The position numbers and the translations under genes are program-made. From Begonia masoniana (taxonomy: Eukaryota > Streptophyta > Magnoliopsida > Cucurbitales > Begoniaceae): a stretch of DNA of 64,000 nt. Of the stretch, positions 1 through 64,000 are shown piece by piece. The notes under the pieces are model-generated. The model worked only from the letters and a program-made list of their open reading frames with translations. It did no database searches and had not been told where the DNA came from. Location of the stretch: positions 30,148,051-30,212,050 of the forward strand of contig CM039516.1 of NCBI GenBank assembly GCA_022432975.1, read 5' to 3'. The stretch's first letter is position 1; every line of letters starts with the position of its first letter.

Positions 1-440
1 AGCCTCCCTCCACTTTGGAATACTTAGTGTTTCTCGTATCATTTTTGGAATTTCATCATCAGTAATGCAAGTGGTGAAGACTCTAAAACTAGGGGATAAA
101 TTATGACACGATGAGCAATAGGATGTTTGGTACACTCACGTACACCTTTCCTAAGAGCTATGGGTACACTAAGATCACTTTGAATTGGCTCCGGGGTTAT
201 AACATGTTCACTGTGGTCAGACTTTAGAGTTGGATCAAGAGGAAATGGAATAGAGTTGAGATTACTTGGATAAACATTTGGTTCAGATGATGGCACTGTT
301 GGAGTAGGCAGTAGATCAATGCGTTTGTTTTCTTTCATTCTCGAGTAAACACGAAGTTTAGAGGTGGGAGCCACGTTACTCACAGCAGGTTCTACATTTA
401 TTGTCATGTTTTGGTCATAGTTAAGAACAGATGTAGACAT
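1..440 (-). pseudogene. Copia linker and start of reverse transcriptase (partial)
   Basis: The minus strand encodes the variable linker after integrase, ending with VPIALRKGVRECTKHPIAH, a conserved block just before copia reverse transcriptase. In another frame the last bases of the window read IPKWREA, the first residues of the RT domain. The domain itself lies off the left edge, so its state is unknown. Confidence 0.8.
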
Positions 441-452
441 AACAATGGTTTC

Positions 453-1727
453 TCAAAACTTATCTTCACTTGTTTCCGTATTCTCCTCTTGAAGAGAAGT
501 TTTTTCAAAAAAAGATTTATTTTCAAAGAATGTGATATTCATGTTAATAAACATTTTTTCCGAGCTCGTATCAAAACATTTGTATCTTTTTTGAGTAGGA
601 GAGAAACCTAAGAAAGCACATTTAGTTGCCCTAGGATCTAATTTATTTCGGTTGTGATCATAAATGTGAACAAAACTCGTACAACCAAAAACTTTAGGTA
701 CTAAGTGAGTACAGATCTGTTTTGAAGAAAATATGATTGTAAAGCTTTTAAGGGGGGTTGATAGCATAGTACTTTGCTTGACATCTTATTAATTAGGTAT
801 GTAGCATTAAGTATGGTCTTTTCCCAAAATCTTTTAGGTACATTCATAGAAAACATGAGAGCTCGAGCTACTTCTAACAGATGTCGATTCTTTTTTCGGC
901 AATTCCGTTTTGTTGAGGTGTATCAATACACGAACTATGGTGGATGATGTCTTGTTCTACAAGAAACTTACCAAGAATGTTGTTAAAAAATTCTCTCCCA
1001 TTATCAGTTCTCAAAAACTTGAATTTGAGATTGAAATTGAGTTTTAATCATGGAGTTAAAAATTTAGAAAGTTTCAGCAGCCTTAAATTTTTCTTTAAGG
1101 AGGTAAATATATGTGTTTCTTGTATGATCATCAATAAAAGTAATGAACCATCTAGAGCCAGACAGATTTCTAACCCTAGATGGTCCCCATATTTCACTAT
1201 GAATAAGTGAAAAAGGTTTAGATGACATGTATGCTAAAGTAGGATAAACAGATCGCCTATCTTTAGGAAATTGAAAAATCTCACGTTGAAATGAACTAAT
1301 TTTTTTATCCTTGAATAACGTAGGAAATAAGTGTTTCAAATAACCAAACCTAGGATGACCAAGTCTATTAGTGCCATAACATAATTTCATTCTCTAAAGA
1401 TAAAAAACTAAAGGCTGTCTGAGGCAAAGAAGTAAAGACCACCGCTTTCTTTACCATTACCAATCATCTTCCCTAGCATTGATCCTGAAAAACACAACCA
1501 GTAGACACAAATTTGATTAGATAGTTAGAATCATGGGTTATTTTGCTAACAGACAATAGCTTATAAGATAAGTTGGACACATGAAGGACATTGTTTAAGG
1601 TAAGGGAGGGAGAGACCATGATAGAACGTTTTCCAGCAATTGCAGACATTGAACAATCTGTAATTTTGACTTTTTGATTTCCAAAACAAGGGACATAGGT
1701 TGAAAACATATAAAAAGAACTTGTCAT
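453..1727 (-). pseudogene. Copia protease and integrase, broken
   Basis: Three minus-strand pieces are collinear with copia pol. Piece 1473-1727 holds the end of the protease (LNNVLHVSNLSYKLLSVSK). Piece 1064-1390 holds the pre-integrase region and the start of the integrase core (FSLIHSEIWGPSRV, then FITFIDDHTR, which carries the first catalytic Asp residues). Piece 453-767 is the integrase C-terminal region (HNRNKLDPRATKCAFLGF). The pieces are separated by frameshifts and stops, and the middle of the core is degraded. Integrase would insert the cDNA; this copy is non-functional. Confidence 0.88.
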
Positions 1728-1919
1728 ATGATCAATGGCCCTTGAATCAATGATCTAGTGGTCGGATTTATCTATTGTGACACAAAACACTGCTGCATGA
1801 GTACCTTTTTGTGCTAGTGAAGATGATGGATTGGATGAGATAGTAGCAGACTGATGAAAACTCCATAACTGATACAATTGTTCTAGGTTTTCCTTGTTTA
1901 AAAAATAATTGTCACTAGA

Positions 1920-2810
1920 TTAAGAGGCTGCAGGTGCTTCATATAAGGCTTGGAAGCCTCCTTTGTTGTCGCGAGAGGATTTGTTGGTTTGAGTGAAGTC
2001 AGCAGGCTTACCATATAGCTTCCAACATTTAGCTTTAACGTGTCCAATTTTATGATAGAACTCGCAAATTGGTTGATCTGAGCACTTAGGATACCTCTGA
2101 GTGGACTTATCTGGCTTAGTGATCATCACAGCAGAGGTCTCTTCTGTAGGAGGGGTTGACTCATGGCCGAGCATCACCAGTTGACAGCTTTCTTCTCTTC
2201 GAACTTCGGGAAACACCTCACGAGTGCTTGGAAGAAAATCTCGACCCAGTATCCGTCTTCGCACCTCATCCAAGTCCTACCAGGAAATCAAATACCTTGT
2301 CTTTCTCGACTGTTTTTTGAAATAAGGCATTGTCCTTTGCACAGTGCCACTTATAATCACAGAATAAATCAAACTCTTGCCATATAGTTTTGAGATCAGT
2401 GTCGTATTGCGTTATACTCTTATCTCCTTTGTTTGCCCTTTCTCAATTGAGTCTTGATCTCAAAGAGCTGTCCTGCATTCCCAAAGTCAGAGTAGGTCTT
2501 CTTTACAGCCACCCAGATATCATTCGCGGTTTGAAGAAAGAGATAGGTCCGAGCAATATCTGGCTCCATTGAATTTACCAGCCAGGACATGACCATTGAG
2601 TTCTATCTCTCACCTGTCATAGCTCTCACCTTCATCTTCAAGCTTCACTGCAGACCCGGAAAGATAGCCAAATTTGCCATTTCCTTGAACGAAGAGTTTG
2701 ACGGACTAAGACCATTGAAGAAAGTTACTCTCATTTAACTTATGAGAGGTAATAGTGAAATTGTAATTAGAATCACTAGTGGAGCTGGTGTCCAAATGCT
2801 GTTCTGCCAT
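1920..2810 (-). pseudogene. Copia gag, broken
   Basis: The minus-strand ATG at 2808-2810 opens a frame beginning MAEQHLDTSSTS with the typical copia gag N-terminus. After about 36 residues a TAG replaces a sense codon (...FLQWS*SVKLF). Further frameshifts follow. The C-terminal part (1920-2273) holds one CCHC-like zinc knuckle, C-x2-C replaced by CEFYHKIGHVKAKC, followed by WKLYGKP, typical of this lineage. Gag would form the particle and bind RNA. This copy cannot make a full protein. Confidence 0.85.
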
Positions 2811-3257
2811 GGAGAACTAATATAGACAGAACACCCAAAGAGAAATTGGCAGAGGTAATGCTGGTTCACGTAACTTTCTTTCCAAACGAGGCACGAGTCC
2901 TCTGTTGTCGTCCTCTAGGATACCACTCCAGGATTTGCTAACAGTAAGCTGCAAAGAGATAGCAGCTTACTAAAGAGCTGCGCTGGAGATGACAGAGCTG
3001 CGCGACTTGAAGTGGCTCGTCAGATGCGACAGTCAGACGCTACTGTTGCTATCTCGGATGGCTCGTCTGACGGTTCTGCGCGACTGGAGATGACAGAGTC
3101 GCGCAACTAGAGATGACAGAGTCACGCGACTGTCACTGTCACCGGACCTTAGATGGCTCGTCAGACGGTGGTTGCGCGATTTTCGCTGTCCCCGGACCTC
3201 AGATGGCTTGTCGGATGGCAGCTAGGGTTTGTAGCTAGAGCCGGTTTCTAAACCCTA

Positions 3258-3269
3258 GCTCTGATACCA
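3258..3269 (-). other. Primer-binding site of the left-edge copia
   Basis: The minus strand reads TGGTATCAGAGC, the usual 12-nt complement of the initiator tRNA-Met 3' end in plant copia elements. It lies at the inner end of the LTR and fixes the orientation. Confidence 0.9.
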
Positions 3270-3443
3270 TATTAGAGTTTAATTGATTTACTTATTGATT
3301 AAAAGTATATATACATGAATACAACCTAGTAACAAAAAGAAAAAATAACTTAAACTAGGAAATAAAATAAATATATATATATAGATACAATTCTAATCCT
3401 TATAAATATCTACACATAGCTTAGTCAGTAGCATATCTCAACA
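3270..3443 (-). repeat. 5' LTR of the left-edge copia element
   Basis: A short LTR of about 174 bp begins TGTTGAGATATGC on the minus strand and ends next to the primer-binding site. The expected terminal CA has become TA, a C-to-T type change. Its partner LTR is off the window. Confidence 0.8.
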
Positions 3444-3486
3444 ATAATCAATAGATTATTAGTGGTTGATTCATTTAAATATGCAG

Positions 3487-6231
3487 GTCCCTTGTATTTT
3501 AGGTGTCAACTTATCAGATTTAGATCTTCTTGAATTTCTCCAACAGGTAATCTTAGATGCACCCAATCATATAATCTGTCCTTTTTATAATTGCTTTATT
3601 TGGGATTTTCAGGATCTAGGCTTTTCTATCACTTAAGAGTTGTTTTCAAATCTGTAGCTTGCTGACACAGATGGATCATCTACAATCCCGCCGTCTGTCT
3701 TTCGAGTTCTTAATTCAAAAGCATGTAGAGGTATATATGATAAAGCTTGCTTTTTGATGCAACCCTATATTTAATCATATAATCTTTTTGTTAATTCACG
3801 CTAATCCACTTTCACTAATAGTATAACTTGCATATTCAATGTTAAATTTTAGTTGCTTTTGTTATTGCTAAGTAGCTCAGAACTCTAAGTATTTTAAAAG
3901 TTATCATTTTAGTATAATTCTTTCTAATTAGAGAGAAATTCCATCAAATTGTACATTTTTTGTTTCTTATGGGAACAAAGGTTAAATTTCAGTTTCTTTT
4001 GAACTTTTTCTTGAAAAATCTAGCTATTGTGGTCAACAAGCTCATTACGGTCTCCTTTGAGAAGTGAAATAAGTTTTTGGAATATGTTGCACGCTTTGTC
4101 TCATAATCAAGCTTTATGCACAATAGCTAGTGATATAAGATGAAATTGATTTAATAAGAACAACCAATTAACAAGAGAAGAAAAAGAGATAAAGATGGGA
4201 AGAAAAAGAAACAGGAGAGAGAAGTCAAAAAACTGAAGCTGTCATTTTTATCATGATAATCAACATCATCTACTTTGAGTTTTACGAGACTTTAAATAGT
4301 AAAACTAACATATAATTAAAAGATGAAAAGACAAACTAAAAGGTTAATAGGATTAAAATTATTAATAAAAGATTTAATAAAACAGATAAAAATAATTATG
4401 TCAATAAAGTGATGTTATTATTAATTCTTATGGAGTAGGAGAAACTTGATCCAATCAAGTTGACAAATCAAACAAAGCCATAGTCAAGTCAATATCATCA
4501 ATCTCCCAACCATAAGCTACGGGGTTGAGCAAGCTTCTTGTGTTGCCTATAAATATGTCTCCATGAACTTCTCTGGAATAGATGGAAGGTGACTTTGGCG
4601 AGGAAAGATTCTGCTGACACCGACAAAACTCCAATAAATCTGGATCTAGTTGTTGAAGTGTCTCTTTAGATATCCATGTGCAATTGCAATTTGGTCAATC
4701 CATTCAATGAACAAGGAAGTGTTTAACTTCCCCACTGTTTTCTCTCTTTCACCTTCGTGACCAGGTTAGTCATTGTGCAGGTTGTATTGATAGACCTCCT
4801 CTCAAGTTCACTTGCTCCAAGTGAAATAAGCCCTCTACTTAGGCCTAGCAAGGAAGTTTATTTTATTATTTATATATGGTAGTTTTTTTACCGTAGTTGT
4901 AGAAATTGTGGGTGGGGGTGTAATTTGTATATGTGGTGTGAATGTAGGGAAAAGGTGGAGAAGAATTAAGAGTAATCTTGGATAGCTTGGAGACATTTTG
5001 AATAGTCTCCCTATATTTTTATGTCTTGGTTGAATAACTCTGTTTTTACTGAAATTACTTTACGAATTGTATCACAACAGTATTCAACTTATGATAAAGA
5101 ACTCATTGCAAGAGTTTGTGCTTTATTCGAATTATGAAGATCTATGATATGTTAACTCTCAAAAGATGTTGAATTCGACAAGAGCGGCGTCCATCTGGAT
5201 TCGCTTAAACATTACAAGTATGTAGTGACCGTCCTTTTAAAATTTTAAAGCGAATTGCTCCAAAAAATCTTCCATCACATTTTCTACTTCTAGTATCGAG
5301 GACTTAGTGGTGCGTATAAATTCTTAGAGAGACAATTAGTAGTTGATCTAAATGTATTGGAGTTTTAGCATACTTGCTAACATCTGTTTTTTTTGTCCAA
5401 GTCGCTTGTCATCCACTCAGAAGTTACATGAAAATACTAGATTCCGGTCACCATTCTCATGTGTATATAGAATGAAAGAAGCTCGCTCAACCACTTGGCT
5501 TATGATTTGGAGTTGGCTTATGGTTTGGAGATTGATGATATTTGATTTGACTATGGCATTATTGTAATTTGGAAACTCAACCTTGCAGTTAGGAAGAGTT
5601 GATGATGACATCACTTTTTTATATTTGTTATTTTTATCTATTTTATTGCATTTTGAATTTAATGGTTTACCTTCTAGTTCTTTTCCTTTCGACTTGTAGG
5701 GTTGTGTTAATTTTATTATTTAAAGTTGTGTTGAAACTTGGAAGTAGATAGTTTATTATTATGATGAAAATGCAGCATTAGTCTTTCAAGGGCTATTTTT
5801 TTTTATTTCTTCAGTTTATTTTGACGTTCTTTACTTTGTTTTTTTTTTGTAGGTGCAATTATGTTTGGAGACTCTCTGTTACCTTCTGAATGTTCCCTCA
5901 TAGTTCAGGAGCTGAAACAGACCAAACTTTCGTTCCAAGTGAGCAAACAATCCTCTGAGTACCCTTTTTTTATTTTTTTTTATGAAATTTAGAATAGGCA
6001 AAAGTTTAGGAGAATATAGAAGTAGAGCTGATTGGTTACCTCTAAAACATTATGCAGTGTGCACACGGACGACCAACTATGGTACCGCTTGTCAACTTGG
6101 AGGCATTGCATAGGCAAATAGCTAAACTTGGGATGTTGAATGATGATTCAAATAATTCGTGGCATGGCTTATCTCGACATGAGTTCAGTCTACAACGCAC
6201 AGCTGATCGTTTAAGGGCAGCAATCTGTTAG
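3487..6231 (+). CDS. MLH3: DNA mismatch repair protein MLH3, last four exons (3' end of gene)
   Basis: MLH3 pairs with MLH1 to form the MutL-gamma endonuclease used in mismatch repair and meiotic crossover formation in the nucleus. Four exons splice in one frame: 3487-3546, 3658-3730, 5853-5938 and 6058-6231, each bounded by AG and GT. The joined C-terminal 130 residues include VPCILGVNLSDLDLLEFLQQ, then ADTDGSSTIPPSV, then the ACRGAIMFGD block, then CAHGRPTMVPL and a final SWHGLSRHEFSLQR; TAG is at 6229-6231. ACR and C-x-H-G-R-P are conserved metal-site motifs of the MutL endonuclease domain. No stop or frameshift is present, so this end looks functional. The upstream exons, including the DQHA-x2-E motif, would lie left of the window, beyond the copia insertion. 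Intron 3 (3731-5852) is unusually long and repeat-bearing. The exons are too short to appear as long ORFs. Confidence 0.92.
4200..4680 (-). repeat. Inverted arm 1 in the long MLH3 intron
   Basis: The minus strand of this segment aligns over about 480 bp, with many mismatches, to the plus strand of 5320-5820. Matching blocks include 'attggagtttt', 'ggagattgatgatatt', 'gacttgactatggc' against 'gatttgactatggc', 'catcactt' and 'tatttttatct'. The two arms are separated by about 640 bp. They are either two copies of an old repeat in opposite orientation or an inverted duplication. Confidence 0.7.
4455..4694 (-). other. Unrecognised 79-residue open frame inside inverted arm 1
   Basis: The minus strand is open for 79 codons (TGA at 4455-4457) and contains WISKETLQQLDPDLLEFCRC and NTRSLLNPVAYGWEIDDIDL. 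It has no ATG at its start, so it would have to be an internal or terminal exon. Upstream on the same strand, about 4706-4830, is another open segment ending at a GT (…NLVTK). The residue composition looks protein-like, but I do not recognise the family. It may be an old gene fragment carried by the repeat. Confidence 0.35.
5320..5820 (+). repeat. Inverted arm 2 in the long MLH3 intron
   Basis: Partner of the arm at 4200-4680. It reaches almost to the splice acceptor at 5851-5852. Its version of the arm-1 reading frame is full of stops, so arm 1 is the better preserved copy as coding sequence. Confidence 0.68.
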
Positions 6232-7340
6232 TGCAGGTTTCAGCATGTGTAGCTATTATCAATATAGATGGTTCTGGACGTATATACTTTTTTTAGTCCC
6301 TCGAGTTCATCGACGAGAATTATAAAACAATAAATTCCTTGTAAAGAACTTACGATCGAGTTAAAAGGCCGTTGTGGTGTGGCCCATATACAAGCACGTT
6401 ACTCCTATATCTATTAGCAATCATCTTGAGATTGATAGTGGGAAAGATGAAGCAAACTGGCGAGCAGATCATTGATCATCATCGGAAACGTAAAAAGTAA
6501 TGTTTGCTTTGATTAGTCATCAGGAAAATAAATTAAACATTTTATTTTCTTTATACAATACAAACTTAAAATCTACAATTCATGAAGTTTTTTTTTTTTA
6601 TAATTTAAATGAGTTTAAATTTGCTCTTAAATGGTAAAGTCGACAGCGTGATTTTGTATTAGCCAAAAAATAAATCATTTGTACCATCGTCCACTAGTGG
6701 TCGATGAGCAAGTTCTAGCACGACATCATCCACATATCACATAAAAATATTATAGGCAGGTTTAAGGATTCGAAATCTAAAGAGTGTGTCATCACCGCCT
6801 TAGTACTCATTTCACAATGAATAACAAGTAAGCTTCACCTAGAAGAATGTGTATATAAATTCAAGTTCAATTGTTTTGGTTGTTCAATTAAATACAACTA
6901 AAACAACCAAAATATAATATTGACAGGCTCGCACTGCCAAAACAAACATTATGTCTAACTCCAATCATTTTGGTTGCTCAACCAGTGCAACTACAAACAA
7001 TTGGAATCTGATCCCAGAAAGGCTCATCCAGCCCAAACAAAAGAAATAGCCCATTGGGCATGCTATTATAACAAAACAGAGTGAAATACCATGTAGTTAA
7101 AATTTAAATGTATAAAGCATACATACATATGTATAAAAATCAAATGTGCTAGTGACCACCAAAGTAACTTTTGAAAACTATGTAATGCAATGAAAAATAG
7201 TACAATATAAAAACCCAACCTCAATGCGACCACAACCTTACCGAAAACGAGTGTTTTTGTTGCTGAAAAATGTTGAGAAAATGTTGTCCGAAGTTTTCTT
7301 AGAACTGTGTTGATTTTGTTATCAACCGAAGGATTCTTGT
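6232..7340. other. MLH3 3' flank, no gene seen
   Basis: AT-rich sequence follows the MLH3 stop. A short motif with 'ttttggttg' and its complement recurs at about 6870-7000. No coding sequence, RNA gene or clear element border was found. Confidence 0.5.
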
Positions 7341-7835
7341 TTGAAGAAATCCGTACCTATTTTTCGAGAGCAAGGAGATTTATTTCATGCAAGTCTCCTC
7401 AAAATCTGCCAAAAGTTTGAAAAGGTGTTAGATTTGATTGAAGAGTCTTCACATCATATGGTAAAAGAGGAGAAAATAGATTTTGATTCTTCTGAGCAAA
7501 TGGCTGAAAATAATTGCGAGTTGTTCGGAGATGTTTCTATTCCTCCACATCTGAATGTTTCTTTTGACTCTTTGATTAGCTCAGATTGTTTTGATAAATA
7601 CTTTTTTGTTGAGGAACTAACCATTTCAAAGGATGAGGAAGAAATTCTTTCTCAACAGGACAAGCCCTTGGTTTTGGTGGAAAACTACCTTTATGTGAAT
7701 GAGACACTTACCACTTTACTTTGTCTAAATGAGCCTTGTCGAATAAAGGAGCAAATCAAGTGGAGCATCAAAATGAAGTCTTCATGTAACATATCAAAAT
7801 TTCCCACAAATCAAATCAAAATCAAATTTCAATAA
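7341..7835 (+). CDS. Unrecognised acidic ORF, 164 aa
   Basis: An uninterrupted 164-codon frame runs from ATG 7341 to TAA 7835, long for this AT-rich region. The protein is hydrophilic and acidic in its first two thirds (EESSHHMVKEEKIDFDSSEQ; ISKDEEEILSQQDKP) and has a basic, low-complexity tail. No signal peptide, membrane segment or known catalytic motif is visible. Solo LTR A begins 81 bp downstream. It could be the decayed gag-like part of an unclassified retroelement, since retroelements fill the region, or an exon of an orphan gene. I cannot assign a function. Confidence 0.35.
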   Translation: MKKSVPIFREQGDLFHASLLKICQKFEKVLDLIEESSHHMVKEEKIDFDSSEQMAENNCELFGDVSIPPHLNVSFDSLISSDCFDKYFFVEELTISKDEEEILSQQDKPLVLVENYLYVNETLTTLLCLNEPCRIKEQIKWSIKMKSSCNISKFPTNQIKIKFQ

Positions 7836-8109
7836 AAACCCTAAATTTCAGCAATAGAATCAAAATGTAATCCAGGATATGATTTCAAATTTTCCAAAAA
7901 TATTAATTGTATGAATTGTAACGTCCCTGTACTGTACCCTTAAAAACCCGTAAAATTTTTCTTTTTATAACATTTGGTAAACTTTCATTTTTCAAAGCTT
8001 TAGTCAAAGTATAAATTGTTGAAATCGTCCTCAAAATCATTTAAATAAAGGCCTAAAAACACAAGGAAACAATCGGCCAAACCTTCGTGGGCAAAAAGGA
8101 CATTTCGCC

Positions 8110-8345
8110 CGTAAAAAGCATAGCCGATCGATCGACTGTTGTAAAAATAAGGGGGGCGATCGATTTCCCCCACATCAGCCGATCGATCGCCCCTGGCGAT
8201 CGATCATCAGCCGATCGATCGCTCTTACAGGCGATCGATCGGCTACCTCTCTGGAAAAATTCCAGAGAGTAGCCATGTCTTGCCGATCGATCGCCCCTCC
8301 TTGCAATCGATCGGCACCCTCTCTGGATTTCGAATCCAGAGAGTT
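8110..8345. repeat. CGATCGAT repeat cluster in LTR A
   Basis: About eight near-palindromic copies of GCCGATCGATCGCCC and variants occur here, with two dyads built on CTCTCTGGA...TCCAGAGAG (8250-8272 and 8321-8345). LTR C has a related cluster at 22170-22400. Confidence 0.75.
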
Positions 8346-8806
8346 GCCTTCACTACCCCTTTTCTTTTTCTTTCCAACCCCTTACACACCTCTAACCATT
8401 TCGTCTTCATCAACAAACACTTTTAACATAATAACTCATCCAACCTCACATATTCCTCCATCCATTAATCACCAAAAACACGGCTCAAAACATATTAGAA
8501 AACATAGCCAAATTTCAAAAAAACAAACCTCTTGGATCCGTTTAAAAACTAAACATTTCTCTCTGTTTGAAAATATCAAAAACACAACAAATACTATCAA
8601 TTCTCCCAAATACTATACATTATCAATTCAATTGCCAAGCATCCTAAAATGAGTCATCTAACTCTAACACACACAAAATACCTATACAACTTTCCCCCAT
8701 AGGTCAAAATAGCGTCGACTGTGCCAGCGCACTCCCACGAGCATTTTCCATCAACACGTGCGTTCCTCAGGTGGAGGGGCGTCATCCTCACCTATTTCGA
8801 AGTCAC

Positions 8807-9354
8807 CTACACCATAGAAATAAACTATGAGCTAAACGCTCAGTAAATCTATATAAATGAAAATGCATGCCATGCGTGCGGGGTTCATAAAATCATGCAT
8901 CATTTTCATTCTTTAATTACATAGCATGGGCGTCACCGGGGGTTTACTCTCACCAGATGGAGAGGGCACATCTGGTGATTAGATAGTCCTTTCCATCTAC
9001 CGGGGAAAAAACATGCTCCTTCTCTCAGGACAGCCATGTCTGAATCCCACCCTGACATGATCGTAATTACATACATTCATATCTTTCATTAGTCGTTTCT
9101 TTTCATGAAAACATATGCAAAAATTCATTTTTCGTGCTAGTTCGTAAAACATGATGCATGAACATGGATCGTGTATTAAAAGTAAGAAAACATAGAGCAA
9201 TATATAAAAAGAACCTAGGAAAGCATTCTAATACACAATCAACCTAAACTACCCATCCAACCCACACTAAAATAACATCATCACCTAATATCCTCGATCG
9301 ATAAACACTCCTATGGTGTAGGCCGGATCAGCCAAGCGAATCACGAAGACTTAC
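8807..9354 (-). other. Putative leader intron of LTR A with complementary ends
   Basis: On the LTR sense strand the donor is AG|GTAAGT (9349-9356) and the acceptor is GGTGTAG|GTGAC (exon resumes at 8806), giving 548 nt. The sequence CCTACACCATAG just inside the donor (complement of 9311-9322) pairs perfectly over 12 nt with the acceptor segment CTATGGTGTAGG (complement of 8806-8817). An upstream TACTGAGC/TTAGCTCATAG block near 8822-8845 could supply the branch point. Confidence 0.55.
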
Positions 9355-10166
9355 CTCGCGTCCGTAGCAATCCGACTGCCTTGTTTCGAGCTTCGTCACC
9401 TAGGACATTCCACAATTATCATTATTAGAATCTGCCCTAAACAATTGAACTCCAAAGCTAAACAAAACTCCTACCTAAGGCAATTTTCCTAAAATCTCTA
9501 TTTACGTCATTCGGGCATTTCGTTGAACAATTCGTGCTCACTATTCCAATAACTTCCGTTAATGAAGTTTTACACATTTCCAACCACCAAATTTATACCT
9601 CATTCAATAAAAACTCCAAATCTTCCATCAAAAGTCATAATAAAGGTAAACCTAGCAATTTCTAACATAAACCTAAAATTTCTCAAAACCCTAAACGAAA
9701 ACTCTAACCGTTTTCAACCCTAAAACCGGAAACTAAACGTGTCAAACACACGAAGTTTACCTAGAGCTTCAATATTGGAAGGAAATGGAGGAAGAAAACC
9801 AATCGCTAGAGGTGGAATCGTTGATTGAATGAGGAAATCGCCGCGGAAGAGAGGAAATGCAGAGAAGGGGGGGAAAAAGCCCTCTAGAGGAAGAAGAAAA
9901 ATCGTGAAATGGGGGAGGGAAGAGAGGGTATTTTGTTTTTATAAAAATATTGACTTCACAATTTACCATATTACCCTTCTACTCAACCCACAACTAAATC
10001 CGTTATTTCGCATATCGATTTGGTTTCTCCAAAATTTTCTTATTCCTCCAAATGTTCCAATTTATTTCTAGGGTTCTAATAAAACTTATCGTTCGTAAAA
10101 CGAGCTTAATTTACTATTTTTACGAATAAAACTCTACTAGCAGGAAAATCGAACTCGGGCGTTACA

Positions 10167-10331
10167 TTATTGATTTGGGTTCCCCAAAATTCCTTATTTC
10201 AACAAATATTCTAATTTATCACCAGGGTTCTAATAAAACTTTTTGTTTGCAAAACGAGCTTAATTTACTATATTTATGAAAATGCCCTCATATAGCAGAA
10301 AATCCAAAAACCCAAAAATCTAGGTGTTACA
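10167..10331 (-). repeat. Duplicated 5' tip of LTR A
   Basis: The segment 10167-10331 is a diverged copy of about 9998-10166. Both contain 'gggttctaataaaact' and 'aaacgagcttaatttacta', and each ends with a TGTAAC LTR tip. Only the outer tip is flanked by the target-site duplication. Confidence 0.8.
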
Positions 10332-10390
10332 TGAATCTAGCCCGAATTCTGACAAAAAACGCTAACAACAGAGGGCAGTTCTGGAAATTT

Positions 10391-10480
10391 GAATTAGGTG
10401 ATATGGGGGTCCATTTGTCATTATTATGTCCTATTTCGCATCAACCATTTCCTTTAGTTATTGGCTCGTGGAGGACTTCT
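10391..10480 (+). repeat. ~85-bp repeat unit, copy 1 (copy 2 at 13391-13475)
   Basis: Segments at about 10395-10480 and 13391-13475 share roughly 80% identity, including 'gtccatttg', 'catcaaccattt' and 'tttagttatt.gctcgtgga'. They lie outside the degenerate copia, one on each side, so they are not its LTRs. Origin unknown. Confidence 0.55.
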
Positions 10481-10552
10481 CACGAAAGTCACAAAATGTC
10501 ATTGTAGAAGTGGTAGGATAGCATAATCTTTGGCATATACATAGGAAGACAT

Positions 10553-13278
10553 TCGTTAGAGTCTAATGTGACTCGAATTCTAATTGGTTTGTGTAGAGTT
10601 CACAATCAATATTAGGGTTTATTATATTGCTCTATATATTTTTGCTTTTGAGTCGCTAGTACTTTGATTTTTGAGATAAATGAATTTTTTCTTTGTGTGC
10701 AATTTTTTCTCGAAAGGATTTTCTACTGAAGTCTCGGTTTCTCATGTCTCCATATTTTATTTTTCATTATCATGTTCAATTTTCAACAATAGGTATCAGA
10801 GTAAGGATAAAAGTTTTTAACTCTCACAACATCATACAATTTTTCGAGTTTGTAATTTTTCTAAAAAAAATTTCCTTAATCGATGTCTTCTTCAGTAACG
10901 AAGAAGAAAACCTAGATGAGAGAAGATTAGGAAGAAGGTTGATCCTTAGTTGTTCGAATTGCCTCACAGTGTCATCCACTTGTTGCCCGATCTTGCACAA
11001 AAGTCATCGATTGCATCAATCATTGTTCTGTCTTCCCAAACAGAAGTTTTCGGTGCACCAAAGTTACACAGAAAGATGTCTTCTCTACTTTATAGTGAAG
11101 CTCTGCCATCGTCTCGTTCTGCATCATTATCTCTCGTTCCTCAGACCTCGGTCGTGTCTCTGATAGCCCCCAAAGCCTTGCATTTTTCCACAAATTTTGG
11201 AAGCTTGAATTTTTTATCGTATAATGTGATTTTGTAGTAAACTAGTGGGTAAAATTTGTAGGGATATTGGACATCTAGGTACATATTATTTGTTGTTGAT
11301 TTTTGGGGTTTCAACTTTTGGGTTAGGATATTCTTTGTGAAATTTTGAAATTTTTTGTAGATGAATTCGATGAAATATAATATTTTGTTATTGGATTGAA
11401 ATAAAAGCTTTGAGTTTTTGCATGGGACGATGGAACATGTGCTCACACAGATGAATTTAGATTATGCATTGTTAGAGCTCGATAAATACAATTCTTTTTA
11501 TGGAGGAGAAAAAAATTTGTATGGATAGAAAAACAACATCTTTGATATGTTTGCATTTGTCAAATTAGATTTTTGCTAGACGTTTTAAAAGTCACCACAT
11601 TATGGTCAAAATCGGAGCAGCTGTATATGAAGAAAACTCTCACGAATAAGTTGCATCTGAAACGTCATTTGTATTCTCGTTAGTTCACATAAGTGATTTC
11701 TATTGAAAAACACTCGACCGTATTTAAGGAAATAGTTTTAATTTAGAAACTATAGAATGCAAGTACGATGAAGAAAACTTGGAGTTGATTTTACTGTGTT
11801 TGTTTGTTGCTTCATATAGTACTTTTAGAGAGTGTTTTTTTGTAGAGTCATTATACTTTAATTCTGTAAAAAAATTATGGTGGCTTGTAATCAAAGAAAA
11901 AGACAAAGCAAATTATTGTTGGATCTGATTCTTAAAGAGAAGGACTCGTCGTTCAGGGTGAAACACAAGAGTCTAATAACAATGTCAATGTAATATTCAA
12001 AGTTTGAAGAGCAAATCAAAGTCAATGAACAGTGATGAAACCTATTACTTTTCTCTAAAGAAGGAGATTATTAAACATGAGTGCCGTAAATTGCAAAATG
12101 AAATTAAAAGAGCTACAAAGAAAGGAAAGCTATCGATGACGTCTAGTGAAGATGATCTTGCAAAGAAGACCATGGTGGTGGAGATTTTCTTATTGTCTCT
12201 GAAGGAAACTCAAAGCCAAGCATGAATTAGATTCTACATCTAGCTTGTTTGTTTATATGTACTTCAATTGGAATTAGTTTTCAATATATGAGACTATTTC
12301 AGAAGGTGTTATGTTCATGCCTAATAACACAGATAGCTTGTATTGGTACAGTCAAAACCAAAATGTTTGATAAAGTTATGAAGATCAGTATGTATGATCT
12401 CATCACGTTGAATGAACACAAAATGTATACAAATTTGTATGTATTGCAGGGTTCTATAGTTATAGGTAATAAGCCTGTTATATTTGTTAACTTGCCTTTT
12501 AAAGGGTTGTTTAAGAAAACTCAGAAGAAGTCAACTTCTCAGGTAAAGTTTAAATTGAGATCTAGATCAACATGAGCCTATATGTGAGCCTAGCTCAGAT
12601 GCTTACGGTGATGCTAACATCACATTGTCAATTGTTTCAATTTCACATCAAAGATTTATCGCTACAAGAGATTTAGGGGGAAGGTTAAAACTCCACGACA
12701 GTATAGTGAAAGTAGATTAGTTGGTAATGCATTGAATGTGTTTGAGCATATCGGTTACAATGGGTGTTGACTGCGTATTTAGATATAGTTCGTTGTGACG
12801 ATTAGAATATTTTGATGATACCATGAAGAAGATGGGAGTTGCTTTCGAGTATGTCTTTCAAGTTTAAGCGGTGATGAAACTTGGTCGATATAAGTTGATG
12901 AGTTAGCAATTCAAGAGCATTTGTTGAAAGAAAATTAGAATTTTTTGAAGATGAAGATTGTTAAAGTTCATGTTCTGAATTAGTTTTGGGATGGCCTGTG
13001 GATCTTGCATTTTGGATATCTCATGTGGAAGTTGTGTTAGTCTACAGATTGTTAGAGTTTTGTGTGACCCGAATTCTAGTTGGTTAGAGTTTGGCTCATA
13101 TTAATATTAGAGTTTATTACATTATCTATATGTTGTTGTTTCAGTCACAAAACTCAATAATACCTTGATTTTTTAGATAATGAATTTCTCATCTTACTTG
13201 TGTTTTTTTTCCTGAAAATATTTTCTACAGTTAATCTTAATGTCTCATGTTTCTGCATTTTTGTTTTTCAGTATCATG
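10553..13278 (+). mobile_element. Degenerate, internally deleted copia element
   Basis: Two related ~235-bp repeats, 10553-10788 and 13050-13278, read TGTTAGAGT...GTGTGACcCGAATTCTA.TTGG and look like LTRs. The left one is followed by ATAGGTATCAGAG, a mutated initiator tRNA-Met primer site. The interior contains only eroded copia coding sequence: around 12090-12400 a frame-shifted gag end and protease (TSSEDDLAKK, GTVKTKMFD). No reverse transcriptase was found. GACAT occurs at 10548-10552 and 13279-13283 and could be the target duplication, but the 3' LTR end is ambiguous. Confidence 0.65.
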
Positions 13279-13477
13279 GACATTTAATGTACAAAATTTT
13301 GTTGGTTCTATTTATCAAAAATACTCATCAGATGGAACTTTCAAAAACTAAATATGTGTACTCGGTCATTTAATGTTTTAATAAAGAAGATTCTTTGGTG
13401 ATTTAGGAGGTCCATTTGCCTTTTTCTTGTCCCGTTTCATATCAACCATTTCGTTTAGTTATTTGCTCGTGGAAGCC

Positions 13478-14446
13478 TTTTGGTCAAATAGCTCAAGCTC
13501 TGAATAATATATCACCAGGTACTCTGCCGAGTGATACTAAAGTACCTAGGAGGGAACGTAAAGAACATTGTAAATCAATCTTGCTACAAAATGTTAAAGA
13601 GGTTGAAACAATGTTAGAACCAGAGAAAGAATCAGAAAAAGGTTGCAATAGAAGTGGAAGCAGAAAGAGAAGTGGAATATAATTAAAGAAAGCAAAAAAA
13701 AAATGGTGAATTAATCAACTATGCTGAAACAATGCCACAACATCGGACAGCAGTGAATCGAGAAGAGCGGGCCCCACCTCCATTTCCTCAAAGACTCCAG
13801 AAACAACATCAGGACAAGCAATTTTGGAAGCTTTTGGATGTTCTAAAACAATTACACATTAATATCTTGTTGGTTGAAACTTTGGAACAAATGCCCAGCT
13901 ACACAAAATTCATGAAAGATATTTGTGGAAGAGGAGGAAATTGGGTGAATATGAAATAGTAGCCATCACAGAACATAGTAGATACATTCTCCAGAATAAG
14001 TTACCTCCAAACCTCAAAGACCCAGACAACTTCAGATTTCCTTGCACAATAGGAAGTCATTATATATGGTAAAGCATTGTAATTTGGGAGCAAGCATTAA
14101 ATTGATGTCAATGTCCATTTTCAGGAAGCTTGATACTGGAAAAGCAAAACCTACAACAGTGACATTACAATTAGCTAATCAGTCATTAGCTCAACCTGAA
14201 GAAAAAAATGAAGATGTATTAGTAAAAGTTGATAAATTTATTTTTCCTACAGACTTTATTTTTCTGGATTATGAAGCTGATCGTGAGGTTCCTATTATTC
14301 TAGGACGACCTTTTCTAGCCACTATAAGAACTTTGATAGACGTCCAAAAAGGGGAGCTAGCCATGAGAGTTAATGATCAGCAGATTACATTAAATGTGTT
14401 GAAGGTGATGAAGTTACTTATGAAGCTGATGATTGTTTTTTGGTGA
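13478..14446 (+). pseudogene. Athila-type gag C-terminus and protease
   Basis: The frame at 13478-13680 carries the conserved QIAQALNN...GTLPSDT linker of gag. The frame at 13732-13959 carries PPPFPQRLQKQ and LDVLKQLHINI. The frame at 14042-14446 is the protease, ending with VPIILGRPFLATIRTLIDVQ. The catalytic D-L-G-A is here N-L-G-A: the codon at 14081-14083 is AAT in place of Asp. That one change would inactivate the protease, apart from several frameshifts. Upstream gag is not recognisable. Confidence 0.85.
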
Positions 14447-14509
14447 GAAAGGTTGAATTAAAAAAATGAAGAAGGGATCCTTTCATCAGAAGCTAAAGGA
14501 CAAGCTAGA

Positions 14510-15702
14510 ATGCAAAACAGTTTTGCTCACAAAGAAAAGAAGTGTTACAGATCATGGTCCAAACAGTTTGAAAGTTTAGAAAGAGCTGAAGCAAATTATC
14601 AAATGCTGAAAGCATCTGTAGAATATCCTCTGAAGTTAGAACTGAAACAACTTCCCGCGCATTTGAAGTATGTTTTCTTGGGAACAATAAACGCACTAGT
14701 AGTGATAATCTCTACTTCATTAGACTCTGAGCAAGAGTTGGAATTAGTGGAAGTGTTAAAAATTTTGAAATGTAATTGCATGGACTAAGCATGTTGGAAT
14801 AGAATCATAGCATTTATGTCGAACAGCAAGGCGATTGAACCCCCCATAATGAAGGAGGTGGTGAACAATGAAGTGGTCAAGTTTTTGGATCCAGGAATTA
14901 TCTACCCGATATCTGATAGCTCTTGGGTAATTCCATTACAGTGCGTATTAAGGAAAGAAGGGATAATCGTTGTGTCAAACCAACAAAATAAGCTAATACC
15001 CACTCGAACAGTTACAGGTTGGCGTGTATGCATGGATTATCACAAGCTGGATAAAATAACAAGAAAAGACCACTTCTCTTTGCCTTTCATTGATCAAATG
15101 CTCGACCGTTTAGCAGGTCAAGAATACTATTGTTTCTTGGATAGATATTTTGGGTATAAAAAAATATCCATTGCTTCGGAAGATCAAGAGAAGGCTACAT
15201 TAACCTGCCAATATGGTACATTCACATTTAGAAGCATTCCATTTGGACTTTGCAATGCTCCAACAACCTTCCAGCGATGCATGATGTCCATCCTTTCAGA
15301 CATGGTAGAAGACTTTCTGGAAATCTTCACGGATGATTTCTTATTAGTTGGTCTAAGGCATGTATGACGAACTTGGAGTTCGTGCTATAACGTTGCACAG
15401 AAACTGACCTAGTATTGAATTGGGAAAAGCTCAGAAAGCATTGTACTTGAACATCGTGTTTCTAAAGATGAAATCAGGGTTGACATAGCAAAAATTGAGG
15501 TGATTGAGAAACTTCCTCCCCTAACAACAGTAAAAGGAATAAAGAGTTTCCTTGGTCATGCTGCTTCTTACAGAAGATTCATTAAGGATTTTTTGAAGAT
15601 TGCGAAACATCTTTGTTCATTATTGGAAAATAACAAGGCATTTTGTTTTGATGAAGCATGCTGCCAGGCATTTTCAGAATTGAAACAAAAACTTATAACG
15701 GC
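14510..15702 (+). pseudogene. Athila-type reverse transcriptase, broken
   Basis: Frame 14510-14788 is the conserved lead-in (LELKQLPAHLKYVFLG). Frame 14816-15367 is most of the RT domain: GWRVCMDYHKLDKITRKDHF, then FGLCNAPTTFQRCM and the catalytic F-T-D-D at 15325-15336, which keeps both Asp residues. After a frameshifted stretch, 15500-15702 continues the connection region (GIKSFLGHAASYRRFIKDF). The frame stops where LTR B is inserted at 15703 and resumes at 18517. Confidence 0.9.
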
Positions 15703-16347
15703 TGTAACGCCCCCAAACCCACCCTGGCTCGGAGCGCTACTTGGCTCACTTTAACCTCAATAATTTAAATAAAATCGAGCACAGCAGAATTTAAAACTAA
15801 ATCTCCCGAAACTTTCTTATGTCATACCTAGCTGCCTAGACTCAGTAATTTCTCTTAATCCTAACCGTTAAGCACCACGGCGTCTTTCTCGAAAATTTCG
15901 GCAAAGTAACGCCTGAAAATGACGCCTCCAAAATGCTAGGTACCTGCAAAGGAATAAATCTCAGTCAATCCAGAATACTCCTCATCAACTTATCCAGCAT
16001 ACGAAATCACTAAATAGCAGTAAAGAGGGAAACTAAAATACTAACATCTCTAAGTGAAGAAAGTCCACAGTATAGGGCGACATATCACCCTTAATTATGA
16101 CTATATACAACAATTACAAATAGTTATACCATAATTCTCAAAACATCAACCAAAAAGAAAGTTACGCATTCCCATTATTTATACAAACAGACATTTACAA
16201 TAAACTGCCAAAAGACAAAGCCCACATCCCCCGAAGACCATGGTCGAGGCGCCCCGACAACTGCCCGCACCGGCATACAGCGTACATCAACGACTGCGTC
16301 CCAATCCTAGCTTTCCTCATAGCTCTAACCAGTACTCCAGTCGTCAC

Positions 16348-17036
16348 CTACACCACGGAACACACACACGCACGTAAACTTACGCTTAGCAAGTAGGGGA
16401 TAACAAATAAAAACAAGCACAATGCACACACAACCCTCACACAACCCTAACACAACAACACAACACCACTCAACACGACAACGCAACACAACAACACAAC
16501 ACCACCCAACACGACAACACAACACAACCCTAACAAAACTGCCTGCATCGAAAGATGCCTTATTGCCTGCATCGAAAGATGCCTTAGTTGCCTGCATCCA
16601 AAGGGATGCCTTACTCTTTAAGCGACTATCATGCCAAACAATGCAACACAACACCCCAATGCAATTCAACATACCGACTCAACACAACACGACAACACGA
16701 CCAAACAATGCTAGTTACCCGCACCCGAAAGGATTCCTTAGTTGCCCGCACCGAAGTGCCTTAGTTGCCCGCACCCAAAAGGATGCCTTACTCTTTAACA
16801 GACTACCATGCCAAACAATGCAACACAACGCGACAATGCAACTCAACAACCCGACTCAACACAACACGACAACACGACCAAACAATGCAACACAATACAA
16901 CAACGTAACTCAATAACACGACACAACACAACATAGCCAAACAATGCAACACAATACGAAGTAAAACAATAACAAATAAACCCTACCGTTCTATGGTGTA
17001 GGCCCGAAGGCAAACCACAAGCACTCCACTACTTAC
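16348..17036 (-). other. Putative leader intron of LTR B with complementary ends
   Basis: Sense-strand donor AG|GTAAGT (17031-17038) and acceptor GTGTAG|GTGAC (exon resumes at 16347), 689 nt. The plus-strand segment ctatggtgtagg at 16991-17002 pairs with cctacaccacgg at 16347-16358, with one G-U type difference at the outer end. In this LTR the repeat-rich block lies inside the intron. Confidence 0.5.
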
Positions 17037-17824
17037 CTGGAATCCTAGCTCGCTGAGGATACTCGGTTACCTATCCACCTACGGCTCGACCTACGACAAA
17101 TATCCAAACTTCATTAAAATTAAATTTACATTCACCAATTACTCCCAAACTACTATTTCTAGCCTAATCCAACTAAAACCTAACTAAACGGACCACTAGT
17201 TTGGGTTTGGTAAAAACCGACCCGAACTTCAAACGCGAGTAACTTTTGTGTCGGATATCAGAATCAAACGATTCCAGCGGCCACGTACTCTTCTAATAAC
17301 CTATTTTAACCTGCCAAAAGGAATTTTAAAACAAATGACCGCAACTAGGACAAAAATCAGAAAACCCAAATCTGCCCTAAACCTGGAATTTCATCCTTCT
17401 CCGTTTTCCTTCAATTTTCACCAATCAACCACCCACACCCTCAATTAGCATAAACAAATCAAAATCCTGAGGCTACACACACAAAACCCGAAATGCCCAA
17501 ATCGGGCTTGCTGGTTTTTTGCCCAAATTGGGCTCCTCACGGCTAGGCGACTAAAGCCGGTCCAAGGGTCAGCAAACCCACGCCGGAAACAACCAAAATC
17601 AGCCGGTGATCGGAGCTCAAACTCGCTCCTCACCCTCAGCCACGAACAAAACCGAAAACAGGGCAAAACCAAGTCTTACCTGCTAGTTCATGCGCGGAAA
17701 CAACCGAAGCCCGCTCGCCGCCGTTGTCTGGCCGGAGAACGTCCGAAACCGCTGTTGTTTTGGTCGGAGATCATCGCCTCTCGTCGCACTCCCCTCTCCC
17801 CTGCTCCTCGGCCCTCGTCGCTCG

Positions 17825-17856
17825 AACAACAGAATGGCTTCGGCCATTCTGTTGTT
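17825..17856. other. Perfect 14-bp hairpin next to the TATA box of LTR B
   Basis: aacaacagaatggc and gccattctgttgtt are perfect complements around a 4-nt loop (ttcg on the plus strand, cgaa on the LTR sense strand). A TATA-like AATATATAATAAAAC lies just upstream on the sense strand, which would put the hairpin near the transcript 5' end. Confidence 0.8.
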
Positions 17857-17869
17857 TTATTATATATTT

Positions 17870-18390
<521 letters not shown>

Positions 18391-18516
18391 CATTGGGAAT
18401 ACCGAACCTAAATTAAGAAACCATTCACTTTTCTTTTAAATTAATTAAAACAACCTATTTTATTATTCTTTTATTTTCTCTCCAATTTTTCCTTTAAAAA
18501 AATCCCGAGTGTTACA

Positions 18517-19997
18517 ACGGCTCCAATAATCGCAGCTCCAGATTGGTGTAGACTATTTGAAATAATGTGTGATGCAAGTGATTTTGCTCTTGGAGTGGTT
18601 CTTGGATAGAAAAAAGAAAAGATATTTCATTCAATTTACTATGCAAGTAGAACCCTCTCTGATGCACAATTGAACTACACCACAACAGAGAAGGAATTGT
18701 TCATTATTGTCTTTGCATTTGAGAAGTTCAGACAGTATTTGATTGGAACAAGAGTGGTTGTTTATACAGATCACTCAGCCATAAATATTTGATTTTAAGT
18801 CAATAATGGATCAAATGGGTTATGTTACTCTAGGAATTTGACTTAGAAATTCGAGATCGAAAAGGAAGCGAGAATCAAGTTGTTGATTACTTGTCTAGCC
18901 TAGAAACAAAAGAAGAATTTGCAAAGAAAATCCCCATAATAGATTACTTTCTTGATGAACAGTTTCTGAATATTATAGAAGTACCTTGGTACGTTGATAT
19001 TGTCAATTAAATTGTGAGTGGTATTATTCCTTTTGATTTTCAATTTCAGCAAAAGAAAATGTTTTTAAAAGATGTCCGAAGTTACTTCTAGGATGAGCAA
19101 CATTTATTTAAGCAATTTGTTGATCAAATCTTGAGAAAATATATTTCAAAAACCGAATTCACAGTAGTTCTGCAGCATTGCCATGCAGCACCATATAGAG
19201 GGCACTTTGGAAAAATTTGCACAGCTTCAAAAGTCTTACAATCGAGTTTGTGTTGGCCCTCATTATTTTCAGATGCTAATAATTTTGAAAAATCTTGTGA
19301 AAGGTGTCAGCGGATGGAAAACATCTCACAAAAACATGAAATGCCTTTAAACGACATATTAGAAGTGAAGTTTTTTTATGTTTGGGGCATTGATTTCATG
19401 GATCTTTCCCTTCATTTTTTGGAAATCAGTATATCCTGCTTGCTGTGGATTGTGTTTCTAAATGGGTTGAACATGTTGATCTTCCAACAAATGACGCCAA
19501 AGTTGTGACTAGATTTTTACAGAAACATTTTCACTCGATTTAGTACGCCAAGGGCTATCATTAGCGATGGAAGCAGTCACTTTTACAACAAACAGTTCCA
19601 ACAATTGTTGGTAAAATATGGGATGAAGCATAAGGTGACTACGACATATCATCCTCAAGCAAATATTCAAATAGAAGCTTCTAATAGAGAAATAAAGAAG
19701 ATATTGGAAAAAATAGTGAATACAGGCAGAAAAAATTGGTTTGAAAAATTACAAGATGTGTTATGTGCATACAGAACAGTATACAAGACACCAATTGGAA
19801 CATCTCCACATCGAATAGTGTTTAGAAAAGCTTGTCATCTACCAATTGAGTTATTGCATAAAGCTTATTGGTCTGTTGACAAGTTAAATATGGATCTGGA
19901 AGCAGCAATGAAAGAGAGAATGCTACAACTTAACGAACTGGAGGAATTCAGACTTGCTATCTATGAGAATGTCGTCAATATCGAGTTTTTGAAGTAG
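18517..19997 (+). pseudogene. Athila-type RNase H and integrase, broken
   Basis: Directly after LTR B, the frame from 18517 reads the RNase H start (DWCRLFEIMCDASDFALGV, then a TAG in place of the next Gln, then YTTTEKELFIIVFAFEKFRQ and VVYTDHSA). Integrase follows: the zinc-binding region is at 19131-19330 (QHCHAAPYRGHFG ... CERCQRM), the core begins VWGIDFMD (first catalytic Asp) near 19380, then AIISDG (second Asp) around 19550, and 19605-19997 holds [11 protein letters not shown] (catalytic Glu) and [12 protein letters not shown]. Frameshifts and stops separate the pieces. Confidence 0.9.
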
Positions 19998-20520
19998 GTC
20001 AGCTAGTATTACTCTATGATTTTCAATTAAAATTATTCCGTGAAAAGATGAAATCCAGATGGACGGGCACTTTTAAGATTACAGTCATACAAGCTTATGG
20101 AGTACTAGAGCTTTAGACTGAAATATCAGGAAAACACTTCAAAGTGAATGGTTAGAGAGTAAAACATTATTTTGGAAAAAAAATGCACGAATACGCATCA
20201 GTGTCAATCCTTCTAGTTGATACTTCTCGTTAAAACAAGTGATAAAGGGAGGCAACCCAAACTCAATAATATCCTTTTTCATTTTAATTTTCAGTAGAAA
20301 CAAGTGATGCTGCAACAATTGTTGTAGCATCGGAAACATAGTAAAATATCAAATAAATTGTTTTCTTTTTTGACAAAAAAAATAAAAATGAATAAATGCA
20401 ACGTAGTAGAATTTTTATTTTAACTTTCTCGCCGCCTTTATTTTTCACTCTTACCGCTTCTTCTTTTTCATTTTTCCATTTTTCCATTTTTCCCTCTCTC
20501 TAGCTGTCTTTAATATACTA

Positions 20521-21353
20521 ATGCCGCATCATTTGTTTTTCAGCATTCAAAACAGAAAATCTTTAGTGGATCCCAACAGCTGCAACAAGGATGAGACCAA
20601 AAAAAGTGCTAACAAGAAGTCTGGTGAACCACATTTCATCTCCAATGAAGCAAAAACGTGCTATGATCAAGTACTCCAGAAGAAAACCTTTGCGGCCAAG
20701 AGAGCTTTTCAACTTTGAAAGGTTATCTCGAACACCTCTCGGTCACAGTTAAGCAAATGGGTTGGGCGAAAGTTTGTCCCCAACCAGACGAAGCCATCAT
20801 TATCCTGGTAAAGAAATTCTATGCGAATTTTGTTGGTGAAACAGCTAAATTTGTGACAGTAAAGTCAAAAGAGGTGGTTATTACCAACCTCAGAACGAAT
20901 TAATATATTTTACGAAATTCCTGAAGTTGATGATGACAATATCTCCCCAATTTTTCTAAAGAAGATTGTGCACCCTATAGCGATTGCAGGAACAAATTGG
21001 GATGTCTCAAAAACTGGGATGTCTCAAAAACTGGATTCTATTCAATTCCTAGAGTGGCATTGAAACCTAGTGCCAAGGTTTGGTATCATTTTATCAAATT
21101 CTGCCTTTTACCATCTTTCCATGGAAACATGTGACCTGAGAACGAGCAGTCCTATTTTGTATCATGTTTGGTAAGCCAATCAATGTTGGGATGATCATTT
21201 ATAGATCACTTTGCACTCATGCTGTCAAGCCTGGAAGCCAATTGATGTTCCCTTCCTTAATATCGGAATTGCGCATCCATTCTGGCATTCAATATCTGGA
21301 TAGCGACCAACGTATAAAACTGCAGTTATTGGTATTATGACTCTTTTTGTCTG
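20521..21353 (+). pseudogene. Athila-type second ORF (env-like region), 5' part
   Basis: Frames 20521-20718 and 20715-20903 carry a basic N-terminus and the block GWAKVCPQPDEAIIILVKKF YANF, typical of the plant 'putative transposon protein' domain found after pol in Athila elements. Its function is unknown; it has been compared to retroviral env but shows no clear membrane segment here. Multiple frameshifts follow until the SIRE-like copia interrupts it at 21354. Confidence 0.72.
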
Positions 21354-21420
21354 TGTTAATGAAGATATGTTGGCAGATGTTTTTGGAAAATATATTTTTG
21401 GATATTCATGTTAGATGAAC

Positions 21421-21715
21421 AAGTTGACCGATTGCAGATGTGTTGGGTAAAGAGGTCGACTGTGTTGGGTAAATAAGTCGACCGATTGTAGTTGTTCTGC
21501 GAAGTCGACCGATTGCAGTTGTTCTGTCATAAGTCGACCGATTGCAGAAGATCTGCGAAGTCGATCGATTTCATTTGTTCTGCAATGTCATCGACCGATT
21601 GCGATTGCAGAAGATCTACGAAGTCGACCACTTGCAGTTGTTATGCAATATCAACCGATCGCAATTGCTCTGAAAGTCGACCGATTGCAGGAATAAAAGA
21701 TCGGTCGACTATTAT
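21421..21715 (+). repeat. GTCGACCGATTGCAG short-repeat array, 5' LTR copy
   Basis: About ten imperfect units of roughly 24-27 bp built on AAGTCGACCGATTGCAGTTG and TTCTGC lie near the start of the copia LTR. Confidence 0.9.
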
Positions 21716-21919
21716 GCTATAATGTCTTCCCTGATGAGGAAAATTTTGTGAAATATATAATCATAACAATCCAGACTATATTTATGGAGTGCTCAGATTG
21801 AGTTTCCTTGTTTGAATGATTTCTTTCTAAAAGTATTACATGCGATGTCACTCAACTTGTTCACTCAGGTTATTAAATATGGTATTCAGAATAATTTTTG
21901 CACACATATATGGTACATA

Positions 21920-24544
21920 TGTCACGACCCTAACACTGTACTCAAATTCCGTACTATTTATTTATTTTTTTATCCCTATACTTTAAATAAATTCTAGGCG
22001 GACTTTAAGCGGAAATGAAACCGAAATCGAAATCGGATTCTAAAACAAATCTTAAAACAATTTAAATAAGCGATTAAAACAATTAAAACTATTAACTAAA
22101 TTAAATAAAACTAATTAAAATCCATTTAATCGTCGGCCGAGGTTTCGAGGGCATAAGGGACAATTTGTCCCAAAATGCCAGTGGCGATCGATCGCCCAAA
22201 AATGGGCGATCGATCCCCTGTGGCGATCACAGCCAGGTGACTGATCGCCTGGCAGATCGCCCCTGTGGCGATCACTCACAAGCCCAGCGATCGCTCGGCA
22301 ACTTCTCTGGAAAAATTCAGAGAAGTTGACAAACAGGGGGCGAACGATCACCCTCCCTGGCGATCGTTCGGCAACCCCTCTGGAATCGCCTCCCAGAGGG
22401 CTCGCCACCCCCCCCCTTTTCTCTCTTCCTCCTTTTTCCTCTTCGTTCTTTCCCCTGTAAACCAAATTCAACAGCACACTTAGTCATTCATTTTTCACTC
22501 GTTTCCTATACATTTTGTAGCAACTTCAACATAACAAACCCCTTCCCCCCTACATACAATTAACACTTCACTAATCCCTCATTTAATGACTCAAAACGCA
22601 TTTCAAAACCACGACTCAAAACCCGTTTAAAACATAGCCTATTTTCATAAAAACAATTTGCGTGGATACATTTAAAACCTAAACAAATCCACCTGTTTTT
22701 GAAAGCACCCAAACGGTTATCAAATCAGTTTCCAAAACATTTCAAAACATCAAAACTTAAACCTATCCAGATCCAAACATCATAGAATGTTTCTAACTAT
22801 AACATAATCCACTGTACAATCAAAATTCACCCAAAACTCTCAAAATACCTAACCACTTTCTTCATGGGTCAACATACGCGACGACTACTCATGCACACCA
22901 CCGCAATCGTTCTTCTTCAACCATCCTGTACATCGGGTGGAGGAACATCGTTCTCACCTGCTTCGATATCACCTACACCATACAGACACACTATGAGCTA
23001 AAGGCTCAGTAAATTCTACGTAAATGCAGATGCGTGCAGTGCATATGGAGTTCAGAAATCATGCATAACATACAAAGCGTCGCAGAAAGAATATCACCGA
23101 GATCTCATCCCCCTAACCGAAGGGGGCCCATCCAGCGGTCGGACTACCCCGTGCGGTTAGAGGAGGGGGGTACACGCTTACAACACGTACAGCCGTGCCG
23201 GAGCCCCACCTCGCGTGACCAGATAACAGATTACGTTCATTATTTACATTATATGAGATGTAGTATTGGTCAGACCCTTAATCGGTCCACACAATAGATC
23301 GATAGCCCCCAATTTCTGGGCCACATCAGTTTTTTGAAAACATCGTGCGGAAATTCATTTTCATGCCAAGTTAAAATACGTGATGCATGAACAGTTCAAT
23401 ATAAATGTAAACAAACAAGCACGCGTACCATCAAGACTGTAAAAGAAATAACCCACGAAAACGTTTAAACCTAACTACCCAACCAAAGCAGTTTAAACAT
23501 ACAACACTCTAAGATCCTCGACGCGACATCGAAGTACGGTGTAGGCCAATCGGCCAGAGTAAGTCACGAGAACTTACCTCGTGTCCGTCGCAGCTCAAGC
23601 TCCGTCCACGAGCGTTGTTTGTCTGAGGCAAAACACAACATTCGCCATTAAAACTAGTTTCAGCTAATAATCGTCCAATTTTAACGAAACCTTAACTAAG
23701 AAAATTCTCCTAAAATTCTAGCTTAGCTCAATGAGGCGTTTTCATCCATCAAATAACGCTCAATACGTCGAAATTACCATTAACGAGTTTTCCCCCAAAA
23801 CTCAGAAATTGTAAAATCTCTAACATTTGTCTTAAGTCGATTAACTTTATCCAATAACGCTCAATACGTTCAATATACTCATCAAAACAACAAACCCCTA
23901 AATCGCGTTTTTAACGAAAACCTAAACGAAACCCTAATCGTTTAATTTCGTAAAACTAAGAACTAAAGCTGGGAAACATTAGAGACTTACTAGGAATCGG
24001 GTTTGGGAAAGGAAACGTGAAGAACGGAAGTCGCCGGAGCGGAGAACCGACGTCGGAAGGAGGAATCGCGTGAGAGAACGCCGGAGGAGAGAAATCGCAG
24101 GAGAGAGGAGAAAATGGCGTGGAGAAGAAGAAGGGTTATTGTTTTAAATTTAATATTGACTTTGCAAATTGCCATTTTGCCCTTCTTTTGATTTTCTATT
24201 TGTTTCGTCCTTCGTTTCTTTAATTAACTGACGATTTGGCTTTTCCAAATCTCCTTAATTCCCCAATAACTCCAACTCACTACCAAGGTTCCATTAAAAC
24301 TGTCCGTTCGCAATTCGGACCTCATTTACCATTTTTACTACAACGTCCATTACATTTCGAGAAACGTAATTACTCGGAATTAAGCATTACCACTCCGAAA
24401 ATTCTCATAATTTCCTTAAAATTCCTATTAATAATTAGGATTCCAATGACGCTTTATTTTCGTAAAACATGTTTGATTTGACATATTTACAAAAATGCCA
24501 ATATATATTATAATATAAAAATCTCATACAAGCCAGATATTACA
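21920..24544 (-). mobile_element. Solo LTR C nested in the copia 5' LTR, TSD ACATA
   Basis: A 2625-bp LTR, minus strand TGTAATATCTGGC ... GGGTCGTGACA. A perfect ACATA duplication lies at 21915-21919 and 24545-24549, and the empty site is visible in the 3' LTR. It is the closest relative of LTR A here: both have CGATCGAT clusters and CTCTGG...CCAGAG dyads. ORFs within it, such as 22115-22477, are chance frames. Confidence 0.94.
22973..23577 (-). other. Putative leader intron of LTR C with complementary ends
   Basis: Sense-strand donor AG|GTAAGT (23572-23579) and acceptor GGTGTAG|GTGAT (exon resumes at 22972), 605 nt. The plus-strand tacggtgtagg at 23535-23545 pairs with cctacaccata at 22972-22982, with one G-U type pair. 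Confidence 0.52.
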
Positions 24545-25362
24545 ACATAATATTGGGACGATACTTTCCGTTTGTAGCGTGCAGAATGAATTATATGAAG
24601 TGAGTTTTATTGGCGTGAGTTTTGCGCTCTCTGAATTACTTCTCTAAATTTCCCGATCTGAGAGAAGAGGTGACATGCACTCTGTTTAGTGACCAGTCTT
24701 TACCATCATCAGAGCGTATTTGTGTTTTATATCTGTGAGTGACGACAGAAGTTTGATTTTCACGAGAGAAGCTTTCTTCACTTTGCGAGCCGTCGTTTTT
24801 CTTTCACACCCTACGTTTATGCGGAGTTTGTGATTTTTTTTACACACTCTACCTAATCTGTGGATTTCATCATTTTATTGAGTGTATTGTTTATTGCGTC
24901 CAAAGACAATTGCCTGGTGTTCCAGAAGGTGTCATAGGAGGCAATCTGTTTGTTCTTTCATTAAAACTCAGTCTCGGGAGGAGACTGCCTGGAACTCGGG
25001 AGGAGTTCTGATCGTGGGTAAGGGGATCTTGCCATACACGGATTCCGGGAGTAGTCATTAAAGTCGATGGGAGCTCGCAAAAACAGATTAACTGAGGAAG
25101 TTAGTGAGAGGCGACGACAAAAACAAGAGGGAGTCTTTATTTGTATAAGCCCGGTTGTCTTGTAACTTTGTGAACTCTTTGAATTGTTTTTATGTCTGGG
25201 CGTGGCCCCCCAGACGTAGGCAATTGTCGAATTGCGTTACCAATCTCCTGTGTCATTATTTTCTGCACTTTATTATTGTCCATTATCACGAAAATAAATT
25301 GGTGTTCCACTTATTGTTCCACCTACACTAGGGCATCAAGTAACTAACTTTGATCTTTCAAT

Positions 25363-25374
25363 TGGTATTAGAGA
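25363..25374 (+). other. Primer-binding site of the SIRE-like copia
   Basis: TGGTATTAGAGA directly after the 5' LTR differs from the usual TGGTATCAGAGC by two bases, one of them a C-to-T change. Confidence 0.8.
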
Positions 25375-25424
25375 GGTTCGCTTCTTTTTCTTAAGCGAGA
25401 TCCACAGAATTTGATCTTGGTACA

Positions 25425-26941
25425 ATGGACTCTATGAAGGAAGGAGGTTCAACTATGCGTCTACCACTATTGGATGGAAGTAACTATGCTTACTGGAAGG
25501 CCAGGATAAGAGCATTCATCAAGGCTATCGATGAGAAGGCTTGGAGATCTATTTTAACAGGATGGAATCCTCCCATGACTACTGAGGAAGCATATCTCTT
25601 AAATCTGAAGAAAATTGGTTGGCCACTGAAGATGCACTAGCAAACAATAATTCTAAGGCACTTAACGCTATTTTTAATGGTGTTGATCCTACTCAATTCA
25701 GGCTTATTTCAACATGTGAGTCAGCTAAAAGAGCATGGGAAATTCTCCAAACCACTTATGAAGGAACATCGATTGTGAAACTGTCAAAGATGCAAATGCT
25801 TACTACAAGGTTTGAAAATTTAAAAATGCATGAAGATGAAAGTATTGCGGAATTCAACGCCAAACTATGTGATATAGCCAATGAGGCGTTTGCGCTTGGT
25901 GAAACTTTCTCTGAAGAACGGTTGGTACGAAAGACATTATGGTCTCTTCCACAACACTTTGCCTATAAAGTTACTGCAATTGAAGAAGCTAAAGATGTTT
26001 CCAAAATGAAATTGGAAGAACTAATGGGATCACTTAGAACGTTTGAAATGAATCTTGGGATTGATATCAAAACAAAGAAGTTCAAAGGTGTTGCACTAAA
26101 AACTGACACACAAGACTTGGATGTCCATGATGAAGACGATCTTGAGGAGTCTTTTGCATTACTATCAAAGAATTTCAGTCGTGTTATGAAAAAGTTTAGG
26201 AGAAATAATCGCGGTGTCAGACCCAATGTCAGTCATGCAAAACTGGGTCCTTCAAGAAATAAGAAGTACAGGGAAGACAATCATGCTCCAGATCAATCTA
26301 CTAAGAACAGAGGAATTCAATGTAGAGAATGTGACAGTTTTGGGCACATACAAGCTAAATGCGCTAACACTTTGAAGAAAAAGAAAAGCTCTCTCAACAC
26401 TACGTTGAGTGATGATGAATCAGAAAAAGTAGAAGAATTTCCAAACAATCATGTTGCATTTGTTGGTAAAACTGAATCTACAAACAATGGCTGTGTTACA
26501 CACGAGGTCAGTGATGATACATCGGACTGTAGTGATGAAATTAAAGATGAAGTTACCAAAGAAGACCTCATTGCAGAATACAAGTATCTTCATGAGAAAT
26601 GGACTGATCTTGTCAGATTAAATCAGAGCCTTCGTATTCAGAATGGAGACTTGAAAATTGAGAAGACCAACCTACAAAAGTCAGTCTCTGAACTAGAAGC
26701 CGAATTAAGAATGAGTCAAGCAAAAGAGACAGAACTATTCAACGAGCTGAGTCACTTGAAGAAAAATGTTAAAATGTTAAATACAGGCTCAACTAAGCTG
26801 GATGATATCTTAAGCATCAGCAAGCCCAGTAGTGATCGCTCTGGTTTAGGGTTCAGAGGAGAAAGTTCGGCAACACAAATAGTGTTGTCTCAACCTGGAA
26901 GTAAAGGAAAAATTTTGATGTCACCGACAGTGTCCCTATGA
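25425..26941 (+). pseudogene. SIRE-like copia gag, one frameshift
   Basis: ATG 25425 opens a gag frame (LLDGSNYAYWKARIRAFIKA), a conserved copia gag N-terminus. A one-base shift near 25620 moves translation to the 440-codon frame at 25619-26941. That frame holds the UBN2-type region (LKMHEDESIAEFNAKLCDIA, then LPQHFAYKVTAIEEAK), a CCHC zinc knuckle CRECDSFGHIQAKC at 26321-26362, an acidic stretch and a C-terminal coiled coil (about residues 320-400, heptad-rich LQKSVSELEAELRMSQ). Gag would package the RNA. Apart from the shift it is well preserved. Confidence 0.92.
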
Positions 26942-26969
26942 GAAAAATCGAAGTATAGTCTCTTAAACG

Positions 26970-27431
26970 ATGCCAATAAAGAATTTTGATTACAAAGGAA
27001 AACAAATTGCAGTGAATGATGCGGATGTCAAGAAGATGACAAAGCCTAATTCCACATCCATCAGAAATGGTAACAAATTTAAAATAGTATGTCATTATTG
27101 CAATTGTAGAGGACATATACGACCGAGATGTTTTACCTATTTGGCTGATTTAAGACAAGGTACTGCTAGAAACCCTTTTGTTTACAGGATGCCTCAACAA
27201 AAATGGGTGAAGAAATCCACATTGAAGTGTAATGTCACTCATACATCTCTAAAAGCTACTACAGCTGATGCATGGTACTTTGACAGTAGATGTTCTAGGC
27301 ATATGACCGGTGAAAAGAGGTTCTTGAAGAACATTACATCTGATCGTATGGGAAAAGTAACCTTCGGGAATGGTGTCAAGGCCAGTGTCATAGACGCAGG
27401 AACTCTAAATGTGCCTGGATTACCACAATCC
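26970..27431 (+). pseudogene. SIRE-like copia second zinc knuckle and protease start
   Basis: The frame contains a second CCHC knuckle, CHYCNCRGHIRPRC (about 27090-27131), and the protease active-site block. The expected D-S-G-C is D-S-R-C (27282-27290), a Gly-to-Arg change that should abolish activity. The frame then reads VTFGNGVKASVIDAGTL and breaks at about 27431, where a foreign LTR fragment begins. The rest of the protease and the whole integrase core are missing. Confidence 0.88.
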
Positions 27432-28088
27432 GCCTGACGTCATCTGCCCACATCTTCCACCCAGTTTATCTTCATCTTCCGCCTGACGTCAGCTACATCT
27501 TCCGTCTGACGTCATCTGCCAACATCTTCCGCCCAGTTCACCTCCACCGGTGAACATTAATCTTCTACCTGTAGTTCACATCTGCCAGTGAACAGTCCAC
27601 TTTTGCTTGTAATTTACGTCTTCTGCCCCGGTTTATTTACATTCTCCGCCCAGCTTATTTACTTCTTTTGCCCTACATCACCTACCCTGACATTCACTGT
27701 AGCCTTTCTTCCGGCATGACTTCCAGTTTTATCTTCCATTTTATTAGGTTTCCCACTGCATGTCAAGTCGTCCATTTCTGTATCCCCATTTGCAATTCTC
27801 CCTGTCTCCCTGCACTCGTCCAGAGAAGGTTTACGTCCAAATCCTTAAGTGTTCTAGTTTCCTTGCTTTCCCTTCTGTCATTCGTTCCGTAGTCTGATTT
27901 TAATCTTTTCCCGTTTTGTTTACTTTAATTCCAGAGAATGTTCTCTCTCTCTCTGTAAAGTTTTTAAGGTTTTGTTTGTTTTTAAAGGTTCAGTCTGTTT
28001 GGTTCAAAAAAAAAAACGTGTCCCGTTTTCTGTTAAATATCCCGGAGTGATGGCTCCTCCGACCCCGATCGAGTCGGGGGCTGTCACA
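27432..28088 (+). mobile_element. Truncated LTR (E type, plus strand) replacing the copia integrase
   Basis: This segment is the reverse complement of roughly the first 640 bp of LTR E (42157-42800), with matching 'cgcctgacgtcatctgcc', 'cccagtttatttacatct' and 'ggctcctc.gaccccgatcg' blocks and the LTR end GGGGCTGTCACA at 28088. The rest of the LTR is absent. The left junction falls in the copia protease and the right one in the integrase C-terminal region, so the insertion was followed by a deletion that removed both LTR and copia sequence. Confidence 0.8.
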
Positions 28089-28230
28089 CTAAGAGTGATG
28101 AAGCTATTTTTCTCGGATATGCAACAAATAGTCGCGCCTACTGAATTTACAATAAACGAACTCGAACAGTAATGGAATCAGCCAATGTTAAGGTGGATGA
28201 TTCACTAGAAACAGCTGCTGCGTCTCAAGA

Positions 28231-28997
28231 TATAACGACCAATTTTCCCAGTAAGATATTGTCCGCTCTAGGGATTGGGCCGTAGCCCAATATCCTCCCC
28301 TCACGGCTTTGTTTGGCGAGGACTTCCCAATCGGTCACCCAACCTAGTACTACTCTCGCCGAAGCACTTTAAACTTCGGAGTTCTTATGGGATCCGTTGC
28401 CAATTGTGCTCCAAAACGCGTCTTACTATTTTGGGAGGGTCTCTTTACATATGTTTCATTTCCACATACTTCCCCAAGCGATGTGGGATTGTGACGGCCC
28501 CCATATTACAACCTACCCCCTTCACCGGCCTTTTTTCCCAGCAGACGCACCGCCATCCGGGTCCGGATCCAGTATACGGGCCAGTCGTGCACATATGGGT
28601 CATCACAATCATCCCCCATCGGGGGCCCAATGTCCTCGTTGGCCACATTTTCGTTTGGGTACAGGCTCTGATACTATTTATAACGACCCATTTTCCCAGT
28701 AAGATATTGTCCGCTCTGGGGATTGGGATGTAGCCCAATATCCTCCCCTCACGGCTTTGTTTGGCGAGGAGTTCTTATGGGATCCGTTGCCAATTGTGCT
28801 TCAAAACGCGTCTTGCTATCTTGGGAGGGTCTCTTTACATATGTTTCATTACCACATACTTTCCCAAGCGATGTGGGATTGTGACGACCCCCTTTTTACT
28901 ACCTGTCACCTTCCAGTTCACCTGCGCAGACGTACCGCCATCCGGGTTTTGGTTCGTGCAGCCATTGTACACATACTTACATATCTGGGTTATCACA
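28231..28997 (-). mobile_element. Cassandra TRIM, both LTRs, TSD CAAGA
   Basis: A 767-bp element flanked by CAAGA (28226-28230 and 28998-29002). Left LTR 28231-28607 (377 bp) and right LTR 28679-28997 (319 bp) enclose a 71-bp interior that carries a primer-site remnant (minus strand TATCAGAGCC, next to the right LTR). It is therefore on the minus strand and its 5' LTR is the right one. The left LTR contains a 5S-rRNA-like segment, the hallmark of Cassandra, a non-coding terminal-repeat retrotransposon in miniature transcribed by Pol III. The frames here encode nothing. Confidence 0.93.
28316..28410 (-). other. 5S rRNA-derived promoter segment in the Cassandra 3' LTR
   Basis: The minus strand follows plant 5S rRNA over about 95 nt: GGATCCCATAAGAACTCCGA, GGCGAGAGTAGTACTAGG and TTGGGTGACC..TTGGGAAGTC are all recognisable, covering the internal control region for TFIIIA/Pol III. 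It is not a functional 5S gene. The right LTR lost 58 bp of this segment. Confidence 0.92.
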
Positions 28998-31256
28998 CAA
29001 GATGATGTGTTTCAGGTGTCAAATAATGAAACTTCTAGCGCTCACACTAGTGTTCCAGATGATTGTCCAAACCGTGTCACAGGTAATGTCTCCGATACAA
29101 CTATCACAACTGGTGAAGCTGAAGTGACTATATCAAAATGTAGACAACCGTCCACACGTGTCCAGAAAGATCATCCTGTTGACAAAGTCATTGGCAGCCT
29201 TAATGATGGCCTCCGAACCCGAGACAAACTGAGAGTCAACTATCGAGACATGATTCATATGACATGTTTCACCTCCACTATTGAGCCCAAAAATGTGAAA
29301 GAAGCTCTCCTAGATGAATATTGGATTGAGGCAATGCAAGAAGAACTCGATCAACTCACTCAAAATCAAGTTTGGGATTTAGTGTCGTGTCTTCCAACTA
29401 TAAATGTCATCGGCACCAAGTGGATATACAAGAACAGGAGTGATGAGCATGGAAACATAACGTGCAACAAAGCACGGTTAGTCGCTCAAGGATATTCACA
29501 GATTGAAGGCATTGATTTTGATGAGACATTTGCCCCGGTCGCTCGACTTGAATCCATTCAACTATTATTTGGTATTGCCTGTGTACTGCGGTTCAAAATA
29601 TATCAAATGGATGTGAAGAGTGCGTTCTTAAATTGATTTCTAAATGAGGAAGTTTATGTCATTCAACCTAAGGGTTTTGAGGATTCTCATTATCCCAAGT
29701 ATGTGTATAGATTAAATAAAGCACTATACGGGCTTAAGCAAGCACCTCGTGCATGGTATGAACGTCTCACGGTGTACTTATTATCCAAGGGATATGAACG
29801 AGGGGGAGTAGATAAAACTCTGTTCATTCGCTGAACCAATGGTCAGTTTTTACTTGCTCAAATTTATGTTGATGACATAGTATTTGGCTCAGTGTCACAG
29901 GTGCTAGTGGATGATTTTGTAGCACAAATGACCGGCGAATTTGAGATGAGTATGGTTGGTGAGCTTAATTACTTTCTTGGTCTTCAGATTCAACAAAGAA
30001 AGGATGAAATTTTTATCTCTCAAACCAAGTATGCCAAAAATCTGTTGAAGCGGTTCAAATTAGAAAATGCTCGCCCCAAAAGAATACTGATTGGGACACA
30101 TGAAAAACTCTCCAAAGATGAGAAAGAGACTTCTGTTGATGAACGCCTATATAGAAGTATGATTGGTAGCCTCTTATATCTAACTGCTAGTCGGCCAGAC
30201 ATTTGTTATAGTGTGGGATTATTTGCTCGGTTTCAAGCAAATCCTCGAGAGTCTCACCTGATGACAGTGAAACGAATTCTCAAATATGTTGGCGGGACGA
30301 CTGACTATGGAATCTGGTATTCTTTTCATACAAATGCAAATCTAGTTGGCTATTGTGATGTTGATTAGGCTGGAAGTTCAGATGATCAGAAGAGTACTTC
30401 CGGTGGATGTTTTTATTTGGGAAACAAATTAGTGTCCTGGTTTATCAAGAAACAGAATTCTATTTCTCTGTCTACAGCCGAGGCAGAATATATTGCAGCT
30501 GGTAGTAGCTGTACACAGCTTCTTTGGATGAAACAAATGCTCAAGGACTACGGTGTCATACAGGATGTCATGACGTTATATTGTGATAATTTGAGTGCTA
30601 TTAATATCTCCAAGAATCCAGTACAACATTCTCGGACAAAACATATTGATATACGACATCATTTCATCAGATCCCTTGTAGAAGACAAAGTTATCACCTT
30701 GGAACATATGGTGACCGAAAAGCAAATCGCCGATATTTTTACCAAAGCTTTGGATGGTGTGAGATTTGAAGAATTGAGGTCTGCCTTAGGCCTTTGTGTC
30801 ATGTGAAGAGGTTCTTGGTGTAGCAAAGAAGGCAGCCTCAGTATTTCATGTTGAAGGAGAATCTGTCCAAGGAAAATGATACTACTGAGCAGTTGTAGAC
30901 AACTATACTCGGGTTGGTATTTCTTCTGATGATATTTCTACTTAATGATGGATTTATTATGAACTTCTAATATTATCTCTTGCTTCTGAATATTATTGTG
31001 AATTCTCTCATGAGCTATCATTGTTGGTGGATATTTTGCTGTGGTTGTTATATGTCTGAATTATGAATGTATCTTGGTACTGCTGAGTTGGATACCCTTT
31101 TGCTCTTTTATGGCAATAAAGGGGAGTATTGATTGGTTATTGGTGTTTTCTTTTATGATGATGATATATGATGGCATCGGTTAAGGGGGAGTTTTTGTTT
31201 ACAGTCATCATAAATGAGAAGTCTGGATTTTGTCAAAAACTGCCAAAGGGGGAGAT

Positions 31257-32672
31257 TGTTAATGAAGATATGTTAGCAGATGTTTTTGGAAAATATATTT
31301 TTGGATATTCATGTTAGATGAATAAGTCGACCGATTGCAGATGTGTTGGGTAAATAAGTCGACCGATTGCAATTGTTCTGCGAAGTCGACCGATTGCAGT
31401 TGTTCTGCAATAAGTCGACCGATTGCAGAATATTTGCGAAGTCGACCGATTGCAATTGTTCTGCAATGTCATCGACCGATTGCAGTTGTTCTGCAATGTC
31501 ATCGAGCAATTGCGATTGCAGAAGATCTGCGAAGTCGACCACTTGCAGTTGTTATGCAATATCAACTGATTGCAATTGCTCTAAAAGTCGACCGATTGCA
31601 AGAATAAAAGATCGGTCGACTATTATGATATAATGTCTTCCCTGATGAGAAATATTTTGTGAAATATATAATCATAACAATTTAGAGTATATTTCTGGAG
31701 TGCTCGGATTGAGTTTCCTTGTTTGAATGATTTCCTTCTAAAAGTATTACATGCGATGTCACTCACGCAAAACAGGAAAGTTCGGTTTCCTTTATTTGTT
31801 CACTCAGGTTATTAAATATGGTATTCAGAATAATTTTTGCACACATATATGGTACATAATATTGTGACGATACTTTCTGTTTGTAGCGTGCAGAATGAAT
31901 TATATGAAGTGAGTTTTATTGTCATGAGTTTTGCGCTCTCTGAATTACTTCTCTAAATTTGCCGATCTGAGAGAAGAGGTGACATGCACTCTGTTTAATA
32001 AGTAGTCTTTACCATCATCAGACCGTATTTGTGTTTTGTATCTGTGACTGACGACGGAAGTTTGATTTTCACGAGAGAAGCTTTCTTCACTTTGCGAGCC
32101 GTCGTTTTTCTTTCACTCCTTATGTTTATGCATGTGGGTTTGTGATTCTTTTTAAACACTCTACCTAATCTATGGATTTCATCATTTTATTGAGTGTGTT
32201 GTTTATTGCGTCCAAAAACAACTGCCTTGTGTTCCAGAATGTGTCATAGGAGGCAATCTTTTTGTTCTTTCATTAAAACTCAGTCTCAGGAGGAGACTGC
32301 CTGGAACTAGGGAGGAGTTCTGATCGTGGGCAAGGGGATCTTGCTATACACAGATTCCGGGAAGAGTCATTAAAGTTGAGGGGAGCTTGCAAAAACAGAT
32401 TCACTGAGGAAGTTAGTGAGAGGCGGCGACAAAAACAAGAGGGAGTCTTTGTTTGTATAAACCCGGTTGTCTTGTAATTTTGTGAACTCTTTGAAATGTT
32501 TTTATGTCTAGGCGTGGCACCGCAGACGTAGGCAATTGCCGAACTGCGTTACTAATCTCCTGTGTCATTATTTTCTGCACTTTATCATTGTCCATTATCA
32601 CGAAAATAAATTGGTGTCCCACCTAGTGTTCCACCTACACTAGGGCATCAATTAACTAACCTTGATCTTTCA
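31257..32672 (+). repeat. 3' LTR of the SIRE-like copia
   Basis: A 1416-bp uninterrupted copy of the LTR that shows the intact sequence (…ggtacataatattg…) at the site where solo LTR C entered the 5' copy. It follows the polypurine tract. Confidence 0.95.
31318..31620 (+). repeat. GTCGACCGATTGCAG short-repeat array, 3' LTR copy
   Basis: The same array as at 21421-21715. It has one extra 'gcaatgtcatcgaccgattgcag' type unit, so copy number has changed between the two LTRs since insertion. Confidence 0.9.
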
Positions 32673-32677
32673 GTCTG

Positions 32678-33038
32678 GCTCGTATTGCTTAAGACGAAAT
32701 TGACACAGGAGAAGTTGATCAAGACCCAGCAGAATCCTCTAAGCGCTCATCTAAGTACCATGTTGCAAGCAAAGCTACAGCATCAACCCAAAACTTTGTC
32801 ATTGTAGAGACTATATCGACAAGTTTGAAGCTGATGGAGGTAAGGATGAGCCAGAGTGAGTACCAGCAGCAATTCATTGTCTATATACTAGAGAAAATGG
32901 AGAAGAATAACAAGAAATATTGGGCGTATTCTGCAAAAAAGGACTTCACTATCATGAGCACATTTCAGAGGCAATCAAAGAAACACATCTTTCCCTTCCC
33001 TACTTTTCCTCCAGAACTGCTCTCCATTTAACCACAAG
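32678..33038 (+). pseudogene. Athila-type second ORF, 3' part, resumed after the nested copia
   Basis: After the copia and its GTCTG duplication the Athila-type ORF resumes. Frame 32825-33031 encodes KLMEVRMSQSEYQQQF and ends FPFPTFPPELLSI, the usual C-terminal end of this ORF. The Tekay-like LTR starts at 33039. Confidence 0.68.
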
Positions 33039-35202
33039 TGTAACGCCCCGAATTATATAAACCCGGTTCGTCACACATAATACATAACCATACTCCAACA
33101 TTCTTAGAAAAACTTAAAGTTTCACTCGACGGTCAAATTTTGATCCTTAAAGGTAAAACTTGCAGCGAAAAAGTTTTTGTATAAACAACATTTATGAGAT
33201 AAACAATATGTTAAAACGTTTGGCTAAGAGAAACGAAACTGAACAGTATCAGCAGAAAAAGTGGATACAAACGACATCTACCGCCGAACAGTGTCAGTGG
33301 CAGAAGCAGAAACAAAAGGCATCTTCTGCTTCCAACATCCACCTTTCACGTCAGCCGAATGACACGCCGACTTTCACGTATCTACCGCTCACACCCGTCG
33401 ACGACACGTCGACTACTCGCATCCACCGGTCACAAAACGACAAAAATCTAATACTCACTCCTATGCGTACATCCACCGGTCACAAAACGATAAAAACTCT
33501 ACTCACATCTTCCGCTGAACAATACCAGTAGAAACCACTTAGACTCATTGGTAGAAGTAGAAATAAACGCCTTCTTCCGCTAACCACGTGACTTTACTAA
33601 ACTAACCCACGTGACTCATTAACTCAAAATTTAACAACTCATCATCCACCGATAGACTAAACTTCAACATCTACCGATGGACTACATCCACCGATAGACT
33701 AAACTTCAACATCTACCGATGGACTACATCCACCGATACACTAAACGACAAAAACTCAACATCCACCGGTGGACTACATCGACCGATAGACAAAACACTC
33801 AATCATAACAGCATAACAACCATTTTTGCTCTATACTAGGAAAAATCCGACTACCAAAAGAGCTTGAACATTTTACTAAAATCGATCAAAACAACCTAAG
33901 TTCACAACTTACTAAAAATATCTAGCAAAGCAACTACCTCTAAACCAAATCATGTTTTTCATGTTTAGAATAAAAACATAAAGTTGTTAAAAACACCAGA
34001 GCTATTAATGTTATTAAAACTCTCTGCATACTTCCACAAGACACTTAACCACTAAAACTTCATAATTTGATAATAGTTAAACCGCCCCATCAGTTCACCA
34101 AGTCGAGGCATGAATGTGCTCCCCCAACAGCCTATTCCTCAACATGCTCAGAGAACACACCTTCTGAGGCTTCTTCACCTACATCACAAAACTCATCTAT
34201 TAGCCTAATGCTAAATAAGTGAAGCAATAACGAAATGAAATGCTGAAACATAAATCCTAATCATTCAGTTTCTACTTTCACATCTCAGTTGCATTTACAT
34301 TCTTCACTGATCTGATCCCTCGGTTCCATTGGGAGTTGGATCAATTTTCCCAAAGTCATACATCCTCTTCATAAATTAAGGGGCGGATTAGTTCCCTTAA
34401 TAGCTAATCTGATCATAAATTTCCATTGGGATGCGGATCAATTTTCCCAAAGTCATACATCCTCTTCATAAGTTAAGGGGCAGATTAGTTCCCTTAATAG
34501 CTAATTTGTTGCAGTCTATTCATTTCTCACCAAACCAATACATGTAAATTCATTTTTGTATTCTTTCAAAATATGATGCATACTATACAGACAAATTCAA
34601 ACATATATAATCCTACTGTTTTGTGATGTAGGGCCAAAGGCTTATGCATACTCCACTTACCTGGCTTCCTGGAAATTCTCGGTTTCAAACTACTTCGGAA
34701 GTCTTGCTCACCTAAGTCATAAACAGAATATCAATTAGATTTTTACTAAACCTCATTCTAATCTGTCCAGAAATCTAAGGAATCTAATTTGGGAGTTTTA
34801 TACATAGTGCATTCCTGATTCACCACCAAAACCGAAACTAACTCCCACCTACGGCATTCACCAAAACTCACATCTATGCTCCTCTCTACCATCACTAGTT
34901 ACAATGTAGCATGAAATCGAAGTAGACTCACCTAGTTTGGAGAAAATTGGAGAGGGAATTGCCTGGAGAGCTCTGCTGAGCTTGAGCTGAATATCGAGAG
35001 AAAGTATGGAAAATAGTGGCGGCTACAGTACATTAATCACAAAACCTCTTTCCTTAAATAGGTTATCACTATAATTCTCTATTTACCATTATGTCATTAC
35101 TTAATCATTTATTAACCTAATCACTAATTCTCCCAATTTTATCCATAAAACGTACACTGCAAGTTGCTTAAGTAAATTGGTTCAATGAAACCGGGTGTTA
35201 CA
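33039..35202 (-). repeat. 3' LTR of the Tekay-like element (LTR D)
   Basis: A 2164-bp LTR starts TGTAACACCCGGTTTCATTG on the minus strand at 35202 and ends CGGGGCGTTACA at 33039. Because it is attached to the polyprotein it fixes the class and orientation of LTRs A, B, C and E. It has a 'catccaccgatagactaaac' / 'catctaccgatggacta' array at about 33640-33790. Confidence 0.95.
34179..34660 (-). other. Putative leader intron of LTR D with complementary ends
   Basis: Sense-strand donor AG|GTAAGT (34655-34662) and acceptor GATGTAG|GTGAA (exon resumes at 34178), 482 nt. Plus-strand gttttgtgatgtagg (34618-34632) is a perfect 15-nt complement of cctacatcacaaaac (34178-34192). The paired sequence differs from that in LTRs A-C at the same positions on both sides. 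Confidence 0.58.
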
Positions 35203-35220
35203 ATCTACCCTCCTTAAAAG
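35203..35220 (-). other. Polypurine tract and gene end of the Tekay-like element
   Basis: The minus strand reads CTTTTAAGGAGGGTAGAT immediately before TGTAACACCC, the second-strand primer of this lineage. Confidence 0.88.
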
Positions 35221-35240
35221 AATTTTGTCCTCAAAATTCA

Positions 35241-38200
35241 TTACCTGAATAATTCTGGATATTGGTCCATCATATCCTGCTGGCGCTCCCAGGTTGTCTC
35301 CTCTATATTCTGGTTGTGCCATAAGACTTTTACCAGTGGGACTTCTTTGTTGCGCAACACCTTCACACCATAGTCTAGGATCCTTACTGGCTTCTCCTCA
35401 TAAGTAAGAGTGGGATGAACTTCAGTACCCTGCTGTTCCAAAATCTGAGATGGATCCCTCAAGCACTTCTTTAGCATCGAAATATGGAACCCATTGTGAA
35501 TCCCTTCCATAGAGGCTGGCAATTGCAACTCATATGCTGTCTTTCATATCCTCTTCATGATCGAGAAAGGTCCAATATACCTAGGGTTCAACTTGCCCCT
35601 CTTTCCAAATCTCACAACTTCTTTGAGTGGTGATACCTTAAGAAAAACTTCATTACCTACCTCAAACTCTAATTCTTTACGTCTACGATCAACATAATTC
35701 TTTTGTCGACTCTGAGCTGCCAAGATTCTCTGTCGGATGAGGGCAATCTTCTCCACGGTTTGTTGCACAATGTCAGGACCAATCAAACGTGCTTCACCAA
35801 CTTCATCCCAGTACAAGGGAGATCTACATTTCTGCCCATACAATGCTTCATACGGTGCCATACCGATAGTTGCCTGAAAACTGTTATTATAAGAAAACTC
35901 CACCAACGATAGATATTTACTCCAAGATCCTTGAAAAGCTAAAATGCATGCACGAAGCATATCCTCTAAGGTCTGAATAGTTCTCTCGGATTGTCCATCT
36001 TTTTAAGGGTGAAAGGCTGTATTGAAATTAAGCTGCGTACCCATAGCCTTATGTAAACTCTTCTAGAACTTAGATGTAAATCTAGAGTCTCGGTCTGAAA
36101 CTATAGTGTTTGGAACTCCATGTAGTCTAACAACTTCGTGCACATACAACTCAGCAAGTTGATTCATCGAGTATGTTATCTTTATAGGCAGAAAATAGGC
36201 AGATTTGGTTAGACGATCCACAATGACCCAAATTGCATCATGTCCTCTTGTTGTCCTAGGCAATCCTACCACAAAATCCATCGTTATTTGCTCTCATTTC
36301 CATTCGGGGACAGACAAAGGTTGTAATGTTCCTGCAGGTCTCTGATGTTCAGCTTTAACCCGTTGGCAAACAAAACACGATCCTACATACTCTGCCACAC
36401 TTCTTTTCATACCTGGCCACCAATAATGTTGCTTAAGGTCTCTGTACATTTTTTTACTTCCAGGATGAATGAAGAATCTAGAAGAATGAGCTTCTGAAAG
36501 GATCTCTTCACGGAGTTCTTTATTGGCCGGAACAAACCATCTATTTCGAAACTTGAGAATTCCATCAACAGAATGGTTAAAATCCGACACATCAGTACAA
36601 TTCACGAATGACATATACTTATCACATTCCACATCATCCACCTGGACTTCCTTTATTTTCTCCAAAATAGTAGGCCTCAAGGAAATGGCAGAAAGCATAG
36701 CTGACACGCTGGACACTACCTCAAGGTTAAATCCTTGTAGTTCAATCTCTAAGGTTAACGGTATGTCAAGAATCAATGCAGGGGCTGAAGTCGTCACTCT
36801 ACTCAATGCATCAGCCACTACATTCGTCTTGCCGGGGTGGTATTTGATCTCAAAATCATAGTCTTTGACAAACTCTAACCATCTACGTTGCCTCATATTT
36901 AATTCTTTCTGTGTGAAAATATACTTCAGATTTTTATGGTCCGAAAATATCTCACAAGACTGTCCATACAGGTAATGCCTCCAAATCTTTAGTGCAAAAA
37001 CTACTGCAGCTAATTCTAAGTCGTGTGTAGGATAATTCTTCGCGTGTGTTTTCAACTGTCTAGAAGCATAGGCTATTACTTTTCCATCTTGCATCAACAC
37101 ACAACCAAGTCCAATCTTGGAAGCATCACAATAAATGCTGAACTTTCCATTTTCAACAGGGAGTGTTAATACTGGAGCATTGGTCAACTTTTGTTTCAAA
37201 GTCTGAAAACTAATCTCACATTCCTCTGTCCAAGCATACTTAATGTTTTTCCTAGTTAACCGAGTGAGGGGTGTTGCAATCTTCGAGAACCCTTCAATAA
37301 ATTTCCTGTAATATCTTGCTAATCCAAGGAAACTCTGAATATCAGTGGCATTCTTTGGTTGGAGCCATTCCTTAACTGTTTGAACCTTAGCTGGATCAAC
37401 AGATATCCCACCCGAGATCACATGACCAAGAAAGTGAACTCTGTCCAACCAAAACTTACACTTGGAAAACTTAGCATAAAGTTGATGTTGCCTCAGTACT
37501 CCCAATACCAGGTTCAAATGTCTTGTATGTTCCTCCTTAGTACGCGAATAGATTAGTATATCATCAATAAATACTATGACAAACTTGTCCAAATACTCAT
37601 GAAACACTCTATTCATAAGATCCATAAATACTGCTGGTGCATTTGTCAATCTAAAAGACATAATCAAAAACTTATAATGTCCATACTTGTGCGAAAGGCA
37701 GTCTTAGGAATATCTTCTGATTTGACTTTCAATTGATAATAACCGGACCTAAGGTCAATCTTAGAGAAGACTCGCGCACCATTAAGTTGGTCGAATAAAT
37801 CATCAATCCTTGGCAATGGATACTTGTTCTTGATGGTTAGCTTATTCAATTCCCGATAATCAATGCACATACGCATTGATCCATCATTCTTTTTGACAAA
37901 AAGAATTGGTGCACCCCACGGTGAAAAGCTTGGACGTATGAGCCCCTTATCCAATAGTTCCTCCAACTGTTTCTTTAATTCCTTAAGCTCCGTAGGTGTT
38001 AATCTATAGCGGTTCTTGGATACAGGCTCAGCGCTAACATCTACGACAAATTCAATGTCCCTATCTGGCAGCAAGCCAGGGAGGTCATTCAAAAATACTT
38101 CTGGAAAGTCCCGGACAACTAAGACATTTTGAGGACTTGCTTTTCCTACAAACTGTGTGTCTATAACGCTGGCCAGAAAGCATAAATACTCTCTGCATGA

Positions 38201-38617
38201 AGAGGGTCTAGTGTTGATAGAAGTCATAACAGACATTCCCTTACTCTTTTTCAAAGCTTGGAAGGTATGCTTCAAACCACCAGAGGGTTGAAAACTAACA
38301 ATTTTAGTCCTATAATCGATTATGGCATAATGTTTGAACAACCAATCCATTCCTAAGATTACATAAAATCTCATTATATCCATAATAATGAAATCAACAG
38401 GTAAATTCTTGTTCTCTACCAACACGACACTGTCAAACATCACTTGGTTAGAGTGCATGCGCTCACCAGAGGGTAACGCGACGTTAAATACGTGCTCAGT
38501 AAGGGTAAACTGTACATGTAACTTGACAGCAAACGCATACGCTATAAACGAGTGTGTTGCATCAAAATCTATTAAAGTAAAAGCAGGTATAGAGTTGATC
38601 AAAATGGTACCTGACAC
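35241..38617 (-). pseudogene. Tekay-like pol: protease, RT, RNase H, integrase, chromodomain
   Basis: Read from 38617 leftward. Protease has D-F-D-A-T-H-S (about 38550-38573) in place of the usual D-S-G-A, so its catalytic turn is lost. RT holds [20 protein letters not shown] and [15 protein letters not shown] one-base deletion near 37690 then shifts the frame, which resumes to give [14 protein letters not shown] with both catalytic Asp (about 37560-37571). RNase H follows ([35 protein letters not shown]). Integrase has its zinc region ([11 protein letters not shown]), the first Asp in MDFVVGLP, the second in [10 protein letters not shown] and the Glu in DGQSERTIQT. Two stops near 36005 and 36064 look like Gln and Trp codons changed by C-to-T type mutation. 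The C-terminus (35241-35528) is a chromodomain (PVRILDYGVKVLRNKEVPLV, VLWHNQNIEETTWE). Confidence 0.94.
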
Positions 38618-38641
38618 TATGGCGGGTTGTTCTTCATCGCC

Positions 38642-39440
38642 CTACTCCAACATGGAGAATATCATCGGCTTTATCTTAGCAGGGCCACTCTTCAGAGCTG
38701 GACAGTCTCTGTTAATATGGCCGACTTTGTTACAGTTGAAGTGTCGGGTGATTCTGGGATTTGGGCAATCCCTATATGTGTGTCCAACTTCCTCACAGTT
38801 GAAACACTTTCCCGTCCCAAACCTGTACTCGCCCAGATGACCTTTCAAACACTTCGGGCACTAGGAAAACTTCCGGGTGTCTTGCACCTTCTTTCCTGTT
38901 CCCTGGTTATTCTGACCTTCACTTGGCCTCTTCATTCCTCTCTGCGGGTGTGGCTGGATAAACTTTCGTGAGGCTTCCTTTGGCCCAGCACACTTCATCT
39001 CCGCTTCTTCCACCTCCAACGCCGTGGACACAACTTCACTGAAGGACAAACCCTTAATACCACAAAATTCTACTCCTCTGTAAATTTCCGGCTTCAGTCC
39101 ATGCACAAACTGAAACACCTTATCCTCATTCTTGTGAACAAAATGTCCAGCAAACCTGGATAAGGACTTGAATTGCCTACTGTACTCAGCCACAGACCCT
39201 GTCTGCTTCAAGTTCAAGAACTCAACTTTCTTTGCAGCCTGGACTGTGCTGTTGAAATATTTCTCATAGAAAATCTCCTTGAACTGTGACCATGACATAA
39301 CTAGAACGTCAGTGGCGGTCTCTATGGTTTCCCACCAAAGTTGAACGTCCCCAGCCAAATAGAATGTTGCCAGAGTGACTTTGTCTCCTTCCCCGACATT
39401 GGTACATCTGAACATGCTCTCAATCTTCCGGATAAAAATG
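38642..39440 (-). pseudogene. Tekay-like gag, 5'-truncated
   Basis: The frame from about 39440 begins inside the conserved gag core (IRKIESMFR, then YLAGDVQLWWETIE and FNSTVQAAKKVEFLNLKQ). Frame 38642-38848 supplies the zinc knuckle CFNCEEVGHTYRDC and a second knuckle whose first Cys is His (HFNCNKVGHINRDC). A stop separates the two frames near 38861. The N-terminal third is missing. Confidence 0.92.
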
Positions 39441-41859
39441 TAAATTACAAAATATGTAATAAAATGAAAACAATAAAAAAATCTGACATCCACATTTTTA
39501 ATATGTATAAATATCTAATTACAATAGCAAACAATAAAATGGAATATAACTTACTTGATGGAAGACACCAACGGCAAAAAATACGAGTTGACAAATTTGA
39601 AAGAACACAGTAAATGATGAGTAGCGGATAGATAGTACTGTAGACAAATCAAATAATTACTGTAAAAGAAATATAAAAGAAAAACAATTGGAAATACTTA
39701 TTCTATCTTCCAACTCCCGCTACTACCCTAAATAATAAGGTTGTTGTGCGAGATTGGAAATCAGTTATGCAATGACTTTTACAGCTATTACCAACAACTT
39801 TTGTGAGTGTTTTTTTGTCATACCACAACACTAGACTAGATGGTCACCACTAGATACTGTATTACTCGTCGCAATGCGAAATATGCAAGACATAAAACAA
39901 ACTCATTCTCGCTGTGACACAAGAATTCTGAGGTGCAAGTGCCAACTATGCAACCATTATTGTTAAGAGGACAATAAGACTACACACGTCGAGTCACTAG
40001 TTCTAAGCCTGGGCAACTAGATAAAGCTCATGGATTGATCCTCCATTTAGAACTAGATCCAAGTCTATCTATGGCTAGAGATGCTTGGACCTATTATTAT
40101 TTTAATATTTCCTATTTTAGGTAGCCCTTTGACCGGATATGGCCTACTTCAACCCAACTTTCGGTCAGGTGATGTGGTTCAAACGTGGAATTTATCCCTC
40201 ATAATTTTTAATAAATTAAATTACAGAAGAGATAAATTATGATGGTTTGAAAAGTCATATATGTGAACACTGATGTAAGTATAATGTGAATAGACAAAAA
40301 TAATAAACTAATAAATTGTGCATAGGAATGATAAAAACTTGAATTGTTTTCTATGAACAATTTAGATATTTAAGTGTTGCTAATAGGTAAATGTGCATGA
40401 CATTTAATGAAATCTTAGAATATCAAAGTAGACAGCCTAATAAAGAGAATGACCTTTGATATCCATATGCCAAGTTGTATAATTTGGAAGTTGGACAAAG
40501 TGTAAAGATAATTAATTAAGATTTACGATAAATAAATTGTGGATGGTACATCACGAGAAAAGTTTCATGAAGACCGTACTTATGATGTCATGTAATAAAA
40601 TATAGTCACTAGTTGGGTGTTGCCACATGTCAAAATGAAAAGGATAGGAGATGTGGTTGCTTGGAATATTAATTAAGTTACTTAATCTTGATTTACTCAA
40701 TCAATCATGAGTAATGTAACTTATCTTGATTTGTTTAAAAATAATTATATTGAGTTAATATGGATTAATTACTGGTAATTATGTTGTACAAGTAGCTCAA
40801 TTCGTAATGATTTTGAAATTGGAGACGAAACGATCTTTTCATCCTCGTCGAATTTTAGAAAGACTCTTAAACCTGAAGAAGGGTTAGAAAATCAAGGTGA
40901 GCAGGTGAAAAAAGAAGAACCAGAGAAAGGGAATGTCAATTTAAAAAGTGAAGGACAATTTAAAATGAGAATTGAAAAAAATGAAGGACAATTTTAAAGA
41001 GAAACTGGACAGCAATTAAAAAGAAGGGTTGAGAGCAATCGGGTTCCATTTTGAAATCAAAATCAAAATCAAAATCATGACCCACTGTTCAGTGGACCTA
41101 GAACCGGAACTGTGGGTGCATAAATTGAACTAGATGTTTGATTTTCAGAAAGAATAATGTTATGTTTACCCTTTTAAAATACTCTGACGTATCAAACAAT
41201 GATTAATGTAATTAATGTGTAATTAATGTAATAAATTATAAATAGTTCATTTATTATATTAATTACATCAATAATTGTTTGATATATCCACATATATTTT
41301 ATAAAAGTAAACGTAACATAACTATTTCAAAAAAATTGTGATTCTTATCTCATAAAGTTTCATTAGTCATCTCATTTTTATTATGCTTTTCAGTTTTTAG
41401 ATAATCAGTTGTTTCTTATTCTTGAAAAGTTTCATCATTCATCTCATATTTACAATCAGCCAATTCCAATAATTTCATGCATTCATATTTGCATACGTTA
41501 TATTCTACAAATCTTATCCTTGTACATTCTTATATCAATATTGAACCATATGCATCCAAGTAAAAGATTAGAATAAATTATAAATTGAGTACAAAAGAAA
41601 AAAAAAATTGAATAATATGTTTTATGATGTAGGACCTTTAATTAAAATATTTAAAAATTAGTGTTTTACTTTTTTTTTATTCTTAAAATATAACATTCGG
41701 GTTTGCTTGCGAGCTCATATGATATTGCTCACATAAATTAATTATTCTATTATTAATATATAATAATTTTGTTTAATGAACACTTTAGAAATAAGGTACA
41801 AATTCTTTAATAAGTTTTCGATTGGCTTGGTTAGATTGAGTTCGGTCAAGTCTTTTGTC
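39441..41859. other. AT-rich intergenic sequence, no gene seen
   Basis: Apart from a small foldback element at 41159-41322 I see no coding sequence, LTR or RNA gene. A 'gaaggacaattt' motif repeats near 40960-41000. Confidence 0.5.
41159..41322. mobile_element. Foldback MITE-like element, 164 bp
   Basis: The segment is an imperfect palindrome. Ends 'gttatgtttacccttttaaa' and 'tttataaaagtaaacgtaac'+'ataac' are complementary, and 'tatcaaacaatgattaatgt' pairs with 'taattgtttgatata'. No protein is encoded. The target duplication is unclear, so the superfamily is not assigned. Confidence 0.65.
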
Positions 41860-42689
41860 TAGGGGTGTGCAAAACCGAACTAGAACCGATAAACCGAACC
41901 AGAACCAGTTAAATCGGTTTGGTTCGGATGAGTTTTGAGCATTTGGAAACTAAACTTCGGATTGATTTTGTAGGAACCGACTTTTTATGTTTGATTTTTG
42001 GTTTGGATCGGTCAAAACCGATAGAAACTGAACCGAACCATTCCTGCATTTTAAAACCGAATAACTCTGAAGAATGAAGACCTAAATCATCGATTCTTCA
42101 CTCTTCACCTAAAAATTCAGCCTCCACTCGACCACTCCTCTAGAGACGACACACGTTGTGACAACCCCCGACCCGATCGGGGCTGAGGAGCCATCAGGGA
42201 TGTATATTTTTTTTTAACCAAACAGACTGAACTTTTAAGAGCAAACCCTTAAAAGCATTACAGAGAGAGAGAACTTTCTCTAGATTTGAAAACTGTGAGC
42301 TAATTTAAAACTGGATTACAGGGATGATTGATAGAAGGAAACTAGGAAAAATAGTAAACAGAAATGGACGGCTGAAATAAAGAAGCAGAATAAAATAGGA
42401 TAACAGAGAGAATGAAAACAACTGGAGGAGGGCATACTGTAGAAGGGCTACAGTGGATGGCATGAATAAACTGGGCGGAAAATGTAGGCAGTAGACGAAG
42501 CAGAAAATGTAAGTAAACTGGGCGGGCGATATAGACTAGCGGTGGATATGAATAAGACAAAAGTGAACAGTAAACAACGGCAAATGTGAAAAAAACAAAA
42601 GTGAATAGTAAACAATGGCAGATGTGAATAAACTAAAAATGAACAGTGACAGCGGCAGATATGAATTAAATAGAAGCAACAGAAACAGC

Positions 42690-43150
42690 GGTAGAAGTAA
42701 AGCAGATGACGTCAGGCGGAAGATGTAAATAAACTGGGCGGAAGATGTAGGCAGATGACGTCAGGCGAAAGATATGGATGACGTCAGGCAGAAGATGTAA
42801 ATAAACTGGGCGGTAATGAACTGTTCACCGGTGGAAGTGAACTACAGGCAGAAGGAGACTGTTCACCGGTAGAGGTGAACTACAGGCAGAAATGCACTGT
42901 TCACCGGTGAAAATGAACTACAGGCAGAAATACACTGTTCACCGGTGGAAGTGAACTACAAGCAGAAATTCACTATTCACCGGTGGAAGTAAATTTAAAG
43001 GTAGCGGTGGATGTGCTTTAAAAGGGCAACGGTGGATGTGATTTTAAAGGCAGCGGTGGATGTGATTTTAAAGGCAGCGGTGAATGTGCTTTTAAAGGCA
43101 GCGGTGAATGTGCTTTAAAAGGACAACGGTGGATGTGATTTTAAAGGCAG
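42690..43150. repeat. Short-repeat arrays in LTR E
   Basis: Three successive unit types occur: 'gatgacgtcaggcggaagat' with 'aaataaactgggcgg' (42690-42815), 'ctgttcaccggtggaagtga' with 'actacaggcagaaat' (42815-42990), and 'aaaggcagcggtggatgtg' (42990-43145). Each has 3-6 imperfect copies. Confidence 0.88.
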
Positions 43151-43612
43151 AATTGACAACATTTAACAGGGAGCATAAAACAGAAGGCATAAAAAGTTTC
43201 AGACCCTCAAAACCCGATTCAAAGCAAAGTTGTAAAACATGCTTTACAAATGACAGATTCAAGAAAAACAAACTGCATGGATAGCTCTAGAATTCATGAC
43301 CATCCATGCACAACTTAAAAAGGAAGAACTCTAGCAGTTCCAGAATGTTTTCAACACATTTCAAAACATATTTACAACTGTCAAATACAGAGGTTTTAGA
43401 CATCAATACAGGACTGAACCTACAGAACTGAACCTACACTTCAAATGTTTTAAAACTTCAAAAGATGATACAGAACTTGACATAACTTCAGATAATACAT
43501 TCTCACAGGGTTAACTCTTGTCTGACTGCAACAACCGACCCCCATAATCTCGAGCCATCAACCACCTACTCATCGGCTTGAGGCACAAAATCCTCATCCA
43601 CGAGATCCGTAC

Positions 43613-44198
43613 CTACAACAGGGAGTTCAACTATGAGCCTAAAGCTCAGTAAGAACATGAAATACAGTGATGCACTTGCTATGTATGAGCATTTTCAAAT
43701 ACATGAACATTACATTACATTTCACTGGACAGGAAGGTATAAGTGGGGCTTATAAAGGAACTGGCGCACATACATACTTGACATAACAGGACATGACATT
43801 GGTTAGTAATTTTGCCGGGTCCCAGGGAAGGACAAGGTACATGGTATCCTTGGTAGGGATAATTTTACAGGAGTCCCAGAGAAGGATAAGAACAGGATGC
43901 CAGTCCCCGTCTCACACTTAACCGTACTTTACATTCACATATTTTATCTTTCTTAACTTCAAACCGTGTGTAAAAAATATTTACATGACTTTAAGGAAAA
44001 ACGTGTATGCATGAACATTTACGGTGCTTAAACATAACAGAGACAGGAGGCAGAATAACAAAGCAAGACATAAAATAAAACACATTTAACCTAAAACATA
44101 ACCTACGGTTTAACTACCCAACGACAATCCCGATAACATAAACCTAGTTCCTCCGTATTGTAGGGCCTTAAGGGCTGAACCTATACGCATGAACTTAC
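43613..44198 (-). other. Putative leader intron of LTR E with complementary ends
   Basis: Sense-strand donor AG|GTAAGT (44193-44200) and acceptor TTGTAG|GTACG (exon resumes at 43612), 586 nt. Plus-strand ctccgtattgtagg (44151-44164) pairs with cctacaacagggag (43612-43625) at 12 of 14 positions. The paired sequence differs again from that in the other LTRs. Confidence 0.5.
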
Positions 44199-44924
44199 CT
44201 GTTGTCCGTGAGTTGCAAGCTTTGTTCGTTTTACCTCTGCGATCCACAGATCTTTTGTGGAGAAAAATGGAGAAAACGGGAAAAAGGTTGAGGTTAAAAT
44301 CGTCGTTGGTCGCCTGGAAGAGAGAAACAGAGAGGAGAGGAAGAATATGGAGGTTTACGTAGAGGAGAAGATAAGAGGTAGGTTTTCTTAGCAAGTTTTG
44401 GACATTTTGCATCAAACCATTGGCTCCCTCCCATCAACCTTAATTCCTTTCCAAATTGCCCCTCCATGCATTTATAACTAATGGTTTTGTTTAATTACAC
44501 ATTAGTTTGGTTTTTATGCTATTATTCAATTCAACATGAACTCCGTCGATTTGATTTCTAATCGATTTGTTATTTGGTTCGTCAGTTCGGTTTCCTCGAC
44601 ATCCTCTTTCTCCACAAAACGTCCCACAATTTCAATAAAATATTTATAACATTAATGGCAATTTAATCCCATTCCATAACTCAAGGGATAATTTATACAG
44701 CCAAAAATACCGGGTGTTACACACGTAGAGTTGCAAACGTAGACGATCAAGCGAGGCGACGACTAGAGCCCCAACAGAAGACGACAGACACAGGTGACGA
44801 CACACGACTGGCGACGACTCTCTGCTATGGGCTATCGAGTATCGACGACGACAGTAGCACCGACGACGACACACGATCAGGCAACCGAATAACCAGGTAT
44901 GTTCTGTTCTCTGCTCATTTTTGT

Positions 44925-45310
44925 GTTTGATAGAGAGCAAAACGTGTTGATTTTGTTCTCTGTCATTTGTTCACAGAGAGTAAAATCAATGATTTTGCTC
45001 TCTGATTTTGCTCTCTGTGAACAAACGACAAAGAGAAAAATGTGTTGATTTTGCTCTCCGTCAAAAATGGAAGAGAGCAAAATCAAACACATTTTGCTCT
45101 CTGTCGTTTTTTACAGAGAGTAAAATCAATGATTTTGCTCTCTGTGAACAAACGACAAAGAGCAAAATGTGTTGATTTTGCTCTCCGTCAAAAATGGAAG
45201 AGAGCAAAATCAAACACATTTTGCTCTCTTGGTTTTGACAGAGCAAAATCAATGATTTTGCTCTGTTTTTTAGCGAGTGCAAAATCAAAGATTTTGCTCT
45301 CTTCTGTTTT
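44925..45310. repeat. Palindromic GAGAGCAAAATCA array upstream of the hAT transposase
   Basis: About fifteen copies of the 12-13 bp core TGATTTTGCTCTC occur in both orientations, with pairs forming dyads such as agcaaaatcaatgattttgc. A higher-order unit of about 125 bp repeats from 45036 and again from 45165. Confidence 0.88.
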
Positions 45311-45377
45311 TGACCGAGAGCAATGTTTAGCATGTTTGTTTTATTGGTATGTATTGTTTTATATCTTTATTTTCTTT

Positions 45378-45482
45378 AGCATGTTTGTTGTTTAATTTAG
45401 CATGTTTAGCATACTAATTTAGCATGTTTGTTGTTTAATTTAGCATGTTTAGCATACTAATTTAGCATGTTTGTTGTTTAAT
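45378..45482 (+). repeat. ~48-bp tandem repeat in the hAT leader
   Basis: 'agcatgtttgttgtttaatt' followed by 'tagcatgtttagcatactaa' is repeated two and a half times. Confidence 0.88.
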
Positions 45483-45529
45483 TTTGTCATTAATTAATGT
45501 GTTTTGCACTATATAGTTACATAATGTTT

Positions 45530-45815
45530 TTATTTTGGGAGACTCTTCGGGCATGACCGAGAGCAATTTATGTGTTTTCTTTATTTGTTATGTGCTATTT
45601 TATTATAACCGAGAGCATTAGAGCAACATGTTTCATGTGTAGTATAGTGTCTTTGATTTATGTGTTTTATACTGTGAACTCAACTGCGAAGTTAATGTTT
45701 CTATTTTGGGAGACTCTTCGGGTGTGACCGAGAGCAATTTATGTGTTCTAGTTGTTTGATCTGTGATGTTTTATCATGACTGAGAGCATTAGAGCAACAT
45801 GTGTAGTATTTTTGA
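45530..45815 (+). repeat. ~115-bp direct repeat pair in the hAT leader
   Basis: Copies at about 45530-45645 and 45697-45812 share 'tattttgggagactcttcgg', 'gaccgagagcaatttatgtg' and 'gagagcattagagcaacatg'. The spacing is about 165 bp. Confidence 0.82.
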
Positions 45816-45839
45816 TTTTTTCGTTGATTTTGATTGATT

Positions 45840-47982
45840 ATATTTGTTTTAAGATAGAAAGCATTAATGATAGTGTAGAGGATCCTGCACTTAGTCAAAC
45901 GAAAAGGAAAAAATCAAACGTTTGGAATCATTTTACGAAGATTGAAAATTCTGATAATAGCAATCCTAGAGCAAAATGTAATAATTGCTCACAGTCATAT
46001 GCATGTCATGCATCGAAGAATGAGACATCAAACTTGAAAAAACACATCCATAATTGTAACAAATAATTGGCAAGTGTCGATAGGAAGCAAAAGACATTAA
46101 GCTATCAGAATATGGGAGGGGGATCGAGTGTAACTTGTTTTAGTCTTGCAACTTGTTTTAGTCTTGCAACTTGTCGAGAATTGCTTGCAAAGATAATTAT
46201 TGTTGATGAATTGCCTTTGAAATTCGTTAAAGAGAGGGTTTTAGAACATATTCGCAATATGTTCAACCTAAGTTTTGCATACCTTTTAGAATTACCATTG
46301 GATAAGATATTATGAGTATTTATGAGAAAGAAAAATTGAAATTGAAAGATTATTTTAGAAATACATCTCAACGAGTATGTTTGACTACAGAAAGAGTATG
46401 CTTGACTACAGATACATGGACTTCTGTTCAAAATTTGAATTACATGGTATTAACTGCTCATTATATTGACAGTGATTGGATATTGTGTAAGAGAATTATC
46501 AATTTTTGCTTGATTTCAAATCATAAAGGCAAAATGATTAGTAAAGAAATAGAAATATGCTTGTTTGAATGGGGAATTGAAAATATTTTGACGATTACAG
46601 TTGACAATGCTTCTTCGAATGATGTTGTAATTTTGTATTTGGTCATAAGTATTAGAAATTGGAATGAGTTAGTTTTGAATGGAGAACATATGCATGTGCG
46701 ATGTTTTGCACATATTTTGAATTTGATTGTGTGTGATGGTTTAAAAGATCATCAAGAGTCTATTGCAAGAATTCGTAGAATGGTGAAATATGTTCAATCT
46801 TCCCCTACAATGCTACAACAATTTAGAAATTGTGTTAAAAATGTAAAGATCACTTGCAAAAGTAATGTTTGTCTTGACGTACCTACTAGATAGAATTCTA
46901 CATATTTAATGTTAGAAAGCGCCGAAAAGTATGAAAGATCTTTTGCAAAGTTAATTGAAAGTGATGATAATTATTTTCTCGATTTAGGCGGGGAAAGTGA
47001 AAGACCACCCACAATAGACGATTGGGCTAATATTAGAGAGCTTATCAAGTTTTTGAAGATCTTTTACAATATAACTATTTTCGTTTCGGCCTCCTATCAT
47101 GTTACCTCTAATATTTATATTAGTGAAGTGTGTAATTTGAAAATGGTTATCCATGAGCACTTTCAGTGTGATAATCCATTGTTGAGGAGAATGACTATTG
47201 ACATGTAAAGAAAGTTTGACAAATATTAGGGGAGTTGTAATAAATTCAATATGTTGATGTGTGTGGTAATTATACTAGACCCTAGATGTAAAATGAAGTT
47301 TTTGAAACACTGTCTCACTGTGTTGTTTGATAGTGACAAGACAAATGATTTAGTGAGACAAGTAAAAATTGTGTTGGAAAGATTATATCTCCATTATAAA
47401 TCTGATTTGAGTTTTGATACTTCAGAAGACAATTCTAGTATGATGGTTGGAACGACTTCTACCGTAATGAGACAAAGTAGTATTTTGACCCACAATAAGG
47501 TGTATGAGATGTTTTTTAATGATCAAAATGAGGATGATGATTCAATTAATTAGACTAAAATTCATCAATATTTATCTGAAGAATTAAAAAAGTTTTTAGA
47601 TAAAATTGATATTCTAGCATGGTGGAAAGTGAATTCCTTGAAATTTTCACTATTGAGTAAAATGGCAAGGGATGTAATAGTTATCTTCATTTTAACAGTT
47701 GCTTCAGAGTCAACCTTTAGTAACGGAGGACGTGTGTTTGATTCATTTCGTAGTTCTTTGTCCCCAAAGACTATCGAGGCACTTATTTGCATTCAAAATT
47801 GGATTTGGACGACAAAAAATAAATCTAATATTGATGAAATTGAACAAGGTATGTACTGTTTTATATCTTTATTTTCTTTTCATTTTATAATTCATTTTAC
47901 CTAATTGGTTTATCAACTATATTTTGTAGATTTCACATCAACTAATGTTGATGAAGATATTCTTTCATTATTGGTGGAATAG
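45840..47982 (+). pseudogene. hAT transposase, broken by stops and small duplications
   Basis: The N-terminal part (45850-46063) has a BED-type zinc finger (VWNHFTKIE ... AKCNNCSQSYACH ... HIHNC). The central region carries LTTDTWTS, the catalytic-core block TVDNASSND, and the HMHVRCFAHILNLIV motif of hAT transposases. The C-terminal dimerisation domain is SESTFSNGGRVFDSFRSSLS, from about 47705. A final intron (GT at about 47857, AG at 47929) leads to FTSTNVDEDILSLLVE and TAG at 47980-47982. Stops include TAG for Trp in PTR*NSTYLML near 46891, and others near 46063, 46313, 47206 and 47551. Two tandem micro-duplications are present. The enzyme would cut and paste this element; this copy cannot encode it intact. 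Confidence 0.9.
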
Positions 47983-48489
47983 TTGAAGGCAAGAAAAAAC
48001 AAAACATGTTTGGGCAATAAAGTATGTTCGGAATAACACCCAATCTCCAGGGTCTTCATCTGGGCCCCAAGTGTAACTGTGCTGAAGTGATATTTGTTGC
48101 AAGGGAAGCGATGTGTTTTGTTTTTTGAAGTTCAATAAAATAATCGAAATATATTATTTTTTTGTTTTTGAGAGATTTCTGCTGCAACTGCAAGGATCAC
48201 AAAACATTAAACACTATTTAGCTCTTCATTTTATATTGACAAAAATTTTTATTATCGTGTCATGTGAATACATATAATATATTTTATATTATTTAAATTT
48301 TTTGAAAATAGGTTGTAGAACCGGAACCGAATCGGAATTGGAATCGAAACTTTCGGTTCGGTTCCGGTTTGGTTTCTGTCGGTTAAACGACAGATTTCAA
48401 TTTGATTAATCCAAAACTGAATGGTGATCGGTTCGGTTCGGTTCGGTTCCTCTCTAAAACCAAACCTAACCGTATTTTGCACACCCCTA

Positions 48490-49669
48490 CTTTCAACCGA
48501 GTCTATTTTTAAATTGGGTCGTGTGTGGGCTTGTGTTACTTTTGGGCTTGGTCGTATTTATGAGCTCAGTCTGGCTGCTTTAATTGTTGGGCCTGTTTGT
48601 GCTAGCCTGATTCGCTTGGATAGAAATGAGGTCAATTTTTAACCAGGTTATTTCAATCGGGTAAGTTTATCTGTTGGGCAAAGCCAGACTCATAAGTTGT
48701 TTCTTCCTCCTATTCTTTTTCCTTGGTTCACGATTTCTTCATGGAGATTTCATCTTCATTCTCTGTTTCTTTGCGGAAAACTATAATTTCTCAGTGTTTC
48801 CTCCTCTTCTCCCTGGTTTGACCATCTTCTTTGGCTACTCGCCCAAACAAGGCTTGGTCTTAAGAAGTTCGCGTCGTCAGGTTATCACCCCAAGCTAGGT
48901 TTCGATTCTGATGTGAGTTTCTCTCGGTTCTGTGTGAAGATGAGAGATGGGCTTGCAGGTTGTGCTTTAGGTTCGACCGGCAGAGGAATTCGTCCAATCT
49001 TGGAGTTTTGAATCTACCTTATTGGTGGGCATCGACCGGATCTGTGTGAAGATGAGAGAGCTGTAGATTCAGCTAGATGGGGAGTTCTTCATTTAGAAGA
49101 CTCTGTACTCTAATCGAGGAGTAAGTTTTTCTTCCATAAAGGTCACTTGGTTCCTTATTTCTCAAAACTACAACGAAATTACAAAGGAGGAGAAATATGG
49201 GTTGGTTGGGATTTCTACAATAATTTGGTTCGAAGGTGGAAGAGAGAGTTTGAGGTTGTTTCATCCAACGTGAGGATGCTTGATGGAGAGACAATTTTCT
49301 CCTGGTAGGGAACTTTTGAAAGAAGATAAGATTTGGTCCAAGTAATTGATAAATATTGACAAATTTATACTACTCTAAATTGACAGTTCTACTCTAAATT
49401 GTGCTGACCACTTGCAAGAGGGTTTTAATTTTAAAGTGTACACTTTTTTAATAAAGGAAGAACATTTATTTTAAGATAAAAAATATGATTTTAGTTGAAG
49501 TTGTTTTAATTTAATTCTTGCAATTTTGATTTTGTTATTAATTGTTTTATCTACGCCGTTTATTTGTGTAAGTAAAATTTTTTAATTACAATAAATCGAT
49601 CATTTTTAATTATAATTATAATTATAATTATACCCCTTCACCTTCACTTTCTCCCCCATCTCTCTTATT
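48490..49669. other. Upstream flank of the RRM gene, no gene seen
   Basis: No conserved coding sequence was found. 'tctgtgtgaagatgagaga' occurs twice (about 48929 and 49037) within a diverged local repeat. ORFs 48674-48898 and 49073-49294 have no recognisable features. An AATTAT microsatellite lies at about 49606-49632, close to the presumed promoter. Confidence 0.5.
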
Positions 49670-49775
49670 TTCTCAGGCTCCGTGCTTCAAGATTTCTCTC
49701 TCCTTCATTCTTGTCATTTCCTCTTGCTTTGATCGGATTATTGAAGGTCGTCAACGATTTTAGCAACTCGAAACC

Positions 49776-50582
49776 ATGTACGGCTCGAGAGGGTAAGCTT
49801 ATTGTGCTTCTCTTAAGCGATTATTCTATGCTCCATCTCTCTTGTTTGCCTACTTCTATTTATTTAACGGCCTCCAAATGCAACGGAGAAAAACAAGAAT
49901 TTGAATAAAAACAAAGAAAATTATAATGCTAGGGTTCCCTTCTCTTTCTCCCCTTCTTCCAATTTACAGTGCTCTCATTTCGAAATAGACCTTGTCCATA
50001 TTGATCGGGAGCAGGAAATCCACCTTCAGATCACCCATCGCTCTCTCATATATTTAATTATTCTATCTTATTGAACAACGCAAATATCGTTCGTTTCTGC
50101 CATGGACAACAAGGATAAATAATGTTGGAGGAACATCTCTCCTTAGAATTCTTATTTTAGCTTCCAGCAGGGGCGAGCAAAATCGACCCGGATCGAAGAA
50201 CCGAGCCAGAATCGATATATTTAGTCCGGTTCTAGTCGGTTTTGTGCATAAAAGAAATTAAATTCGGTTTTGCTTTATCAGAACCGAAGTGTCCGATTCG
50301 ATTTTTGGGTTTAATGACACAAAACCACTAAAGCGAACCGGACTATTTAAACCCTAATTTACTAACCTTATTCCTTAATTTATGTTCGGTTCTCTTCGCC
50401 ATACCCATCCACAAAGACTCCACTTTCGGAGAAGGGTTTTCCTTGGAGGGCAGAGATCTTTTCGCGGATCTCTGCTAGAACCTGTTCGACGGAATCTGAA
50501 GAGATCAGGTGAAGTTTTAACCTTTTATGTCTATCTTCTCACCAGATTCAGCTTTGGCTTTTCGTTCTTCTCTAGTAATGGT

Positions 50583-50627
<45 letters not shown>

Positions 50628-52466
50628 CTGTCTTGCTTGGTTTGGTTATCTTTCATTTTCCGGATCTTTTCTGATTCTCAGTCAAGTTCACCCCTTTCTT
50701 CCCAGGATGATACCTTTTACTATCTGTTTGGTTTCTGAGAATGTTCAAGTCAGAGCCCATTACTACGATTGTCGTTTTGTTTGAAATAAGACTCAAAACC
50801 TCTATATTTTGCTTCGTGCTGCATTTCCGCTTACTTATTTAGTGTGTTTCTGTTTCGAGTTTCTTTTTTCCTCTTAAAAAGGCGGGATTTTCCCATTTTG
50901 CTCCTCTATTCGATCTCTTTGGTTTGTATCTTTCTCATTTATTGATTATTTGGAATCATCAAATCAGAGAGAAAATTTTTGGACTGGTATTGCTTTTCTT
51001 GTTACAGAAATATTCTATATTGGGAAAAATCAGAACTAACCATAACCGAATTTGTGAAGGGAAACTTTGGAGTCTCCAGAATTGTTTGCAAAAACTTTGG
51101 AGTCAGACAAATTATAGTGAAAACCAAAATCGTTGAATTTCTGGTCAAAACAGTTAACTATTTTAGATGTTATTTGGTTTTGATCATATAAAGTGCATAG
51201 ACTACGGAGAATGTTTTAGATGTTTCTAAAGTATATGTCATTGTGAGTGTGAGCGTGTTGCTTGTTGAGAATTTGAAGTTATTCATTTGTTGATCTAGTT
51301 TGTGTCACTGTTGCTCCATTTTGCTAATCACGTGTTTACAAATATATTTTGTTCAGATAAAAGTATTAGTGAAAACTAGCCTTCGTGAATTTTTTATTGG
51401 TCTATCTTGTTTGATATATTTTCTCTTACATTAGTGTGTGATTTATTTCAAAATGCTTTTTCATTCTTAGAAAATTTGGGCAACATTCTAGAGGGAATCT
51501 CTTTCGATACAATAGATATAATTTTTCAATTTGGGGTGTGATAGTTGTTTACAAGAGATGATAAGCATACAAATTTTAAAAAGTTAAAAGTTGGAGAAAT
51601 AACTTTAGGTGGCAGGGAGTGTTGGTGGGTTTGGTTTATTAACTGGTTGAGTGGGGATTTTTTTTTCTTTTTGGGTATGGTTATGAAGGGCAATGTTGGG
51701 AAGCGGGGGGTTTTCGGATGGCTACGAGGTGGGCTCAAAGAGGCAAAGAATGATGGAATCAAATCCGTACTTCGCAGTGAGTGGCAGTGCAGCAGGTTTT
51801 CATCCATATGGCTACGGTGGCAATTTTCAAACTCCTACCTTTCCCGTAGTTCGTCTCAGGGGACTCCCATTTAATTGCACTGATATCGACATTTTCAAGT
51901 TCTTTACTGGACTGGACGTTGTGGATGTGCTGCTGGTTAACAAGAATGGGCGCTTTGTTGGAGAGGCCTTCGTGGTCTTTGCTGGATCTGTGCAGGTTGA
52001 GTTTGCTTTGCAGAGAGATCGGCAAAACATGGGCCGCAGATACATTGAAGTTTTCAGATGCAAGAGGCAGGATTATTACAATGCTGTTGCGGCCGAGGTA
52101 AACTATGAAGGTATTTATGATAATGACTGCCATGGAAGCCCTCCTCCTGTTCAATCGAAGAGGCTCAGCAATAAAGATCAAATGGAATACTCTGAGATAT
52201 TGAAGATGCGAGGTCTTCCCTTCTCCACGACCAAATCTCAAATTCTGGATTTTTTTGGGGAATTCAAGCCTGTACAAGACAAAATACACATTGCGTGTCG
52301 TCCTGATGGGAAAGCAACTGGTGAGGCCTATGTTGAGTTTGCCTCTAAAGAGGAGGCTAAGAGGGCAATGTGCAGGGACAAGATGACGATTGGGTCAAGG
52401 TATGTGGAGTTGTTTCCTTCGACACTAGATGAAGCCAGACGAGCCGAATCCAGATCAAGGCAATAG
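49776..52466 (+). CDS. GRSF1/hnRNP H-like RNA-binding protein with two RRMs, complete, two coding exons
   Basis: Exon 1 is 49776-49792 (ATG TAC GGC TCG AGA GG), spliced at GG|GTAAGC to exon 2, 51689-52466 (AG at 51687-51688). The joined protein is 264 aa and starts MYGSRGAMLGSGG, the N-terminus expected for this plant family; the ATG at 51693 alone would miss seven residues. RRM1 is about residues 59-134 (VVRLRGLPFNCTD; RNP1 GRFVGEAFVVF), and RRM2 is about 175-250 (ILKMRGLPFSTTK; RNP1 GKATGEAYVEF). These are quasi-RRMs like those of vertebrate hnRNP H/F and GRSF1, which bind G-rich RNA and affect splicing; the plant role is inferred. The C-terminus is EARRAESRSRQ. Intron 1 (1.9 kb) contains a hAT terminus and a 40-T run. 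No defects were seen, and it is the only complete recognised gene in the window. Confidence 0.93.
50168..50370 (+). mobile_element. hAT terminal fragment inside intron 1 of the RRM gene
   Basis: CAGGGGCGAGCAAAATCGAC matches the left terminus of the non-autonomous hAT at 59028 (TAGGGGTGAGCAAAA), and the two stay similar for about 200 bp ('ggttct.gtcggttttg', 'tttttgggttta.tga'). No right terminus was found before the second exon. Confidence 0.68.
50588..50627 (+). repeat. T40 homopolymer in the RRM gene intron
   Basis: Forty consecutive T residues. The length is prone to sequencing and assembly error. Confidence 0.95.
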
Positions 52467-52853
52467 CTGGGCAGTAGAATCCGTGGGAATGCTTGCTCAC
52501 TTCTGTTCTGGTTTATTTTTGCCATGTACCCTTTTTCAATCTGTTGATAAAATTTTAGGTGGTGGGATTTTATATGCAGCTTAGTGTGACGGTCCATAAA
52601 GTTACAGTAACAATTGTCATTCCAGATGATGAATTTTAATCATAGCATGTCTGAAAGTGCGGGGGTTTTGTTTTTCGACAGTGAATCCTCTATGAGAGAG
52701 AGACAAATAATTGGTTGTGCCAAGGATGAAATGTGGTTGAACGACGGCAGTTGAAGATGCTAGCAGGTGAGGGAGAAGCCGATTTATCTCTTGAAATCGC
52801 TTCACTGAGAGGTCATGTCACAAAAACATTATTTTTTTATGGTTATTCTAACA

Positions 52854-53366
52854 GCCCGAACTTAGTATTTCTAATGCACTTAGTTCAATAGGTTATCTGT
52901 CTAAAAAAATTATAAGAATTTATTTGCTTTTGACAGTTAACTTTAAAATCACATCAACTAAAAGAAATGTGCATTGAATTGGTCTGCCTTGAAGCAGAAA
53001 ACAAAGAGTAAATTGGATTTCTTCCCCAGCCTCCACAATTTCTTTAACCTTTCTTCGGAGTCTTGACCTTTCCTTCTGGGCATCTATTTACCTAATTTCA
53101 CTTACAAATTTGAACGCAAACAAAGGACTGAAAAGCTTCTCCTTTCATAAAGGTGGGCATGGTCAGTTTGATCCAGTTTTGGAGTTGGACTAGACCGGGC
53201 AATTACTTTTGGTTCCAGAAAAAATAAATTTAAAACCCACCCATGATTGTAAGGGAACTGAAGTGAACTAAACCCACTTTCTAAGCTCGGTTCCGGTTTA
53301 TTATACTATATTAAGGGTACTACAATATACGTACTAAACATTGTAGTTATCATTAATTTCTAACTA
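52854..53366. repeat. Tandem duplication unit 1 (513 bp) downstream of the RRM gene
   Basis: The segment from 'gcccgaacttagtattt' to 'ttgtagttatcatta' is repeated directly in 53367-53868 with about 95% identity. It contains a 'ggtgggcatggtcagtttga ... ggttccggttt' portion that resembles hAT-type termini. Confidence 0.93.
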
Positions 53367-53868
53367 GCCGAACTTAGTATTTCGAATGCACTCAAGTTCA
53401 ATGGGTTATTTGTCTAAAAAAAATTATAAGAATTTATTTGCTTTTCACAGTTAACTTTAAAATCAGATCAACTAAAAGAAATGTGCATTGAATTTGTCTG
53501 CCTTGAAGCAGAAAACAGAGAGTAAATTGGATTTCTTCCCCAGCCTCCACAATTTCTTGAATCTTTCTACAGAGTTTTGACCTTTCCTTCTGGGCATCTA
53601 TTTCCCTAATTTCACTTACTAATTTGAACGCAAACAAAGGACTGAAAAGCTTCTCCTTTCATAAAGGTGGGCATGGTCAGTTTGATCCAGTTTTGGAGTT
53701 GGACTAGACCGGGCAATTACTTTTGGTTCCAGAAAAATAAATTTAAAACCCACCCATGATTGTAAGGGAACTGAAGTGAACTAAATCCACTTTCTAAGCT
53801 CGCTTCCGGTTTATTATACTATATTAAGGGTACTACTATATACGTACTAAACATTGTAGTTATCATTA
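53367..53868. repeat. Tandem duplication unit 2
   Basis: Second copy of the 513-bp unit, with scattered substitutions and small indels. Its minus strand keeps an open frame (53434-53637) that has a stop in unit 1. Confidence 0.93.
53434..53637 (-). other. Exon-like ORF in the duplicated unit, unrecognised
   Basis: The minus strand encodes FKLVSEIREIDAQKERSKLC followed by RKIQEIVEAGEEIQFTL, a charged helical stretch that looks like true protein. In unit 1 the equivalent has a TAG after VSEIR. It may be an old gene exon captured in a repeat. The family is not recognised. Confidence 0.35.
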
Positions 53869-56017
53869 AAAGTAGTTGAATATATATTATGTTATTAGGC
53901 TCAAAGTATACAAGATAATATGTGTCAATCCTTGTTTTTCGAAATGTGATTATAATTTTTCTATTTGTGATAAAAAATATAAATTACGCTAAAGATTATT
54001 GAATATTTCCGATCCTCGTTTCATAAGTCACTTTATATTTTCTTTTGATTTCTACCGTCAAATAGAAAGAGATTTTTGTCTAATACGATCAAATACTAGA
54101 TGATTGTTTCGCTGAAGTTTCTTCATGCATGTAATTTCCATTTCTGTATATGGAAATTGTTTTGCAAAGGAGTTAAAGATCTATCAAGTGATATAGGAGC
54201 AAATTCATGTTTTGTTATCAAAAGTGTGCATGATTTTTAGTTTTGGTGATTGAAATCATGTATGTTCGCGTTGGATATGAACTCTAGATAGTTTTGGATG
54301 TTGAAAGCACATTATACATCTTGCATGTCTAATTTATGCAAAAATGCATTATTTATTAAGTCGAATATGAAATTCACATGAGATTGTTTATGATTAAGTT
54401 TGAAGAAGAAGGTAATAGTAAAAAATATCTAAATTTAGATTTTTTCATGTTGGTTTTTTTACTACTCTCGTGTTCACAAAGAAAGCAATATGAAGAATCG
54501 CGCAGTTCAGGAACCATCACAACTTCAACAAAGGTTCCAATGTTACCTAAAAAGTGATGAATTTTCATGAAAATTAGCATTGCAGCGACAAGATTCTTGT
54601 GTCCCAACATTGGTCTTTGTGCACGGCACCACAACGCTACCCTTTGATGGCCTGGCCAAAGTGTGGTACTACAGTGCTGGCCTAGTCGTCCAACGGCATC
54701 AAGCCAAGGATTGTCATGATGCAAGGCTACTAGCACAACTGTACAAATTTCTTAAATTTGAGGCACGTATTGTGGCATTGTGATGCTGCATTAGGGCGTC
54801 ACTACATGGAGACTCCATCTCTATCACTAAAACGTTGGCTCGTTGGGGCTGAGATGCCAATGCTACGAGCAATCTACAAGTGATACACATTTTTTCTACT
54901 CAAACTTTGTTAAATTTGTTTCTTTAGACGTGTCACATTATTAAATGAGTTGCTACAAAATTAACCTTTTTGCTCAAGTTAATTTATTTTAAATGTTGAG
55001 ACAATGTGTTCATGTAATTATTCAGGTTAACCGACCAAAATGAGTATTTATATTTTACTTAGTTGCATGTATATTTGTGGTAATAAATTTGTGACAATTA
55101 TAAGGTTTCACGTGAACAATAAGTTGGTCAAAAGATAAATTTTCTATTTGACATGATTCATTATCAATGTTTAACTATTACATCAAGTGTATTACCAGCA
55201 AGTTGGTATTTTAGCCAAAAGATTAGATCTCCATATTGTGGTCATTATCTCGTAACGCGACATGCCATACCTATACTGCATAAGTTAATTTATTTTAAAA
55301 GTTGAGATGATGTGTGCATGCAATTATCGTTTGCACACGCATACATTTTATTCATCAAACTCACATTATTTTTTCATGCTTCTATTGTTTGTAACATGTG
55401 ACATAATATTTTTCCTCAAGTCATTCAGGTTCAAAACCGTCTTAGTGTATTTTTACAACAACATGTAGCATCATGGCACCCACACAATGCTCTAACTATG
55501 TAGGCAACTCGAGAGGGTCAAGCTTGACGATACTCTCTTCTAAAGTCAAGTAGGATGCATCATCCAAATTGGCGTAATAATGTGCAATTGGAAGCTTTGA
55601 AAAAACCCAGCAAGAATCCAACAACCTTCCACAAATCTTTAATTCAACAGATTCACTCTACAATGTACGATGTTCTTCAGTTAAAGTCAAGTTAACGATG
55701 TCTATCCCATCTATCAAACTCTCGTAATATAAGATTAGATATATAATGAATTAAATTAAAAATGATTAATACGAAAGCAAAAAGCTAGTTCATGAAATCA
55801 CAACAATACATGTACGAATTAAGTTTCAGCAAAAATTATTGACACAGAAGCTCCAAATGAAGATAACCATGACAATATACTTTATTTCTCCCATAACCAG
55901 AATGCCAACCAATCTAAATGGTCAAATCATCATTCAAAACATGGCTAAATAACAAAACCAATTCAACCACATGAACCAATTAACAGCTTGATTCAACAAG
56001 AAATACACAAACAGATC
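53869..56017. other. Intergenic sequence, no gene seen
   Basis: AT-rich and without recognisable domains. The frames at 54374-54736 and 54580-54783 overlap on opposite strands and look like chance. Confidence 0.5.
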
Positions 56018-56457
56018 CAAAGAGTATATCCACTATCACAAAAACCAAAAAATGGAAGATAAATATGAGAGAAAAATGGAGAGATGCCAATGGGGATTGA
56101 ACAACTCTTATAATCTCTTCACACTTGGAGAATAAAGCTTCAAATATGAACAAATGTTTCATACCCTTGCTTTTAAAGGAAATGTGTACAAGATTATTGA
56201 CCAATATGAGAGGCTCGACCACCTCCACCTAGAAGAAAATGCACGTCCGAACGACAGAAGAACGGAGATGACGAATCCTTTCTTTGCAACTTCAAAAATT
56301 GTAAATAATGGTTGCTCCACCTGCCTTTGCTGATAACATGCCTTGCCTCATTAATGGCAAGGTTGTAAATAAGTCAAAATAACAATTAAAAACAAATTTT
56401 TTTAAGATAAAGTAAAAATTAAACGATGAATTTTAGGAGTTCGTTCAATTTAAACAC

Positions 56458-56498
<41 letters not shown>

Positions 56499-57305
56499 CG
56501 AAGAAAATGAGCTTCAAAGTTTGTACTGTGAGTGAGAAAAAGCCCATCGTAAAAAATTCCATTACATATGCACGTGACTGGCACATGGGTGCTTATAAAT
56601 TATATTTATTCTCATCGCTCTGCTCTCTCCTTTCTCTCACTCTTCTTTCTGTCTTTCTCTAGGGGATGTTGTTCCTCTGAAGCCCGTACATTCTTGTTCA
56701 AACTCGTGATGTCTAAGGACAAGGGATGGCCTGTGAAAATTCCTCTATCAAATAGAAGCAATGAAGCTTGAGTTGGGAAAATAAATAAGAAAATAGAGTT
56801 ATGAAAAATGATAACAGATGCGATTCAAAGAATGAATATTTTTTCCTTCCGTTAAAATATAAAGATTAAAGTAAGAGAAATAATAGATAGAAAAAGACAC
56901 ATATTTTTAAGTGAAAACCCAAATCGAAAAAAAATCACAAGGGACTGAATCTATAAGAATCTCGCTCTGAAAAATATAATTTACAATATTCTTTTAGTCA
57001 CTAAATATTGTAGAAAATATTCAATAAGGAAACATGATTATTAGATTTCATAATATGGACAAAAACACCAGAACTATTAACACTCTTTCTTTTCTCTCTT
57101 ATAAAATCTTACTCTCACTCTACAATTCTCTCCCTCTTATCACAAAAGTTGTTTTTTTCTTTTCCTAGATGCTTGTGAGCCTTCTGCATCTCCATGTTTA
57201 TAGGGAGATATCCAAACATGCAGACAGCACATGGCACACGCACGCGGGAAAGGAGGTTTTTCTTCATTTTCAAAATTTTCAATCACCAACTTTAAACCGT
57301 CAACA
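56018..57305 (-). repeat. 3' LTR of the minus-strand copia
   Basis: About 1.29 kb, starting TGTTGACGGTTTAAAGTTGG on the minus strand. The left boundary is set by where similarity to the right copy stops and may extend further. It holds a long T run at about 56463-56498, against about 15 T in the other copy. Confidence 0.75.
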
Positions 57306-57719
57306 TTTTCTTCCTCTTCCTTTAATATGCAGGTCTTGGTGTTCCCTCATCATAAAGAGGGCAACTCCCATCCCCGACTTATGATGAGGTCAGTCGTAGT
57401 CTCACAAAGCTTAAATAAAATTTGTGCATACTTTTCTGCAAGATCTTTGTCATCATGTCTGAGCTATTTTCATTTGTGTAAATTTTCTCAAGATGTATTT
57501 GTTTTATGTCTAACACATCTTGTATCTAATAATATGATATCAATGTGTTTTGACTTTGACTGAAAGCTTGAATTATTGCTCAAATAAATAACACTTTAAC
57601 TGTTGCAATACAAGATATATTTATATTGTTTATGATCCAATTATGTTAGAAATTTTTGCATCTGAAAAATTTATAGGCTTTTGTAGCTGTAGTACTTTGT
57701 TATGTTGTACATAATGTAA

Positions 57720-58580
57720 CAGATTTTTTCCAGTTAAATTGCCGTGATATGGCTTCCCTTTTAAATATAACTAAATATTTTAATGTTGATCTTCTGAAGT
57801 CGATGTCTCCAACCATGTCTGCATCAATATAGCTTAATAACAAAGACTATATTTACTTCTGATGCATAAACTTAATTTATAAGTATATCTAAGATACCTC
57901 AGAATCCACTGCACAATATTCCAATGTTCTCTACCAGGATTTGATAAAATTTGACCGATTTTGTATAAATCATGATATACATCAAACTATCAATTGTTGA
58001 GACATATGAAATTCTCTGCATTTGTGTTTTTCCTTCTTCAGTAGAAGTACTTTTTTCAGAAATAAGTTTGAAATATTTAGCAAGTGAAGTACTAACTGAC
58101 TTCACCTTACTAATCTCTTTCTTCAACTTAGGAATCTTTTCTCTTTCTGAGTCCACAAGCAGTATATCATCATCATAAAGTACGAGAATTATAAATATAC
58201 GATCTATGAATCTGAGTCAAACTTCTTGTACCATTATCACTGGGCTTAGTTTAATCCATACATGCTTTTATTCAATCTACACACCAAATGTTTCTTTTCC
58301 TTTGACAACAAATTCTTTTGCATACTTTATTTAGATCTCTTGTACTAGTTCCCAATGAAAAGAGGCGGTCTTTACGTTGAGTTGATTTATCTTCAAGTTA
58401 AGAGTAGAGGTTCATCTAATCACGACTCGTATGGATTGACATTTCACAACAAGTGAAAAGATTTTCTCAAAGTAAACGTCCTTTTTTTACCTAAGCCTTT
58501 CACAACCAATCTTGCATTATACCATATTGGTTGTGAACTTTTATCTTCAGCTTGAAGCTTGTATATCCATTTGTTCTTAA
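57720..58580 (-). pseudogene. Copia RT remnant, many stops
   Basis: The minus strand shows collinear copia RT pieces: NKWIYKLQAED, then YNARLVVKGLG, then LNKSMYGLN (the conserved MYGLKQA block), then a degraded Y-x-D-D region (LWTQKEKR downstream), then the SLMYIMIYT...VENIGILCS block. Stops occur throughout. The domain is cut near 58580 by unrelated sequence starting 'agagatggcaaacgagc'. Confidence 0.78.
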
Positions 58581-59027
58581 TAGAGATGGCAAACGAGCAA
58601 GCTAGCTCGCTAGCCCACCCGCTCGGCCTGTGACTGTAGTGGGTGAAGATCGACTTGACTTGTTATAGTGACGAGTCAAGCTTGGCTCGATCCCGGACGA
58701 TGGGCAAACCCGAGCCCATCCTCACAGCTTCACGAGCCCGCCTGGGATAGGGACAAACTAACCAGCTTACTAGCTGACTAGGGTGCTTGGCCGGCTAGCC
58801 CGTCGAGCTTGCTTTGTAATATCTGCAAATTTTTTGAATTTCTAGGTAAATTTTTGTTTTATCAAGGTCAACTCATTTGGTTTGACTCGAATTGTTGTCA
58901 TTCGTTTGTATTCGGCCACTTGTATTTTCTTTGGTCAAAGCGGTAGATTTGGAACTTACTACGGGGTAAAATATTTGAAATTTTGTGCTAAGCAAGTAAT
59001 TATTCTTTCTGTTTATCAAGTCGGCCC

Positions 59028-60120
59028 TAGGGGTGAGCAAAAACTGGATTGGACCAAAGAACCAGACCGGAACAAAAAATTTGATCTGGTTCTGGTCGGT
59101 TTTGCAACTTAAATAACCAAAATTTGGTTTTTTTTAAGTAGAACCTGAAAAATTCAGTTCGGTTTTTGGGTTTAGTGATGCAAAACCAAAAAATCCCAGA
59201 ACCAGAATTAATCATATCGTTTCAATTCTACCCTAAGGCTCCGCTCTGCCTCTCGCTTCGCTCGATGCTCAGTTCACTCCTTCACTCTTCAGAAATCAGA
59301 TCGCTCGACAGTCAAAAGGCAAAATCCTATGCATGTCGCCGCGCCCAGCCCAGCCACTCTCTGTCACTCTCTCCTCGTACTTTGCAGTTCGTAATCGTCC
59401 GACGCCCAACCACTCTCTCTGCTCGCACCTCACATCACAGTCACCGTGCCTGTTTTTGTCAGACTGTGAAGGACAAACCAAGTCACTGTCTCACCGACGT
59501 TTGACGAAGGTAAGCTCTTGTTTCATTGCCCACTCAAACGTTACAGTCTGATTGCGCCTAATTTTCCAATTTATGATCCTTATTCAGTTATTTTTACTAG
59601 ATTAAAGCTCTGAAAAGTGAAATGGGTGGATTTTTTAGGGTATTTTCAAGAGCTAGTGTACAAGCTAAGCAGAATAGGTCAGGCAATTGACGATAACGAT
59701 CTTTCAGGAGAAAGTTCAGTTCTTGGAAAAAACGTTGATACAAATTAGATTCAGAAGGAAAATTTAGCTTTCACGAAGGTTGCTTTTCTCCTCTATTTTC
59801 TTCAAACTGTCTTTTTTTTTCTTCAGTTTTATTGATTTTTGCCTCCATTGCTAATCTAAATCTTGTTTACTTCTTTATAATTATGCTGAGCTTTTGAGAC
59901 TGCTGAAAAATTAGTTCGGCATAGGAAGAGCTTTCGCTAAGAATTGTCTCTAAACGAGTCCATTCCTTTGGATAAAAGCTGCCAGAATAATTGGGTGGAG
60001 GAGCTGGGACTTATCTATTTCCTCTTATTTAAAAGGTCCCGGTCCTAAAAATTGAAAATCGAATTTTATTGGTTCAGTTTTAATCTTCCTTAAAACCGGA
60101 CCGGTTTTTGCTCACCCCTA
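59028..60120. mobile_element. Non-autonomous hAT element, 1.1 kb
   Basis: TAGGGGTGAGCAAAAACTGG at the left and CCGGTTTTTGCTCACCCCTA at the right are near-perfect inverted ends. The flanks GTCGGCCC and GTAGGCTC (6 of 8 match) are an imperfect 8-bp duplication. No transposase is present. The interior (about 59230-59510) is GC-richer, with an exon-like stretch ending at a GAAG|GTAAGC donor, possibly captured gene sequence. Confidence 0.82.
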
Positions 60121-60618
60121 GTAGGCTCATTTCGTCTTGCTCGGGTGAATTGTCTTCTCGATTTCTTCGTCCACCTCCACATCTCTCATTCAGCTCGTTC
60201 TTGATTGGTTCAATGGTGTCCAATTGAATTTTTTAATTTTTCCTTATTTTGTTGTATCCCCCTCGTTTTGCATTTGGCATTGAGGCCGTGAATTTTTGTT
60301 CTGTGTGCTCGTGTTCGTCGTTTCAAGTCAAACGGGTAGCATTGAGTTTTCTCTTCCCTTGGTTCGAATGTTGGATTATGCGTCTGGTCGGTTTGTGGAT
60401 TGATGAATAAATGGTTATATATATAATATGATATTTTATATTATATATTTTAAGTAATTAAATGAATAAATTAAAATAATAATAATATTATTAATTATTA
60501 ATTAATTAATTATTTTTTTCTTTCTCTCCAGGTAGAGTAATGTATTTTTCTTGTATTTCTTTTTCTTGGGAAAGTGACTCGTCGCCGCTATGATATGTAT
60601 TACCCTTTTTTTTACTAG

Positions 60619-61541
60619 TGTAACTCCTCGCGACCATAGCATTTATACTCCTGCATTGAGGGAGATGGACTGAATTGGTCTTTAGGAGGGAGAGATATGA
60701 TAGCACGTAGACTCCCTACCCACAGATGTAATTTGCTGTCAATCAATAAAAAACGTTTTACATGCAAACTCTCTTTATGCGTACTATGTTCAATGACGCT
60801 ATTTTCAATTAATCTTGCTCGCTTGTTAGATAAAAAGTCTGCTCTAATGTTGTGTGTATCCAGTGCCGTTGGCACTCATCATAGGCTGACTCTTTGTGTT
60901 CGAGAAACGACGAGTGTCACATGGTCTGTTTCTAGCCCCTCAAAAATAGAATTGCGACAGTTGGTATCAGAGCTAAGTTGGCTCAAACTGCAAAAAATCA
61001 TGCCAAGAAAGAATCTGTTGGAGAGGGTGAATTCACCACAAGATGAGCTCAAGCGCCTAGTAGAGTTGGAAAAAGAAATTAGATATCTGCAAGAACTTCC
61101 TGTATTAGAAATGATTGAAGAAAATGTTTGAATTTCCTATTAATATTATTGATGTACACAACATAATAGACATTATCCCGATCCAAGAGCTGATGGATCA
61201 GGTGAAGAACGTCGAATCCAGACAGGAGAAGGGAAAAGGGGTAGATAGTGGAGAAAGCTCCACAAGTACGATAGTCGGGGTCCTGGAGCGCGTCGATGAG
61301 ATCAACCAAGCTCATACACTGCTATCAGGAGCCATGACCTACCTAGCAGAAGATTTCAAAGCAATGTTCGACTCTCTAAATGCCGAACTCGCTGAGATAA
61401 ACATTAAATTGAACATTACAATGAGAGCTATGGGAAGTCAGACCCAAGGCTCCAAGCGCAACAGAATTCAGTCGAGTGAAAATCCTTGTGCCAAAATCCT
61501 TTGGGAGAGCCCGCGATGCTAAAGAAATTGAGAACTTCATT
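60619..61541 (+). pseudogene. Gypsy LTR end, primer site and gag N-terminus fragment
   Basis: A possible short LTR (60619-60959, TGTAACTCC ... GCGACA) is followed by TTGGTATCAGAGCT (60961-60974), an initiator tRNA-Met primer site. From 61000 a frame starts MPRKNLLERVN and, after a shift near 61120, continues with a helical segment (DFKAMFDSLNAELAEINIKL) and the AKEIENFI block (61522-61541), typical of chromovirus gag N-termini. It is cut at 61542 by an LTR fragment. Confidence 0.62.
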
Positions 61542-61637
61542 TGTAGCACCCGGTTTCATTGAGCCAACTTATTTTGTTAACTAGTAGTGAATGTTTTATA
61601 GATGAAATTAGGAGAAACTAGTGATTAGGCTAATGTA
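61542..61637 (+). mobile_element. LTR 5' tip related to LTR D, truncated
   Basis: TGTAGCACCCGGTTTCATTG and the following ~75 bp match the start of LTR D on the opposite strand ('ggagaa.tagtgattagg.taat'). It ends abruptly where the copia LTR begins. Confidence 0.78.
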
Positions 61638-62900
61638 TACAAAGAGTGTATACACTATCACAAAAACCAAAAAATGGAAGATAAATATGAGAGAAAAAAT
61701 GGATAGATGCCAATGGGGATTGAACAACTCTTATAATCTCTTCACACTTGGAGAATAAAGCTTCAAATATGAACAAATGTTTCATACCCTTGCTTTTAAA
61801 GGGAATGTGTACAAGATTATTGACCAATATGAGAGGCTCGACCACCTCCACCTACAAGAAAATGCACGTCCGAATAACAGAAGAATGGAGATGACGAATC
61901 CTTTCTTTGCAACTTCGAAAATTGTAAATAATGGTTGCTCCACCTGCCTTTGATGATAACATGCCTTGCCTCATTAATGGCAAGGTTGTAAATAAGTCAA
62001 AATAACAATTAAAAACAAATTTTTTTAAGATAAAGTAAAAATTAAACGATGAATTTTAGGAGTTCGTTCAATTTAAACCCTCCGGTTTTTTTTTTTTTTT
62101 TGAAGAAAATGAACTTCAAAGTTTGTACTGTGAGTGAGAAAAAGCCCATTGTCAAAAGTTCCATTACATATGCACGTGACTGGCACATGGTTGCTTATAA
62201 ATTATATTTATTCTCATCGCTCTCCTCTCTCCTTTCTCTCACTCTTCTTTCTGTCTTTCTCTAGGGGATGTTGTTCCTCTGAAGCCCGTACATTCTTGTT
62301 CAAACTCGTGATGTCTAAGGACGGGGGATGGCCTGTGAAAATTCCTCTACCAAATAGAAGCAATGAAGCTTGAGTTGGGAAAATAAATAAGAAAATAGAG
62401 GTATGAAAAATGATAACAGATGCGATTCAAAGAATGAATATTTTTTCCTTCCGTTAAAATATAACGATTAAAGTAAGAGAAATAATAGATAGAAAAAGAC
62501 ACATATTTTTAAGTAAAAACCCAAATCGAAAAAAAATCACAGGGACTGGATCTATAAGAATCTCACTCTGAAAAATATAATTTACAATATTCTTTTAGTC
62601 ACTAAATATTGTAGAAAATATTCACTAAGGAAACATCATTATTAGATTTCATAATATGGACAAAAGCACATGAACTATTAACACTCTTTCTTTTCTCTCT
62701 TATAAAATCTTACTCTCACTCTACAATTATCTCCCTCTTATCACAAAAGTTTTTTTTTTTCTTTTCCTAGATGCTTGTGAGCCTTTTGCATCTCCCTATT
62801 TATAGGGAGATATCCAAACATGCGAACAACACCATGGCACACGCATGCAGGAAAGGAGGTTTTTCCTCATGTTTTCAAAATTTTCAATCACCAACTTTAA
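61638..62900 (-). repeat. 5' LTR of the minus-strand copia, truncated at both ends
   Basis: About 96% identical to 56018-57295 by eye. It is cut at 61637 by a gypsy LTR fragment and at 62900, where the copies diverge abruptly after 'caccaactttaa'. Confidence 0.78.
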
Positions 62901-63432
62901 TTACACGTATTCTTATCATATTGAGAAATAGGTAAGAATTGTTAGATGCATAATAATTTATATGGATTGAATTTTACAAAGTTATTATTATTCAATTTGT
63001 ATGGCTTATAGAATAGAGCGTTATTAAAGTTTTAATTATTTTAATTCTATCTATAAATTGAAGAGAAAATAAAATGAATCACCAACTAATTCTAAGAAAC
63101 TTTGATTATTACAAAATTTTTGCTGTTTGAACGAATGCTGTAGCAATTTGTAGCTTCAGTAGCTGAATTTTCATAACAAATAAATCGACCCAGACTAATA
63201 TTTTCGTTATCTGACTTTCTCATCCGATTGTTTGCACTCTAATTTATTTTATTTATATTTAAAGTTTGATAATTTTATCCTCGTGGGTTCAACTCGTAAC
63301 TATTCTTTATTACTTTGTTAGCGACACGTGCACTTGCGTTGAATTGTGATTTTTCACTAACAATTATCTATGAAGCAACCTGTACAAACGATAATCAACA
63401 ATACCCTGATCAAGTTTTGTGATTTAAAACCC
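62901..63432. other. Sequence with no gene seen
   Basis: AT-rich. A 'tcctcgtgggttcaactcgt ... cgacacgtgcacttgcg' stretch (63280-63345) resembles untranslated leader sequence of plant retrotransposons, but no element border was identified. Confidence 0.4.
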
Positions 63433-63590
63433 AATGAGCATGTCATTACCGCCCGATTACCCATTTTGTAGCGTGCAAACAAGACAATATTCATGCAGTA
63501 GAAGGTATACTAATGAGCGTGTCATTACCGCCCGATTACCCATTTTGTAGCGTGCAAACAAGACAATATTCATGCAGTAGAAGGTATACT
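63433..63590 (+). repeat. 79-bp tandem duplication, nearly identical
   Basis: 63433-63511 is repeated at 63512-63590 with one mismatch (gagcatg against gagcgtg). Neither copy encodes anything recognisable. Confidence 0.96.
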
Positions 63591-63815
63591 AAGATATCCT
63601 CGTGATACTTTGACACCGAGACTATCCAAAGTATCTCAAGGAGTTATCATCACAAATGTATATCACACAATATAAATATCAAGCATCAATTGTAAACGTG
63701 TAGAATCTTACATATATATACGTAAAAATAGACGTGCTGGCGACTAGTCTCCGTCAAGTTTTATATAGGTGACAACTCACCAAAATAGGTTTTACAAAAC
63801 CATGATGCAGTTGTA

Positions 63816-64000
63816 TCACAAATAATATAAAACTCCTACCTTTACGCCGAGCACTCTTTCCAGTTGGAGCTCAACTTCAATAATTGGCTCAACATCCTCA
63901 AAATCGTTGGAACCTAAAACAATATCAATGTTATAAATACCCTTTCCAAACCCAAGGAAATAACATGGTGGGTCCCATACTTGGTCTAGGAACCCCATCC
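63816..64000 (-). other. Possible exon at the right edge, unrecognised
   Basis: The minus-strand frame runs in from beyond the window edge and is open for at least 60 codons (LDQVWDPPCYFLGFGKGIYN, VEPIIEVELQLERVLGVK). An AAAG|GTAGGA donor-like site lies near 63843. It could be a gene exon or retroelement remnant. Confidence 0.3.

Follow-up and report, generated by a model that had tools for sequence, protein, structure and literature searches.

Plant LTR retrotransposons are generally described as intronless, with Ogre and EVADE as the notable exceptions (2025 review, PMC12786077). Ogre, a Ty3/gypsy element of the Tat lineage, carries an intron that is spliced in a subset of its transcripts, and Tekay is listed in the same source as a plant Ty3/gypsy clade (PMC6317226). 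In foamy viruses, the donor located in the LTR, together with RNA structure, can also steer polyadenylation (PMC3694450). In the open-access literature, which most subscription journals lie outside, including the available parts of PMC7730604, PMC12513839 and PMC5838962, we found no description of a plant chromovirus with an intron inside its LTR, or of a helix joining the donor side of an intron to its acceptor, and within this literature the claim of a preliminary description of this DNA that no such account was known survives. In a sunflower study, the set of expressed elements contained no Tekay members (PMC7730604), a possible reason why splicing of this kind has escaped notice.

The window, that is, the whole stretch of 64,000 nucleotides of Begonia masoniana DNA analysed here, contains five LTRs (A to E) in which the minus strand shows AG|GTAAGT at the donor and TGTAG|G at the acceptor, both of the U2-type consensus, together with a segment that can pair with the acceptor. 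This segment, the 5′ arm of a helix denoted P1, starts with CCTACA 28-34 nt inside the donor, and its complement precedes the TGTAGG at the acceptor end. The splice sites were read from the sequence and the arms delimited by pairing count (in LTR A, also by folding), with pairs counted outward from the core and G-U included:

9356-9349, minus strand: donor of LTR A, AGGTAAGT
8807..9354, minus strand: putative leader intron of LTR A, GTAAGT...GTGTAG, 548 nt, junction 8807|8806
9311..9322, minus strand: P1 5′ arm of LTR A, CCTACACCATAG, 32 nt past the donor G
8806..8817, minus strand: P1 3′ arm of LTR A, CTATGGTGTAGG, with the acceptor AG and the first exon base inside
16348..17036, minus strand: putative leader intron of LTR B, 689 nt
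16988..17002, minus strand: P1 5′ arm of LTR B, 14/15 pairs
16347..16361, minus strand: P1 3′ arm of LTR B with the acceptor
22973..23577, minus strand: putative leader intron of LTR C, 605 nt
23534..23545, minus strand: P1 5′ arm of LTR C, 12/12 pairs, one of them G-U
22972..22983, minus strand: P1 3′ arm of LTR C with the acceptor
34179..34660, minus strand: putative leader intron of LTR D, 482 nt, within element D's 3′ LTR
34618..34632, minus strand: P1 5′ arm of LTR D, 15/15 pairs
34178..34192, minus strand: P1 3′ arm of LTR D with the acceptor
43613..44198, minus strand: putative leader intron of LTR E, 586 nt
44151..44164, minus strand: P1 5′ arm of LTR E, 13/14 pairs
43612..43625, minus strand: P1 3′ arm of LTR E with the acceptor

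In LTR A, the 12 pairs of P1 are perfect and, with G-U allowed, all of the first 17 positions counted from the core are paired. The five matches to AGGTAAGT in the window are precisely the donors of A to E (1.82 expected), but at least five matches were present in 4 of 100 shuffled sequences, so that little weight can be placed on the donors by themselves. Of the six matches to TGNTGTAGGT, five are the acceptors of A to E (0.40 expected). The preliminary description had placed the donor, arms and junction of LTR A correctly, as re-reading confirmed, and had attributed the same layout to LTRs B to E, with a spacing of 482-689 nt and complementarity between donor side and acceptor; both hold, with introns of 482-689 nt and arms of 12-15 nt. 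Its remark that the LTRs align poorly outside these landmarks stands for B, D and E, for which no alignments to the others passed the search, but not for A and C, which align at 72-78% in four pieces. It did not mention two additional hairpins, P2 and P3, or a likely second, upstream leader intron (see below).

The elements that carry these LTRs could be delineated in three cases:

21920..24544, minus strand: 2625-bp insertion into a copia-type LTR, flanked by a 5-bp target duplication and interpreted as solo LTR C (flank alignment)
42157..44721, minus strand: LTR E read as a solo LTR, TGTAACACCC...TTGTCACA, with the target duplication ACGTG (sequence reading)
35244..39514, minus strand: element D, with gag, protease, RT, RNase H, an integrase zinc finger, a Tf2-1-type SH3 domain and a weak chromodomain match, in an interrupted frame (Pfam)

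The flanks of LTR C (21354-21919 and 24545-25360) align to 31257-31858 and 31854-32672, respectively. LTR D is the 3′ LTR of element D, the coding parts of which lie upstream of it in the Ty3/gypsy order gag-protease-RT-RNaseH-integrase. Judging from its Pfam matches, element D encodes a Ty3/gypsy polyprotein, probably of the chromodomain type, the match to the chromodomain itself being weak (E 4e-4, 20.7 bits, below the curated cut-off of 25.1), and we take it to be a Tekay/Del-like plant chromovirus. No other element of this type in the window has coding parts, and the analysis covers one genome. Among the listed relatives of its RT protein, those with organism names are plants; no plant relatives were found among viral contigs. 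Ten contigs in bacterial assemblies (L001-L010) encode close relatives of the plant-type retroelement RT and are probably eukaryotic contamination. A motif scan of all ten, with the LTR side read in six, revealed no TGNTGTAGGT or TGTAGGTGA acceptor, which says nothing about other plants because most of these contigs end inside or before the LTR. One of them (L002:6222-6243) includes the LTR of a different retroelement in which the complement of a donor-like AAG|GTAAGG comes immediately after it (GTAAGGTT-ctac-AACCTTAC), forming a hairpin on the donor. Two further repeats of the window were recorded, namely tandem repeats with CACCGGTG palindromes at 42704-43150, within LTR E, part of which is also found inverted at 27429-27680, and, at 28231-28947, two LTR-like repeats, resembling a Cassandra-type element, that overlap a minus-strand 5S rRNA match (28305-28417). 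The latter is the sole match in an Rfam search of the whole window, in which no family reached the gathering score in the LTR introns.

The introns share a common RNA anatomy. From the donor, the order is about 20 nt, P2, the P1 5′ arm, a family-variable body, P3, a few nucleotides, the P1 3′ arm and AG|G. P1 consists of 12-15 bp, with the 5′ arm 28-36 nt inside the donor and a 3′ side made up of the last 11-14 nucleotides of the intron and the first exon base, so that the acceptor AG lies within the duplex; the donor itself is outside all three helices. P2, recognized by eye, is a small GCC-loop-GGC hairpin directly before the P1 5′ arm. P3 is a 5-bp hairpin that takes the forms TGAGC/GCTCA, TAAGC/GCTTA, TTAGC/GCTAA and TGAGT/ACTCA, and a survey of hairpins placed it in the window as follows:

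8828..8842, minus strand: P3 of LTR A, TGAGC-loop-GCTCA, with the branch-point-like CTCAT
16375..16388, minus strand: P3 of LTR B, TAAGC-GTAA-GTTTA, 27 nt before the AG
22994..23008, minus strand: P3 of LTR C
34200..34214, minus strand: P3 of LTR D, TTAGC-ATTAG-GCTAA
43634..43648, minus strand: P3 of LTR E

The distance from the end of P3 to the AG is 20-23 nt in 20 of 23 introns and 27 nt in L052 and LTR B, and in L050 (4417) the script chose a different stem as P3. The 3′ strand of P3 carries CTNA, roughly 21 nt ahead of the AG, a motif that resembles the plant branch-point consensus; branch points usually lie 18-50 nt before the AG. Mismatched P3 hairpins of the TTAGC form number 133 genome-wide. 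In unconstrained folding, the pairs of P1 have probabilities of 0.71-1.0 in LTR A (0.89-1.0 for the 12 pairs of the arms), 0.65-1.0 in B outside the mismatch, 0.80-0.98 in C and 0.96-1.0 in D, and a probability of 0 in E; the arm duplexes of A to E range from -18.4 to -22.3 kcal/mol.

The pairing was examined in a non-circular set in which the 5′ site was defined as the donor plus CCTACA (27 sites in 264 kb, including the window) and the partner as the first TGTAGG 300-1250 nt downstream. Such a partner was found for 17 sites, including those of A to E, whereas no TGTAGG lay within this distance of the remaining 10. The site definition fixes six core pairs; the next eight positions constitute the test. 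In the 17 introns, 121 of the 136 cells at these positions are paired, vs 100.7 ± 3.0 with shuffled arms, and none of 100,000 shuffles reached this number; with one intron per k-mer cluster (13 introns), the respective values are 92 of 104 and 77.9 ± 2.45, again with none of 100,000 shuffles as high. Position 7 is C-G in eight introns, T-A in six and A-T in two, with one mismatch, and position 12 is A-T in seven, G-C in seven, C-G in one and T-G in one, also with one mismatch. L042 pairs poorly (12/16). P1 and P3 were assessed jointly in a set of 23 introns, some of which were found via the pairing and from which the TCTAC intron on L054 was left out. In this set, 91.3% of the cells are paired, compared with 82.5% after shuffling and 31-50% after sliding, 58 cells are changed on both sides vs 20.5 in shuffles, and the covariation score is 0.364 vs 0.190; the 22 further pair types do not exceed the shuffled number (20.9), and P3 rows shifted by the aligner (e.g., L044, L048 minus, L052 and LTR B) count against P3. 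Thus, the arms covary across the LTR families of this genome, the property for which the preliminary description had proposed to look.

A scan for a GTRAG donor, an arm of any sequence 22-41 nt inside it and an AGG acceptor 200-1500 nt on, with at least 11 of 12 pairs, yielded seven candidates in the 64 kb, five of which are A to E, compared with 0-3 in six Markov controls. Swapping the 3′ arms among A to E lowers the pairing, and the true assignment is first or tied with one other among the 120. When LTR stems were searched for regardless of the donor, 35 rows were obtained, comprising, by our count, 15 mirror images, two stems that are not LTR-like and 18 LTR stems, 17 of which have a GTRAG 18-40 nt upstream, vs 3.2% of background windows; the arms are tied to the donor. 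By our count also, 19 of the 27 donor-plus-arm sites have the acceptor arm as their best 14-nt complement within 3 kb, and two of these introns, grown to 2.0 and 2.4 kb by what we read as nested insertions, retain the pairing; at the other eight sites, some of them near the end of a stretch, the site's own partner is unrecognisable or weak.

The layout of these introns recurs elsewhere in the same genome. From the interior of large contigs, twenty 10-kb stretches were drawn at round coordinates before their sequence was viewed; the arm-blind scan used on the window gave 29 rows in them, 13 of which are LTR-like by our count (12 of the 13 rows starting with CCTAC, the exception being L056, and one L054 row starting with TCTAC), the other 16 looking like chance matches. 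Across the assembly (795 Mb, 308 contigs), the pattern donor-N20-32-CCTACA occurs 30,184 + 30,025 = 60,209 times and its reversed control 21 + 22 = 43 times. Taken together with the 121 paired cells, this excess makes selected RNA pairing between the arms well supported. Of 30 loci that resemble the acceptor side of LTR A (LTR A among them), 25 retain the donor side with conserved arms, the donor side of the other five being unrecognisable. In these loci, the 12-nt windows at the donor, both arms and P3 rank high in conservation, with 0.9-11% of windows scoring above them; because the acceptor side served as the search query, the donor side alone escapes the resulting bias.

With about even confidence, we read these features as a leader intron that folds on itself, so that branch site and acceptor are masked and spliced and full-length RNA are balanced. 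Every LTR of this chromovirus-type retrotransposon would carry a spliceosomal leader intron in which P1 joins a donor-side segment to the intron end and the first exon base; the fold would mask the branch site and the acceptor and tether both to the donor side, making splicing slow or conditional. Some transcripts would then stay full-length and provide the template for reverse transcription, and the remaining ones would lose an AUG-rich stretch of the leader. Splicing, the direction of the effect and its benefit we infer from the sequence. A consensus donor combined with a branch motif and an acceptor that are both in helices looks like restrained splicing, and the arms changing in step between families suggest a built-in control of splicing vs whole RNA. 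By established retroviral logic, the 5′ end of the template serves to rebuild the LTR, and a retroelement with an intron in its LTR would therefore have to keep enough unspliced RNA.

The main rival reading, less probable but a serious one, is that P1 promotes splicing by looping out the variable body and uniting donor, branch site and acceptor in a virtual mini-intron. The pairing kept in the 2.0- and 2.4-kb introns agrees with such a function, for which yeast introns with complementary segments offer a precedent (PMC7404189); however, the acceptor AG is inside the helix and the branch-point-like motif inside P3, and a pure bridge would need neither. The preliminary description had left open whether the pairing brings the sites together or hides the acceptor; its pairing holds up, with covariation, and of its two options we lean towards masking because the branch-point-like motif lies in a second covarying hairpin. 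Two other explanations appear improbable, each to a similar degree. Control of polyadenylation through an LTR donor would be analogous to foamy viruses, which also have a donor inside the LTR and for which a structure of the donor region in the 3′ LTR has been proposed to block U1 (PMC3694450), but the helix in the Begonia LTRs covers the acceptor rather than the donor. The helix might instead serve the full-length RNA, in packaging, dimerisation or first-strand transfer, with the splice signals being secondary; its location 552 and 851 nt upstream of the primer-binding site in two copies would suit such a role, yet one arm ends at the AG|G acceptor, and in 17 of 18 LTR-like stems the other keeps a constant distance of 28-36 nt to a GTRAG donor. 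Chance or unconstrained shared descent is highly unlikely despite the relatedness of A and C and the common ancestry of the LTR families, being contradicted by the blind scan, the association with the donor, the genome-wide count of 60,209 vs 43, the covariation of P1 and P3, and the covariation and shuffles with one intron per cluster; chance as such is ruled out on these grounds. Inverted repeats of a nested DNA transposon were likewise rejected, by argument, since the arms occur 28-36 nt from the donor, different families have bodies that do not align, and the arms change in step.

Splice-site reading alone delineates candidate upstream introns in four LTRs, and frame reading an open stretch after the acceptor:

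9400..9760, minus strand: candidate upstream leader intron of LTR A, 361 nt, with an ATG-free exon 2 of 45 nt after it
17091..17679, minus strand: candidate upstream leader intron of LTR B, 589 nt
23623..23990, minus strand: candidate upstream leader intron of LTR C, 368 nt
34712..34931, minus strand: candidate upstream leader intron of LTR D, 220 nt
8753-8806, 34131-34178 and 43565-43612, minus strand in the window, with 20 further copies in L041-L060: post-acceptor open frame

An upstream intron of 220-589 nt followed by an exon 2 of 45-54 nt without ATG is thus plausible for A to D. Across 23 copies, ATG occurs at 2.2 per kb over the 40 nt that precede the donor, at 44.0 within the intron and at 32.7 over the first 150 nt beyond it, against a background of 20.2; splicing would not clear the leader of AUGs because the stretch after the acceptor is AUG-rich as well. 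In L043 and L054, TGGTATCAGAGC, which we take to be an initiator-tRNA-type primer-binding site, is found 851 and 552 nt past the acceptor, respectively, behind the LTR end, so that these two copies look like 5′ LTRs in sense orientation. The word joining exon 2 to exon 3 of the A/C type is absent genome-wide (0 matches), whereas the acceptor plus exon 3 word of the same type has 749 matches; this fits the copying of unspliced RNA only and, equally, no splicing. Read from its third base, exon 3 gives an open, acidic frame, often of the form GED...ED, which in 14 of the 23 copies ends after exactly 14 codons. The third positions of this frame vary twice as much as the others in family A (716/711/1436 differences), a contrast that disappears once CpG columns are masked; exon 2 has stops in the matching frame in 6 of the 23 copies, and no upstream start was found for the 14-codon frame, which could be the final coding exon of a peptide encoded in the LTR.

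A wider proposal, which we advance tentatively and with clearly less confidence, is that the LTR acts as an RNA switch: the fold of P1 and P3, with P2 beside it, present in many chromovirus families and at about 60,000 donor-plus-arm sites, would set leader splicing transcript by transcript and so apportion RNA between messenger and copying genome. The fold may in addition distinguish 5′ and 3′ LTRs, since a transcript that ends before the acceptor would lack the 3′ arm. A leader intron conserved at tens of thousands of LTR sites in one genome would alter the intronless picture of these elements, offer a concrete and testable answer to how transcripts are divided between translation and replication, add a covarying donor-to-acceptor RNA fold in a plant intron, and possibly account for the splice sites that such LTRs lend to adjoining genes.

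Among the known systems, Ogre resembles the Begonia elements in that a spliceosomal intron of a plant LTR retrotransposon is partially spliced, but its intron lies between the gag-protease and RT-RNaseH-integrase frames, outside the LTR, and the available part of the source mentions no donor-acceptor helix (PMC6317226). In the copia elements EVADE of Arabidopsis and BARE1 of barley, as would be the case here, splicing parts the messenger pool from the RNA that is copied; however, these elements belong to another superfamily, and in the portions of the accounts available their intron is internal, either near the end of gag or removing the protease (PMC12786077, PMC3735527). Foamy viruses share a major donor in the LTR that is controlled by RNA structure, but they are animal viruses, and their structure, as far as the accessible text describes it, acts at the donor and on polyadenylation, whereas the helix described here holds the acceptor (PMC3694450). 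Finally, introns of budding yeast likewise contain a long-range helix between the intron ends; those introns belong to host genes, and their helix, in the part of the source at hand, brings the branch point near the 5′ splice site, whereas in the Begonia LTRs it covers the acceptor AG (PMC7404189).
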